Shown here: positions 1-64,000 of the stretch, piece by piece
Position numbering within the stretch: the first letter of the stretch is position 1
Layout: every line of letters begins with the position of its first letter
From: Physcomitrium patens
Taxonomy: Eukaryota > Streptophyta > Bryopsida > Funariales > Funariaceae
Assembly: GCF_000002425.4 (NCBI RefSeq)
Contig: NC_037260.1
Coordinates: 13,263,516-13,327,515, forward strand
DNA length: 64,000 nucleotides
Direction: 5' to 3'
The notes under the pieces: model-generated
Databases searched by the model: none
The model's input: the letters and a program-made list of their open reading frames with translations, nothing else
What the model was told of the DNA's origin: nothing
Program-made: the position numbers and the translations under genes

Positions 1-1860
1 AACGTCTTGGCAACAAGGAATCCCTCTAATATTGATTTGCACAATTGAAAAAATTGGATGAAGATAGGACTGCAGCTCTTTTGACAATGGAAGCTACATA
101 ATGTTGTCATAAGAATTATTATGATAGTAAATTATGTTCCAAATCTTTTTTGCCTAATAATCTGATGCTTCTTTATAATAGTCAATTTCATAATTTTTTA
201 AGGAAATTTTAAGTCCATTAACATGGACCGTATCATGTACTAGAAGGTTTCTCTAATAATTTAGTTAAATTGGAAGATTTTATGGATATCCAATTTATCA
301 CACGTATCATCAAAAATTGATTATGACTTTATTATATATAAACTTAGAACAATTTTTAAATATTATAAGGAAGAAGGCTTACCTATTAATGATAGATTGC
401 CTATATTGATAGGTGTATGGTAGGTACTAAAGACGGATGATGGTTGGTTTTGGATTCCAATATCGATTAGTCAAGAAAATCAGAAGTCAGGTTAGGATAA
501 ACTAGATTTAGGGATTGTTGATTCAGACCCTGAGTAAAAGGTTAAGAGCGGGGCACTTAATAGAAGTTTTCTTCAATATTTTGAATATTATTATTTGAGG
601 TATAACTATTGGAGTGTAGGATTTACTTCAGTAAGTAAAAAAGTAGTGTTAGTACAAGCGAAGAATAAGGAGCAAGTATTCTACAATGTCGATGGAAAGA
701 ATTAAGAGAGCTATGGACAAAAAAGAAAGTTGCCAAAATGTGAGAGCTAAGAGCAATTTGGAATTGCCATCCTTAGTGGTTTTTATCAATATAGAATTAA
801 TGAAGTTGAAAATTTTCTAATCTCCAAAAAGACAAAGAGATTTTTAAAAATGCATGGTTATATTAGTTTTTGCAAAGGTTAGGTAACTTACCACCAATTG
901 ATGTAGAATTGGTGGAGGAATATATAGCAAATTATGACTTAGACGATGGTTTGAATATTATCAAAGGGAGCATTATTGGAATCATTGAGACTACCTTATA
1001 AAAGATATTGCACCTCTTAATTAGTGACCTTGTAATGGATGTTGAAGTGTCCAATGATTTCAAACATGAAAGTTATTTCAAAGGTGGCATGTTGTCATTT
1101 GAAAAGAGTTCAGATTAGCAAACTATAGAGGCACTTACACTAGAGCTTATGGAGTGGATGCATTTCATTTAGAAGCGATTAGGCTTGAATTGATATACCA
1201 CGTATATGTCCAAACGACTACTATTTGTTACAATAGGAATGCTTGAAGGTATGGTATTTAATTGGACAACTTTTGTAGTAATTAGAATCCATGCAGAGAT
1301 AGAAGCCAAGTAAAAGACGGAGAAATTTGCATCTTTTTTCTATTCCAATTATGTATATTCTATGATTGCATATACATTCAATCAAACATTGCTAGTAAGA
1401 GAGAAAAATATATCTTTTCCAAAGCTTCAATGATGTGTTCAAAATTTAATGACACTGATAGCTAATCTAGTGGTGCTGGTGCCTAAAATTGAGAAATCAA
1501 GTAATTCATTGGAACGGAAGGTTATATTAGAGATTATACCAAAGTGAGTTTCAATTCATTTAGCAACCAAGGTGGAGACTGAAGTCCCAATTTCGATGGA
1601 CATCAACTAGTTAGTATTTCTATAGGATAGAATAGAAAAGGAGTGAATCTCAAGGAAGTTATATTGGCTCAGATTTTTCAATTACAACTCATAGTGAATA
1701 AATTGGATAGGGAGAGAAATTTAAGGCAGCAATTGGAGGCGATCAAAAAAGAGATATTGGAACAAAGCCCCCAAATTAAGGAACAAGATTGAATTATCTA
1801 AGAAAATATGCAATCCAAGTTGCTATTGGAGCATAAATTTGGAGAGAAATAGGAAGCTTG

Positions 1861-1898
<38 letters not shown>

Positions 1899-2430
1899 AC
1901 ATTCAACATCTTCTAGAAGGTCAAATGCAAGAATTATTATAGAATTACAAGATATGGGATTTGGAATAAGAGGAGGTGAAGTATCAGTTGAAAGTAGAAC
2001 AAGAGAAGGCAAAGTTACTTGAATAAGAAAAAAAAAAAAAAAATTACTAATATAGAATTTAAACAAAAAAATTACGGACAGAAATTAAAATATTAAAAGC
2101 TTTAGTAACAAAATTAGAGGGTGATTTAGCCAGTATTAGTTGATCACAGATATTTATCCTACCACTTTCAATAATTGATGAATTGGAGGAAAAAATAAAG
2201 CAATAGTAGTACCATTTGGAAATGAAAGATATCAAGATTCTGCAATTGGAGGCTCAAGTTTGTTAATTAAAAGTGTAAAATGAGGACTTATCAGTCCAAA
2301 TGAAGAGAGAGCCAATGGAAGTATCAAAGGATGATGAAGACTTATCATTTGAACTAGAATCAATCGAACCACCTATAGAAAATGTTGGGATTGATCAATC
2401 TAGCGAGCCAAAGAGATAGAAACTTTGTAA
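1..2430 (+). pseudogene. Decayed long coding sequence, family not recognised
   Basis: Long stretches read as protein on the plus strand but are broken by many TAG, TAA and TGA codons and several frameshifts. About 370-850 gives a readable stretch rich in Tyr, Phe and Lys (for example WFWIPISI near 450). About 900-1400 resumes in another frame (PPIDVELVEEYIANYDLDD, later IRIHAEIEAK). About 1680-2350 is rich in Glu, Gln, Lys and Leu and looks like a coiled coil. A folded N-terminal part followed by a long coiled coil suggests a repeat-encoded protein, perhaps gag-like, but no catalytic motif is visible. Many stops sit where CAG, CAA or TGG would be expected, so the decay looks like C-to-T change on both strands. 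The start lies outside or near the window edge. Function unknown. Confidence 0.5.
1866..1896. repeat. Poly-A run (31 A) inside the decayed coding sequence
   Basis: Uninterrupted run of A within the Glu/Lys-rich coiled-coil part of the decayed coding sequence. A second A-rich run lies near 2029-2043. This is probably expansion of Lys codons after loss of function rather than a retroposition tail, because coding-like sequence continues beyond it. Confidence 0.8.
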
Positions 2431-5294
2431 GGATTTTGTTGAAGAAGTTATTTTTTTATAAATTCTATGTTTACAAGGTCACTGCACAATTAGGAGCAGG
2501 GCTATGTAGAATAAATAGAGATTGGTTTTATAGGAAATTGATTAGATATTAGTAAAATTGATTAATCATCCATAGACTAGTCAATTTAGGAGGAAAGATG
2601 GATGATTTAGTCGAGAAAAGTACTTAAGTAAGAAATATTGGTTGGAATATCTATTTTGAATTAAGTGTAAATCATTTGAAGGAGAAGTAGACAAGGCCAG
2701 ACTATGATAGTTATGAACCGAGGTAAGCTTGGTACTATCTCTTATTTTTAATTTTATAGAAGAAAGGAAATGGATAATTTTGAATAATGTGAAGTAAAAT
2801 TTTGTAATGAAAGAAAGATTTGATTTATATAATATCAAATAAGAAATTAACTTTATTGTGTGCTAAATTATAAGTAGAGATTTGGAAAGTCGATAATTAA
2901 AGATGTTTATAAAGTATGGATATGAGTGAAAGAATTATAATACATTATTCATCGAGAGTTGAGAGTGTTCCATAAAAAAAAAGTCTATGGAGTTTGAAAT
3001 CATATAAAGCAGATTACTGGGAATGACAGTTAATTTTAGAGAATTCCAATGATTGGATTATAGAATATTTTATGTAGTCTTTTAAGATAATACAGTAGTA
3101 CTTATTGTTGTTATAAGTTTGGAAAAGAAAAGAGATATTGAATGCATAAGCTAGAATTATCAATTACAATATTTTATTTGTTAAAAGAAGAATTGATAGA
3201 ATGTAGAAGGTATTGAAGCTTTCTTGGATGTTTTTAGTGGATTACTAGACAGTTAATTATGAGACCCTAATGTGTAAACTCATGCGGATAGTCTTTTCCC
3301 ATGTTCAAACTCCCCTTTACAGGTTTATTTTGAGAAGGTATTTAAAGAATAAGTAAAACGACAATTACAATCTTCTTGTATACTTTTAATACTCATATTA
3401 AAGTATGGTAGCTAGCAATTTTAGTAATTGCTAAAGTGGTACCTATTTTTTATACATTTGATTTTGGTATTGTCAATTGTTATCTTTAAATTCATATAAA
3501 ATTTGACTTATAAAGTCTTATATGTTATAAGCAAGTTGTAGAAATTTACAATATAGATAAGAGCAAATACCTGATTCTTATTATAAAAACTAGAATTTTA
3601 GTTTTATTATTCTTTTGTAGTAATTATTTTTAAATATAGATATAAATAATTTAAAAAATAAATCTAAGTTTTAAAAAAATTATAAAATCCTTTTTTAAAG
3701 ATAAAAATTAAAAAATAATACTTCTAAATAAAACTATGCTTATAAATTTTACTTAATTAATACCATTAAATATTGAAAAAAATAAAATTATCAAAAGAGC
3801 TTAACTTATTGTAATTTTTTTTGATAATCTAGTCTTATTTTATTAATTTTTTTAATATATTTATCTTTAAATATTATATACTAATGAAAACAAGACCTTT
3901 AGAATTTACTTCTAAAGTTGGTCTATTTATACTTGATTTTATAATTGCACAACTTCTTGATATAAATTTTCAATATTTATTATTGAGTTCATTTATAGGA
4001 ATAATAATGATATTTCTATGGTTGAGATTGCTAATAAGTAATCTATTTGTTATAAGGGTATTGAAAATCTTATAAAAATCTATAATAGTTATAAATCATT
4101 TCTCACTTCTTCAAAGTAAACCATTGATACCTTAATTTTTTTTATCTAAATTCATTTTAGATTTAAAATAGAAAATAATAATAAATACTCTAATATAATT
4201 AGAAGAGAGAAATTACAATATCTAAAACTAAATAAAAATTTATACGAAGAAGGATAAGATAACCTTTGTGTAAAAAAAATTAATGTTAGAAAACAAAACT
4301 AATACCTAAAAATGCTTAAAACAAAAGTAATAGGTTGCTTTCCAATATTATTTTCTAAAACTATAAAAATTTATAAGAAAATTTTTAATAGCTATGTGGC
4401 ATATGTATAAAATACTAAACATCTAATTTACATATTAAAAACCTTTTTGGACCTTCTTAAAGAAGATATTATCTAACTATCATGTTCCTATCTATTTCTA
4501 CTTACTTCTATAAATATTTTTAATACATGCATCTTTTAAAATTTAAATATTATATAAAAAATATTTTTTCATATTTAAAAATATTTTAAATTCTTCTCAT
4601 CTCAAGTAAACTTTTCATTCTAAAAAATTATATAAATGATGTAGCCACCTTAGAATAAAATTTAATAAAGACTCAATAGAAGTTTGAAAAAAAAAACAAT
4701 TATTTACTCCAAAATAGATTGTATTTTTTTCACATCCATAGAAATTCTATTTCTTAAGATAATATAGTCCTAAAATTTAATTCATGGCTTTTAGAAAAGG
4801 AAATTTTTTATTTTGACATAAAATCTTTAATTTTTTAATAATATTAAAATTTATTCCATATATTATTTATATTTTTCATCATTCTTTAAAAACATTAAAG
4901 TATTATTAAGATAAATGATTAAAAAAACCATTTAAATTTTTAAAACATTTCATTAAATATATATTAGAAGATAAAAAGGATGTTGGAGAGGCCAATTGCC
5001 ATGACTTTATATTCAAAATTTTGACCTTAAAAAGCTTCTTATGAGGCTTATTAATCAAGTAATGATAGAAAATTTCTAAAATAACCATTTAATACGATTT
5101 AATTCATAAGCTACTTTAGAATCTTTTAAAAAGATCTAAATATCCTAGCTAGATTTAAAAACTACTTCTTAGATACTTCTATCAAGTTCTAAAAATATGC
5201 TTAATATATTTATTAAATATAAAATATTTTTAAAAGAAATTTTAATATAATACAGATTTATAAAAATAATTCAAAATAATATTTAATAAAAGAA

Positions 5295-5339
<45 letters not shown>

Positions 5340-5466
5340 ATTCAATTCAAGATTATAAATTGAAGGATTAAAAGACTTGATAAATGTAAGCAACTAGACT
5401 TGGTACAATTTGAATATTTTCTTAACCACCTCTTATAAAATAAATGTGAGTAACTCTTTTAGTTTT

Positions 5467-5509
<43 letters not shown>

Positions 5510-6748
5510 CTAAATTTTTTTTGGTTTTGATAATCAATTATAAAATTAATTAAAATATTAATATTAAAAATTATACTTAAACTAATAAAATTAAATAAAA
5601 AGAGATTAATTTGTAGATATAGGTTTTAATTATTTTAATAGAGTATATATACATTTTAAAAATTGGTGATTGCAAGAAATTTCTTACAATGCCATATATT
5701 TATAGCTATTAAAATAAGTAGGCTACATAATCAATCTTTACATTTAAAACTTATATGTTTTATATTATTTATGTATTTTAATTATAGTTTATTAGGACAA
5801 TACAACAACTATTATCTTTTAGTATAAATTAACTACTGTTTAAAAGCTTAGTCTTTTTGCACTTGCTAATTGTGATTAGATTTATTAGAAAATCATAATT
5901 AGCACAATATAAGATATTAAGAATTATAGAATTATATTAATTTATTCTTTTAATAAGCTAGTAATATTAATTAATGTAGTATTAAGTAATGTATCAACAA
6001 GTACAAGGTGTAATGGATGCCTATATTATTTAAACTACTATAAGTATTAGTGGATAGAATATGTTAGGTAAATGATATCTTTATTAAAAACCTTTAAAAA
6101 AAATTAAACATAGATTAGATTCTTGGACCCCTACAAAAATGCTATGTGGCTATTACAAAAAAATTCCTATAAGTTTTTTACTTTAAAGAAGTTGCATTAG
6201 AAGCAACTTATAACTTAATGCTTAGGTCACAAGTCTTATGGTCCTTAGGAGGCTTCTACATGATATGCTTGATAGGTAGTATATAAAGAAGAAAGACTAA
6301 GGCCGTCCTTGGTCTTATCAACATCTTTCTTATATTTCACTCTATGTTTAATACTTTATTTTATATGATTGGTAATAGCTATTCTAATTCTATTTTTAAC
6401 TTATAGCTATCATTTCTTTTTTTAGTTTCTTTCTTTTAATAACACAATAGCATAATTTCTTCTCAAATTTTAGTATAATTTAATATCTTTAATAAAAAAA
6501 AGTATTTATTGAAAAGACAATTATGATATTTACAAAGAAATAAGATTTTGGTTAATTAGATTGTGTGGTAAAATTAAAAAAAACAAAAATAAAATAAAAT
6601 AAAACAATTGAAATAACAACAACACACTAAAAAAGTATCTAAAATTAATATCAAATTAATTTTTAAAGCATACTCTTTTTTATAAAATATAAAATAAAAA
6701 TAACTTTTATGTTTAAATTTAAAATCTATTTTTAAATTTTAAATTTTG

Positions 6749-6791
<43 letters not shown>

Positions 6792-7637
6792 CTTTCAATA
6801 ACTCATAACTTTATTTTATATTTTCAATAGAGCCCAAAGCATTATATTGGAGCAAATATGCATAAAATCAATAAAAATATAATAAAAATATTTCAATCTT
6901 TATATAATAGAAATATAAAATTAAGAACTTTGAATAAATTTTATATTTTTATAAATAAGAATATTACTCAAAAATTCAGAATTTTGTATGAAAAATACCA
7001 AATTATGTATGTATTCAGAGTCAAGAATTTTTTAGTCATTAAAAAAATACTGGATTATGATAAGAAAATCATATATTACAAGAATATATATTTTATTATT
7101 TTATTATTTTATTATTTTTTACTACCAAATATTTTATTAAAAAATCTCCAAATTTTTATAGTAACTGAAATATCATGTTGCTAAAACATTGTATCAAGCT
7201 TAAAAAACATGCTATTGTAAATGATTTTCCAAAAGAAATATCTTATAAAATTAAAAAGAATACACTTGAAGTTAAATAATTTCAAATAATACATAAAATT
7301 AAATTTAATATCAAAAATTAAAATATTTTTATTTCGAATCTGAGTAGACTTCTTTAAATAAAGAATAAAATCAACTCAAAATTTTGATATTGGAGCTGAA
7401 AATTGTATTTTCTAGTTTAAGACAAATGATTTGGTAAAATATCATATGTTTTAGACAAAAACTTATTTCTCTTATGATGTAAGATTAGAATTTTTAGACA
7501 AGACATCTAACAAATCATATTATGTTTTAAGATATCATATACTATTAAAAGTAAATTATCACAAAGATATGCATAAATAATATTAGGAAAATTCTTAGAT
7601 ACACATTGGTATAAAATAATTAATTTTCTTGATGTAG

Positions 7638-7668
<31 letters not shown>

Positions 7669-8193
7669 GATTTTAAGTCCGTTTTGAATAGTTATGTAAT
7701 TTTTTAAATTTCAAAATAGCAAAAAAGTTTAATATGGATTTCATAATTTATTTCAAAAACTGAGAATTTTCTTGAACAAAAAATAATAGGGTAAAATTGA
7801 TCATATGCATCCATTCATGGAAAAATCATTTTAAATTCAAAAAAAGAAAAATAAAAGAAAAAAAAATTCTATTAAAAATAGCTTGTAAAGTCTTAAAAAC
7901 ATTACATAGTATATTAACGTGTATTATTGAGTTTTATTACTAAAAAGAAATTTTTATTTTTTATTATTTTTTCTATATTCTCAGAATAGATATGAATGAT
8001 GTTTAAACAATGCAACACAAAATTATCTAAAAATTCAAAAAAATGATAATATATATTAAATACCAAAAAATGGATAAGTTTTATGAAAGTCTAAACAATA
8101 TGATGTTGTATTTAAAAATTAAATTAATTGCTTAAAGTTGATATTTAAAGATTCAACAAATTTATGAAACACTTCTTTACATTATACTGTAAA

Positions 8194-8237
<44 letters not shown>

Positions 8238-8824
8238 GCTAATTAATTAACTAGCAAAACACCATTTTATCATTTTATTGCATTAATTTTTAGTTTTCAA
8301 ATCATAAAATATATCTTTACAATTCCAAATTAATTTCTTTGTTCAAAATTTTAGTTGCCTTGTCAACTTTGTACAAAGGTCTATTTTTTGTTAGAAATAC
8401 ATCAAAGTTATTCAATGTTAAATCTTTTATTTTAAAAATAAAAACATTATTTTTTTAAAACAATTATATTAATTTTTTATCTTCTATATTAAAAATTCTT
8501 TATTTTGGTTGCAATAATATAAAAAACTAACTAAATTTTAATTTTAATTTTTAAAGTACTTTTTGGAATTTTTATCATAAATTACTATATTTCTACTAAT
8601 TATTTAAAAATATGATATCAAAGAATTTCTTCTTAAAAGAAATGGTGCTAAAAAAAATATTAATATAAGAGATTGTAATTTTCAACCTAGTAAATAGTAT
8701 AATTTTTTAAAATAAATTGATAGTCTATTTTTTATTATCTCTATAAATTTTATTAAAGTTTCAGGATATAAATTTGAAAAAATTGAAATTAAAAATTAAT
8801 CTATTTGCATCACATACTATATAT

Positions 8825-8864
<40 letters not shown>

Positions 8865-8993
8865 AAAAATTTAAATTACTGTTTATGAACACAAAAGTAA
8901 TAAAGATTTTTCTAAAAAAGATTTTAAAGTTAAAATATTAAATTTAATTCAATTTAATCAAAACATAATAAGATTGATAATGGTTCTAATCTT

Positions 8994-9067
<74 letters not shown>

Positions 9068-9263
9068 TAATAATAAAATCTATGTAATAAGCCTTTAAAG
9101 ACCACAAGATTTGTAGGCAAAGCATCCAAGGTGAAAGTTTCTTATGTATTAGCTTTTTAAAAATAAAATTTTCTAAAAAAAATCAATAATTATATTTATT
9201 ATTTTTAAAAAAAAAACTCTATACAACTAATCCAAGTCTAAAAAGCTTTTTTTGATGTTTTTT
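2431..9263. other. AT-rich intergenic DNA with microsatellites; no gene seen
   Basis: Very AT-rich and without a credible gene. The short open frames (for example 3884-4075 and 6858-7184) are what random AT-rich sequence gives, with Lys/Asn/Ile/Phe-only composition. It holds simple repeats: 35 A at 5302-5336, (AT)n at about 5472-5506, 6751-6789 and 8829-8862, 27 T at 7642-7668, (AAT)n at about 8197-8236, and (CT)n followed by (TA)n at about 8998-9062. The stretch around 6120-6420 resembles the promoter part of the chromovirus LTRs seen later: a TATATAAAG box, then a purine-rich stretch and a 'gtccttggtctt'-like motif. It may be an old LTR remnant. Confidence 0.6.
8998..9062. repeat. Compound microsatellite (CT)n-(TA)n
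   Basis: About 16 CT repeats run directly into about 16 TA repeats with no spacer. Nothing nearby suggests a gene, so this is listed as a simple repeat and likely length-variable marker. Confidence 0.9.
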
Positions 9264-10026
9264 GGAAAAATATCATAAATATCCCTCAAATATGTTGAAA
9301 TATTAAGAATATCCATATATTCTTAATAATAGCAAATATAATCCTCAAATTTGTGATAATAGCAAATATGCTCTTGTTGGTGATAAGGTATCATCAATAT
9401 TTCTTATTTAGTTATTATCTAGAGCCTAGACTGCAAGCCTTACAAATTTTGCTGTACTATTTTTTAGCTTTTTGAAAATTGAAAAAATCTCATCTTTTTT
9501 CTTTTTTTAATTTACAAACCATGCCTCATATTGTAGATTCTTGGTGGCACTTGGTTCAGACGACACTTTCCATGCCACAATGTTGACATTCTTTGAATCG
9601 CATGCCACCACTACCATCTACTTGCATGCCAGTCTTTGTACCACAAAGTACAAAGATGACTTGAAGGGTGGTCAAAAATCAAGAAGGTGATGCCATATAG
9701 AGATGATAAATCGCTCCAATCAAGTTTTTAAGTGAAAGTTCAAGGTTGTTTAAATGTGGAAATCTAGTATATTTTATATGTATTTTCAACAGTAATAGTA
9801 TGCATAAATATGTTGAAATGCATACTCACTCAACTCAAGAAGTAAATTGCTAAAATATCTTGAAAAAGGACATGGTGAAATTTGTGCAATCTAAATCCCA
9901 AATGACAACTAAACAATGCATGTTGGTGATACCTCATCACCAATAAGGATATATTTGATATTATCAAGAATATAAGAATATTCTTGATATTCTAATATAT
10001 TTGAAGAATATATATGATTTTTTCTC
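9264..10026. mobile_element. Non-autonomous element with ~110-130 bp terminal inverted repeats
   Basis: The left end (9264-9396) and right end (about 9924-10026) are inverted copies of each other over more than 100 bp. Read outward-in, both carry TGATACCTYATCACCAA near the inner edge, then 'atatttg.tattatca', 'gatattctt.atatt' and 'atgat.ttttyc' toward the outer edge. The 520-bp middle is not open in any frame, so the element cannot encode a transposase. The size and long TIRs fit a foldback or Mutator-like non-autonomous DNA element. The target duplication is obscured by T-rich flanks, so the exact ends are uncertain by several bases and the superfamily is not assigned. Confidence 0.65.
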
Positions 10027-10192
10027 ATTTTTTTTTTAAAGAAAAACACTATTTATTTACCAAGTTTGTACCTACTTCTATTTTTTTTTTTTTATATATA
10101 ACTAATATAGATACTAGTTACAACTCTCATTAGATACATGTATAAACAATTAATCAATGAAAAGATGTACAAAATCTAATCAAAGTTCAGCC

Positions 10193-10261
10193 ATATTTCT
10201 TACAAATAACTCTTTCTTTATTGATCCACAAATAACTCTAAGAGTTATTTGTAAGAAATAT
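10193..10261. repeat. 21-bp perfect inverted repeat with a third internal copy of the arm
   Basis: Bases 10193-10213 and 10241-10261 are perfect reverse complements (21 bp) separated by 27 bp. The inner part of the left arm, ACAAATAACTCT, is repeated directly at 10228-10239 beside the right arm. Two alternative hairpins can therefore form: a 21-bp stem, or a 12-bp stem with a one-base loop. No gene context explains it. Confidence 0.85.
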
Positions 10262-11575
10262 CAATTATTAATAATATGCAATTATTAATCCAAAAATCAA
10301 AATTAATTGGAACGTAACCCTAATCTGGTTTAGCAACAAATTTGCAAACACTTTACACTTCAAAGCAATAATAATATACAAGTAAGTTTTTAAAAGATTT
10401 GTGTATTAAAAATAATACACAAAAAAGTTTCAAAAGTTAATAATTCATCGTTGCTCACATCCACATCCACAACCACTTCATCATCTACACCCTCATCCAC
10501 GAAATGGATGAAGCGGATGTAGGCGACGAGTTCGTCAAAATGAGTCCGCAAAACCGACTGATCAAGAGCGGGGGCAGCGAATCCAGCGCCCACGTTTCTA
10601 AAAGTGGTGGAGTCGTTGATGCCACAGAGGAGGGGGGGATAATTGGAGCACCTGGAACAGAGCCACACACAGTCCCACTGTTCGATGAGCTTTGTTGAAC
10701 ATGGTCAAACTTCCTCTGCAGCACAGCACCTGAGAAATGATTTTCAGCTTAACGGAGTCGGTGACCCCTTCAATCTCTAGATTCGTGGGACCCCACCTTG
10801 TTGTTGGAATGGTGAAATATCACACACCTCCAAGTGGGGTCAAGAGAATTCCTTCCCCCAAACCGCCCTTAGACTTCGGACTCGTTCAACCAGGGACCCC
10901 CCTACTAAGAAGTGCCCACAAATGTCACCAATTCATGAAACCTCGCGCTCCCAGCATTTCTGCTTATCACTGCCTCCTCCGTACACTCTCGTGAACAGCG
11001 AAAGCCTTGTCATTAGGTCGGAATCCACAGCATGTGCAGGAAAGGCCTAGTCAGAAATGAGGAGTTCCTAAAATCACGAAAACTTGATAAACAAATCGCC
11101 TTCGTACAACGAAACAGACGTTCTCTTGGTTGAATCCACCAATTTCAGTACTTCGAACTGCAATTATCAACGGGTACAGAAAATCATCCAAAAGATGAAT
11201 TAAGCAGGACGTGCATCCAAACTAACAGGCTCCTCCACGGTTCGAGATGACGACGAACAACTCGATTCCGGTAGAAAGCAGGAGGTATCGTGACCTTTCT
11301 TGACCCGCGGTAAACACTTCATTTTCAACAAATGGAGTGTTTGAATTAACCCGCGTTGATTTAACCATGACTATAATACCCTACAATATTTACTACACTG
11401 GTATACTACATCCGAGAATCGTAAAATCTACATTCCTGCATTGCACAATGTGCGCACTGATTGAGAATCTCTGCACTGATCTAATAGATAGAATTAGATC
11501 AATGCGTGCTATTGATTGCTACCTATAATCTATAGCTCTTACTGGTTTGCAATACTCGTACCAAAAATAAAAAGG
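10262..11575. other. GC-normal DNA downstream of the P450 reductase gene; no confident gene
   Basis: Base composition changes near 10390 from AT-rich to ordinary. The part next to 11575 must contain the 3' UTR of the minus-strand reductase gene. Around 10485-10730 the minus strand has a Ser/Pro/Thr-rich open frame preceded by a splice-acceptor-like TTTCTCAG, so it might be a terminal exon. There is no homology I recognise, and overlapping frames on both strands are equally open. No clean polyadenylation signal was identified. Confidence 0.4.
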
Positions 11576-13612
11576 CTACCACACATCGCGCAGGTAACGC
11601 CCGTCCACTTGTAATTGCTTCACAATGGCCTCAGCCTTCGAGCTTTCTACGCTCTCTTCCTGCTGCACAATGGTATGCAACATCCTGTGCACGTCCTTGG
11701 CCATTCCTTTCGCGTCGCCACAAACGTACAGGTATCCTCCACCCCTAATCAATCTCCACACATCACCTGCTTGCTCAAGCATCTTATCCTGGACGTATTC
11801 TTTCTTGGGACCCTCCCTAGAGAAGGCTACGGTGAGTTCAGTCACCCCTTTCTCAACAAAACTTTTGAGCTCATTGTCGTAGATGAAATCATGTGCCCGG
11901 GTTCGGCACCCGAAGAAGAGCTTCGCGGGTCCAAGGGTAAATCCGGATTCCTGAAGGGCAGCTCTTTCTTGTAAGAATCCCCTGAATGGTGCCAGGCCGG
12001 TTCCAGGGCCGACCATTACGACTGGAGTGTTCGAGTTCAAAGGTAACCTAAAATTCGACTGGCGCACAAAAATGGGAGCCCAGCTGCATTCATCCGCGCT
12101 GTGACTTTCCTTAGACTGTGCATTTTTCATCCAGGTAGAACAAACACCGCGGTGGATGCGCCCCGTGGGGCTCGGGCCGTAGACGAGGGCGCAAGTGACG
12201 TGAATTCGGGAAGGGGATACCTTAGGAGATGAGGAGATGGAATAAAATCGTGGCTGTAAGCGTGGCGCGACACTCCCAAAGAATACACCGAGCGGCAATT
12301 TCACGGAGGGGAAGGCAGATAATACCTCGATCAAGCTCCGCTGACTTTGCACCACCCACTTGGAATAATCGGCCTTGCCCTGCAGAGAGGCCATATATTT
12401 CAATCTCTCGACCTCCTCCGGGTCGGATGCGAATACGGCCAAGACGTTCAGGACGGCTTTACGTGGAGGATTCAGCAAATCAGCGTAACGACGCAGAGCT
12501 GTCTCAAGCAACAGCGGTCCTGGGAAGGGCGGGGGAAGAGATCCAGCCAGCAGCTGTCCCTCCTCGGCATCTACATGCAACGAGAAAATTGTATCAAGCG
12601 GCATCCCCAGATGCCTCGCAGCTTCCTCCACATCCTCCTGATTATTCTCCACATAAACTCCAACATGATCGCCGGTTTCATACGAAAGTCCTGTATTGGC
12701 GATGTCAAACTCCGAGTGTGTGCACGACCTGTCCGACTCGGAGGTATGCAGCTCCTTGACGAAAGCCACCTCTGACTTGCATGGATGAAGTGTATCATAC
12801 CCAGCTTGTCCGGTTTTCTTCGCAGCGTACTCCTCAACATGAAGCTTCGTTCCAGCTTCATAAGTCACCGTGCGATACTCGGCAACAGCAGCATGGTAAG
12901 GAGTTTTCGGGGTTGAAGCAGTCGTGTCTTCGGGATCCTTCAACAAAGCATCAAGCTCCGGCCAAAGCTTCTCCTTCCATGCAGTGAAATCATCCTCGAT
13001 GCACTGATCGTCGTCCCCAAGACCACATTCCAAAATCCGCTTAGCACCCTGCTTCGCCAACGCTTTGTCGATCTCCTTCGCAACTTTGTTGTAGTGCTCG
13101 TACTGACGGTTGCCCAGGCCGAAAACTCCAAAATTCAACTCATTCAACCCTAGTTCCAATTCCTCCTCATTCTCAATAAACCAATTATGAAAACGCGAGG
13201 CGTTGTCCGTCGGCTCACCATCACCATAAGTCGCCACCATGAACAAGGCAAACTTCTCCTTCTTCAACCGAGCCGCGTATCGCTCATTATCCGCACCGTA
13301 ATCATCGGGATCCATAACCTTAAATACAGCAGTACCCTCATACCGTGACTTGGCCTCCTCCGCAATCGCCTTGGCGAATCCCTCCGCGGTACCTGTCTGT
13401 GTCCCGAAGAACACCATTACACGCTTCACGCGGCTGTCCTCTTCCACGTCCTCCTCAACAACCATCGCCGGCTTCACTACCACCACAGGCTTCGGCGCAT
13501 ACGGTCTCCAAAAAAAAAACACAATCGTCCCAACGAGCAGCAAACACGCCCAAACTTCAAAAATGCTAAAAAATGGCGGCATGAACGATAACGCCATGGC
13601 TGAGGTCGCCAT
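11576..13612 (-). CDS. CPR: NADPH-cytochrome P450 reductase, intronless
   Basis: Transfers electrons from NADPH through FAD and FMN to microsomal P450s; predicted ER-anchored with a cytosolic body. The start is the ATG at 13612-13610 (678 aa): the frame is open to a TTG at 13648, but a TGA lies just upstream and there is no earlier ATG. Hydrophobic anchor about residues 16-34. FMN domain: [12 protein letters not shown] at 69-80, [10 protein letters not shown] at 129-138, [11 protein letters not shown] at 165-175. FAD domain: RFYSISSS at 455-462 and [11 protein letters not shown] at 484-494. NADPH domain: [12 protein letters not shown] at 535-546, FSREG at 597-601, [14 protein letters not shown] at 629-642. 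The protein ends in Trp678. The catalytic set Ser458, Cys631, Asp676 and Trp678 is present. Length and motif order are those of a full plant CPR with nothing missing. One uninterrupted exon is odd, since flowering-plant CPR genes have many introns. Confidence 0.96.
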
Positions 13613-14400
13613 CTCCACTTCACTATCTCGCCGACTCCAACCGCCCAATCCTCCTCTTCACTGCTTAATTTCTCCTCTCCTCACCCCATAACACCAAACG
13701 AGAAAAATCGCCCCGAAAACCTCTGAAGCCTCTCAAATGCACCACCCTCCCCCCACCCGCACACTCAATCAGAGTCTTCCAAGCCCAACCTCCGCGACAG
13801 GCTGCTTAACGGGAGGTCACATCCCTTCAGCCACCAAGTCACCAACCTCAACCTCCCGAGCAGAACAAAAGCACCTCAGAGACAACCACCACCGTAGCAG
13901 CAACTAACGAGGCAAGATTCCTAGGCAGATAGCCAGCCATCCAGCCTGCCAAACAACAAACCAACCAACCAACCAACCAACTCCCTACAAGAATTTTGAC
14001 CTTGAAGATTCTCTCAGGCAGGCAGGCAGTCCTGTGCAGAGATCGACCACGTCGCTGGAGGCAAAGACGGCGGCAACAGGAGGGAGGCTCCGTCGACCAC
14101 GTAAGAAAGGAGGCACGGGACAACCAGGTAGGCTGGAAACCAGTGGCCTCCAGGAAAAAGGATTGGAAACGACAACGGCGCTGCATAAGGCGTAGGCACG
14201 GGGCCACCCCTCAATACCAAATATCCTACTCCGCCTCTACACCCCGCCCCCCTCATTTCCTCCCCTCCCTCTAAGTCCCGTTCCCACCTGCTCCTTAGAT
14301 TCTCCCCCTTTTTCCTTTCGGGTGGAATATTCCCATCCTAGGGAGGGATTTCTGGCTCACCTCCGCCTTCTCCCATTTCCATTCCATCAATTTTCGCATT
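13613..14400 (-). promoter_or_regulatory. 5' UTR and promoter region of the P450 reductase gene
   Basis: GC-normal, pyrimidine-rich on the plus strand (GA-rich in the sense of the gene) and without a credible ORF. It includes an (AACC)n run at about 13958-13981. An in-frame TGA lies about 60 bases upstream of the reductase ATG, which fixes that ATG as the first in frame. No convincing TATA box stands out, so the boundary between UTR and promoter cannot be placed. A GC-poor zone begins near 14400. Confidence 0.45.
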
Positions 14401-16053
14401 CTACTGCTTGTTTTATTCGGATGCTTTCATGTCCTCAAAAATGATTTCACTAAATTCAAAGTAGGCTCTTACAACTCTAGAATTTCAAATTTGTTTCTAA
14501 TTTGAGAACGCCATGGTTGTGATGTAGTAGTGTTTTGTTTGTTGAGAGGACGGTCCCTTGTCTTGTGTGATTATGCTCACGTGTTTCTAAGTGAGGGAAA
14601 TTTGTCAACTTTGTGCATAATTGTTGACAATTATCGTTGAATGTGATGCTAATGTGAGATGCTTTATTTCCAAAAACATTATGAACACATTTGCTCATAT
14701 CACATGACTCTTTTCTTTTTTTCTCTTTTTTATTTTATATATATATATATATATACATAACCCACCAAAGTTTTTACTACTGCTACCATCATATGTCACC
14801 ACAATTTTAGCTATTGCCACCACAAATTTATGCTTATCAACTTTTTTATTATTTTTCAATATTAATTTTATTTTTTTCATAATTTGAAAAATATATATTT
14901 TAGAAAATATTAAAAAAATATTGAAATAAAATCAACTAAATAAGTGTATCAATTGGTTGGTAGAACCAAAAATTGTGGAAGCATGAGCAACATCCTCTAA
15001 ATAGATAGATGGATAGATTTGTATCAATTGATTTATAATTTTTACAAATTATATGTGGATTTTAAAAATACTTTTTGTATTACATTATAATTTTTTATTT
15101 TAAAACACTTAAACTTGATTGATATATTTAATTATATTCCTATTAACTTAATATCTACCTCATTCTTATTAATTCTTTAATAAAACATTTGTTTGATTTA
15201 GATTTTTTAATCCATTAATAATCTTAATATAATTATTTGACATGAACATGTTTGTATATTCCCTTGTGTTTGATTTTTTTTTTTTTTTTTTTTTTTGTGA
15301 TTCTCTTAAATAATTTTACCAAATTTTATCATTTCAATAGTGAAAAAGAATTACTGTATTAATCGCCATTAAAGAATCTTGTTATAATTTCAGGATATTA
15401 TTTTGGAACAAATTTTTTATATAATATATTACTTTTCATTTCAAAATAAGTATAATTTGAATTTAAACTTTAAAATTTGTACCTCTTCACATTATTGACA
15501 TTTTTTATACAATATTTTAGCTAAAACAACTTTAAATTTCATAATTAAATATTATAATTATCAATTTTTATGTTTTCTGTAAAAATTTGATTTTTAATTT
15601 TCTTATTATGTATCTATTTTTTATTTTTAAAATATTATATTATTAAAATAAGTTTAGAAGACTCTTAGCTATATTATTTTCATTATGATTTATTATAAAA
15701 TTTATTATCATATAATATTGTGATTTATTGGAAATAATTTTATAATTTATTATCATGCATTACAATAATTAGCAAAAACAGACCTTGTAGCAGTAGAAAT
15801 TAATGTTAATTTGTCACAATGCGTGGTAATATACAGTAATACCACTAACATAGCTAATACTAAAGATGTTCATATAAATTAATATAAAAATGTTTTGTGT
15901 AAAAATAGAAATTATTAATTTTTTGCATAAACTAAAAAGAAGATCTGAAAACATTTATGAATATTTTTTTTATAAACTCTGAACTAAACTAAACTCATTG
16001 TAGATTATGCTACATTTGACACCAACATAATTTATTTGCTTCACTACTTTAAC

Positions 16054-16084
<31 letters not shown>

Positions 16085-17557
16085 TATGTAAGATAACCTA
16101 AATATAAAAAAAGTAAATAAATAAGTCTTCTGATTGGCCGTAGAGTAGGAAATCCAATAAATGGGGAAAATGAGAGGAACAAGAGAACATGAGAATCAAA
16201 GAACATGGGAACATAGAAACTAAAGAACATGGAAATGAATAAGCATAGGTGCACAAGGAAATGGATAGATGTGCCAGAGATTGCAATGCCCAACAGCATG
16301 AATTTTTGATTGAGTATGTATATCACCACTTCACACCAATTTTTTTAGTTCTTAATAGTAAATAAATTATTTTAAATAATAAAAATAGTAAAAATAATTT
16401 ATAATTTGGTTTATATAATGATATGAAATAATATTTTTGTTGTAAAGTATAAATAGAATTAAATGTCATTCAATATTTCATAAAGTTTTTGAATTAATAA
16501 ATTAAATAATTTTGAAAAAATATCATATGGTCCATAAATAATATAATCTTATAGTTTTAAAAATCAATAAAATAAGACAATATATTAATAAAATATAACT
16601 ATAATTATTTTACATAAGAAAAAATCATATTATAATTTTTTATAATCAAAGTAGAAATTAAGATAGTAAAAAATAAAATCAAAATAAAATATTATTTAAT
16701 CACTTTATTTTTTTATTATATTATTTAAATACATATATTTTAAATTTCAAAAAAAATTAATTTAATCTTGAAATCTTATTTTTATAAAATATTATTTATA
16801 AAAAAATGAATAAATTTATAATGTAAATAAATAAATTTATGCTTAACATATCAAATGTATATATTTGATTTTGTATTAAAAATTAGATGTATACTTGTGA
16901 AAATATATAAATATATATCTATATATATAATTTATTAGACTATTTTTAATAAAAAAATTGATTAAAATTTTAATATTAATAAAAAGATATTATATTTTTA
17001 GATTATTAATAGTTATTAGATTTTCTTAAACCACTTTTTTCTCTCAATAGAAAAAATTAAGTATTAATAATGTTAGAATATTTTTAAAATTAAAAAAACT
17101 TGTCAATTTGTCATAATATATTTTGAAGTTTACTATTATAATAATCTTACACTTTATATTAGTGTTCTTTGGAGCACCAATTAAATTATTAAAACTTTTT
17201 AAAAAAATTATTGGTGTATTTTAAAGATGCATCAATAAAGTCTTTGATTGATTATAAAACAACCTCTAAAAATTATTTTTTTTAAAAATGACTTAACTTA
17301 AAAGATTAATAAATAATTTTAAAAATTTATCAAAAATAAAAATAAAAATAATAATATAGCAACCATTGTTACAAAAATTTGATAATATTATAGATTGCTA
17401 TAGATTATTAAAATGATAGACAAGAATTTTCGATATCTTGTAGTCTTTATCAATTATTGTGTTAATAAGAGCCTATTCAATCTAAATTGGTACATAAAAC
17501 ATTAGTTAAGATTGTAGATTTGGATAATTAAAATATTTAGATACAATGTCTATACAA
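14401..17557. other. AT-rich intergenic DNA; no gene seen
   Basis: Extremely AT-rich. It holds (AT)n at about 14736-14755, a 23-base poly-T at 15274-15296, (AT)n at about 16056-16079, and an A/G-rich stretch at about 16160-16260 with loose repeats of 'gaacatgg.aa'. The short frames on the minus strand over that stretch are its low-complexity complement, not genes. Confidence 0.6.
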
Positions 17558-18090
17558 TATCAAGGACATAAATCGTGAAGAAATAAAAACCTCAATTCAC
17601 TCTTGTACCACTCAAAAAGACTAAAAAATCACTCATAGATGATATAGTATTAAACTAGAATAGCTATTGCCAAAGATAAAAATACTAAAAAGACTTGAAA
17701 CAAGACTAAAGACTAAAAAGTCATTGACAAGAAAGAAGAAGGCTTTACTCTTCCCTCCATATATATATTCTTAACTAAGAGCTATGTGATGATGTCCTAT
17801 AGAACCTCTAAAAGAAGATAATTTTACAAGACACATATCTTAACTTACAAGGCAAGTTTTTTATATGTATGCCACATAGTTAACTTGTTCTGCAAGCTAC
17901 TAACATGTGGTTAACTTGTTTTCCAAGTTTTTAATCTACCAATCAACTAAAAAATACATGTAAAGTCAAATCAACGTCTATAAAGCTTTTGGAAAGCTTT
18001 TTTAAAAAATATTAAAACATAAATATATTTATATTTATTTATATTTAATCATGTAGATAATTACTACAATAAATATGTATATCTATGACA
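17558..18090 (-). mobile_element. LTR (533 bp) of a minus-strand Ty3/gypsy chromovirus, 3' LTR
   Basis: Homologous over its length, in reverse orientation, to the 549-bp LTRs at 27010-27558 and 32467-33015. Shared blocks are the ends (reverse complements of TGTCAYRGACATA and of ATGTCCYTGATA), the paired 'aagctaaccacatgt'-like motifs, the TATATA box and the 'gaagaaggct' block after it. The bases just inside (18091 onward) match the internal 3' end of the 27-33 kb element, so this is the 3' LTR of a minus-strand copy. There is no partner LTR in this window. Confidence 0.85.
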
Positions 18091-18510
18091 TTACATCTTC
18101 TTCTAGAAACGAATTCCACTAAAAGCGGTTATCATTTTTAATGGAACTTGCAATTTTTTATCTTGGATTTCATGGATGTCATTGATAAAAAGCCTCAACC
18201 TTCTTTGTTGTATTTATAAGATTCTTTATTGGCTCCCATGTATATTCATTAATATCATATCTACACCAATGCTTAAGATGTTTCAACCTATTTCAATATT
18301 GCCTAAATCTAAAACTTCTTCTACTTCATACTCTTAATTATTATCCATTTTTATAAGAAGAGGTGGCATTTGATTTCTTCTCAAGATATTCATTGTCTTA
18401 TATGGCTCAAGAAGAGATATGTGGAATAAAAAATAAATCTTCATAGACTTTGGTAGATGTAATCAATAAGCTACATACTTGACTTGTTGACAAATAGAAA
18501 AAGGTGCAAG
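18091..18510 (-). pseudogene. Truncated pol end: integrase C-terminus and chromodomain, third ORF deleted
   Basis: On the minus strand, about 18370-18510 encodes the integrase C-terminal GPF/Y-like region ending in 'HISLLEPYK', and about 18190-18360 encodes a chromodomain remnant (EYEVEEVLDL...) with stops and a frameshift. Only about 100 bases separate the chromodomain end from the LTR, against about 600 in the copy at 27-33 kb. The third ORF that normally lies there is almost completely excised: both its flanks align, but the middle is missing. The sequence leaves the element at about 18510, so the rest of pol and gag is lost. Confidence 0.75.
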
Positions 18511-20462
18511 TGTGAGTCATCAAATGGACTCACTAGTTGTTTTAGGATAAAAAGATGCATTTAGAGTACTTAGAACCACAATATATGGTGAATAGTATAG
18601 AAATATTTAGACAAATAGAAAATTAGAATGTTAGTTGTAGTATGGGAGTCTTAGTAAGTATTAGAGGTAATTATCTCACTTAGTTTAGTATTTTTTTATT
18701 TATTATTGAGTATTAAAGGATATTTACTAAGTTTAATATTTATATTGGCCTTCTATCTATACATATTACTTATAAAAAATAAACTATAAATGTTAGTCGA
18801 TAGCTAAAAGAAGCATGAGAAAGAAATTCCTATCTTTTTACTTATTTACATAAAAAGTAGAATTTATAGTGGATTTAAATTGATTTTATTACTATAAAAA
18901 ATCATCAAAGAAAAATTATAGCTTCAAAATGATTTTAATATTATAAAAATATTATAGGAATTTTTATAATTTATTTAGAATTAATTAGAAAGTTTTAGAG
19001 CAATTTTCAAGACTTTGGTAAAAATGAGTTTTATTACTTTAAAAGCCATTATGAAGAAAGGGAGTAAGATTTGAAGACCAAAGAAGGTTCTTAGGCTAAT
19101 TGGGTGTTTTTAAACACCATAATAAAGTCAAAAATATAAAATTATTGGTTCTACTAGTAGAAAATAGGAAGACGAACAACTAACATATTTCTTATTAAAA
19201 GAGAGGTGTACAAGTCCTATATGGATTGTAATACCTTGAAGGTAGTTAAGAAGATAAGACTAAGGCCTCATGGCCTCTCTTAGAAATCCATATACACTAC
19301 TTATGAGCCTTGGTGAGGCTCGAACTCTTGATCTCTTCTACAAATTATCCTTGAAATAAAAATTATTTAGTTAATTTTTTATTTATTTACTTGTTATTTA
19401 TAAATCTTCATAATTTATTCATAGTAACTTGGATTTATATTCTTTTTATACCTTTGAAAAGATAAAAAATTATCTTTTAAAAATATAGTTTTTACTTTTA
19501 ATTTTTAATTTTTTTTGGATAAAAACTTAGTAAACAGATTGTAACTAGTTTTATAATATACAATTGCTTGATTGCACTTGTTTCACTTGTTTTTGTATTT
19601 TGCTTCTTTTGTTCTTGTTTTTGCTACTTCCACTTCACACCACTTATTACAAGAAACTTTCAATTGAGGCCATCTTGTAATTGGGTTGAGGAATGAATTT
19701 TGCACTCACATTTTGGTGTGTTTGCTAAGAGATGGTGCTTCTAATGGTGTGTGTGAATGTGAAGTTGCTTGTTGTGATTGATCTTGCTTGGTTTTGTTGA
19801 ATAAGAAATTCAAATAGGTCTTTATCATTGTTAAGTGTTTTACATCTCTTCTTTATTTGTGAAAATAAAGCATTTCAAATTTTCAATTTATAAGATAGTC
19901 AAGGATTTCAATGTTGAACTGAATGTAGATTGCTCTTGGATTTTTATCAATCAATTTTTATAAATTGCATCTTTCAAGTTGAAACTTTTTGATGTTATGT
20001 TATTTTGATGTTAGCTTTCTATAACTCTATCATATATTCAAATTAGAGTTGATTTAAATTTTAAGTAAAATTTAGATTAGGAAGTGGTTCATTGCCTTGG
20101 CAATTTTATGTATCTCTTATTTGGAAAGATATTTGTTAGTGCTTGGTAATTATTTTATTTTAGAAAGTTTTTAAAACAAACATCTTTAAGTTGACTTTGT
20201 AGTAGTGAAAAGTTCAATGCTATTGAATCAAAATTGAATTTGTGACGATTTTTGTAGTGGAGAGAGATTGTTGCCATGAGTGGAATATAATTGAGGTTAG
20301 TAATTTCTATCTCTTCTATCATTTATATTTTGGATTTTATGTTATATTTTAAAATTTTATATTAAAAATATATTTTTTAACTTTATCAAATTATAATAAA
20401 AATAAAATAAAAAATATATTTATATAAATAATAAAAGAAATAAAATAAAAAATTAATATTAA
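18511..20462. other. Intergenic, AT-rich; a B-box-like motif near 19310
   Basis: No gene found. On the minus strand near 19300-19325 the sequence AGTTCGAGCC fits an RNA polymerase III B box, preceded by 'agagatcaag'. No matching A box or tRNA fold is present, so at most it is a worn tRNA-derived SINE remnant. About 19560-20280 is T/G-rich with repeated 'cttgtttt' words and could be LTR or leader of an unrecognised element. Confidence 0.35.
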
Positions 20463-20585
20463 ATTAATAATAATAATAAATTAATATTAAAATAGAATTA
20501 ATAATAATAACAAATTAATATTAAAATAGAATTAATAATAATAATAAATTAATATTAAAAAATAATTAATAATAATATTATTAAT
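20463..20585. repeat. Tandem repeat, 34-bp unit, about 3 copies
   Basis: Units start at about 20463, 20497 and 20531. Each begins attaataataataayaaatt and continues with an 'aatattaaaa' block. Copies differ by a few substitutions. No coding potential. Confidence 0.75.
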
Positions 20586-21015
20586 CATTTATTTAATTAA
20601 TAAAACTAAATTTAATTAATATTTTTAATTTACTTTTAATTTTTATTTTTACTTTTATTTTTTTATTTTACTTATCTTTTTATTTTTAATTTTATTTTCT
20701 CATTTTACTTATCTTTTTATTTTTTAGTTTTTTTAAAATTCTTATTCTTATTCTTATTTATTAATATTATTTTTTTTATATGTATGATAAATTTTATATA
20801 TTGAAATAAATTCAATATATATATTTATTTTTTCACTAATTGATTTGTTATGTAATATTGTTATTTCTAACCTTAAGTAATATTTGATTAATTTATTATT
20901 AGTGTCAGCATTATTTGGTGGTTTTTTAAATTGGTTATCAGTTCCAAAAGCATAAGAAGTAGAACTTGTCTTCAAGGTTTTATTACTTCCCCTTCTTGTA
21001 ATTTTTCTTGTTGAA

Positions 21016-21160
21016 GGTATTTCTCTAGTAGTAAGAGGATTTAATCATCTTCTCTATCCTTCATATTATCTCTTTACATCTTATAAAAATCTAGTAGAGG
21101 GTCTTTCTCTAGTGGTAGGAAGATTTAATCACGTCTTCCAGCCCTCATATTCTTTCTATT
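21016..21160. repeat. Tandem duplication with an 84-bp period
   Basis: The block starting 'ggtatttctctagtagtaag' at 21016 recurs as 'ggtctttctctagtggtagg' at 21100, and similarity runs for about 60 bases in each copy (both contain 'atttaatca.' and 'cc.tcatatt'). It lies upstream of the decayed gag described below and may be part of that element's leader. Confidence 0.7.
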
Positions 21161-22599
21161 CACAAGAATAGTGTAGGAAGAGCCAACAAGATCTTTAGAG
21201 GATTTCTTCATCAACAAGATAAGAAGAAGAATTTTAAGAAGAAGAATTGGATAGAAAAGGTAGATAGAAGAAATTTGGAAAAAAAGAAGAAAAGAAGAAG
21301 AAAAGAAGAAGAGTGAAGACCAACAAGTTCAAATTATAATCCAACGTGAGTATCTTTTCAATAAAATTCATTTATTTTTAAATTTATTTTGCTAACATAG
21401 ATTGTCGTTTGGAGAGAAGGAATATAAAAAGAAAAGAAGAAAGCATTAATAGCTTATAAACAAGTAAGTCTTTGAACCTTGTCAATTATTTTTCTTTTTG
21501 AAATTTTAGAAAATTGCTTGAATACAGGGAGTGGGAGCTAAAAGTTGGAGGATAGAATCTAGGAAGAAGATGCAAATAGAGATAATCTTCTAAACCTTCT
21601 TATAGATTTTATTTTCTTTAAGAATAATAGAGCCTTAGAACCCTTTCTTATCTCAACTCAAAGATAGTTTTATTTTATTTTATTTTATTTTATTTTTAAA
21701 TCAATTAATTCAAATCGAATAGAAAGAAGTCCATGTTGGAATTCTTTAATATATGCTAGTTTGGCTAGAGATGTAAGTAGGTGACTCCTTCTTCAACATG
21801 GTATGATTGTCTTGCAAAGAACAATTTTTGTCTAGTAAATAAATGTTGTTAACTATTGTAGTAGGTAATTTTCTAATTGTCTTATTGTAAAAAGGTAAAA
21901 AAAAGAGAGAGCTTGGATTTCTACGATCCACGTGTCAAATTCTTTTTCTCAATTAAGATTGCTTAGGATCACTTCCACATATAGTAGTTTTGTATAACAA
22001 TTAAAGTCAGGAGTAGTCTTGTTTGGGGTGATACTCAAGCAAACACTCCTCCTTTAGTTGTTTCTATTTTGTTTTTCTTCCCTGTCAATAGGTACTTAAG
22101 TGGGTTGCAAGTAGAGGGACTCAAAATTTAAATTGTCATAGAACTAGATAGATTAAAAAGTGCGCTAAGTTGATCGATATATTTATAGTTGTATAGATAC
22201 ATCATTCTATTAGATCTAAGCAATCCAACCTATCTTCATACATAGAGAATCCAAAACTTATTGGCATGAAAAATAAACCAAAGCTCAAACAAGTAGAGAC
22301 TAAAGGATTGAACAAGCAATCTCTTCCTCTAACATCAAAAGTCGTTTTTGTTCTAAATCTAATTGAATTAAATCTAGACTAGAAAGTAGGAAAAAAAGAT
22401 TTAGATCCTAATCTTTTTAACTTGGTTGTAGAGATAAATCAAGAAAGAGAAGGATCAATACCTCCTTCTTCTCTAATAGAACAAGAGAGAGAATTCACAT
22501 CTACTCCTATATCCAATAATTCCTTGATTTAATCAAAGAGTTTGTCAATTGTAATTCCAAAGGATTTACAAGCAGTTCCTATGCTCCATAACTTCTCTA

Positions 22600-23770
22600 T
22601 ATTTAAAAAGATTAGAGATGATAATCCATCGGTACATATAAAGAGATTCATGGAACTTCTTACAATATGTTTAATAACCAATCCATGTTATTATCTTGTA
22701 TGATTTTCAAGTACCTTGAAGGATGGAGCTTATAAATGATATAGAAACCATTTCCTCCCAAACCTTTAAGAATTGGAATATGCTTATGAAGACATTCCTA
22801 AAAAATTTCATACAAGAAGTAAAACAAAATATTGTCCTTATAGCTCTTTTTTCTTTGAGACATGGAAAGGAGGAAGAAATCATCAAATATATTTGGTAAT
22901 TTGAGCTTGTAGTAATCCGATTCGTGGGAACTCTTCTCACGGATGATATCCTCATCCACCTTTTTATTCAAAGATTTAATAGTGAAGAGATAATTAAAGA
23001 AATCCTTAAAAGAAGGCCCAATAATTTAATAGAAGCCAAGAAAATAGCTCGAATAGTCAAAGACATTGACAAATGGCAAGAGCAAATGTAAAGGAAGGAA
23101 GACCATAGAATCCCTAATTTTATCTCCATACATGCTCAAAACATAGAAAATTCTCAAGAACATTTGTATAGAGCTATGAAAACTTTATTTTAATTCATAA
23201 ACGACTATCTAACTCTCTTAGAGATTAGACCACCTCTCATCCTTCCAAAATTGACATATCTTGAGGATAGGAATAGATGGAATGAAGACTTTAAGAATGA
23301 AGTTATTAAAAGCCAATGGTAGTTCTAAAATGAACTTGCCTAGCAAATGAAGGCTACGTAAGAATAAATGACTTTCTTAATTGAGAGTCAAAATTCAAAC
23401 CAAGCGTTATCTTCTATAGAATCCGATAGGTACACTTCAAGGCTTTGATACACTAGATGTTACCAATCTGGGAATACAAGCCAATTTTGCTCAAACTAGC
23501 AAAATTACCAATAGAACGAGGAAAGATTGCAATCATATGTTCTACTTCATAGGAACCAAAGTATGATGGGTTCAAATTTCTAATTCCATCATTAGAAAAA
23601 TCCCACCCAAAGCTTTAGGAACAAACAATAATAATGACAACAACAAGAAGTGCACCGACTTTGTAAGAAAAGCCATCCTGTGGTTAGTTGTTGGATAGAA
23701 AATGGAATAGTATGTCAAAAATATGGAAGAAATCATCCTATAGACGTAAGTAGTTTGCTTGAATCTCCTT
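22600..23770 (+). pseudogene. Decayed gag-like gene of a second retroelement family
   Basis: The plus strand reads as a gag-type protein with several stops. About 22735-23090 has the pattern W-x4-FLKNF...GTLLTDD (e.g. TFKNWNMLMKTFLKNF), as in the retrotransposon gag domain. A charged helical stretch follows, then about 23640-23760 has a Cys/His-rich tail (LCKKSHPVVSCW, VCQKYGRNHP) resembling two zinc knuckles. It differs clearly from the chromovirus gags in this window. Bases 21170-22600 upstream, with A/G-rich 'aagaagaag' runs, probably belong to the same insertion. No pol could be followed downstream, because a piece of another element starts near 24235. Confidence 0.55.
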
Positions 23771-24234
23771 TCTTAAAAATTCTAGCAGTCTTATTTCTAC
23801 AAATTTGCTAAAATCTCCTTTGTCATAGCTTCATTTTTTGTATGCTATAGCTAGTTGAAAAGCTCACAATTAGATCTAACTTCTTTTTAGACATCAACAC
23901 AAAAAGACAAAAATATAAGAAATAGCATAGAAAAATCCAAATTAGTGTTGAATCTCCTTTTTCAAACAAAAATAAAAAATAAAAAAATACTTGATTTCAA
24001 AACCTCCACCTTATTCTTCTTTCAATACCTACCTTAAACTATTATATAGTCAGATATCTATCCTAAAAGACAATACCTTCAAGTTTAAATAATCCATTCA
24101 AGCCAACAACCTCTTATTTTAAATCTCATTCAGATTTATAAATATAATAGCATTATGTTCCTCTCTTCTTATAAATAAAATTAATTATCCTCCAAATAAC
24201 TTTGATATACTTTAATTAAGTGCATTACGACAAA

Positions 24235-25488
24235 AGTGATTGGATTTAAAGTACCTTCTAGATATTGATGCCATTCTTAAAATGAATCCATAGTTGCAAA
24301 GAACTCTTTGTCGTGGATCTCATAATTAATCTCGACTGCTGAAAATTTCTTAGAATAAAAAGCTATTGGATGGAATTTGTCATTTACTTCTATTTGTGAC
24401 AACATTACATCTAAGGCAAAGTCTAATACATTTGTTTCTATGAAAAATACCTTAGATAAGTTAACTTGATATAAGATTGGTATAGAAGTAAACTTTCTCT
24501 TAAAAGTATCAAATAATGCTTTAGCTTCTTTATTCTACTTAAGTTTTTATAAGTCAAACATATATGTGGAGCTATAAGTTGAAAAAAATTCTTGATGAAG
24601 ATTTTGTAGTAATTGGCAAAGCTCAAAAAGCATTGTACATCTCCTATTATTTTTAAAATATTTCAATCTATAATAGTTTAGACTTTCTTTGGATCTATCA
24701 TTAGCCTTTTATTAGAAATGATATATCCTAGGAAATCAACTTGAATAGTATAGAATACACTTTTTAAATTTGATATATAATCTTATATTTTTAAATTTTT
24801 GTAATATACAATAAATATGAATTTTATATTTTTTTATATTCTTAGATTAGATTAAGATGTCATCTAAATAATAGACAATAAAGAAAGATCACCTATTGTT
24901 ATATATCAAGAAACTCACAAAATAAATCATTTATTAAATATTGAAAAACAAATGATGTATTTGTAAATTTGAAAGATATGACATTACATTCAAAATATCC
25001 ATATCTAATTCAAAATATAGTTTTTTATTCATATTTTTTTTTTTAATGCATATTAGATTATAAGCTTCTCATAATTTTATTTTTATAATGATCTTTGTTT
25101 CATTCAATCGATCAAAAATAAACATGGAATATATAGTAATAAGTGATCTTTCTTTTGTAACATACATAAAAGTTCTTTTGTAACATACATAAACATGGAA
25201 TATATAGTAATAAGCTTTTACTAGTAAAGGTTTGGATATACTAAACTTATGTATTTCTATTTGACTAATGGAATTTTAGATGAAACTACAAAAAAAAGTT
25301 AAGATTATCAAAAATCCAATCTATTTGAGGGCTATATTTTTCTAACTATGATAATCTTAAAATAATTTAATTAGAAGGAGATTTTATTATATTAACTATT
25401 ATTATAATATTATGATATTTAATTATTACATTTAAAGGAATAATTTCATAGATAATATATTTAGAAGGTAACAAATGACTATCTATGA
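24235..25488 (-). pseudogene. Chromovirus pol fragment (protease end, RT, RNase H), minus strand; 3' half of a split element
   Basis: Read on the minus strand it runs from the protease-RT spacer (25488) through reverse transcriptase to RNase H. The RT catalytic motif YLDDILI is recognisable near 24855-24880. RNase H is recognisable near 24300-24400 (FHSKKFSAVEINYEIHDKE with one break) and ends abruptly near 24235. There are many stops and frameshifts. It is cut at 25488/25493 by the insertion of the 25494-33907 element. Its missing 5' half resumes at 33908 with the expected next base of the protease region, so the two pieces are one element. A short tandem duplication lies inside it (about 25111-25210). 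Confidence 0.8.
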
Positions 25489-25493
25489 TTTCT
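25489..25493. repeat. Target-site duplication, left copy (TTTCT)
   Basis: Five bases directly before the LTR that begins TGTCATGGACATA at 25494. The matching copy is CTTCT at 33908-33912, one C/T difference apart. Confidence 0.75.
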
Positions 25494-25793
25494 TGTCATG
25501 GACATACTATCAAAAATATACATATTTATTCTAATAATTATCTATAAGATTAGATAAAAGTAGATAAAAGAAAAAAAAATATTAATTTCATAATATCTTC
25601 TAAAAAAGCTTTATAAAAGCTTCATAGATATGATTTTGACTTTATATGTATTTATAATTATCATTATTATTATTTTTTTCTTGATTAGTCATAAGCATAT
25701 TAAAAAATATAGATTAGCTTCTTTTTAACTGATATTATTCTTAATATTTTCTTTGTTTCCAAGTCCTTTCTTCTATTTGTCTTCAGTAATATT

Positions 25794-25834
<41 letters not shown>

Positions 25835-25869
25835 TATTATCATAGCAGAGCTTCTTGAAATGAAGAGTG

Positions 25870-27009
25870 TAATGGCAAAAATGTAAGAAAAATTGAGGAA
25901 GTTAATACTTGAGATGCATTAATTCAATTTACTACTATAAGGAACAACAAGAATAATAGGGAGCAAAGATATAGACATGATTGGAACTGCTTCAACATGT
26001 GCATCAAATCATGTTCCTTCTCTTATAGTAGAACATCTTTTTAATGTTAGAAAATCAAGGATTGTACTACTTGAGAAGTTTGATGGTATAAGATCCAAGT
26101 TTTGAAGATTTATCCATCAAGTATAATGTATGATTAAACTTCAATCTAAAAGCTATCCAACTTTAAGATTACACGTTAGATTTAATGATAGATTTTTTTT
26201 AATTTTGACATTATTATTATTTTTTTGAACAATAAAATTTAATATTGGATGTTTTGGAGGCTTTTTTGACAAATTTTCAATTTATGTATAAAGAATATGA
26301 TGCAATTCATATTGCAACCAATAAGATTTATATTTTGTAATAAGATAATTGATCAAGAATATCATATGGTTAACAATTTTGTTAACTTGTAACTAATATT
26401 AAGTAGAATAATATTGCACTTCTTAGCTAATTTTTCAATGAATTATAATGTAAGGTAAAAAAATTGAAGCTCAACTCACTTAATCTTCAAACATTGAGTC
26501 AAATAATGGACTTTGCTCTGAAGTGTGACAATCGAATTGTTGAATTTGATCTAAGAGTTACACAAGTGCACCTCGACATTATTATAATTTAATAAAAACA
26601 CCAATATCTTTTCAATACACACATTTGGAAGTAAAAGATATATAAATTGATATGATACGTTTCAAATTTCTTACTAAGCAAGAAAAGATTTGTCATTGTT
26701 AGGAAATATTGTATTTGTATTGTGGAGAACCTAAGCACACTACTCAACATTATTCAAAGAATTGACAAACATAAAATCATTAAAATAGATAGTATGTTGG
26801 AAATCGAGTTTATCCATCTATAATAAGAACTATGTAATTGAAACTTTATACAATAGCTAATGAAGGTCTTGTTCTTTTCTTAGAACCTTTTTTTTATTTT
26901 ATAATAAATATTATTTTATAACCTAAACATTACAAAGCCTTTTCCTTGTTATATTCAAGAGCCTCAACATATTTCTTAGATATAGAATTTGCTAAAAGAC
27001 ATAACATAT
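25870..27009 (+). pseudogene. gag and protease start of the outer nested chromovirus
   Basis: The capsid-like region starts near 26050 (LEKFDG.R.KF, matching LPDKFDGTRFKFRG of the young element). A CCHC knuckle remnant lies near 26700-26760 (YCGEPKHTTQHY, with the last Cys changed to Tyr). The protease start lies near 26950-26990 (YSRASTYFLD, where DSGAS would be expected). There are many stops. It ends at the LTR start of the inner copy. The nucleocapsid and protease layout is the same as in the two better-preserved copies. Confidence 0.65.
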
Positions 27010-27558
27010 TTTCACGGACATATACATTTATCTCAATAGTTACTTATATGATTAGATAGAAATAGGTAAATATAGATTAATTTTATAAAGTCTTCTAAAA
27101 TAGCTTTCTAGAAGCTTCATAGACACGATTTTGACCTTAGATGTATTTGTAGGTCAAAACCTTGGCCAACAAGCTAACTACATGTTGGTAGTTTATAGAA
27201 CAAGTTAACTCTGTGTAATAGCTTATGAAACAAGCTAATTATGTGGTGTATATATAGATAACTTGCCTTTCAAGTTAAGACATGTGATTAGCAAAGTCAA
27301 CATGTTTTGGAGTTCTTATAGAACATTGTCACGTAGCTTTTAGTTATAAGTATATAAAGAGGTAGGAGTGAAACCTTCTTCACTCTTATTAATGCCGTTC
27401 TAGTCCTTAGTCTTTTTTCAAGACTTTCTAGTCTTCTTATTTTTGATAATAGCCATTCTAGTTAATGTTACATTATCTTTTGAGGGACTTTCTAATTCTC
27501 TTTAGTGACACAAGAGAATATTGAGGATTCTCTTTCTTTGAGATTCATGTCCCTGATA
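27010..27558 (+). mobile_element. 5' LTR of the 27-33 kb element
   Basis: 549 bp. It starts TTTTCACGGACATA (the right LTR has TGTCACAGACATA) and ends ATGTCCCTGATA. The two ends are themselves an imperfect 13-bp inverted repeat. A TATATAAAG box lies at 27351-27359. A three-unit heat-shock-like motif, TTCTAGAAGCTTC, lies at 27106-27118. Just inside the LTR comes GTTTGACAAGAG, conserved after the LTR in the 35.4 kb copy as GTTTGGCGAGAG, and so a candidate primer-binding site. Confidence 0.85.
27351..27359 (+). promoter_or_regulatory. TATA box of the LTR promoter
   Basis: TATATAAAG, followed by a conserved block (gtgaaaccttcttcactctt) present in every LTR of this family in the window. The right LTR has the same box at 32808-32816. 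Confidence 0.7.
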
Positions 27559-27599
27559 GTTTGACAAGAGTGCTAACATACTGCTTTTGTCTTGTTTTA

Positions 27600-27770
27600 G
27601 AAGTGAGTAGATTACTCTACTTTTATTATTGTATTTTGAAGGTTGCGGACTATCCATCTTTTAAACAAATAAATCATATTTTTTAACATTGATCTTTCCT
27701 TAAAGAGAGTGGATTATCCTTCTTTGTGGAAATTTTTATTAGAGGTGTGGATTATCTTCTTCTAATTTAA
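27600..27770 (+). promoter_or_regulatory. 5' leader with repeated hairpin motif (27-33 kb element)
   Basis: Contains several copies of a motif with GGATTAYYC in the loop: near 27607-27622 (GAGTAGATTACTC), 27641-27660 (GGTTGCGGACTATCC), 27708-27725 (GAGTGGATTATCC) and 27739-27765 (TTAGAGGTGTGGATTATC, closed by TTCTAA). The last and second have complementary flanks. The same motif family occurs in the leaders at 48243-48386, 49230-49380 and 35220-35400. Confidence 0.6.
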
Positions 27771-27774
27771 CTTT

Positions 27775-28780
27775 TTGGATTTGTTTGAGTTGCCTATAGA
27801 AGAAAAGATTATATGCGCTATACCTAAAAAAAGTGAGAATAGATTTGTAACTATTGCAAATCTTCATGAACTTTTCAATACTCTTAGAGAAGAAATCTTA
27901 CGTATTTATAATATGAATCATGGAGATACTATACCTATACCTATAGAAAAAATTCAAAGTCTATAGCAAGAAATTGTATAATTAAAAGAAGTAAATAGTT
28001 CGACCTCACAATCAAATCCAAGGAGTTTTGCTTCTACAAGTATGATGGGAACAAGGATTAATATGCTTGAGAATTTTTATGGAACAAGATCAAAATTTCA
28101 AAGATTTTTGCAACAAGTCAAGCTCTATTTAAGGTTGCACTCTTTTCAATATCTTGATAGATTTACTTAAGTTGGCTTCATAGGTGCACTTCTATCAGAA
28201 AGTGCCCTTTCTTAGTTTGCACCTTTAATGGAAAAAGATTTACGACTTGTTTATGATTTGAATTCATTCTTAAAAGTACATATGGAGATATTTGGAGAAA
28301 GTGATTGAGAACGAATAGCAGAGATCAAATTCTTATTTTTATGACAAAGATTACAATCAGCCATCACATATGTTGCTAAATTTCAAAACCTTGCTTGTAA
28401 TGTGGACTAAAATGATAAAGCACTCATCAATCAATTTTGATATGGATTAAAGGATAATGTCAAAGTTTTGTTATTAATAATGCCAAAAACAAAATCTTTA
28501 GAATAATTTATTACTCAAGCCATTGTATGCAAGAATTGATTATTTGAAAGGCATCAAAAATAAAGACTTGGATAGAAAGGAACAAGTTAAGTAATAGTGG
28601 CAGCTTCTAAGTTTTTTGAAATATATTCATCAAATTTGGAACTAATGCAAATTGATACAATACATTTTAAAACTCTCACAGAGTAGGAAAGACTCGATGT
28701 CACCAGGAAGATTTGTATTTATATTGTGGAGAAGTTAAGCACACTGCTCAACATTGTCCAAAGAAGCAACGCAATTAAAA
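27775..28780 (+). pseudogene. gag: gag (27-33 kb element)
   Basis: The N-terminus is open from about 27775 for 63 codons (DLFELPIEEK...), with a homologous start on the minus strand at 35226-35014 and a decayed one near 49390. The capsid region follows (about 28060-28560) with stops. The knuckle near 28715-28760 reads LYLYCGEVKHTAQHCPKK: the first of four ligands is Tyr instead of Cys (CLYC in the young element), so the CCHC is broken. Its role was the structural particle protein and RNA binding. Confidence 0.75.
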
Positions 28781-28799
28781 ATGAAGAGCACAATTACCA

Positions 28800-29400
28800 A
28801 AGAAGATAATGTGTCAAAAAACAAGTTTTTCCACCTACAATAAGAACCATGCAATTGGAATCATATACAACACCTAATAAAGGTCTTATTCTCTCCTCAA
28901 ATCCCTCACTTTGTTTTATAATAGATGTGTGTTTAGGACCTAAAAATCACAAAGTCCTTACCTTATTAGATTCAAGAGCCTCAACCTATTTTATGTACAA
29001 AGATTTTGTCAAAAATTAAAAAATACCTTTAGTCAAGAAAACTAAATTTGTACATATAGAAGTCATAGATAGTCATTTGTTATCTTTTGGAAATATTATC
29101 CATGAGACTATTTTTTTAGATGTAATAATTAAAGATCATAATAGTGTAGTAATATTTAATGTAATAAGATCTCCATCCAATCTAATTATTTTAGGATTGT
29201 CGTGGCTAAAAAATATAACCTTCAAATAGATTAGATTTTTCATAATCTTAATTTTTTTGGTAATATAATCTAAGATCAAGCCAGCAAAGTAGAAGTACAA
29301 AAGTTTAGTACTTCCAAACCTTTACTGGTAGGTGCAAGAGCTTTCATCCATACTACAAAAGAAAGATTATCTTTTGCTATATATGCTATGCCCATTTCTA
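28800..29400 (+). pseudogene. Protease region of pol (27-33 kb element)
   Basis: The active-site segment near 28968-28990 reads LLDSRAS, where DSGAS or DTGAS would be functional, so Gly is replaced by Arg. Downstream the conserved 'IILGLSWLKK' block is visible as LIILGLSWLKN near 29180-29215, followed by frameshifts. A 65-codon open stretch at 29388-29585 spans the spacer to RT. Confidence 0.65.
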
Positions 29401-30600
29401 ATGGTGAAAAAACATCAAGTAGTATTCCTAGCCAATATAGAGAATTCCAAGACATTTTTGAAAAAAAAATACTGATATTCTTTCAAAGCATTGACCTTAT
29501 GATTGTTCAATTGATTTACAAGAAAGAGCTCAATCGCCATTTGGACCAATCTATAGCTTATTGCAGAATGAATTGGCTGCATTAAAAGAGTATATTGATG
29601 AAAACTTGGCAAAGAACTTCATACACCATTCTCAATTCTTAGCCAAAGCTCCTATCTTATTTATAAAGAAAAAAGATGGATCTCTATAGATGTATATGGA
29701 TTATCGAGGACTCAATAAGATCACCATCAAAAATAGGTATCCTTTACTTATGATTTTAAGAGTGCTTGATCAAGTCAATCAAGCAAAGATCTATATCAAA
29801 ATAGATCTACAAGGAGTATACAACTTAGTTCATATCAAAGAAGGAAATGAATAGAAGTTTGCTTTTTGAACTAGGTATGGACATTTTGAATATAATGTCA
29901 TGTCTTTTAGACTCACAAATGCACCAATTGCTTTTCAACATCTTATGAATGATATTTTTTGTGAATTTCCAGATGATTTTGTCATTTGCTATTTAGACGA
30001 TATTCTAATCTATTCTAAGAACAAAGAAAAATATGAACTTGATATTTATTGTGTGTTACAAAAACTTAAAGATGCAAGATTATATGCCAAGTTGAAAAAG
30101 TGTGTATTCCACATTACTCAAGCTGACTTTTTAGGATACATCATTTCTAATGAAAGCCTTATGATGGATCCCAAGAAGGTCAAAACTATCATAGATTAGA
30201 AGATTTCAAGAATAATACAAGATATCCAATGCTTTTTAGGCTTTGCTAATTACTATTGAATCTTCATCAAGATTTTTTTTAAAATTATAATTCTACTTAC
30301 ATATTTTACTTATAAAGATAATCTTAAGTGAAATAAAAAAGTAGAAGTATTATTTGATGCTTTAAAGAAGAAATTTACTTCTACACCAATCTTATAGCAT
30401 GCCTACTTTTCTAAGGTATTTTTTTATGGAAACAGAGATGTCAAAATTTGCTATAGATATTGTGTTGTCACAAATGGGAACAGATGAGAAATTCTACGTA
30501 GTAGCTTTTCATTCCAAGAAATTTTCAGCAGTCAAAATTAATTATGAGATCCATGACAAATTTTGAGTTCAAGAACAATCTTCTTTATTTTGAAGGACGC
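29400..30600 (+). pseudogene. Reverse transcriptase and truncated RNase H (27-33 kb element)
   Basis: Segments in order are FIKKKDGS near 29665, DYRGLNK near 29700, KIDLQG.YN near 29800, then a 99-codon open stretch 29900-30199 with FRLTNAPIAFQHLMNDIF and YLDDILIYSKN (catalytic YLDD near 29991-30002). RNase H is recognisable near 30480-30560 (AFHSKKFSAVKINYEIHDK). Right after HDK the sequence jumps to the linker that precedes the integrase zinc finger (NNLLYFEGRVYV), so the second half of RNase H is deleted, several hundred bases compared with the young element. Confidence 0.75.
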
Positions 30601-31860
30601 GTATATGTTCAAGAAGGAGAAGCACATTTACGTATTTTTTAAGCATGTCATGACTTTCCAATAGCATGATATTTTTGATATAATAAGACTTTAGAGCTTA
30701 TATCTAAAGATTTTTGGTAGTCACAAATCTAAAAGGTGATAAAAGACTTTGTACAATCATCTGATAGTTGTTCAAGATCCAAAACTCCTTGCCATCAATC
30801 TTATCCACTACTTCAACCATTACCTATTCTAAAACAACCATGGTCTTCTATTTCTATGGATTTTATTATAGATCTTCTAATCTTAGGTTCATATAATTTC
30901 ATATTCATAATTATAGATTGCTTCACCAAAATGGCACATTTTGTACTATGTACAAAATATATTTCAAGTAAAGAAACAGCAAAGCTTTTTATTGACAATA
31001 TCTATTGCTATCTTGGATTGCCAAAGGATATTATATTGGATAAGGGGGCTCAATTTGTATCAAGATTTTGGAGAACCTTATTCAAGATTTTAAAGTTAGA
31101 TATAAAGCTTTTTTTAACTTTTCATCCTCAAGTTGATGGGCAAACAAAATGGGTGAATTAAATTTTGGAATAATATTTGAAATATACTATCAATTATCAT
31201 TAAGATGATTGGAAATTTTTTTTGCCATTGGTAGAGTTTGCATATAATAATTCAATATATTCTTCTATTCAATAAATACTTTTTATTGCTAATTATGGTT
31301 ATTATCTATGACTTAATACTTTTGACTTTTTAAAAATTGATAATTCTATGGTGAAAGATTTAGCAAATCATTTGTCAAAGCTACATGCAAAAATAAAAAT
31401 ACAATTAAAAGAAGCTCAAGGACGGCAAGAGACCAATGCAGATGCCTATCACAAGGAGCAACCACAATTCAACATATGTGACAAGGTATAGTTACTTCGT
31501 CGCAATATCAAGACTAATGGTCCTTGTGATAAGTTGAACTATTGTATATTGAGACCTTTTTCTATTTGTAAATAAATCAATCATGTTGCTTATCAATTAC
31601 ATCTATCGGAATCTATGAAGATCCATCCTATATTTCACATATCCCTTCTTGAGCTGTATAAGATAGTAAATATTTTGAAAAAAAGACAAATGCCACCTCT
31701 TCTTATAAATGTAGATAATAATCAAGAATTTGAGGTAGAAGAAGTCTTAGACTCAAGGCAATGCCAAAATAGGTTGGAATATCTTATTCATTTGCACTGA
31801 TATGATATTAGTGAATGCATATGGGAGCCATCAAAGAATCTTACAAATACAACAAAGAAA
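30600..31860 (+). pseudogene. Integrase with C-terminal chromodomain (27-33 kb element)
   Basis: The catalytic core is open at 30736-31161: CSRSKTP near the zinc finger, then ISMDFIIDL (first Asp), then GLPKDIILDKGAQF (second Asp; DKG instead of DRG). The glutamate segment reads DGQTKWVN where DGQTERVN is expected, so the catalytic Glu is lost. The GPF/Y-type module near 31545-31660 ends in HISLLELYK. The chromodomain at about 31715-31845 reads EFEVEEVLDSR...LEYLIHLH then a TGA in place of an aromatic cage Trp codon, then IWEPSKNLTNT. Confidence 0.8.
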
Positions 31861-32023
31861 ATTGAAGCTTTTCATCAACAAAATCGATCAAAACTAAGAT
31901 GAAGAATAACAAATCTTTGTTATAAAAGAAACAAGATCAAAGGAAGATAAAATTCTACCTTCTATCTTCTTTATAGCTTGTGTGTATTTGTGATGCTAAA
32001 GAGATGGAGAACTAAAAACTAGC

Positions 32024-32425
32024 AAATTCAACTCAAGAGCTTCATTTGTGAATTTATCAGATGAGACATTGTAATTGTCACAACCTTCAAGACAATGGAA
32101 TTGAGATGAAGATCCTCAAGAACAACATGTTCTTACTTAGATACATGGCAAGATACAACATGTTTGGTATCACGACCTTAGAAGAGACTCCCGTTGTTTG
32201 GTGGTTTTATTAGAGATAGAAACAACTCTTGACGGTGTTTCAAATATTTTATTTGAAGAAAATTATAAAGGCCTCAATAATGATTAAATAATAAGGTGGT
32301 CTTTTCGCCCTGGTATGAGACACTATCAATTGTTGAGAGGGCCTATCAATCATCTTCAAATAGAACAAAGATTGAAGTATGTGGCAAATACAATTTGTCA
32401 CATCTTGGACATCCTCAACATATGA
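32024..32425 (+). pseudogene. Third ORF downstream of the chromodomain (decayed copy)
   Basis: In one frame, broken by about four stops, it aligns with the intact ORF at 43218-43571. Matches include an N-terminal LSQPS...DEDPQEQ against LSQPT...DEEPPAP, then SRCLVVLLEIETTLDG against NRSLVIVFESELAYDG, then MRHYQLLRGPINHL against VGHYRWLQGPMNHL, and a similar C-terminal helix ending in TGA at 32423-32425. The initiator Met is lost through a small deletion relative to the copy at 33329. The product is unknown. Conservation across diverged families suggests it was a real protein. Confidence 0.7.
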
Positions 32426-32466
32426 AGATTGCTTCTTATAGAACTCATTCCTAGAAGGAGAGATAA

Positions 32467-33015
32467 TGTCACAGACATATATATTTACTTCAATAATTAC
32501 TTATATGATTAGATAGAAGTAGGTAAATATAGATTAATTTTATATAGTATGTTAGTAAAGCTTCTTAGAAGCTTTATAGATGCAATTTTGACTTTAGATG
32601 TGTTTGTAGGTCAGAAATTTGGCCAACAAGCTAACCACATGTTGGTAGCATGTAGAACAAGTTAATTCTATATAATAGCTTAAGGAACAAGCTAATTATG
32701 TGGTACATAAATAGATAACTTACCTTTCAAGTTAAGACATATGGTTAGCAAAGTCAACATGTTATGGAGTTCCTATAGGACATCACCACATAGCTTCTAG
32801 TTATAAGTATATAAAGACATAAGAGTGAAACCTTCTTCACTCTTATTAACGCCGTTCTAGTCCTTAGTCTTGTTTTAAGACTTTCTAGTCTTCTTGTTTT
32901 TGGCAATAGCCATTCTAGTTAATATTACATTACCTTTCGAGGGACTTTTTAGTTCTCTTCAGTGACATAAGAGGGTATCGAGGATTTTCTTTCTTTGAGA
33001 TTCATGTCCCTAATA
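32467..33015 (+). mobile_element. 3' LTR of the 27-33 kb element
   Basis: 549 bp, starting TGTCACAGACATA and ending ATGTCCCTAATA, homologous throughout to 27010-27558. It has the TATATAAAG box at 32808-32816. The short heat-shock-like motif of the left LTR is disrupted here by one extra base (TTCTTAGAAGC). It is preceded by a purine-rich AGAAGGAGAGATAA (32453-32466), the likely polypurine tract. Confidence 0.85.
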
Positions 33016-33770
33016 AGAAGTGGATAATAATCAAAATTTTGAGGTAGAAGTCTTAGACTCAAGGCGGCACCAACATAGGTTGGAATATCTTGTTTATTAG
33101 TATATATACAATATTAACAAATACATATGGAAGCTAGCAAAAAATCTTACAAATACAACAAAGAAGGTCTAAACTTTTTATCAATAACATCCATCAAAAT
33201 GAAGATGAAGGATATCAAATCATTGCTATAAAAGAAATACAATTTGAAAAAGATTACATTCAACCTTCTTTCTTTGTTTGTAGTTTTTATATAATTATAA
33301 TATTAAAGAGATAGAAAATCAACACCCTATGGATTCACTTCAAGAGCCATCATTTTTTGACTTACTAGATGAGACATTATGATTATTATAGCTTTCAAGA
33401 TAACATAATAGGAATGAAGATCTTCAAGAATAACATGTTCTTCTTTGAATAGATTGTAAGATATAATGTGTTTTGTATTATGACCTTGAAAGAGACTCTT
33501 GATATTTAGTGATTTTATTGGAGGTAAAAATGACTTTTGATGGGATTACAAATGTTTTGTTTGAAAGAAGTTACAAAGGTTTTAAGAATGATCAAATAAT
33601 AGGGTGGTCTTCTTGCCTTAGAATGAGACATTATCAATGGCTAAGAAGACTTATCAACTACTTTTGAAGAAAACAAGATCAGAGTATGTGGCAAATAGAA
33701 TTTTTTACATCTTAAACTTCTTCAACATGTGATCATTGCTCCTCGTAGAACTCATCACTAGAAGGAGAGA
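33016..33770 (+). pseudogene. 3' internal end of the outer nested element: chromodomain remnant and third ORF
   Basis: Starts abruptly in the chromodomain (33025-33150: NFEVEVLDSRRHQHRLEYLVY), homologous to 31720-31850 of the inner copy. It then continues through the third ORF (33329-33732) and the purine-rich tract 'agaaggagagata' before the 3' LTR. It begins exactly at the end of the inner element's 3' LTR. Confidence 0.75.
33329..33732 (+). pseudogene. Third ORF downstream of the chromodomain (outer element copy)
   Basis: Begins with an ATG that encodes MDS, as in the intact ORF at 43218-43571. It proceeds through YLVILLEVKMTFDG, YKGFKNDQIIGWSS and MRHYQWLRRLINY, with stops and one frameshift near the C-terminus, to a TGA at 33730-33732. 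It is the third independent copy of this ORF in the window. It shows that the start codon lies about 200 codons after the chromodomain Trp-Glu-Pro, in a separate frame context. Confidence 0.65.
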
Positions 33771-33772
33771 TA

Positions 33773-33907
33773 TTTCAAGTTAAGACATGTGTAATAGCCA
33801 TTCTAATTTTTTTTTAATATACATGTATCTTTACTTCTATTTTATCATACTTCTTTGCAAAAAATCTCACTTGATTATTTGCTTTCATCAAGTTCTTATC
33901 CTTGATA
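33773..33907 (+). mobile_element. Shortened 3' LTR of the outer nested element
   Basis: Keeps the 'tttcaagttaagacatgtg' and 'aatagccattcta' words of the family LTR and an end CCTTGATA at 33907, but most of the LTR between and before them is deleted. The CTTCT at 33908-33912 follows as target duplication. Confidence 0.6.
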
Positions 33908-33912
33908 CTTCT

Positions 33913-35230
33913 ACATGTAGGGATTTTGTTTTCATAATTAACAACATCTCTTATTTTTCAACAAAGTCTTTATCTATAAAATAGGCTAAGGCTCCTAAAT
34001 ATAATAATGTAAAGACTTTGTGATTTTTAGGTCCTAAACATACATCTATAATAAAATAAGATGAGGGATTTAAGAAAAGAATAAGACTTTTATTTAGTAC
34101 TGCATATGATTCCAACCGCATGGTTCCTATTGTAGCTAAAGAAACTTATATTTTGATATGTTATCTTCTTTGGCAATTGTATTCCTCATTTTGTGATTAT
34201 ATTATTTTTTTAGATAATATTAATTAATATGCTTACTTTTCTATAATATAAGTATAAACTCTCTTAATAATTTCAAGTCTTTTCTTACTTTGTGAGGGAT
34301 TTAAAATGCACCATATTAATTTTCATTAGTTTTGGCCTTAATGAATAATTTTCAAAAAACTTGAAAGCTGCCATCATTACTTGACTTGTTTCTTTCCAAC
34401 CAAGTTTTTTTTCTTGATGCCTTTCAAATAATTGATTGTTACATGCAATGGCTTGAGCCATAAATCATTTCAAATATTTTTCTATTGTCATTGTCAATAA
34501 TAAATTTTTGAGGTTATCCTTGAATTCATATCAATATTGATTGATAAGGACTTTGTCATTTCAATCCACATTACAATCAAGGTTTTGGAATTCAGCAGCA
34601 TATATAGTAGTTGATCGTAAATCTTATTGTAAAAATAAGAATTTAGTCTCTACTACTCGTTTTTATTTATTTTTTCCAAATGTGGTCTTAAATACTTCTA
34701 GAAATGAATTCAAATCATATAAAAGTTACAAATACTTTTCCATCAAAAGTACAAAATAATAGAGAGGACTTCCAGAAAGACTTACGCTTATGAATCCAAC
34801 TTGAGTAAATCTATCAAGATATTGGAAGGAATACAACCCTAAATAGAGCTTGACTTGTTGAAGAAATTTTTAAAATTTTGATCTTATTTTATCAAATTTC
34901 TTAGACATACTATTTCTTATCTCTACCATACTTATAAAAGCAAAACTTCCTAGATTTAGTTGTCAGATCCATTTATTTGCTTCCTTCAACTACAAATTTT
35001 TTTGATATGAACTCTAGACTTCTTCTATAGGCATAAGAATAGTACCTCCATATTTCACGTTGGAAATACATGAAATTTTGACTCTTAGAATATTGACAAG
35101 CTTGTGAAGATTTATAATAGTTGTAAATCTATTTTTATTTCTACAAAGAGTAGTATCCATAATCTTTTCTTCCATAAACAACTCAAATAAATTCAAAAAT
35201 TTAAAGTAGAAGAAGGTAATCCACAACTTC
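33913..35230 (-). pseudogene. gag: gag and protease of the split minus-strand chromovirus (5' half)
   Basis: Reads on the minus strand from the gag start (35226, LFELFMEEKIMDT..., 70 codons open) through capsid and knuckle region to the protease. The protease start (33960-34010) has LGALAYF where DSGAS should be. It joins precisely to 25488: the protease sequence broken at 33912 continues at 25488 when compared with the intact order near 29045-29075. Many stops. Confidence 0.75.
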
Positions 35231-35417
35231 TAATATCAAATGAAAATTTCTACAAAAAGGAGTAATCTATTTTTTTAAGGAAAAAATCAGTGTTAAAATT
35301 AAGATTATTTTTTTAAAAGTGGATAATCTACAACTTTCAAAATACAACAATAGAAATAGGGTGATTCACTCATTTTTAAAAGAAGACAAGAATAATAAAT
35401 TAGTACTCTCGCCAAAC
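35231..35417 (-). promoter_or_regulatory. 5' leader and candidate primer-binding site of the split element
   Basis: On the minus strand the LTR end is followed by GTTTGGCGAGAGTACTAA (35417-35400). It contains TGG, as primer-binding sites matching a tRNA CCA end do, and resembles GTTTGACAAGAGTGCTAA after 27558. Further on are worn hairpin motifs (GTTGTAGATTATCC near 35330; GTTGTGGATTACC near 35225) matching the leaders of the other copies. Confidence 0.55.
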
Positions 35418-35933
35418 TTTCAAAGACATGAATCTTTAAAAAAAATACCTTAATACACTCTCTTGTTTCTCAAAAAGACTTGAAAATCACTTGAAGATGA
35501 TATAGTATTAAATTAGAATGGCTATTGCCAAAGATAAGAAGATTAAAAGTCTAAAAACAAGATTAAGGACTAAAAAGGCACTGACAAGAGTGAAGAAGGC
35601 TTCATTCTTGCCTCCATATATATTCTTAACTAAGAGCTACATAGTGATGTCTAATAGGACTTGAAAAATATGTTAACTACGCAAGACACGTGTCTTAACT
35701 TGCAAGAGAAGTTTTGTATATGTGTGCCACATAATTAGCTTGTTTTGTAAGCTACTAATACATGATTAACTTATTGCACAAGTTTCTAACCTATTGATCA
35801 ACTATAGACACATGTAAAGTCAAAGCAACATTTATAAAGCTTCTCTAGAAAATATTATGAAATAAATCTACTTTTATCTACTTCTATTTAATCATATAGG
35901 TAAATTTTAGAATAAGTATGTATGTCTATGATA
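35418..35933 (-). mobile_element. 5' LTR of the split minus-strand chromovirus (516 bp)
   Basis: Homologous in reverse to the 549-bp LTRs. In plus-strand reading it starts TTTCAAAGACATGAATC and ends TATGTCTATGATA, with the 'gaagaaggcttca' and TATATATTC promoter blocks between. Its partner 3' LTR is not in the window, because the element is truncated at about 24235. Confidence 0.8.
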
Positions 35934-38120
35934 TATAAGCAAGAAAAATTCTTGACATATACCATATTTAAAGCAAAGAAAATTTCGGCTATGGGACCAT
36001 ATCATAATATTTTGTAATATGCTTATATTTGTAGTAAAGATTATCAACTTTAATTGTACAAATTTTCTAAAAAAGATTATGTTTGCTTGCAATAAGAGAC
36101 ATATATAACACTTTATATCAATGAATGCTATAAATTTCTTAAAATATAATATGTTTTTTCTAGTAGTATTTTAATACTTAACAAAAAAAGATAGATAAGA
36201 ATGTTTTAAAAAACTAAAAATTATATCTAATGCTATATTTTTTATAGATATTCTTCATCTATAATTAATAATTTTATCCTTTAATGTTTATTTTAAAAAT
36301 TGATGTAACACATAAGAAGTGACTACTATATTTTTATATGATCAATGACAATATGAATGGCACATGCCATTTTTGATACCATATCTAACTATCTTTTAGA
36401 TGTTAAATTTATTGTTATTTTCAAGGATCTTTATACAATGTTATGTCTAACATACATAAATGACTTTTTAAAGTTTGGTTGTAATTGTGTAATGGCTATA
36501 CTATCATTCAATATTGAATATGTGCCAATTTGTATATGTAGGCTTAGAACTAAAAATATATATTAAATACAAGATTTTATGAAAATAATTATTGAATTGA
36601 TTAATAATTGATTTGAAATATGCTCAGACTGCCATCTTCTGCCATTTTTTTGACTTTCTTAGCATGCAATATGGCCACAACTTTGACTAAATTGTGTATT
36701 GAGGGTAAAGTGGTGATTAGTTTAGACTTTGGTCTTAAGAATTTAGTTTAATAATGAGGTTGCTATTATCAACAAAAAAAAGTATTTATAAAATATTTTT
36801 TTTAAGGATTTATGTATGCATGTTATTTTATAGTTAATATAATTATGTGACACTCAATCTATTAAAGCACACAAATTATTTTTATGTAAAAGCTATTACA
36901 TAATGTGGTGTATTATGTATTTATGTTTTGTAATCAATATGATTTTGCAGTAGTAGATATGTTGTAGTGCAAGATGATTATTTATACAAAAAATATAATC
37001 ATATCATGATTTGTAAAAAATAGAAATTTTAAAATAAAATTTGGAATTCAAAATCATAATATGAAGAACTTAAATAATTTATTTCATGTCATAAACATTT
37101 AATAATACTTTTACAGTAAAAAGAATACAGAATAATAAAAACACACGGTTTGATTTTTAAAAAACATTATAATTGATCATTATCATTTTAAAATGTATAA
37201 TGAATTTGATCTGAATTCAAATGAAAATTATTTATAAATTACTTCTAAAAACTATTATCATTTATAGAATATGTATCTTAAATGCTTGTAGTTTATATTA
37301 ATATGATTGCAAAATTATATACGATATTTAATAAATATTGACGTGTATTTGTAAGAATTATGCAATTAAATTGTTATTGGATTATTTTTTATGTATTAAA
37401 AATGCATGAAAAAAAAACATTTGTAAACTCTAAAATCAAGTAGAACATGACAGTGTTTTTATTTATTTATTTATTTTTATTTTTTTTACTGGTTGTATTT
37501 AATGTATGCTAATTGAAATATAAAACTTTTAGATATGCTAATTATAGCTACAACTGTAAATATCTACTTAATTTATTTTTTAGAAAAGAAAAAGAAAGGT
37601 TAAATAATAATGATTGCTAAACTTTAACAATTTAAAATTGTAAATCCAATATAAATCAAAAAAATGAAAATTCATGTGTTTTTTTAATGAATTATACACT
37701 TTATTGATTTACTAATGTGATTATTGGAATTATATTGTAATCATATTATGACAAACATCTATTATACATACATTCAAAAGTTTTGCTAGTTTTATTAAAA
37801 AAAATAAAAAATAAAAAACAAAAATGAAAATAAAAACAAAATACTTGATGGTAGTAAAAAAATGTACATTATATTTTCTGCAGGATTTGAATTCAAAATT
37901 AGTAAGTGTTTCCAAAATCACGTTATTTGAAATTTTTAATATTGAAAAATATGTAGATTCCTTTCATTTTAATTGTAAGTACATGGCTAATGACTACAAG
38001 TACCTTAAAGACATTTTTAACAGTACAACAAAACCCACTACAATTGAAGTATTTAGAAGACATATTTAACTTTAGCATGTTTATGGAAATTTACACCCAT
38101 TGTCTAAAAATAATTCTTCA
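35934..38120. other. AT-rich intergenic DNA; no gene seen
   Basis: Low-complexity AT-rich sequence. Open stretches such as 36357-36566 and 37824-38069 show no recognisable domain and have the amino-acid bias of AT-rich noise. A short run of T/A repeats lies at 37455-37480. No retroelement similarity was recognised. Confidence 0.5.
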
Positions 38121-40080
38121 CAGTTTACAAACACAATTAAAGTATGATTGTTTGCACTGTAGATCTTGACATCCAGAAATAAATTTCAAACTTCGAAATG
38201 AATAACGTTTTCATATGACATAAAAGTAAATTGCTTATTTTCCTAGAATCTTTTTGCACAGAAAAAGAAAAAACCAATAAATAAATAAATATATATATAT
38301 ATATATGCATACATATACATACATATGTATATAAACACACACACAACACAGTTAATTCCATTCTGAACGGGATAACTACTTTAACACATCCACGAAGATT
38401 TTCAAGCTGTTTTGGCTTGTGCTTTGTTTCCAAACACGCTTACTCAGCAATATTGCTCCAATCAGGCGCTGGCAGTTCTCGCTGAACCATCACCTACCAG
38501 GCAATTGCATTGCGTTGACGGAACATATTCTTGGTCTACCTGATAAAAATGATGTGGTACCGCTGGCCTCCTTCGTTCCGTCGTGGCTTCGCTTCTATCA
38601 CATTTTGTTGTTGCTCATTACAGCCACGCTTTTCACATAGGTCCCGCATTTATGTTCCTCGCTCTGCCTTCTGCATCAGATCTCTATCCGAACGGTTCTG
38701 CATGCACAATAAGCTGCATCATTTGTAGTTTCAAGTGGACGGTTTTCCTCGGTCTTGCCCATTGTTCGTATCACTTATCGGCTCTGTTAAGCGAAGTTGA
38801 GCTTGGAGTCTGCTGACTCAGTGAGGGATGATTCTTGTAGTAAAGGATGTTCGAGCTTGTGGTGTGGAGGAGAGAGACGAGAGGACGAATGTATGCTCAA
38901 CTGTTTCAGGGATAGGGGATTATGAAGTAGTTCATGCGCTGAATTTTAAGGGAATTTGCTTGTGGAAATGATTGATGAATTACTTGCCGGCGGTGAATAT
39001 GAGTTAAATAACCTGGCGAGGAAGTGCGTAAGAGTATTGGCAGCGATGGTCTGTTAGCGAGTGGGTGTTAAGGAGTTGTATAATGTGTGGGATGATATCT
39101 GCACTAGTTGATGTCAATGTGGAGGGGATGGGCACGTCCAGCGGGAATGAAGGAGGACTTTCTGTTAACGAAGATATCACCGCAGGCGTTTATGCTCCAT
39201 CTGCTGGCAAGGTGTCCAAAACTTCTATGGTCACGATGACGCAAACGGGCACCATGAGCAAAGATTTTGTTCGGAACGTTCAGGTTTTGGTTGATCCAAC
39301 CACTCTTCCCTGGCACTTAGTTGATATTATTGACAGAAAACTCAGTAGCGCTACCGATTTGTAACTTGCTCTGAAAGTTTAGAGTCCAAAATCTTTGATT
39401 GTAGATTTCCATAGCCAATCTAGTTGTGTCTAGGACTCTAGGCCTTTGATTTTGGTGAGCATGTTGATTTTTAAGCTATGCGAGCCCTGAATGCTACTGG
39501 AATCACTAGCTGAGATTTATTCGGAATGTCTCCTCAGGCCCGTGTCATGGTGCTCCTTGTGAGGCACAGATTGTAAAGTTCACAAGATGATCTACATACC
39601 TCGGTTTTGTACTCTCAGAAACATTGTTGATATCGCAGAAAGGAATCTTTTGCCAATGGATTGTCTGCAGGTGCATCTGCCATTCGAATCCTCAACTACC
39701 TGAAAGTAACTTGATCTACAAAGACTATTGACCAATCAGGGCAAAATCGTTGAAAAAAGCCACTAGGGAGATAGAAATCAACGCAGATGCAGAAATATTG
39801 CGCCTCGCATTGTGTGCTAAAAACCATAAAGCGAATGCAACATTGCAGCAAATGTACATAAGTTGCTAGCAAAGATGAGGTAAATTCCGATTTCACAGAG
39901 GACTGATTCTGCTTCAGAAGCTTTAACTCTTGATCCTCTTCACTAGATACAAAAGTGGTGAGTTGTTGGGTGGTGCGTGACCTGCGTTGGATGCTCATGC
40001 ATACTTGAAGTTTTCTGTGACATCAAAGCACAAAGAGTGGAGCCTTCAGGAGCTACTATGTTAGTGTGCATGTTTGAAAG
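38121..40080. other. GC-normal island without a confident gene
   Basis: Composition and codon-like texture match the two genic islands, with sharp edges at about 38.35 and 40.1 kb and an (AT)n run near 38289-38305. Two ATG-initiated small frames stand out. One is plus 39083-39364 (93 aa, MCGMISALVD..., no domain recognised). The other is minus 39998-39696 (100 aa, MSIQRRSRTT..., whose first about 47 residues are followed by a possible GT donor). Neither has recognisable homology. The region may hold a non-coding transcript, a lineage-specific gene or a decayed one. Confidence 0.35.
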
Positions 40081-42470
40081 GTAAGTTTTTGTGCATCAGG
40101 CGTAAAGCTATCAATCGTTTATAAACATGGTAGATTTTCACACAATGTATTGAAGTTGAGATCTTATGTTCTAATGTTTAAAATATGTTGGAGATTTTAA
40201 ATGTGATTTTATTTTTATTTAATTTTCATCATAAAAATCTTATCTATTCATGTTATTTATCTCAATGTGTTTTTAAAAGATTTTTAAATTTTTTAATATC
40301 TTAAAAAATCTAAAATTATTTGATGTATAATAAAAAACTTTAAAATATATTAAATTATAATAATTATCAAATATAAAAATATATTACCATGCCTCCTAAT
40401 AGATGGATTAAAGATCTAAAATATATTCTTAAATAATTTTATTTAATATATTTTTAAACCATTATAAATCATTCTTTTTAAACTTTTGTAAATTTAATTT
40501 TAGAATAAACAAAACTACTAATTAGTTTTTATACTATTTTAAATATATATGTTATTGAGTTAGTTTTTTTTCTACCAATATTATTTAGTTATGTTTCTTG
40601 AGGGTTTTAATACAAGGAGAAAAACTACCAAATAAAAAAATTAATATGAATAGAAGCATTTACAAACTAGTTTAGTCTAATTAAGTATTATTATTACTTG
40701 AAATTTTGTCGCTAATAGAAATTGGTTTTAATTATGACTAAATAATTCTTTTGCTTTTGTATCTAATACTCTTTGCCTAATTATTGAATTTAAACTAATT
40801 TATAAGAAAAAATAATGACCAATTAGATAAACATTGCAATTAATTTTTATAATTTCTTTCTAATTTTACTTAATTTCTTTGAATAAATAATAGATTTAAA
40901 TAAAAAGTTATCAATATTGAATTCTAATATAAATTATTATTATTATTCTTCCAATTATTGGTAGTACTTTATTAAATTTGTACTTAATATGAATATTAAA
41001 CATCTACTGGTCAATCTAGTATTATTGTTGAATAAATATAATTCTAAATAAAAAATAATATTCATTATTATAATAAAATTGTATTTACTCAAAAAATTCC
41101 AACCTCTCTTGGTTGGTGACATCTCCCCAGTTAGAATATGTTTTCAGTTGGGATTCTATTATTTTTATAGGATGTTCGATTATAACTACTAAATAAATTA
41201 TAACAACCTATTTGGTAATCAAAATTGGTTTAATAACTTATTAATAAGCTATTTAAAAGCGAACTATTCAATTTGGAAATAAAAATTTAAAAATTGTTTT
41301 TTAATTTATTAGCTTAAATATAAAATATTTATAAATATATTCATAAATTATAATATTTTTAAAATTTAATTATTATAAAATTAATAATATAGTTAAATTT
41401 TAATTTTTTTAAAATCTATTTTTATTTAGAAGAATATTAAATTGATACTAGTATTGATTCAAGTGATACATTTATTATTGTACTCTCCAACCTTCATTCT
41501 AACTTCTTCATCTTTTGTTTTTATTTTCTTTCTCTCATTTCCATCTTCTTATATCATGTTTTGAATTCCTCATCTTTTATTCTAATCATAGCCTTTATCT
41601 ATTGTTATACTATAATACTACTACTAGATGAAAGAAAAAAATAATAATTATATTATAAAAATACTTAATTAAAAATATTATAACAAATTACTTTAAAAGT
41701 ATAGATAATAATTAAGAAGGTAGTAAATCTAATAAGTGCTAATGCTATTTTTTTTGCAAAATGAGCTTCTACTTACTTTGGATACCCCTAAATAAAGCAA
41801 ATCAATATTGATAAGAAAAATAATTAATAAAAATATCTTAAGGAAGGAATTCATAATAATTTGTAACAAACTTTATCTTAAGAAACTAAGAATAAATACC
41901 TACAGAGGATCGATTCTGAATCAAGGTCAAAATTAGATCTTAAAAATAAAACTATATATCTATTATAATTTTGAAGTTTTTAGATTAATTAGAGATCAAA
42001 ATATGATAATAAGTTAAAGAAAAGATATTTGTGCATTAATTTTGAATGATTTTAATTTTTAATGACTTTGTAAAGGCTTTATAAAGTTAGAATTATTTTA
42101 TTAGGACTTTGTATTTAAAAAAATATAAAGAGTTTATACTTTGTAAAATTTTAAGAGATTGATAGATGATCTATAAGTAAATTTTTGCAATTAAATGATT
42201 ATTTTTGTATTAAATATATGCTATAAGTTTAAGCTTCATCAAATAGTTTATTTAAAGATTATTGAAATTTAAAGTACTAAAATCTTAGCAGTTAGAGTTT
42301 AAAAAACTAGTGAGAATCTAGAATTTGTAGCAATATGTCAGTTGGATTAATATAAAATTTACAAACTAGTAGTAGACTTGATTTTTAATAATTTTTTAGA
42401 ATTTAAAAACCATTAGACAATAAAATTAAGAAATATTGGCATTAAAAGATCAACATCAAGGTTAAAAAGG
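40081..42470. other. AT-rich intergenic DNA; no gene seen
   Basis: AT-rich with no supported gene. It probably contains worn repeats. No LTR or pol similarity was recognised before 42471. Confidence 0.5.
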
Positions 42471-42716
42471 TATCACAAATATAAATAATTATCAAGGTAA
42501 AAAGTATTAAGTAAAAGATAAATATATGTAGATTTTCAATAATATTATAGATACAAATTTGATATTATATGTGTTTATAGTTGATTGATAGGTTGAAAAT
42601 TTGGCCAATAAGTTGGCCACATGTTGCACATCTTATCCACTTGTGGTAAAAATTTCTTATAACATATATATAAAACTTCTCTTATAAATTCAACACATGT
42701 CTCGCAAGTGAGACAC
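42471..42716 (+). mobile_element. Old chromovirus 5' LTR, left half (split by the young element)
   Basis: Starts TATCACAAATATA (compare TGTCACGGACATA with G-to-A and C-to-T changes) and carries 'gccacatgttg' and 'cacatgtct' words of the family LTR. It breaks off at the target duplication GACAC (42712-42716) and continues at 48905-49158. Together the halves make about 500 bp, close to the 549 bp of the better copy. Confidence 0.7.
42712..42716. repeat. Target-site duplication GACAC of the young chromovirus (left)
   Basis: GACAC directly before TGTCACGG at 42717. The same five bases follow the other LTR at 48900-48904. Five bp is the usual size for Ty3/gypsy integration. Confidence 0.85.
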
Positions 42717-42878
42717 TGTCACGGACACAGAATGCAGACTTGATATCTACCAAGAAGTTCAAGAAGAACTAATAAGAACTAGATTAATCACATGAATACA
42801 AGAACAACACCAGAGAGGTGAGCTAGAGCTCCAAGAGATGTGTTGTCAAGACTGAAGAACTCTTCAGCCTTGATCCCA

Positions 42879-42885
42879 ATATATA
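42879..42885 (-). promoter_or_regulatory. TATA box in the 3' LTR
   Basis: Reads TATATAT(T) on the minus strand. It lies about 72 bp downstream of the nearest perfect heat-shock element. The equivalent in the 5' LTR is at 48641-48647. Confidence 0.65.
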
Positions 42886-42956
42886 CTCCTATTTAGGAAG
42901 CTTCTCAAGCGACTTCTACCAACTAGGAAGCTTCTCAAGCAACTTCTACCAACTAG

Positions 42957-43128
42957 GAAGCTTCTAGAAGGTTCCAAAGACTTGCTTTTAGAAGGTTCTA
43001 GAAACTTATCTCTAGAAGGTTCTAAGGACTACGTCCCTAACATCTTCTATCAACTAAGAAGCTTCTAGTAGGTTCCAGAGACTTGCTTCTAGAAGGTTCT
43101 AGAAGCTTGTCTCTAGAAGGTTCTAGAA
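42957..43128 (-). promoter_or_regulatory. Heat-shock element array in U3 of the 3' LTR
   Basis: Alternating GAA and TTC pentamer units with exact spacing: GAAGCTTCTAGAAGGTTC at 42957-42974 (four units), TTCTAGAAGGTTCTAGAA at 43087-43104 (four units), GAAGGTTCTAGAA at 42991-43003 and 43116-43128 (three units). A further site at 43058 has one unit mutated (GTA for GAA) but is perfect in the other LTR. The array lies upstream of the TATA box in element orientation. Confidence 0.8.
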
Positions 43129-43167
43129 ACTTGTCTCTAGAAGATTCTAAGGACTATGTCTCTAACA

Positions 43168-43181
43168 TCACCCCCTCCTTT
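43168..43181 (-). promoter_or_regulatory. Polypurine tract of the young chromovirus
   Basis: On the minus strand AAAGGAGGGGGTGA directly precedes the LTR start TGTTAG, as expected for the plus-strand DNA primer of a retroelement. Confidence 0.8.
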
Positions 43182-43217
43182 AGCTTCGAGGTCTCTGAGA
43201 AGTAATGTTGTTGTCAA

Positions 43218-43571
43218 TCAGTACCAACGCAAGAAAATGAAGATCTGTCGCATAACGTCTGCTATGAACTCCAACTGTTCTTCACGAGGTAAGTGGTTCA
43301 TCGGCCCTTGAAGCCAACGGTAGTGGCCCACTCCTTCAACTTCTGACCAAGCATGAACTTCCGTGTCTTCATTGTGAAATTGTCTTGCAAATATGCCTTC
43401 TGGTTGACCATCGTAAGCAAGCTCGGACTCAAATACAATCACCAGTGATCGGTTACTTGGTATCCTCCGTCGTCGTCGTGGTGCAGGTGGTTCTTCATCT
43501 GGGGGTCGCCTTCGTGAACTAGTTGGTTGAGATAATCTGACTGGCATAGTATCTATCTCTTGGCTATCCAT
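43218..43571 (-). CDS. Third ORF of the young chromovirus, between pol and the 3' LTR; function unknown
   Basis: 117 codons from an ATG at 43571-43569, with no stop inside although the upstream pol has several. The first third is disordered and basic, with Ser/Arg/Pro-rich sequence and five consecutive Arg near residue 33. The rest looks folded: SLVIVFESELAYDG at about 42-55, an acidic stretch, then a Trp/Tyr motif GHYRWLQGPMNHL, then a hydrophobic C-terminal helix. There is no signal peptide or membrane segment, and no Cys/His cluster. Homologous decayed ORFs sit at the same place in the copies at 32024-32425 and 33329-33732. It could be a nucleic-acid-binding accessory factor, a particle protein or a silencing antagonist. 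None of these is shown by the sequence. Confidence 0.75.
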   Translation of the reverse strand: MDSQEIDTMPVRLSQPTSSRRRPPDEEPPAPRRRRRIPSNRSLVIVFESELAYDGQPEGIFARQFHNEDTEVHAWSEVEGVGHYRWLQGPMNHLPREEQLEFIADVMRQIFIFLRWY

Positions 43572-43705
43572 ATCAGAAGACCAAACTAGGGCTACTGAAA
43601 AAATTCTATTTTATCTTGGAGAAAATAACTACATCAACTACGAATTTTGGTGGTGATCTCTCCCTTTCTTATATTCTTGGGTGAGCAAGCTTCAGAAAGA
43701 AGCTA

Positions 43706-44980
43706 TTGTCGAACCGGCTTAGGTTTATGAGGATGTTGTTGATGAAACTCTTGTACCTTTTACGGCGCATTGGTGAGATTTTTAGCTGGCTCCCACGTTC
43801 GCTCATTAATGTCGTAGCCGCACCAATGAACAAGATATTCCAACTTGCCCCACCTTCGCCGAGAATCCAACACCTTTTCAATCTCGTATTCCTCGTGGTT
43901 CTCGATCTCAATACTAGGTGGCGGACATTGCACTCTTCCAGGAAAAGATGACTCTCGATAAGGCTCCAACAAAGAAACATGAAAGACTGGATATACCTTC
44001 ATAGAAGCCGGTAATAACAGACGGTACGCCACTGGATTGATTTGCTTTTGGATGATAAATGGTCCCAATCTTCGATAGTCCAACTTATGACATGGTCGCT
44101 TGGTCTTGATATTCTGTCGAAGAAGCCATGCTTTATCTCCAATTTTGAAAGTAGGTGCTTGATTCCGAAATCTATTTGCAAACGCCTTGTAGGATTCTTG
44201 AGTGGATTGTAATTGAAGCTTCAACGTATTTTGAAGCTCTGATAGTTGTTTCACAAATCCTTCAGCTGCTGGATTGTTATTTGTTGATGGACTCAATAAA
44301 TCAAACTTCGGATGATACCCATCGTTGGAAAAGAATGGTGTGTATTGAGTCGACGCATGGAGGGTGTTGTTATATGCAAACTCGGCTAGCGGCAGATATG
44401 TGGTCCAATCGTCTTGCTGATAGTTGATGCTGCATTGTAAGTATTGTTCCAAGATTTGGTTCACCCGTTCCGTTTGGCCGTCACTTTGAGGATGAAAAGC
44501 CGAAGAAAGATTGATATCCACGTTCAGTATCTCAAAGAGAGATCTCCAAAACTTTGATACAAACTGGGTTCCTCGATCTGATACGATATCATCTGGTAGT
44601 CCATGATATCGATACACATTATCGAGAAAGAGTCTTGTTGTGACTTCATTCGACGATGTCTTCTTGCAAGGGACAAAGTGTGCCATTTTTGTAAGCCGAT
44701 CTACCACGACAAAGATGCTATCAAATGATGGCAGGTCCGTGATGAAGTCCATAGAAATTGAAGACCATGGTCGACGTGGAATCAGCAATGGCTGTAGGAG
44801 TCCATAAGGGCGATGCTGAGGATTCTTGGATCTTGAACAGATGTCGCAGGAGAGGACAAAATCTTTCACATCCTTCCACATTTGGGGCCACAAAAAATCT
44901 CGAGAAATAGACTCCAAGGTCTTGTTGAATCCAAAATGTCCCGCAGCTGGAAAATCGTGGCGAGATTGAAGAACTCGGAG
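43706..44980 (-). pseudogene. Integrase with chromodomain (pol 3' part, young chromovirus)
   Basis: Same frame as the rest of pol, beginning after an in-frame TGA at 44981-44983. The zinc finger is intact (HDFPAAGH ... CDICSRSK). The catalytic triad is visible: first Asp in ISMDFITDL, second in GLPDDIVSDRGTQF, Glu in DGQTERVN. A GPF/Y-type module (RRLGPFIIQKQ ... FHVSLLEPYR) is followed by a chromodomain (EYEIEKVLDSRRRWGKLEYLVHWCGYD, then RTWEPAKNL), which would direct integration to marked chromatin. The frame stops at TAA 43760-43762, but coding similarity to the older copies continues (VQEFHQQHPHKPKP), so the authentic end is probably a TAG near 43706 and 43760 is another break. Confidence 0.88.
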
Positions 44981-46380
44981 TCATGCTGGTCCTTTTGGGA
45001 TATATAACCGCTCTTCAAAGTATAAAAGATCTCCCTCCACCTTGAACTTGTCGTCATTGGCACGTTGCTTAATATCAATGGCTACTGAATCTTCAATGGT
45101 TACAGCACGTACCTGATTCTGAAAGTCAGCATCAATTCGCATAATAGTAGCGCAAAGCTGAAATTGCTCTGGCTTCAACAATGTCATACATTGTTGATCA
45201 AACGCTGCTTCTCCAGCCTTTGGTACAAGATACGATCTCCTCTGTAAGGCATCAGATAGTCCTTGCTGCTTTTCAGGTCGATAAGTGATAATAAAATCGA
45301 ACCTAAATAGCAACATACTCCATCGAGCTTCACGTCGATTTAAAACTCGAGTCGATATGAAATACTCCAAATTCTTGTGATCTGTATATATGGTCACTGG
45401 ATGTACAGCTCCTTCAAGAAAGTGACGCCACTCTTGGAAAGAATCCACTATAGCAAGAAGTTCCTTATCGTGGATCTCATAATTGATTTCAGCAGCAGAG
45501 AACTTTTGAGAATAGAATGCAACTGGATGGAGCTTCTTATCTTCTCCCATATGTGAAAGTACAGCTCCCAAAGCAAAATCCGAAGCATCAGTTTCTAAAT
45601 AGAAGGCCTTTGTAAAGTCTGGATGTATCAAGATTGGAGCCATAGTAAATGCGGTTTTCAGGTTTTGAAATACCTTCTCTGCTAGAGGTCCCCATTCCAG
45701 CTTATCCTTGCATGTCAATTGAGTGAGAGGAGCAGCAACTTGAGAGTAATTCTTGATAAAGATCCAATAGAAGTTGGCAAAACCAAGAAAGCATTGTACA
45801 TCTCTAACCGTCTTCGAAACCTCCCAGGACTTGATTGCTTCCACCTTCTTGGGGTCCATCTTCAAGCCTTTCGTAGTCGCAACGAACTCCAAAAACTCCA
45901 TCTCTATTTGGTGAAATAAACACTTCTCCAACTTGGCATATAGTCCTCGCTCACGTAGTTTCTCCAATACCAAATGAACGTGTTTTTCATGCTCTTCCTC
46001 ATTTTTGGAGAATATCAAAATATCATCCAAATAGATGACAACAAAATCGTCAAGGTACTCTCGGAAAATGTCATTCATCATATGTTGAAAGATTGCTGGA
46101 GCATTAGTAAGACCAAAGGGCATGACATTATATTCAAAATGGCCATACCTTGTACGGAACGCTATCTTCCACTCATCTCCTTCCTTGATTCGTACGAGGT
46201 TGTAAGCTCCCCTTAGATCAATTTTTGTAAAGATCCTTCCACGTCCAAGTTATTCTAAGAGACCAGAAATCAAGGGTAACGGGTAATGATTCTTCTTTGT
46301 TACCTTGTTGAGGCCTCGATAGTCCACGCACATCCGCAACGAGCCATCTTTCTTCTTCACAAATAAGATGGGTGCTCCAG
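44981..46380 (-). pseudogene. Reverse transcriptase and RNase H (young chromovirus)
   Basis: RT motifs in order are [49 protein letters not shown], and VIYLDDILIF (YLDD at 46022-46033). The thumb/connection region is FLGFANFY. RNase H has LETDASDFALGAVLS, INYEIHDKELLAIV and IYTDHKNLEYF, so the acidic catalytic residues are present. In-frame stops are TAA at 46250-46252 (a Gln codon in relatives) and TGA at 44981-44983 (an Arg codon expected). Otherwise intact and without frameshift. Confidence 0.9.
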
Positions 46381-46381
46381 C

Positions 46382-47215
46382 TCACGATTTTGAATGACAG
46401 ATGAAGTTCTTGGCTAGATTCTCGTCGATGTACTTCCGCAACTCTGCCAACTCCATCTGCGATAGATTGTAGATTGGGCCAAAAGGCGGTTGTGCTCCTT
46501 CCTGTAAGTCTATGGCGCAATCATATGGTCTGTGTTTCGGTAGCATGTCGGCATTTTTCTTTTGAAACACGTCTTTAAAATCCTTATATTGCTCCGGTAT
46601 ACTTGCTGTCGAGATCTTCTCTCCGGTAGTTGGAGCCGCATAAATGACAAACAGTGTGCCTCCCTTAAACAATCTTATAAATGCTCTTGCTCCAATAAAT
46701 AAGGATTTCTCTATTCGAGGTTTTCTACTAGGCTTGCTCTTAGGTGGTTTTGTAGGAAAGGTCATCTTCTGCAACTTCCAATCTATGGATGGGTTATGTT
46801 TTTTCAACCAGGAAAGACCAAGAATAATAGGATTTGATGGGATTCTAATAATATTGAAAATAATATGACTATTATGGTCCTTAAACGTCACTTCTATAGG
46901 TTCTGATTCATGGATGACACTACCAGACAATAAAGGTCGTCCATCTATGACCTCAACGTGAACAGGTTTGGATTTTTGTACTAAAGGGATCTTATGACGC
47001 TTTGCAAATTCTTCATCTAAAAAACAAGCAGATGCTCCTTAATCTAATAATGCTAAGGTTCTTAGTTTCTGAGGGCCAATAAGCAAAGAGATTGTAAAAC
47101 AAAGGGCAGGTTGAGCGGAAAGAAAGGAACCTGGTTGTTGTTGCGATATTTCACTGTCCAGCGGCACGGTTCCTATTGTGGCTGGGCATCCTCGTTTTCC
47201 TGAATAAACGCATCC
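46382..47215 (-). pseudogene. Protease and protease-RT spacer (pol start, young chromovirus)
   Basis: The pol frame opens after a TAG near 47218 and overlaps the end of gag by about 45 nt in the -1 frame. The aspartic protease segment is LALLD-stop-GASACFL: the residue after the catalytic Asp is a TAA at 47039-47041, where Ser or Thr is required. The downstream fold markers IILGLSWLKKHNPSIDW are intact. The spacer ends at a TGA (46382-46384) just before the RT FVKKKDG block. Role in the active ancestor: cleavage of Gag and Gag-Pol. Confidence 0.85.
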
Positions 47216-48198
47216 CTAGCCTTGATAATATGTCGATTTTGCTTCTTGGGGCAGTTTCCAACTTTGTGGCCTTCTTCACCACAATACAAGCATAGACCTT
47301 TCTCCATACGCCGCTTTTTTTCTTCTAGAGTAAGACATTTGACACGTACAGCATCAATTTGCATGTCTTTTACCTCTGAATGTGAATTCACGCTGCTTGC
47401 CGACATAGTTGGGGTGTGGCAAACCCTATGTTGTCTTGAACGTTGGTCTTGGCGACGTTGGAATAGGCGGTTATCGCACTTCACAGCTTGGCTAATAGCT
47501 TCGTTGAGCGTTTGCGGATCAAGAAGAGTTAACAGCAAATCCTTCACATCGTCCCTTAAACCCCAATAGAATTGACTCAACAACGCTTCTTCGTTCCAAT
47601 TGATATCGCATGCTAATTGCCTAAAGTCCGATGCATAGACTGATGTAGAACGCATCCCTTGTCATAGTGACCGGATCTTTGTTGTAGCCCATCGAACCTT
47701 GTCATGTTCACCAAATGCTTCCGCAAATGCCTCCAAAAAGGTTTCAAAGTTGTTTAGTATGGACGATCGTTTCTCAAATAAAGGAGCAAACCATGATAGA
47801 GCTTGTCTTGTAAGTAAGGTTCCAACAAGCCCAACACGTGACTCCTCCGTTGGATAGCGTTCGGGCTGTAAAACTGTTATCAACCTGATTTGGTTGACGA
47901 TTCCTCGAAACTTGAAACGTGTACCATCGAACTTGTCCGGAAGGCTAACTCGGGGTTCCTTATGTTGTAGAACCAGCGGTGCTTGTCGAACGTGAGGCAA
48001 AGTTGTTTTTCCAAGTGTAGAAGTTTGAGGCTGGTGCAACCTAGATTGTGCCATCCTAAATGCTCCATCATTATGAAGCCTTGCCACGACTCCTTCAATC
48101 TCTGCAGTTCTTTGTGATAACGTAGCGAGGGCATTCATGATAGCATCTAACTTGGACTCTAAACTTTCCGTCATACTAATGTCTTGGCCCCCGACCAT
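47173..48198 (-). pseudogene. gag: gag with CCHC zinc knuckle, one nonsense codon (young chromovirus)
   Basis: Starts at the ATG 48198-48196 (MVGGQDISMTES...), with a short coiled coil, then a capsid-type domain (LPDKFDGTRFKFRG, ALSWFAPLFE, FLEAFAEAFG). One in-frame TGA at 47662-47664 splits an otherwise continuous frame of about 341 codons. A further capsid part follows (LSQFYWGLRDDVKDLLL), then the knuckle CLYCGEEGHKVGNC with all four ligands in C-x2-C-x4-H-x4-C spacing. The stop is TAG at 47173-47175. The product would form the particle and bind genomic RNA. Confidence 0.9.
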
Positions 48199-48478
48199 TC
48201 TAAGAGAAGGACAGAAATGACTCTACAAAAAGACAATATTGGTTTAGAGGAGGGTACTCCGCAACCTCTAAAATGCCTTAAGAGCTTCAAAAAAATGGAT
48301 AATCCACTCTCTCCAAGAAGAATAAGACTCCAATATTGTAATAAAAGAAGTATCAGTTTAGAGGAGAGTAATCCGCAACCTCTAAAGTGCTAGTACACTT
48401 CCAAGCAGAGGGGTAATCTACACTCTAACAAAGAAGAAACTAGCTCTGATATCTGAGGTGAATGAAGTCTCCACAAAC
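48199..48478 (-). promoter_or_regulatory. 5' leader of the young chromovirus with two tandem hairpins
   Basis: Two units 114 bp apart. Each has an 8-bp perfect stem TTTAGAGG / CCTCTAAA around a 14-base loop beginning TTGCGGA and containing TAC (48243-48272 and 48357-48386). Two GGATTATCC-like motifs lie between and beyond them (about 48297 and 48406). The candidate primer-binding region, directly after the LTR on the minus strand, is GTTTGTGGAGACTTC. A sequence matching the usual plant initiator-Met site (TATCAGAGC) occurs 24-36 bases in (48443-48454), farther from the LTR than usual. Confidence 0.75.
48243..48272 (-). repeat. Leader hairpin unit 1 (perfect 8-bp stem)
   Basis: Stem TTTAGAGG/CCTCTAAA with a 14-base loop. 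Unit 2 with an identical stem is at 48357-48386; the loops differ at two positions. Confidence 0.85.
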
Positions 48479-48640
48479 TGTCACGGACACAGAATACAGA
48501 CTTGATATCTACCAAGAAGTTCAAGAAGAACTGGCAAGAACTAGATTAATCACATGAATACAAGAACAACACCAGAGAGGTTAGCTAGAGCTCCAAGAGA
48601 TGTGTTGTCGAGACTGAAGAACTCTTCAGTCTCGATCCCA

Positions 48641-48647
48641 ATATATA
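48641..48647 (-). promoter_or_regulatory. TATA box in the 5' LTR
   Basis: Reads TATATAT on the minus strand, immediately downstream of the heat-shock element array. It is the only TATA-like site in the LTR. Confidence 0.65.
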
Positions 48648-48717
48648 CTCTTATTTAGGAAGCTTCTCAAGCAACTTCTACCAACTAGGAAGCTTCTAAA
48701 AGATTCCAGAGACTTGC

Positions 48718-48860
48718 TTCTAGAAGATTCTAGAAACTTATCTCTAGAAGGTTCTAAAGACTATGTCCCTAACATCTTCTACCAACTAAGAAGCTTCTAG
48801 AAGGTTCCTGAGACTTGCTTCTAGAAGGTTCTAGAAGCTTGTCTCTAGAAGGTTCTAGAA
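48718..48860 (-). promoter_or_regulatory. Heat-shock element array in U3 of the 5' LTR
   Basis: TTCTAGAAGATTCTAGAA at 48718-48735, GAAGCTTCTAGAAGGTTC at 48790-48807, TTCTAGAAGGTTCTAGAA at 48819-48836, and GAAGGTTCTAGAA at 48848-48860. Each is an unbroken series of inverted GAA units at 5-bp spacing, the binding pattern of heat-shock transcription factor trimers. The array sits 71-210 bp upstream of the TATA box in the direction of element transcription. Confidence 0.82.
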
Positions 48861-48899
48861 ACTTGTCTCTAGAAGGTTCTAAGGACTATGTCCCTAAGA

Positions 48900-48904
48900 G
48901 ACAC
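48900..48904. repeat. Target-site duplication GACAC of the young chromovirus (right)
   Basis: Matches 42712-42716 exactly. Removing the element and one copy rejoins the older LTR. Confidence 0.85.
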
Positions 48905-49158
48905 ATATTGGAGATCCTAAAGAATATTGCTATCTAACTTCTAATTAGATAGCATATGTAGAGGTAGGATTAAAGCCTTCTTCACTCTTATTAATGTTTT
49001 TCTAGTCTTTAATCTTATCTTAAGAGTCTCTAATTTTCTTGTCTTTATTGTAACTATTCTAATTTAAAATTATATTATCTTGGAGTAATTACTAATACTT
49101 TTTTAATGACATAAGAATATATCAATCTTTTGATTTTTTGTAATTCATGTCCATGATA
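48905..49158 (+). mobile_element. Old chromovirus 5' LTR, right half
   Basis: Continues the LTR broken at 42716. It carries the 'gccttcttcactcttatta' promoter block, then 'agtctttaatctt' and an end ATGTCCATGATA at 49158, aligned with 27340-27558. The leader with GTTGCAAACTACCC and GTTGCAGATTATTC motifs follows. Confidence 0.75.
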
Positions 49159-52100
49159 TTGTGAAAAGACTATTAGGTGATTATTCTTATTTTTTAAAAA
49201 AAATGAAGTACCTCACTTTTTTTTGTTATGGTTTAAAAGTTGCAAACTACCCACTTTAAAATTAAAATTATAGTTTCTTAATTATATCTTTTTTCCTAAA
49301 AAAAGTCGATTATTTTTCTTTTTTTAAAAAAATATTTGATATTAGAGGTTGCAGATTATTCTCTTCTAATTTGACTTATAGTTTTTTTAAATTATCTATG
49401 GAAGAAAAAATTATGAATGCTATATTTGGTAAAATTAAAAATAAATTTGTAATTATTACAAATCTTCATGAGCTTGCCAACTCTCTTAGGATAGAAATTT
49501 CACATATTTCTAATATCAACCTATACTTATAGAAGAAGTCAAAAATAAAATTTAAAATCTATACTAAAAAGTTGTACAATTGAAAGAAACAAGTAGATCA
49601 ATTTAAAAATTAATTTTAAAAAGTCTTACTATTATAAATATATAAGAAGTAATAATTAGCATGTTAGAGAAGTTTAATTGACAACATTAAAATTTCAAAG
49701 TTTTCTACAAGAAAAGAAGCTCTATCTAAAGTTGCATCCTTCTCAATATTTTAATAGATTTATTTAAGTTTCATTCATTGGTGCACTTCTTTTTAGAATT
49801 TTTTTTCTTTTTATTTGCACCTTTAATATAAAAATTAAAAATTAATTTTTTTTTTAAAAAAAAAATCACAACTTTTCAATGGCCTACAATTCTTCATAAA
49901 AATATTTTTGGCCACATTTGAAGAAAATAATCAAGAAAAGATAGTAGAGATCAAAATTTTATTTTTACAATAGAGATCACGTTCAACCACCAAATATACT
50001 ATCAAATTTTAAAATCTTGTTTGCAATGTGGATTGAAATGATAAAGCCTTCATCAATCAATTTTGAAATGAATTGAAAGATAATGTCAAAGATTTATTGT
50101 TGACAATGCCAAGAGTGAACTTATTGGAATAGTTTATTGTTTAAGCCATTGCATGTATCAATCAACTTTTTGAAAGATGCTAAGAGCAAAGATTTGGTTG
50201 AAGAAGCATAAAACAAGTCATGGCAATAACATCCAAGTTTTCAGAAGCTTATTCATGAAGTTTGGAATCTATGCAAATTGATATGGTATGCTTCAAATCT
50301 CATTGAGTAAAAAAAAGGCTTGACATCATGAAGAGGATTTGTACTTATATTGTAGAGAATCTAAATACATTACTTAAAATTTTCTAAAGAAGTAATACAA
50401 TCATAAAATAAAGAGCATGATTGCTAAAAAGGATAATATGTTAAAAAATGAATGTATATAATAATAATAAGAATTGTGCAACTAGAACCTTGTACAATAT
50501 CTAATAAATTTCATATTTGTTTTTGAAATCCCTCATCTTAATTTATAATAGATGTTTGTTTTAGACTAAAAATTTCAAAGTCTTTGCTTTATTAGATTCA
50601 AGAGCCTAAGCTTATTTTACAAATATAGACTTTGTTAAAAAAACATGAAATATCTTTAATCAAAAAAACAAAATATATGCATGTGAAAATCATAAATGGT
50701 CATTTATTATCTTTTAGAGATGTTTGCATAAAATTGTTCTTTTAGATGTAATAACTAATGGTCATGATAGCTTAATTATAACTAATATTATTAATTCTCT
50801 TTTTAATCCAATTATTTTATGTTTATTGTGGCTAAAGAAGTATAATCCTAAAATAGATTAAATTTCTTATAATTTTGATTTTTATAAAAATATAACCTTA
50901 ACTTTTATTATTGAGGTAGAAATTCATAATTTTAATAAAACTAAATCCTTATTGGTTGATACAAGAGCTTTCATATATGTTGCAAAAGAAAGGTCAATTT
51001 TTGTTATTTATGTAAAATCCATTTTTGATGGTGGAAAGACTTCAAGTAGCATTCCAAGCAAGTATCAAGATTATGAAGACATTTTGTAGAAGAAAAATGT
51101 AGATTTACTTTGAAGCATCTATAATTGTTCAATTGATCTTCAAGAAGGAATTTAATTGCCACTTTGACAATCTATAGCATATTTTACAACAAATTGGCTA
51201 TACTAAAGGAATATATTAATGAGAACCTAATTAAAAACTTCATATATCATTTAAAATCTCTTATTAGAGCTCTTGTCTTATTTGTGAAGAAAAAATACAA
51301 GTCACTTTGGATCTACTTAGACTATTAAGGACTTAATAAGGTTACCATCAATAATAGGTAGCTTTTAGTTTTGATATCAAAACTACTTGATTAACTCAAT
51401 ATTAAAATAAATCTATGAAGAGAATACAATCTAGTCAATATTAAAAAAAAGAAGATGAATAAAAGACTGCATTTCAAATCAAGTATGGATATTTTAAATA
51501 TAAAGTCATGCTTTTGAACTCACAAATGTACTAATTACTTTTTAATATCTTATGAATGATATTTTTTAAGAATTTCTAAATATATATATTTTTAATTTAG
51601 AAAATATCTTAATCTATTCTAAAAATATAAAAAAGCATAAATTTAATATTTTTCATATATTAAAAAAATTTAAAGAAGCATGACTATATGTAAAGCTAAA
51701 AAATGTATGTATTTTATATTACTTAATTTGACTTATAGTATATCATTTCAAATGATGGCCTTATGATGGATCTTAAAAAAAATTAAACTATCATAAATTT
51801 AAAGATTTCAAAGATATTAAAAAATATCTATTATTTTTTGAATTTTGTGAATTATTATGAAATATTTATCAAAAATATTTCTAAAGATGTAGCTTTGTTC
51901 ATATGTTTGATTTGTAAAGACAAACTTTTATGGAATAAAGAAGAAAAAAGTGACATTTAAAGCTATGAAGATAGCTTTTATTTTTGTACTAATATTATAT
52001 TGCGTCAATTTTTTGAAGGAATTTTTTATAAAAATAAAGAAATCAAGCTTTTCTTTGAATGCAATATTATCATAAATGGAAGAAAATAGAAAATTTAGCT

Positions 52101-53810
52101 AATAGCTTTCCATTCAAGAAATATTTTAATAGTTAAGTTCAATTACAAGATTCGTAACAAAGAGTTTTTTATAATTAAAGAATCAATTCAAGAATAGTGT
52201 TATTATTTAGAAAGAACTTCTAGTCCATTCAATGTATATATAGATCATAAGAACTTTAAGTATTTTATGTTATTATATGTTTTAAATAATTGCTAATCCA
52301 ATTGGAGCATATCTTCGGTAAGATTTGATTTTAAGATTTTTTATTATTTAAATAAAGAATAAGATTTGTCAAACACTCATTTGAGACATTTTTATCTTAT
52401 ACCAAAAAAAAGATACAACTTTTGATTAACAAAGAATAATTTTCTTGAAGCCAAAGCAATTCCATCTTCAATCAATAAAATCAACATTAACTATTGTTTC
52501 AATCTTTTTCAAGTAAGTTCAATCAAATATATCTTCCAATCTTCTAGTTTATGATTTTAAGCATAGTTCTTTTAAGTTTTATAATACTTTTAAATTTGAA
52601 TTTAAAAATAATTTATTCTATTTTAAATAAAAATTATTTGTTCTTAAAATGAAGTATGATTATAAGCTCTTGAAGCTCATCACAACTTTCCAATTACAAG
52701 ACATTTTAGATACAATGAGACTTTAAAGCCAATATCTAGAGATTTTTAGTGGCCACAAATGTAGAAGTTATTTAAAAACTTTGTACAGGTATGTGATATT
52801 TTTTTAAGATCAAAATTCCTTATTATTGATCTTATGGACTTCTTTAGTCATTACTTACATGTAAATAATCATAATCTTTTGTTTCCATGGATTTTACTAT
52901 GAATCTTTTGATCTCAAGTTCTTATAATTTTATATTTATGATAGTAAATCATTTCACTAAAATGGCATATTTTATATTATATATAAAATCTATCAAAGAT
53001 AAAGAAACATCTATTTTTTTTATAATATCTATTCCTATCATAGATTGCTAAAAGTTATAATATGTCATAAAAGAATCTAATTTGTATTAAAGATTTGAAA
53101 ATCTTTTTTAAGATTTTGAAGGTGGACATAAAATCGTCTTTAATTTTCTAATCTCAAAATGATGGAAAAACAAAATAGTTGAATCAAGTTTTTGAGTAAT
53201 ATTTGTAATGTATTATTAATTACCATCAAAATGATTATACAATTTTTTTACCATTGATAAAGTTTACTTATAATAACATGATACATTTTTTTACTTCATA
53301 AATTTTTTTCTAATTATAATTAATATCCATAATTTGATAATTTTGAGTTTTTTAAAATTAATAATCATAAAGATTTAGAAAATTATTCATTTAAGTTACA
53401 TGCAATAATGAAGATGCATTTGAAAGTTTCTCAAGAATGACAATAGATCAATGAAAATTCCTATTGTAATGAACAACCTTAATTCTATATTGGTGATAAG
53501 GTATGATTACTTTGTTATAATATCAAGACTATTTGTCTTTATGACAAGTTGGATTATAGTAGACTTAGATTTTTTTTCATATGTAAATTGCTTAATCTAA
53601 TTGCTTATTGATTATATCTATCAAAGTCTATAAATATTTTTCTTATTTTTCACATATCTCTTTTTGAGTTATGTAAGACATTAGATATACCAGAAAGAAG
53701 ACAAATGTCACATCTTCATATAGAAGTGGACAATAATAAAAAAATAAAAAATCAAAGAAGTTTTAAATTCAAGGCAATGAAAAAATAGGTTAGAATAGAA
53801 TTTAGAAGGT
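49159..53810 (+). pseudogene. Internal region of the old plus-strand chromovirus (gag-pol, heavily decayed)
   Basis: Collinear with the 27-33 kb copy but with stops every few codons. The gag start is near 49390-49520 (homologous to LFELPIEEK). Capsid follows to about 50280 and a knuckle remnant near 50330-50400. The protease is near 50590 (LLDSRA). RT is at about 51260-51800, with the YLDD motif hardly readable near 51590. RNase H is at about 52060-52400, integrase at about 52700-53640 (FHISLFELCK end), and a chromodomain remnant to about 53800. No third ORF could be followed after it. C-to-T and G-to-A changes dominate and AT content is far above that of the young copy. Confidence 0.75.
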
Positions 53811-54640
53811 AAAATAGAATTTGCAACAATAATTGACAAAAAAAAGCTCCTAAAATTTTTGGATGTTAGCTGCTATCTTTTGTCAACCTAGTTGTTGATT
53901 TTTTAGTAGCAATTTTTCTTTATTAAATTTTTTAATTGCTATAAAAATTATCTAATGTATAAACATTTAAGTCAAATTTCTCTCACCAATTTTTTTTTAA
54001 TTGAACTATTAGATTTTTTTGGATTGCAAAAACCCTCATTGATCCTAAATTTCAAAAATTTAAGTTCCAAATTCAATAAAAATTTCATATCTTTCAAAGT
54101 AATCATTCAATTAATATCAAATTTATCAAAAAAAAAACATAAAACAACCACAAAAATAAATTTATAAACTTTCATTTATAAATTTAATACCATATTCATA
54201 TAATCTTTAAATTTATAAACCACTTTTTATTTTTTAAAATCAAAAACCTCTAAATACATCTTTCACTTTGAAAAGGCATGAAAAACTCAATATGTATTAA
54301 AATCACTTAAAATTAATGCTTAAATAATTCTTTTAAAGTCTTCTCTCTAATTATATTTGAATATTAATATCTTTGAATATTAATTCTTAGTTTCTAAAGG
54401 AAATTTTTAATAAAAATTATTCTTAATTTTTTTAAAATATCTATATTGATTATTTATTTTATATACATTTATTTTCTTTATTTATGGTTCTATAAAATAA
54501 GTAGAAGTTTTCTATATAATAAGGCAATATTAATACTTATTAATTTTTACTATCTCTTTATTTATTTTCTATATTTATAAGATAATTTTATAAAATATTT
54601 TTATTTAAGATCTTCTATAATATTATCTTTTTTTTCCCTC
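53811..54640. other. AT-rich DNA between old chromovirus pol and its 3' LTR
   Basis: No similarity to the third ORF or any other part of the element was recognised. The 70-codon open stretch at 53955-54167 is AT-rich noise in composition. Confidence 0.45.
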
Positions 54641-54649
54641 TTTTATTTA

Positions 54650-54918
54650 ATGGTTATGTTACAATACAACAATGTATTACACATGTTGGCCACTTATGGT
54701 AAAATTTGTGATGTGGTACATATATAAAATTAATTTTGTAAATTTGACACATGTCTTATAAATGGAACATGTGTCAAAGATCCTATAGAACATTACTATA
54801 TAGCTTTTAGCTAGCCAATATATATGGAAGCAAGACTAAAGCCTTCTTCACTCTTATCAATGCTTTTTTAGTCTTTAGTCTTGTCTCAAGAGTCTCTAGT
54901 TTTCTTGTCTTTGGTAGA
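54650..54918 (+). mobile_element. Partial 3' LTR of the old chromovirus
   Basis: Matches the family LTR from the 'cacatgttggccac' block through 'gtggtacatatat', 'tagcttttagct', 'gccttcttcactcttatcaatg' and 'tctagttttcttgtctttgg'. It then ends abruptly at about 54918, before the LTR terminus. The beginning is eroded beyond recognition. Confidence 0.7.
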
Positions 54919-55733
54919 ATTTAAGGTTTGATTTAAGATTTAAGATTTTATTAATATTTTATTAAGATTTGAGTAAGATCTGATTAATTTTATTTAAAAT
55001 TTGATTAAGATTTATTTATGATTTTATTATGATTATATTATTTTAGTTAAGATTTATTTAAATTTTATTAATATTTAATTAGAATTTGATTAAGATTATA
55101 TTAATCTTAATTTGAAGCTTATTTAGAAATTGTTGCCACACTCAAATGCACCGAGAATCTTATTTTAACAACTTACAATACTATTCTTATTTCAAACTTC
55201 TATTCCGCAATTCCCCTCCTCTTCCCACATTTGCCATTTTCACATCTATCGTTTCCACCTCCATCTTTATATTCCAATCTTTTCAATCCATTATTCATGT
55301 GCTAATTTACTTAAATGGCAGCCCTATTTAACATGTTCTTTTATAGGACCATGTGTTTTTGTGCTTTCTTTAAGAATTAATGAGTAAATTGAGCTCCTCT
55401 TTCTTTTCTTCAAGTTGGTTTTAGACATGCCATTGACTTGATCAAAGGCTAATATGATACACACCTAAACAATTCATCATATCAAGCACAAATACAAGAA
55501 ACTCATTTTGCAAAAAAAACCTTGAAAAATTCTATTACAATCACTCAAAACATTGGATAAAGCATTCAAGTAGATCCATAACATCAATCATGGCAAAGAA
55601 ACATATTGACATAAATCCACAAGCTTTATTTTTAAAGAAATTTATGAAAAATAATAAAATTCTTAATACATTCTTATGTTAATTAAAAAGAGTAGATATT
55701 TACTTAAAAGTACTATAAAATTAAAACTAGATA

Positions 55734-55837
55734 AATAAAAGTAGGTAGATTTTATAAAATCTATTTGGTGAAGCTTTTTAGAAGATTCATAGATGTAAAG
55801 TAAGTAGATTTTTTGATAAAATCTACCTACTTTTATT
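55734..55837. repeat. 22-bp perfect inverted repeat, 60-bp spacer, at an LTR scrap
   Basis: Bases 55734-55755 and 55816-55837 are exact reverse complements. The left arm is part of the LTR start region of the chromovirus family (compare 'agaagtaggtaaatatagatt' at 32515), so two LTR starts in opposite orientation, or a palindromic rearrangement, would explain it. Confidence 0.8.
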
Positions 55838-56574
55838 TTCTACCAAATACTTTTTATCTTAGTAATTAAGTATGCATGTGATATACTTTTCATATTATCA
55901 TATTTACAAGATAATCTAATGAATGTTATAAATCTACAAAAGAAGACTTTAAACACGACTCATCTCCTAAAGAAGTGGATGAAGAAGAAGAAGAGCTAAA
56001 TTTACTTACTTATTCTTGGACAGAAAGTGAACATAAAAACTTATACTTCTACAGAAGAATAGATTAAATGGTACAACTGTTTGAAAGAATTTGGATGAGA
56101 ATGGCAAATGGAGAAGTTTATGATATGGAGATGGGAGAATTGAAATGAGAAATGGAAGGTACAGTGATAGGTGGATCAATTTAACTTTTATTAGAATAAA
56201 TTTTATATTATCCTATATTTATCATCAAAATTTATTATAAAATAATATAATCTTTTACATATATTTTTTAAATAATCAAATAATTTATATAAGAAATGTA
56301 ATTAATTTAATTTAATTTTTTATTATAATTATAATTATAAATTTTTTAAAGATATTTATTAATTATAAAATTTATATTAAAATAATGATATATTTTTAAA
56401 GCTATATATCAATATTTTAAATTCAATATAAGATTTATAACAATCTCTTATATAACCATAAGATTTTTCTAATGATTTCATAACAACCTTCATATAATGC
56501 ATTGAGAATGTTTTTTGATATAGTACCCAATTTTAATAATATCACCAACTTCAAAAACTTTTTTTAAGGTCTTA

Positions 56575-56579
<5 letters not shown>

Positions 56580-56651
<72 letters not shown>
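56580..56651. repeat. Long (AT)36 microsatellite
   Basis: 72 bases of uninterrupted alternating T and A, the longest of about eight such arrays in the window. It could extrude a cruciform. Confidence 0.95.
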
Positions 56652-56653
<2 letters not shown>

Positions 56654-57550
56654 TACTATTTATTTAATTATTAACATGTTTATTTTGTAAATATTTATAT
56701 TTATTTTGAAAACATTTATTTTTTTAAATGAAAGAATTATTAAATTCTTTTAAATGTTTTAGTGTTTAGATTAATATGTAAAAACTCTAAATAGATTTAA
56801 AATTTCTAATATCAAAGAAAATATTATTAAAAATATTTAATAAAATAATAATACTAATAAAAAATATATTATGTGAGTGAGTATTTGTAACAAATTCAAG
56901 AAAATAGTTGAAAAAATTTAAGTATAAGCTATCTTTGTCTTTCTTCTAGCAACTTTATAATATTGCAATAACTCCAGCTATAAGTGTTTTTTTGTATAAC
57001 TATAATATTCTTTCTTTGGCTTCATATAATATTTTTCAAAGCAATTGCTATTTAGTGAACTTTTACACAAAATTTGGATATTTAAAAAAAATTGTAGAAG
57101 TTAGCTAAATAATAAGATAATAATTAGAAATGTTTTTTTTTTCAAAGCTTACATCAATAGAAATATTTTTACAACTAATCTAAGCAAAAAATTGTGAAAA
57201 AAATTAAATAATTTTATTTAAATTTTTTTGTATTTACTTTATAGATTTTTCAAATTGGATTTTTTTATTGAAAAATAGAAAGTGGATATTATTAAGACTC
57301 AAAATGTTTAAGCAAATAATTGGATTTGAAACATTTTACATTTGGATAATATTTATACCATTTTTTGATATTTTAATAGTAACCAAATTTTGTAATATTT
57401 TACAAATTTATTTTTAGTTTTAACAATTTTTGATATTTTTTCCTGAGTAAAAATATATATATATATATATATATATATCCTAATAGGTAGATCATTCAAA
57501 TAGTGCAACAAAGGTGTGAGATTCAAAATTATACACACAAAGCTTGCAAA

Positions 57551-59706
57551 TTGGCTTTAACTCCACCTCCACCCAGAACATTTCATAGATGTGATGGGAA
57601 GGGTAGTTAGAGATATCCATTTCACAAATTCTCATGACAACTTCACTTGCAATAGAATTGCATAATTTAGGGTCTTGATGCTTTACCCTAAGAGATCGAG
57701 AGCGTCGTTGACTGTTGCTTTCAGTGTGATTAGTGCTAAGCTAAGGAAGAAGTCACTTGGGATACGTGATTATTTTGAGTTTATGGGCCCAGTGCAAGCT
57801 GAACGCACACTTTCAATGTATCTGGCGGTGATGCTCTCCAGGACGACATTGCTTCTTTCGTGTAGTTTGCCATGATGACTCACTGTTCTCAACTTACGGC
57901 ACATTTTTCATTAACTTTGCACTGCATCTTGAGTCCACTGAAACACCTTCTGTGTTGCTTCTCCTTCATTTTTCACCATTTCTCGTAACTGTCAACATTC
58001 GAACTTTCAATTGAATGCCACAAACTGTAAGGCCCAGCAACGTGGATTTCGTCATTGGAAGGAGATTAAATTTGTCCAAACTGCTTTGGAGATAACCAAA
58101 TGTAGGAATTTGAAGATCGATGGTGAATGCTTTTGACAAGTTCAGTGTTTGCCTTTCTAGAGCTGGGTATGACTTTCTCGGTCGCACGAAGGCATTAGCA
58201 AATTATCAATACTGTTAAGGTATTCTATACCGCGATTCAATTAGAATGAGTCGAAGATTAATCGTACTCTCATTTACCTTCTTGTAGGTTGCAACCAGTG
58301 GCATTACAACTGCTTGTTTCGAAATGTCTGCGTACTGTGTCGTTCATTTGTGAACGAAACAATTCTTAGTCGATGTGGGTTATTCACTACTATGTTACAA
58401 GTCAACTACAGATGTTAATTCAGCATGAGAATGAATGCATCTGGAACGCCATTGTTTCCATACCTATCCTCCAGGTTTACTGCCAAGATTAGGCTCAACT
58501 GACCCTTGCAATGGTAGGGAAACTGATAAGAAAATATGCACGTAAAAACTCTTCTCCCATTAAATCCTCTTTCCAAATGGAATACAGAATAAGGTTTCGT
58601 CCAAATTGCAAACAGCAGTTTGCTAAACCAGAAAATCGAGAGGTCACAGCACTACACAATCTAAAAGTATGAGCGCAACACTAATTCCATCCACAAATAG
58701 TGAAAATGTCCATCACAACAGTATTTCATAATGTGTGCTCGGAACTTTCTGATCATTCTTGATCGTGACAACCTTCAAAGGCTCTTTCTAGGATTCAAGA
58801 TGACAAGAACTGCCCCAGTACTGATTACACCAAAAGAAGACCGTCGTTAACAACTAATCTCTACAAATCTTGTAAGCGCAGTCAATGTCCACCATCACAG
58901 TTCACATTGTCGCCAAATCGTCATGATTGAGCTCAGAAGAGAAATACATTGTAGATGAAGATCTGAGATTTGATTACCGATAAAAATAAAAATAAAAACA
59001 AACTCCACAGATCTCCCTTCATGGCGTTATAGGTGTCGAAGGCACATCGACTTGTGTATGGTTCTTCTTCCAAACCCCTAACTGCCAGATTCAAAAAATG
59101 TAGCTGTTAGAAGAACATTATCAGGTGAGTGGAAAAGGAAAATCAGAACCATGAGAACTCTCGTATATCGACCTGCACAGCTGTGCACAGAAATATTGAC
59201 ATGTTACACAAGCCCGTTCTCAAATAGAGAACACTGACTTAATAAAACGAACACTAGCGTGATACCAATACCACAGCTAGGGATTTGTTGGAGCTAGTGG
59301 TAAGAGCATTCTTAGACTGTCCGATTGGGATACAGGAACAAGACATACCTCAAAATGCAAGAACGAACGAAGATCACCTCAGGAGTAGTGATTTTCAGAA
59401 GGTTGGTTTGTCCTCATCCTATCGCCTTACACTGGCCTCTCCTCGTGATTAAACAAGGGAGGCCATGGCAGATCAGGAAGAATAGTCCTCTTGCCGGATT
59501 CCGCTGACTGAGAAGAAAAATCACCAACAATGGAGGACTGAACTACGCCAGTTTCACGTATACCTTCTGGGTTCTCCAAAAAGTGACAAATACACACAAT
59601 CAAGGAGCAGTCAAAAACACTTCTTCTCACCACCACGCTCCTAAGGGAGCTCGGGTTACGACTACAAACACATCCGCTTATATCGAACCCTTGGTTTTGT
59701 CGATCA
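57551..59706. other. GC-normal flank downstream of the inositolphosphorylceramide synthase gene
   Basis: Composition switches from AT-rich to normal near 57550. The part next to 59706 should include the 3' UTR of the minus-strand gene. Short open frames (57675-57875 plus, 57966-58187 minus, 59325-59507 plus) have no recognisable domain. A tRNA-like A-box (GGAGCTAGTGGTAAGAGC) at about 59290-59307 has no B box or cloverleaf after it. Confidence 0.4.
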
Positions 59707-60603
59707 TTATTCTTCAACACTTCCATTTTCGGCACTGCCGTTCAGCAACTTCTCCTCTTTATTGCGGCCATCCTTGCCAATCTTGACGACCATTGGCAGG
59801 AGGGGAGGTCCATTGCTTGTTGGTACACGCTCACCCATTACGGCATCAGCCAAGCGCCGATCCACGTAAAAAAACACAAAATACACGGTGAACCAAGCCA
59901 CGACGATATCTACAGAGTAATGCTTGTGCGAGGCTATGATGAGAAGGCTCAAAGCAACCATCGTCAGAAATGCAACAAATTTCATCCATTGTCTCGTCCC
60001 GTACTTCACATAGGAGTGGAAGAACGTCAATGCGAATGTCATGTGTGAGGAGAATATTAAGTCTCCACATCCATATATCACTCCATATGGAAAATTCAAG
60101 AGTAATACATCTTTGACGTTCTTCGGGGGCGGCAAGATAGCCGTTGGCTGACCCTCGTGACAATGATAGTTTGGCCCAGGCAACTGCGTCACCATAAACG
60201 ACGCCATTCTCAAACACTGGCAGATCACTAGACACATAAGCACTCTGACCCACAGCAGTGCAGTGTAAAATCGCTTATTGTAAAATACGAAAGGGTGGAA
60301 TGACCACAGAAGAAAAGAAACAAAAACGAGAGTGAAAAGAGATTCGCTTATGTGCGCATTCTTTTTTCCAAGTTCCGGGAGGTACTCGAAACCAACATCG
60401 TGAAGCAACGGTCCCGGATGGTGTTGATAATGTGCGATACGTGCACCAACTCCATGTACATACTGAAACAGCAGCCCTCCAATAATCAACTTCCAATTCT
60501 CCAACAGTAGCAACCATTCCACTGAGAGCTCCATGATCCCTCTCTTCCATAATTTTGAAACTTCCCGTGTTACATAGGTTGGCAATCCCATAATCCCCAT
60601 CAT
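59707..60603 (-). CDS. IPCS: Inositolphosphorylceramide synthase (sphingomyelin synthase family), intronless
   Basis: Transfers phosphoinositol from phosphatidylinositol to ceramide, giving inositolphosphorylceramide and diacylglycerol; predicted in Golgi membranes. The start is the ATG at 60603-60601 (298 aa). The frame stays open to a GTG at 60663, but a TAG lies upstream and no earlier ATG exists; Met5 (60591) is an alternative that aligns with the usual plant start before 'REVSKLWKR'. About six hydrophobic segments. Family motifs: LPGPNYHC at 141-148, YGCGDLIFSSHMTF at about 177-190, and SHKHYSVDIVVAWF at 225-238. The catalytic triad His187, His228 and Asp232 is present. The soluble C-terminal tail has the plant KLLNG motif. 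Length is typical of plant enzymes. It is encoded in one exon, unlike flowering-plant orthologues. Confidence 0.95.
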   Translation of the reverse strand: MMGIMGLPTYVTREVSKLWKRGIMELSVEWLLLLENWKLIIGGLLFQYVHGVGARIAHYQHHPGPLLHDVGFEYLPELGKKNAHISESLFTLVFVSFLLWSFHPFVFYNKRFYTALLWVRVLMCLVICQCLRMASFMVTQLPGPNYHCHEGQPTAILPPPKNVKDVLLLNFPYGVIYGCGDLIFSSHMTFALTFFHSYVKYGTRQWMKFVAFLTMVALSLLIIASHKHYSVDIVVAWFTVYFVFFYVDRRLADAVMGERVPTSNGPPLLPMVVKIGKDGRNKEEKLLNGSAENGSVEE

Positions 60604-62916
60604 CTTTTCTACGAAACCAAACAATCGTCTGTTTGAATCGAGAATAGCTCCCCGTCCTCCCACAGAACCCTAACCCACACACATCGCAGTATTCACCGAG
60701 TCTATTCAAATCAAACCTCTATGCTATATTCCCTCTTTTCTTCACACATGACCGCGCAACTTTAAACGACTAAGGCATTCTCCATCATAGACTTGAGGGC
60801 TAAGTGTCTTAGCTTAAAGAACGAGGTCGCACATCGAAGTGTTGGCGTACGTAGAGCAAGCGATCCACATGGGTCGGTCTCTTTCTCGCACACGCAACTG
60901 ACCCAAACCTCCACCAAAAACTCACACATCAAACAAACCACTTCCGTGTGATCCAACACGGCAAATCAACCACGGCTTACTGTTGCAGGAGGTCAAGCTA
61001 TATACCTTGCAAAGAACTGGAGTTCTGTAAACTTTTTTATGGCGTTACAGCTTAACTTCGGGCTGTAAAAAGGGGGTCTCACGTTGGATTACCAGCAGTA
61101 ACCTCAATCGGATTCAGGACGAGGGCTGCCGTTAAATTCTGAACAGGACGAAGAGTTCTGGGAAGCTGAAAGTTGAACAGTTATAAGGTCGGATTCACAC
61201 TTGAGCTCTCCGCCTCCCAGAAAAAGAATCCTACTGTCCCAGCTTCATGGGGGCGGCAGGTTAGTTCGGCCCCTTACTCGGACAGTATCATGGCAACTCG
61301 TTCTGGACACCAACCTTCTGAAAGTTCGGCTAACGTTTGTGGCTTCCACTGGGACAGCTTGCAAGGACATCTGGGGCCAGGTTCTTTTTTTAATTAACTC
61401 GTCATTCGGAGGGAATGTTGCACTAAGAGGACAAACCTGGCAGTTGAAAGCAAGCCATGAATTGATGGTTTACTTTCCGAGTCTACTTTTTCTAAGTTTG
61501 AAACCATCTTCTATTGCTTTTATTAACCCTCATGCAATTCTCGCACAAAAACTCTAGGACAGTAAACTTTTCAAAGGCGCTTCAGATCTCAATTGGTCTA
61601 GGTCCTTCGCACCTACGGATTTATTCCTCGAGCGCAGGAAACGACTCGATGAAGTTCTTACTGCAGTCGCTGGAATACTGCAAGTGTTGCGAAAGGTCTG
61701 CAACGCATTGCTACAGACGGTTCCTACTAAAAGATGACATATTTGTATGATTTAACGGAAGTTTACCAAGTAGCGTCTAAGAACAAAGCAATGATCAGAG
61801 AGGGCGGGAACCTTCGGGGTGGTTAATGAGCTTAATCAGCCAGACATGGAGAGGGAGCTTCACAGCACGGTCAACCCCTCGTTTGAACAACACAAAGTTC
61901 TTCACAAAGGAGACGGCATCGTTGGGTCATGTCAATAATTTTGCTGTAACCATATTGAATGCTTTTAGTCACTGAAAGCAGATCGTGCCCTAGCACTTCT
62001 AGTCAATCATGATCGATTTGAGAAACATCTCGTACGAACAGCAGGCCACAAGTTTCCACATTAGGTTCCAACTCTCGAATGGCACGATCCGTCGTGATTG
62101 AGGGCTTACACAAATTTCAAACTCCTACAGCAACTCGAGTAGAAAACGACCGCTGAACAGTAGGCAGCTCCGCTTGCGTGCTGCAACATAACTCTAGTAC
62201 GTAATATGCAATAAAAGTAGACTCTGTCAGACTCGGTAATGAACAACTGTCAGAAGAATACTGGAACTGGTAAAAACCACTAACTATTCGCAAATAGTGT
62301 ACAATTTGGAGTAAGAACACATCTATGTGCAAACCTGTGATGACAAGACAAAATTTTGGCGATAGTGATGTGAGATGCACTGACATATTAACAGCTTAAA
62401 AAAGTGTATTCCAAGTCAGACTAAATACCCACTCTTTCAGGCAATTTAAGCTGACACCATTGGGCCCGCTAGGTACGAAACAAGGTCACTCAGACAATTC
62501 CAGGTAAGAAGAGCAGAAAAGTCATGTTGATATGTTTGAAATAAACAGTGAGTTAACAGTCATCTAAACACTGACATCAACGGCTCTTCGTGTTTACAAG
62601 TTAGGACTATCAACTGTGCTGTATTGCATAATATGTACATTAGAAGCACCTTCTTGATAGATTGATCGAAAGATAAATAAACATTAATCTAAGAGCTTAA
62701 TGGATGGAAGCTTGTGGAATGACAGGCAATGGCTTATGAAGAGCAGAGAATAGCAGCAACCTGACCAGTGACAGTTGGTTACTTAACTTGGTAACCTGTT
62801 GACAATGTTAAAATTAAGTTCTGCTGAGATCCTAGGCAAAGCCCATCCTGGAATCATTATGTTCGCATCAGGCTCACTACGCACAGCATCCATTGCGATG
62901 GTGAAGCGAAGTACAT
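60604..62916. other. GC-normal intergenic region; no confident gene
   Basis: Contains the promoter and 5' UTR of the synthase gene (from 60604) and the 3' UTR of the next gene (up to 62916). Open frames on the plus strand at 61173-61750 and on the minus strand at 60762-60959 and 62117-62386 are short, mutually overlapping and without recognisable domains. A run GTAAAAAGGGGG lies near 61065. I see no tRNA or transposon here. Confidence 0.4.
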
Positions 62917-63768
62917 TCAAAGCTCCTCAGCATTCTCTTTCTGATCTGTTACTGTGCTTCCTGTGACGAAGTCCTTGACTTCCAAAAGGATCAACTGACC
63001 TGCTTTGGCTATATCATAAGACATAAGCGCGATCCTGCTTCCAACCCAACTTCCTACTTGACTACCAATAAGATATCCAACTCGTCCCAGTTTATCCTCT
63101 CCCTGGACATGACAAAGAATTATCAGCCCTACTAATGATAACTACCCACACAAGAACCACAGACAAGAGAGAAAACTTAAGGTTTTACACAGGGTTTTTA
63201 CTCAGCTTGAAGCACCAGGTTCTATATATATATATATATACATACTGAACATTGAATGGAAGCGAAAGTAAAGGCACATTACGATCATGATGATTACCAG
63301 TAAACCGCCCCACCAAGTCCCACAAAGCGTGCCAGTTGCCCGCATTACGACCTCCGCTATACTCCCCCCATAGTAAAGAACCTCTAAAGAATCCCAGGCA
63401 GCTGCGAAGAGAGGTCCAGAGATTCTTCGGGCTTGTCTGGACCTGTCCTTCGCAAAAGCTTTTGCAATACTTTCAGCTTTCCTCTTGGCTTCTGACATTC
63501 CCAATCCATCTGAAATTGCGGATTGCAAAGCAACATGGTATGCCTTTTGCTTTGATCGTTCAACTATACTTGTGCGAAGATTATTAGTGTAGAATTTTGA
63601 GCTTATTTTCACTGCACATGTTAACGAACCAAAGCCGAGGTTAAAGCAGTCTCCAAAATCATCCTTGCCGGTCTTCGAAGCAACCTCATCTCCAAATTCT
63701 CTTCGCGCTTCTTTGGCTGAGCACAAGAAACACCAAATGCCACTGAATGTAAGTTGTGCAGTAGAAAC
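62917..63768 (-). CDS. Last two exons of a gene with a glycine-zipper C-terminus; function unknown
   Basis: Exon A is 63768-63298 (157 codons) and the terminal exon is 63102-62917 (61 codons plus TGA), joined across a 195-bp intron with GT (63297) and AG (63103) ends, both in phase 0. An acceptor (TTGCAG, 63769-63774) precedes exon A, and the gene continues off the window. Exon A has a Cys-containing start, a helical Lys/Arg/Ala-rich middle (EAKRKAESIAKAFAKDRSRQ) and a hydrophobic end (GTLCGTWWGGLL). The terminal exon continues with GYLIGSQVGSWVG, a perfect GxxxGxxxGxxxG zipper, then an acidic tail. The zipper and aromatic stretch suggest membrane association. I do not recognise the family. 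Splice-site agreement with the reading frame makes the gene itself convincing. Confidence 0.75.
63222..63241. repeat. (TA)n microsatellite within the intron
   Basis: About ten TA repeats in the 195-bp intron between the last two exons of the glycine-zipper gene. Confidence 0.85.
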
Positions 63769-64000
63769 CTGCAACAGCTACCAGATCAATTTTCTACTCA
63801 AATAAGAGTCAACGAAGAGTCCAAAGCGTCATGAAACATGCAAGTGAGACAACTTGAAATAAAATAACGCATTTGATATACAACAACATTTTAACATCAA
63901 CAAGCAATGGTGATAAAAGTCGAAAGCAGAGATTGCCTAGTCAGAGGTTCTACAGAAAAGGAATAACAAGGACCAAGTCTGCCTAGCTCATCTTAACAGC
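63769..64000 (-). other. Probable intron of the glycine-zipper gene
   Basis: In the sense of the gene this is T-rich and closed by stops in all frames, ending in TAGCTGTTGCAG before exon A. No upstream exon is visible before the window ends. Confidence 0.55.

Follow-up and report, generated by a model that had tools for sequence, protein, structure and literature searches.

The stretch of DNA analysed in this study, hereafter the window (64 kb), contains a Ty3/gypsy chromovirus, termed element A, that lies inside an older chromovirus. A host gene for NADPH-cytochrome P450 reductase is located at 11576-13657 on the minus strand. The reductase shares 82% identity with that of Ceratodon purpureus, 81% with that of Physcomitrium patens (81% of the query covered), and 69% with that of Sphagnum, compared to 61-68% with seed plants among the best 120 of 7337 matches (residues 60-693). 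Since this gene is closest to those of mosses among the named matches listed, the host was assigned to the mosses, probably to the Bryopsida, and thus to the non-seed plants. A fungal host was also considered, as the protein of element A initially looked fungal, and was dropped because the host gene in the window is that of a moss. A further host gene fragment with a PAP2_C domain is present at 59707-60669 and presumably resembles plant inositolphosphorylceramide synthase. The older chromovirus belongs to a second family, B, with several copies at 17554-18505, 24237-36000, and 48905-54914. The region filled by family B is AT-rich, with about 20-31% GC compared to 42% in the middle of element A.

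Element A was delimited by LTR alignment to 42717-48899, and it and all its parts are on the minus strand. The 5' LTR (48479-48899, 421 bp) was aligned with the 3' LTR and begins with TC, and the 3' LTR (42717-43167, 451 bp) has the form TG..CA and is preceded by a polypurine tract read from the sequence at 43171-43181. The element is flanked by a 5-bp target-site duplication, GACAC, with its left copy at 42712-42716 and its right copy at 48900-48904. When joined, the flanks align with other LTRs of family B, and this empty-site alignment places the insertion inside the 5' LTR of the older chromovirus B5 (48905-54914, plus strand). The internal part consists of a gag remnant in two open frames (47173-48222), a protease region (46382-47038; RVP_2, weak but above the cut-off), reverse transcriptase (RT)/RNase H (44981-46249; open frames and domain search), and integrase with a C-terminal chromodomain (43760-44980; Integrase_H2C2, rve, SH3_Tf2-1, and Chromo). 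DUF4939 was found in the first gag frame; a zinc knuckle was recognized by eye in the second, for which a Pfam search returned zero matches. The coding part is broken, because these regions are split among five separate open frames. The two LTRs share 94.8% identity over 421 aligned columns, with 18 transitions and 4 transversions (K2P 0.055), plus a 30-bp length difference. With its frames broken and its LTRs 5% apart, this copy is dead. As a broken relic, it could at most serve as a heat-responsive promoter, without proteins of its own.

The longer consensus of the heat-shock element (HSE) is CTnGAAnnTTCnAG. In this study, HSE arrays were defined as exact alternation of GAA and TTC every 5 bp. 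The first-pass annotation had reported three four-unit HSEs and one three-unit HSE in the 5' LTR, and exact scanning found precisely these, the former at 48718-48735, 48790-48807, and 48819-48836 and the latter at 48848-48860. The 3' LTR carries four-unit HSEs at 42957-42974 and 43087-43104, and three-unit HSEs at 42991-43003 and 43116-43128. Scanning the LTR for a TATA box found only one, TATATAT at 48641-48647 (minus strand), which lies downstream, in the sense of the element, of all four arrays of at least three units in the 5' LTR, in agreement with the arrangement claimed before. The 5' LTR additionally has five two-unit GAA/TTC pairs, one of them below the TATA box. In 3000 dinucleotide shuffles per LTR, none matched the observed number of arrays of at least four or at least three units. 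Across the window, 10 arrays of at least three units were observed compared to a shuffle mean of 1.20, and 5 of at least four units compared to 0.07 (100 shuffles). All 5 four-unit arrays are located in the two LTRs of element A, as are all 5 exact copies of CTnGAAnnTTCnAG in the window; beyond the element, the window has 2 arrays of at least three units and 0 of at least four.

The arrays sit in a tandem-repeat block at 48675-48881 (minus strand, repeat scan), which consists of 24-bp units within 101-bp units. One motif has therefore been multiplied, and the hits are not independent. The earlier statement that four-unit arrays are rare by chance held in the shuffles, with the correction that the arrays are not separate events. 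The repeat brings in the strongest rival explanation, in which replication slippage in a palindromic unit rich in TCTAGA produced the GAA/TTC words as a side effect, without any regulatory role for them. This explanation, which we regard as unlikely, agrees with the position of the arrays inside the repeat and with the difference of one 30-bp repeat unit between the two LTRs. It is opposed by the behaviour of shuffled units. When dinucleotide-shuffled 24-bp units were tandemly repeated, arrays of at least three units formed in 34/20000 cases and arrays of at least four units in 2/20000; with mononucleotide-shuffled units, the numbers were 13/50000 and 0/50000. The 24-bp unit used in this test itself yields three-unit arrays, not four-unit arrays. 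The HSE arrays of element A exceed chance even when the 24-bp unit is taken as the event. We also compared the entropy of columns among the 14 tandem units of both LTRs. On average, the GAA/TTC core had 0.12 bits and the four HSE linker columns had 0.19; the value for all 18 columns outside the core was 0.61. The HSE stretch is therefore even throughout and the spacer uneven, and the core varies least, only slightly below the linkers. Since tandem copies homogenise, the contrast with the spacer is weak evidence of constraint, and since the core and linkers vary almost equally little, constraint inside the array is hardly shown, which again suits slippage.

The domain order of element A is PR-RT-RH-INT with a C-terminal chromodomain, as for a Tcn1 (Tf1/Sushi-like) chromovirus. 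The Chromo domain was found by search, and its cage residues were judged by eye against the group I aromatic-cage motif. Element A resembles Tcn1 chromoviruses in its chromodomain, its 5-bp target-site duplication, and a putative self-priming site that is degraded here and exact in relatives. Among the best 120 protein matches listed for element A, the named ones were fungal or vertebrate, none was from a plant, and most were unnamed. The classification as a plant Ty3/gypsy chromovirus made in the first-pass annotation was borne out.

Relatives were obtained by an RT alignment scan of bacterial genome contigs, which yielded 14 loci (L001-L014); scans of viral contigs yielded zero relatives. 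The 14 loci look like eukaryotic contigs filed in bacterial bins. Moss-like contigs occur in a Synechococcales bin. L001 shares 87% amino acid identity with element A in RT and 82% nucleotide identity over 3.5 kb. Seven loci (L002-L007 and L010) come from a Trichormus bin and are probably fern. Trichormus is a name given to the cyanobacterial symbiont of the fern Azolla, and both names occur together in published papers; the plant behind these contigs is probably Azolla. If so, Tcn1-like chromoviruses occur in ferns; the available portion of a report on a PCR survey of ferns states that they were not found (PMC2864245). In a midpoint-rooted RT tree, built without a Tcn1 or seed-plant chromovirus reference, element A grouped with L001, family B, and unnamed proteins (97). 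All other sequences, fungal and vertebrate elements among them, formed the sister group of this clade. L003-L007 and L010 formed a separate clade (100), and L002 was placed apart with an unnamed protein.

By analogy with six of the relatives, the transcript start and a 12-nt self-primer of element A would lie at 48605-48616 (minus strand), about 32 nt below the TATA element. With the start put near 48616, the HSEs of at least three units would be about 100-245 bp upstream. A putative, degraded self-priming primer-binding site at 48465-48476 (minus strand) matches the primer at 10/12 positions, counted by eye; exact self-priming matches of at least 8 nt numbered zero in element A, and likewise in the 5' part of L004 and in B1. 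Exact self-priming complementarity of 11-12 nt was found in 6/8 related elements, namely L001 (12 nt), L002, L005, L006, L007, and L010. In these six, the distance from the beginning of the TATA motif down to the self-primer is 32-34 nt, and the target of the self-primer is a site 2 nt past the 5' LTR. In a shuffle control run on two elements, the observed match length was reached in 2/2000 shuffles for L010 and 1/2000 for L001. According to the accessible part of one paper, self-priming has been described in Tf1/Sushi elements, and most plant Tcn1 elements are predicted to use it too (PMC6317226); an earlier paper, in the part available, found neither tRNA priming nor self-priming for Selaginella SM-Tcn1 (PMC2864245). 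A near-perfect palindrome at 48605-48650 straddles the putative transcript start of element A, with a 10-bp stem and z = -5.2 as single-stranded DNA. By eye, this arrangement at the start recurs in L001, L005, L007, and L010; the palindrome letters differ between element A and the Trichormus-bin elements.

HSE arrays of at least three units were present in 4/7 readable U3 stretches (L001, the 3' LTR of L004, L007, and L010). L003 and L006 have LTR edges only, and the LTRs of L008, L009, L011, L012, and L014 were not located, so that these loci stand outside this count. The contig of L001 begins inside U3; the part present has two three-unit HSEs within 95 bp above the TATA box, zero perfect four-unit arrays, and one four-unit array with one mismatch. 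In the 3' LTR of L004, in L007, and in L010, CTnGAAnnTTCnAG occurs exactly once, along with a four-unit array that has a single mismatch, and the HSE score of each was reached by 1/400 shuffles. The scan found no array in the U3 of L002, of L005, or of the 5' part of L004, so that HSEs above the TATA box were present in 3/6 and absent in 3/6 of the Trichormus-bin stretches, which are probably fern. It also found none in L013, which has 387-bp terminal repeats and is more distantly related. The two ends of L004 differ, and its contig may thus be chimeric; L004 also shares a 22-nt identity with element A in opposite orientation. In family B of the window, a three-unit array at 27106 occurs in 1/5 LTR copies covering the site, and family B was therefore dropped as a second HSE family.

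These relatives also bear on the slippage explanation. The U3 of L005 has repeated TTCTAGA words and zero HSE arrays, as slippage would have it. Against this, the 24/101-bp repeat was sought and found absent in the 3' LTR of L004, L007, and L010, whose only period, of 10 bp, spans the HSE itself, and the tandem repeat scan of the U3 piece of L001 found none. As the HSE motif recurs above the TATA box in relatives without the tandem repeat, it is argued not to be a mere by-product. Furthermore, 5/6 arrays of at least three units in the 14 loci fall inside the 1.5 of 71.2 kb known as U3 (binomial 2e-8, with related copies that are not independent). In the three aligned Trichormus-bin LTRs, 29/34 columns of the HSE block are invariant compared to 115/224 in the remainder of U3; the 34-column stretch with the highest invariance (31/34) is at the start site, not the HSE. 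The first-pass annotation had named a tandem-repeat by-product not kept across copies as the outcome that would speak against it. The array is indeed a tandem repeat, and the recurrence of the motif in some relatives bears on the second half of that description.

We consider HSF-driven transcription the likeliest function of the HSE promoter of element A, and a reasonably probable one. HSF binding, heat induction, and a benefit to the element are what we infer behind the observed sequence, geometry, excess over chance, and recurrence in some relatives. The HSE core (CTnGAAnnTTCnAG) in the U3 of a moss Tcn1-type chromovirus would have been copied by local tandem duplication, giving a stack of three- and four-unit HSEs at the distance from the putative start given above. 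Where members of the family are active, this stack would be bound by heat-activated HSF trimers that switch on full-length RNA, which would prime its own reverse transcription. Since some relatives have similar sites at the matching part of the promoter, the lineage may well wake in heat. In the RT tree, HSE-less elements stand between element A and the Trichormus-bin HSE elements, and the 22-nt identity with L004 runs in opposite orientation; a shared origin of the HSE in the two groups is therefore only one possible reading. Each side of the tree contains elements with and without HSEs, and repeated gain and patchy loss would both fit. The best reading is that an HSF-driven promoter may have been gained more than once or patchily kept. 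A broader proposal, which we put forward only tentatively and hold to be somewhat less probable than its negation, is that the HSE promoter is a trait, either ancient or recurrent, of self-priming Tcn1-type chromovirus elements across non-seed plants (moss, and fern if the plant is Azolla), with a heat-shock tie independent of ONSEN and with tandem stacking in mosses.

A second rival explanation, less probable still than slippage, is that the array serves as an enhancer on which a different regulator acts, for instance one of general stress, ABA, or development, with a binding site overlapping the HSE consensus. In the part of the source available, the Physcomitrium gypsy element RLG2 is upregulated with heat and ABA, whereas RLG1, an element with a chromodomain, shows expression in protonema and is downregulated upon heat shock (PMC7466625). 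These responses suggest that moss LTR promoters use other inputs, and the repression of RLG1 also counts against heat induction. Four units alternating at exactly 5 bp, together with the complete CTnGAAnnTTCnAG consensus, fit HSF specifically. Such an array corresponds to the 4P class described in the accessible text of a study of ONSEN (PMC5059998). An assembly artefact or chance clustering has a negligible probability, as no point in its support was found and it is opposed by the arrays in both LTRs, 5.7 kb apart, by the clean target-site duplication and nesting, and by the shuffle controls.

The lineages of mosses and Arabidopsis separated more than 400 million years ago. If the family is induced by heat, LTR capture of the heat-shock response would have happened in a second superfamily and in plants long separated from Arabidopsis. 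Mosses, with their strong swings of heat and desiccation, would then be a testbed for stress-driven retrotransposition, and such LTRs could lend a heat response to nearby genes.

The ONSEN-like promoter architecture proposed by the first-pass annotation was upheld, since element A has a 4P HSE in U3 upstream of the TATA box, as ONSEN-like elements do. In the available text on ONSEN (COPIA78) of Brassicaceae, its 4P HRE arose through duplication of a proto-HRE and, in three species, accompanies heat induction of 185- to 976-fold (PMC5059998). ONSEN is a Ty1/copia element of seed plants with measured heat induction, whereas element A is a Ty3/gypsy element of a moss with a putative heat response, and it has more HSE copies than the ONSEN promoter. 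Because its integrase follows RT/RH, element A is not ONSEN proper, though it may work like ONSEN. The claim that it is unrelated to ONSEN holds, but the accessible literature already contains precedents, namely RLG2 as a heat-induced moss gypsy element and TCN3 with putative HSEs. With the plant Tcn1 chromoviruses of mosses and Selaginella, element A shares a moss host and would share a putative aromatic-cage chromodomain, putative self-priming, and a probable Tf1/Sushi affinity, but the parts available of the papers on them do not mention an HSE array (PMC6317226, PMC2864245, PMC3350952). RLG1 is probably a plant Tcn1 chromovirus; RLG2 is placed as plant-like rather than fungal-like in the tree of the source, as far as its accessible text goes (PMC7466625). 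In the available part of a Cryptococcus study, putative LTR HSEs number two in TCN3 (Ty3/gypsy) and one in TCN12, and transposition in vitro occurred only at 37 C for TCN3 and almost only at 37 C for TCN12; unlike element A, these elements are fungal with few putative HSEs, and the role of Hsf1 is suggested rather than demonstrated (PMC12810828). Bamboo PHRE1/2 and gypsy elements of Cryptomeria (review PMC9780303) are also plant Ty3/gypsy elements reported as heat-responsive. The words HSE and heat shock element are absent from the main text of the PHRE1/2 paper, and in the portions of the sources available, HSE arrays go unmentioned for RLG2, PHRE1/2, and the Cryptomeria elements. A search of titles and abstract openings, with subscription journals mostly outside its coverage, found no HSE array named in the LTR of a non-seed-plant chromovirus. 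HSE-driven LTRs are thus already known from ONSEN, and putatively from TCN3/TCN12, as is a heat-induced moss gypsy element, RLG2. At the level of titles and abstracts, what appears to be new is a dense HSE array in a self-priming chromovirus of a non-seed plant.
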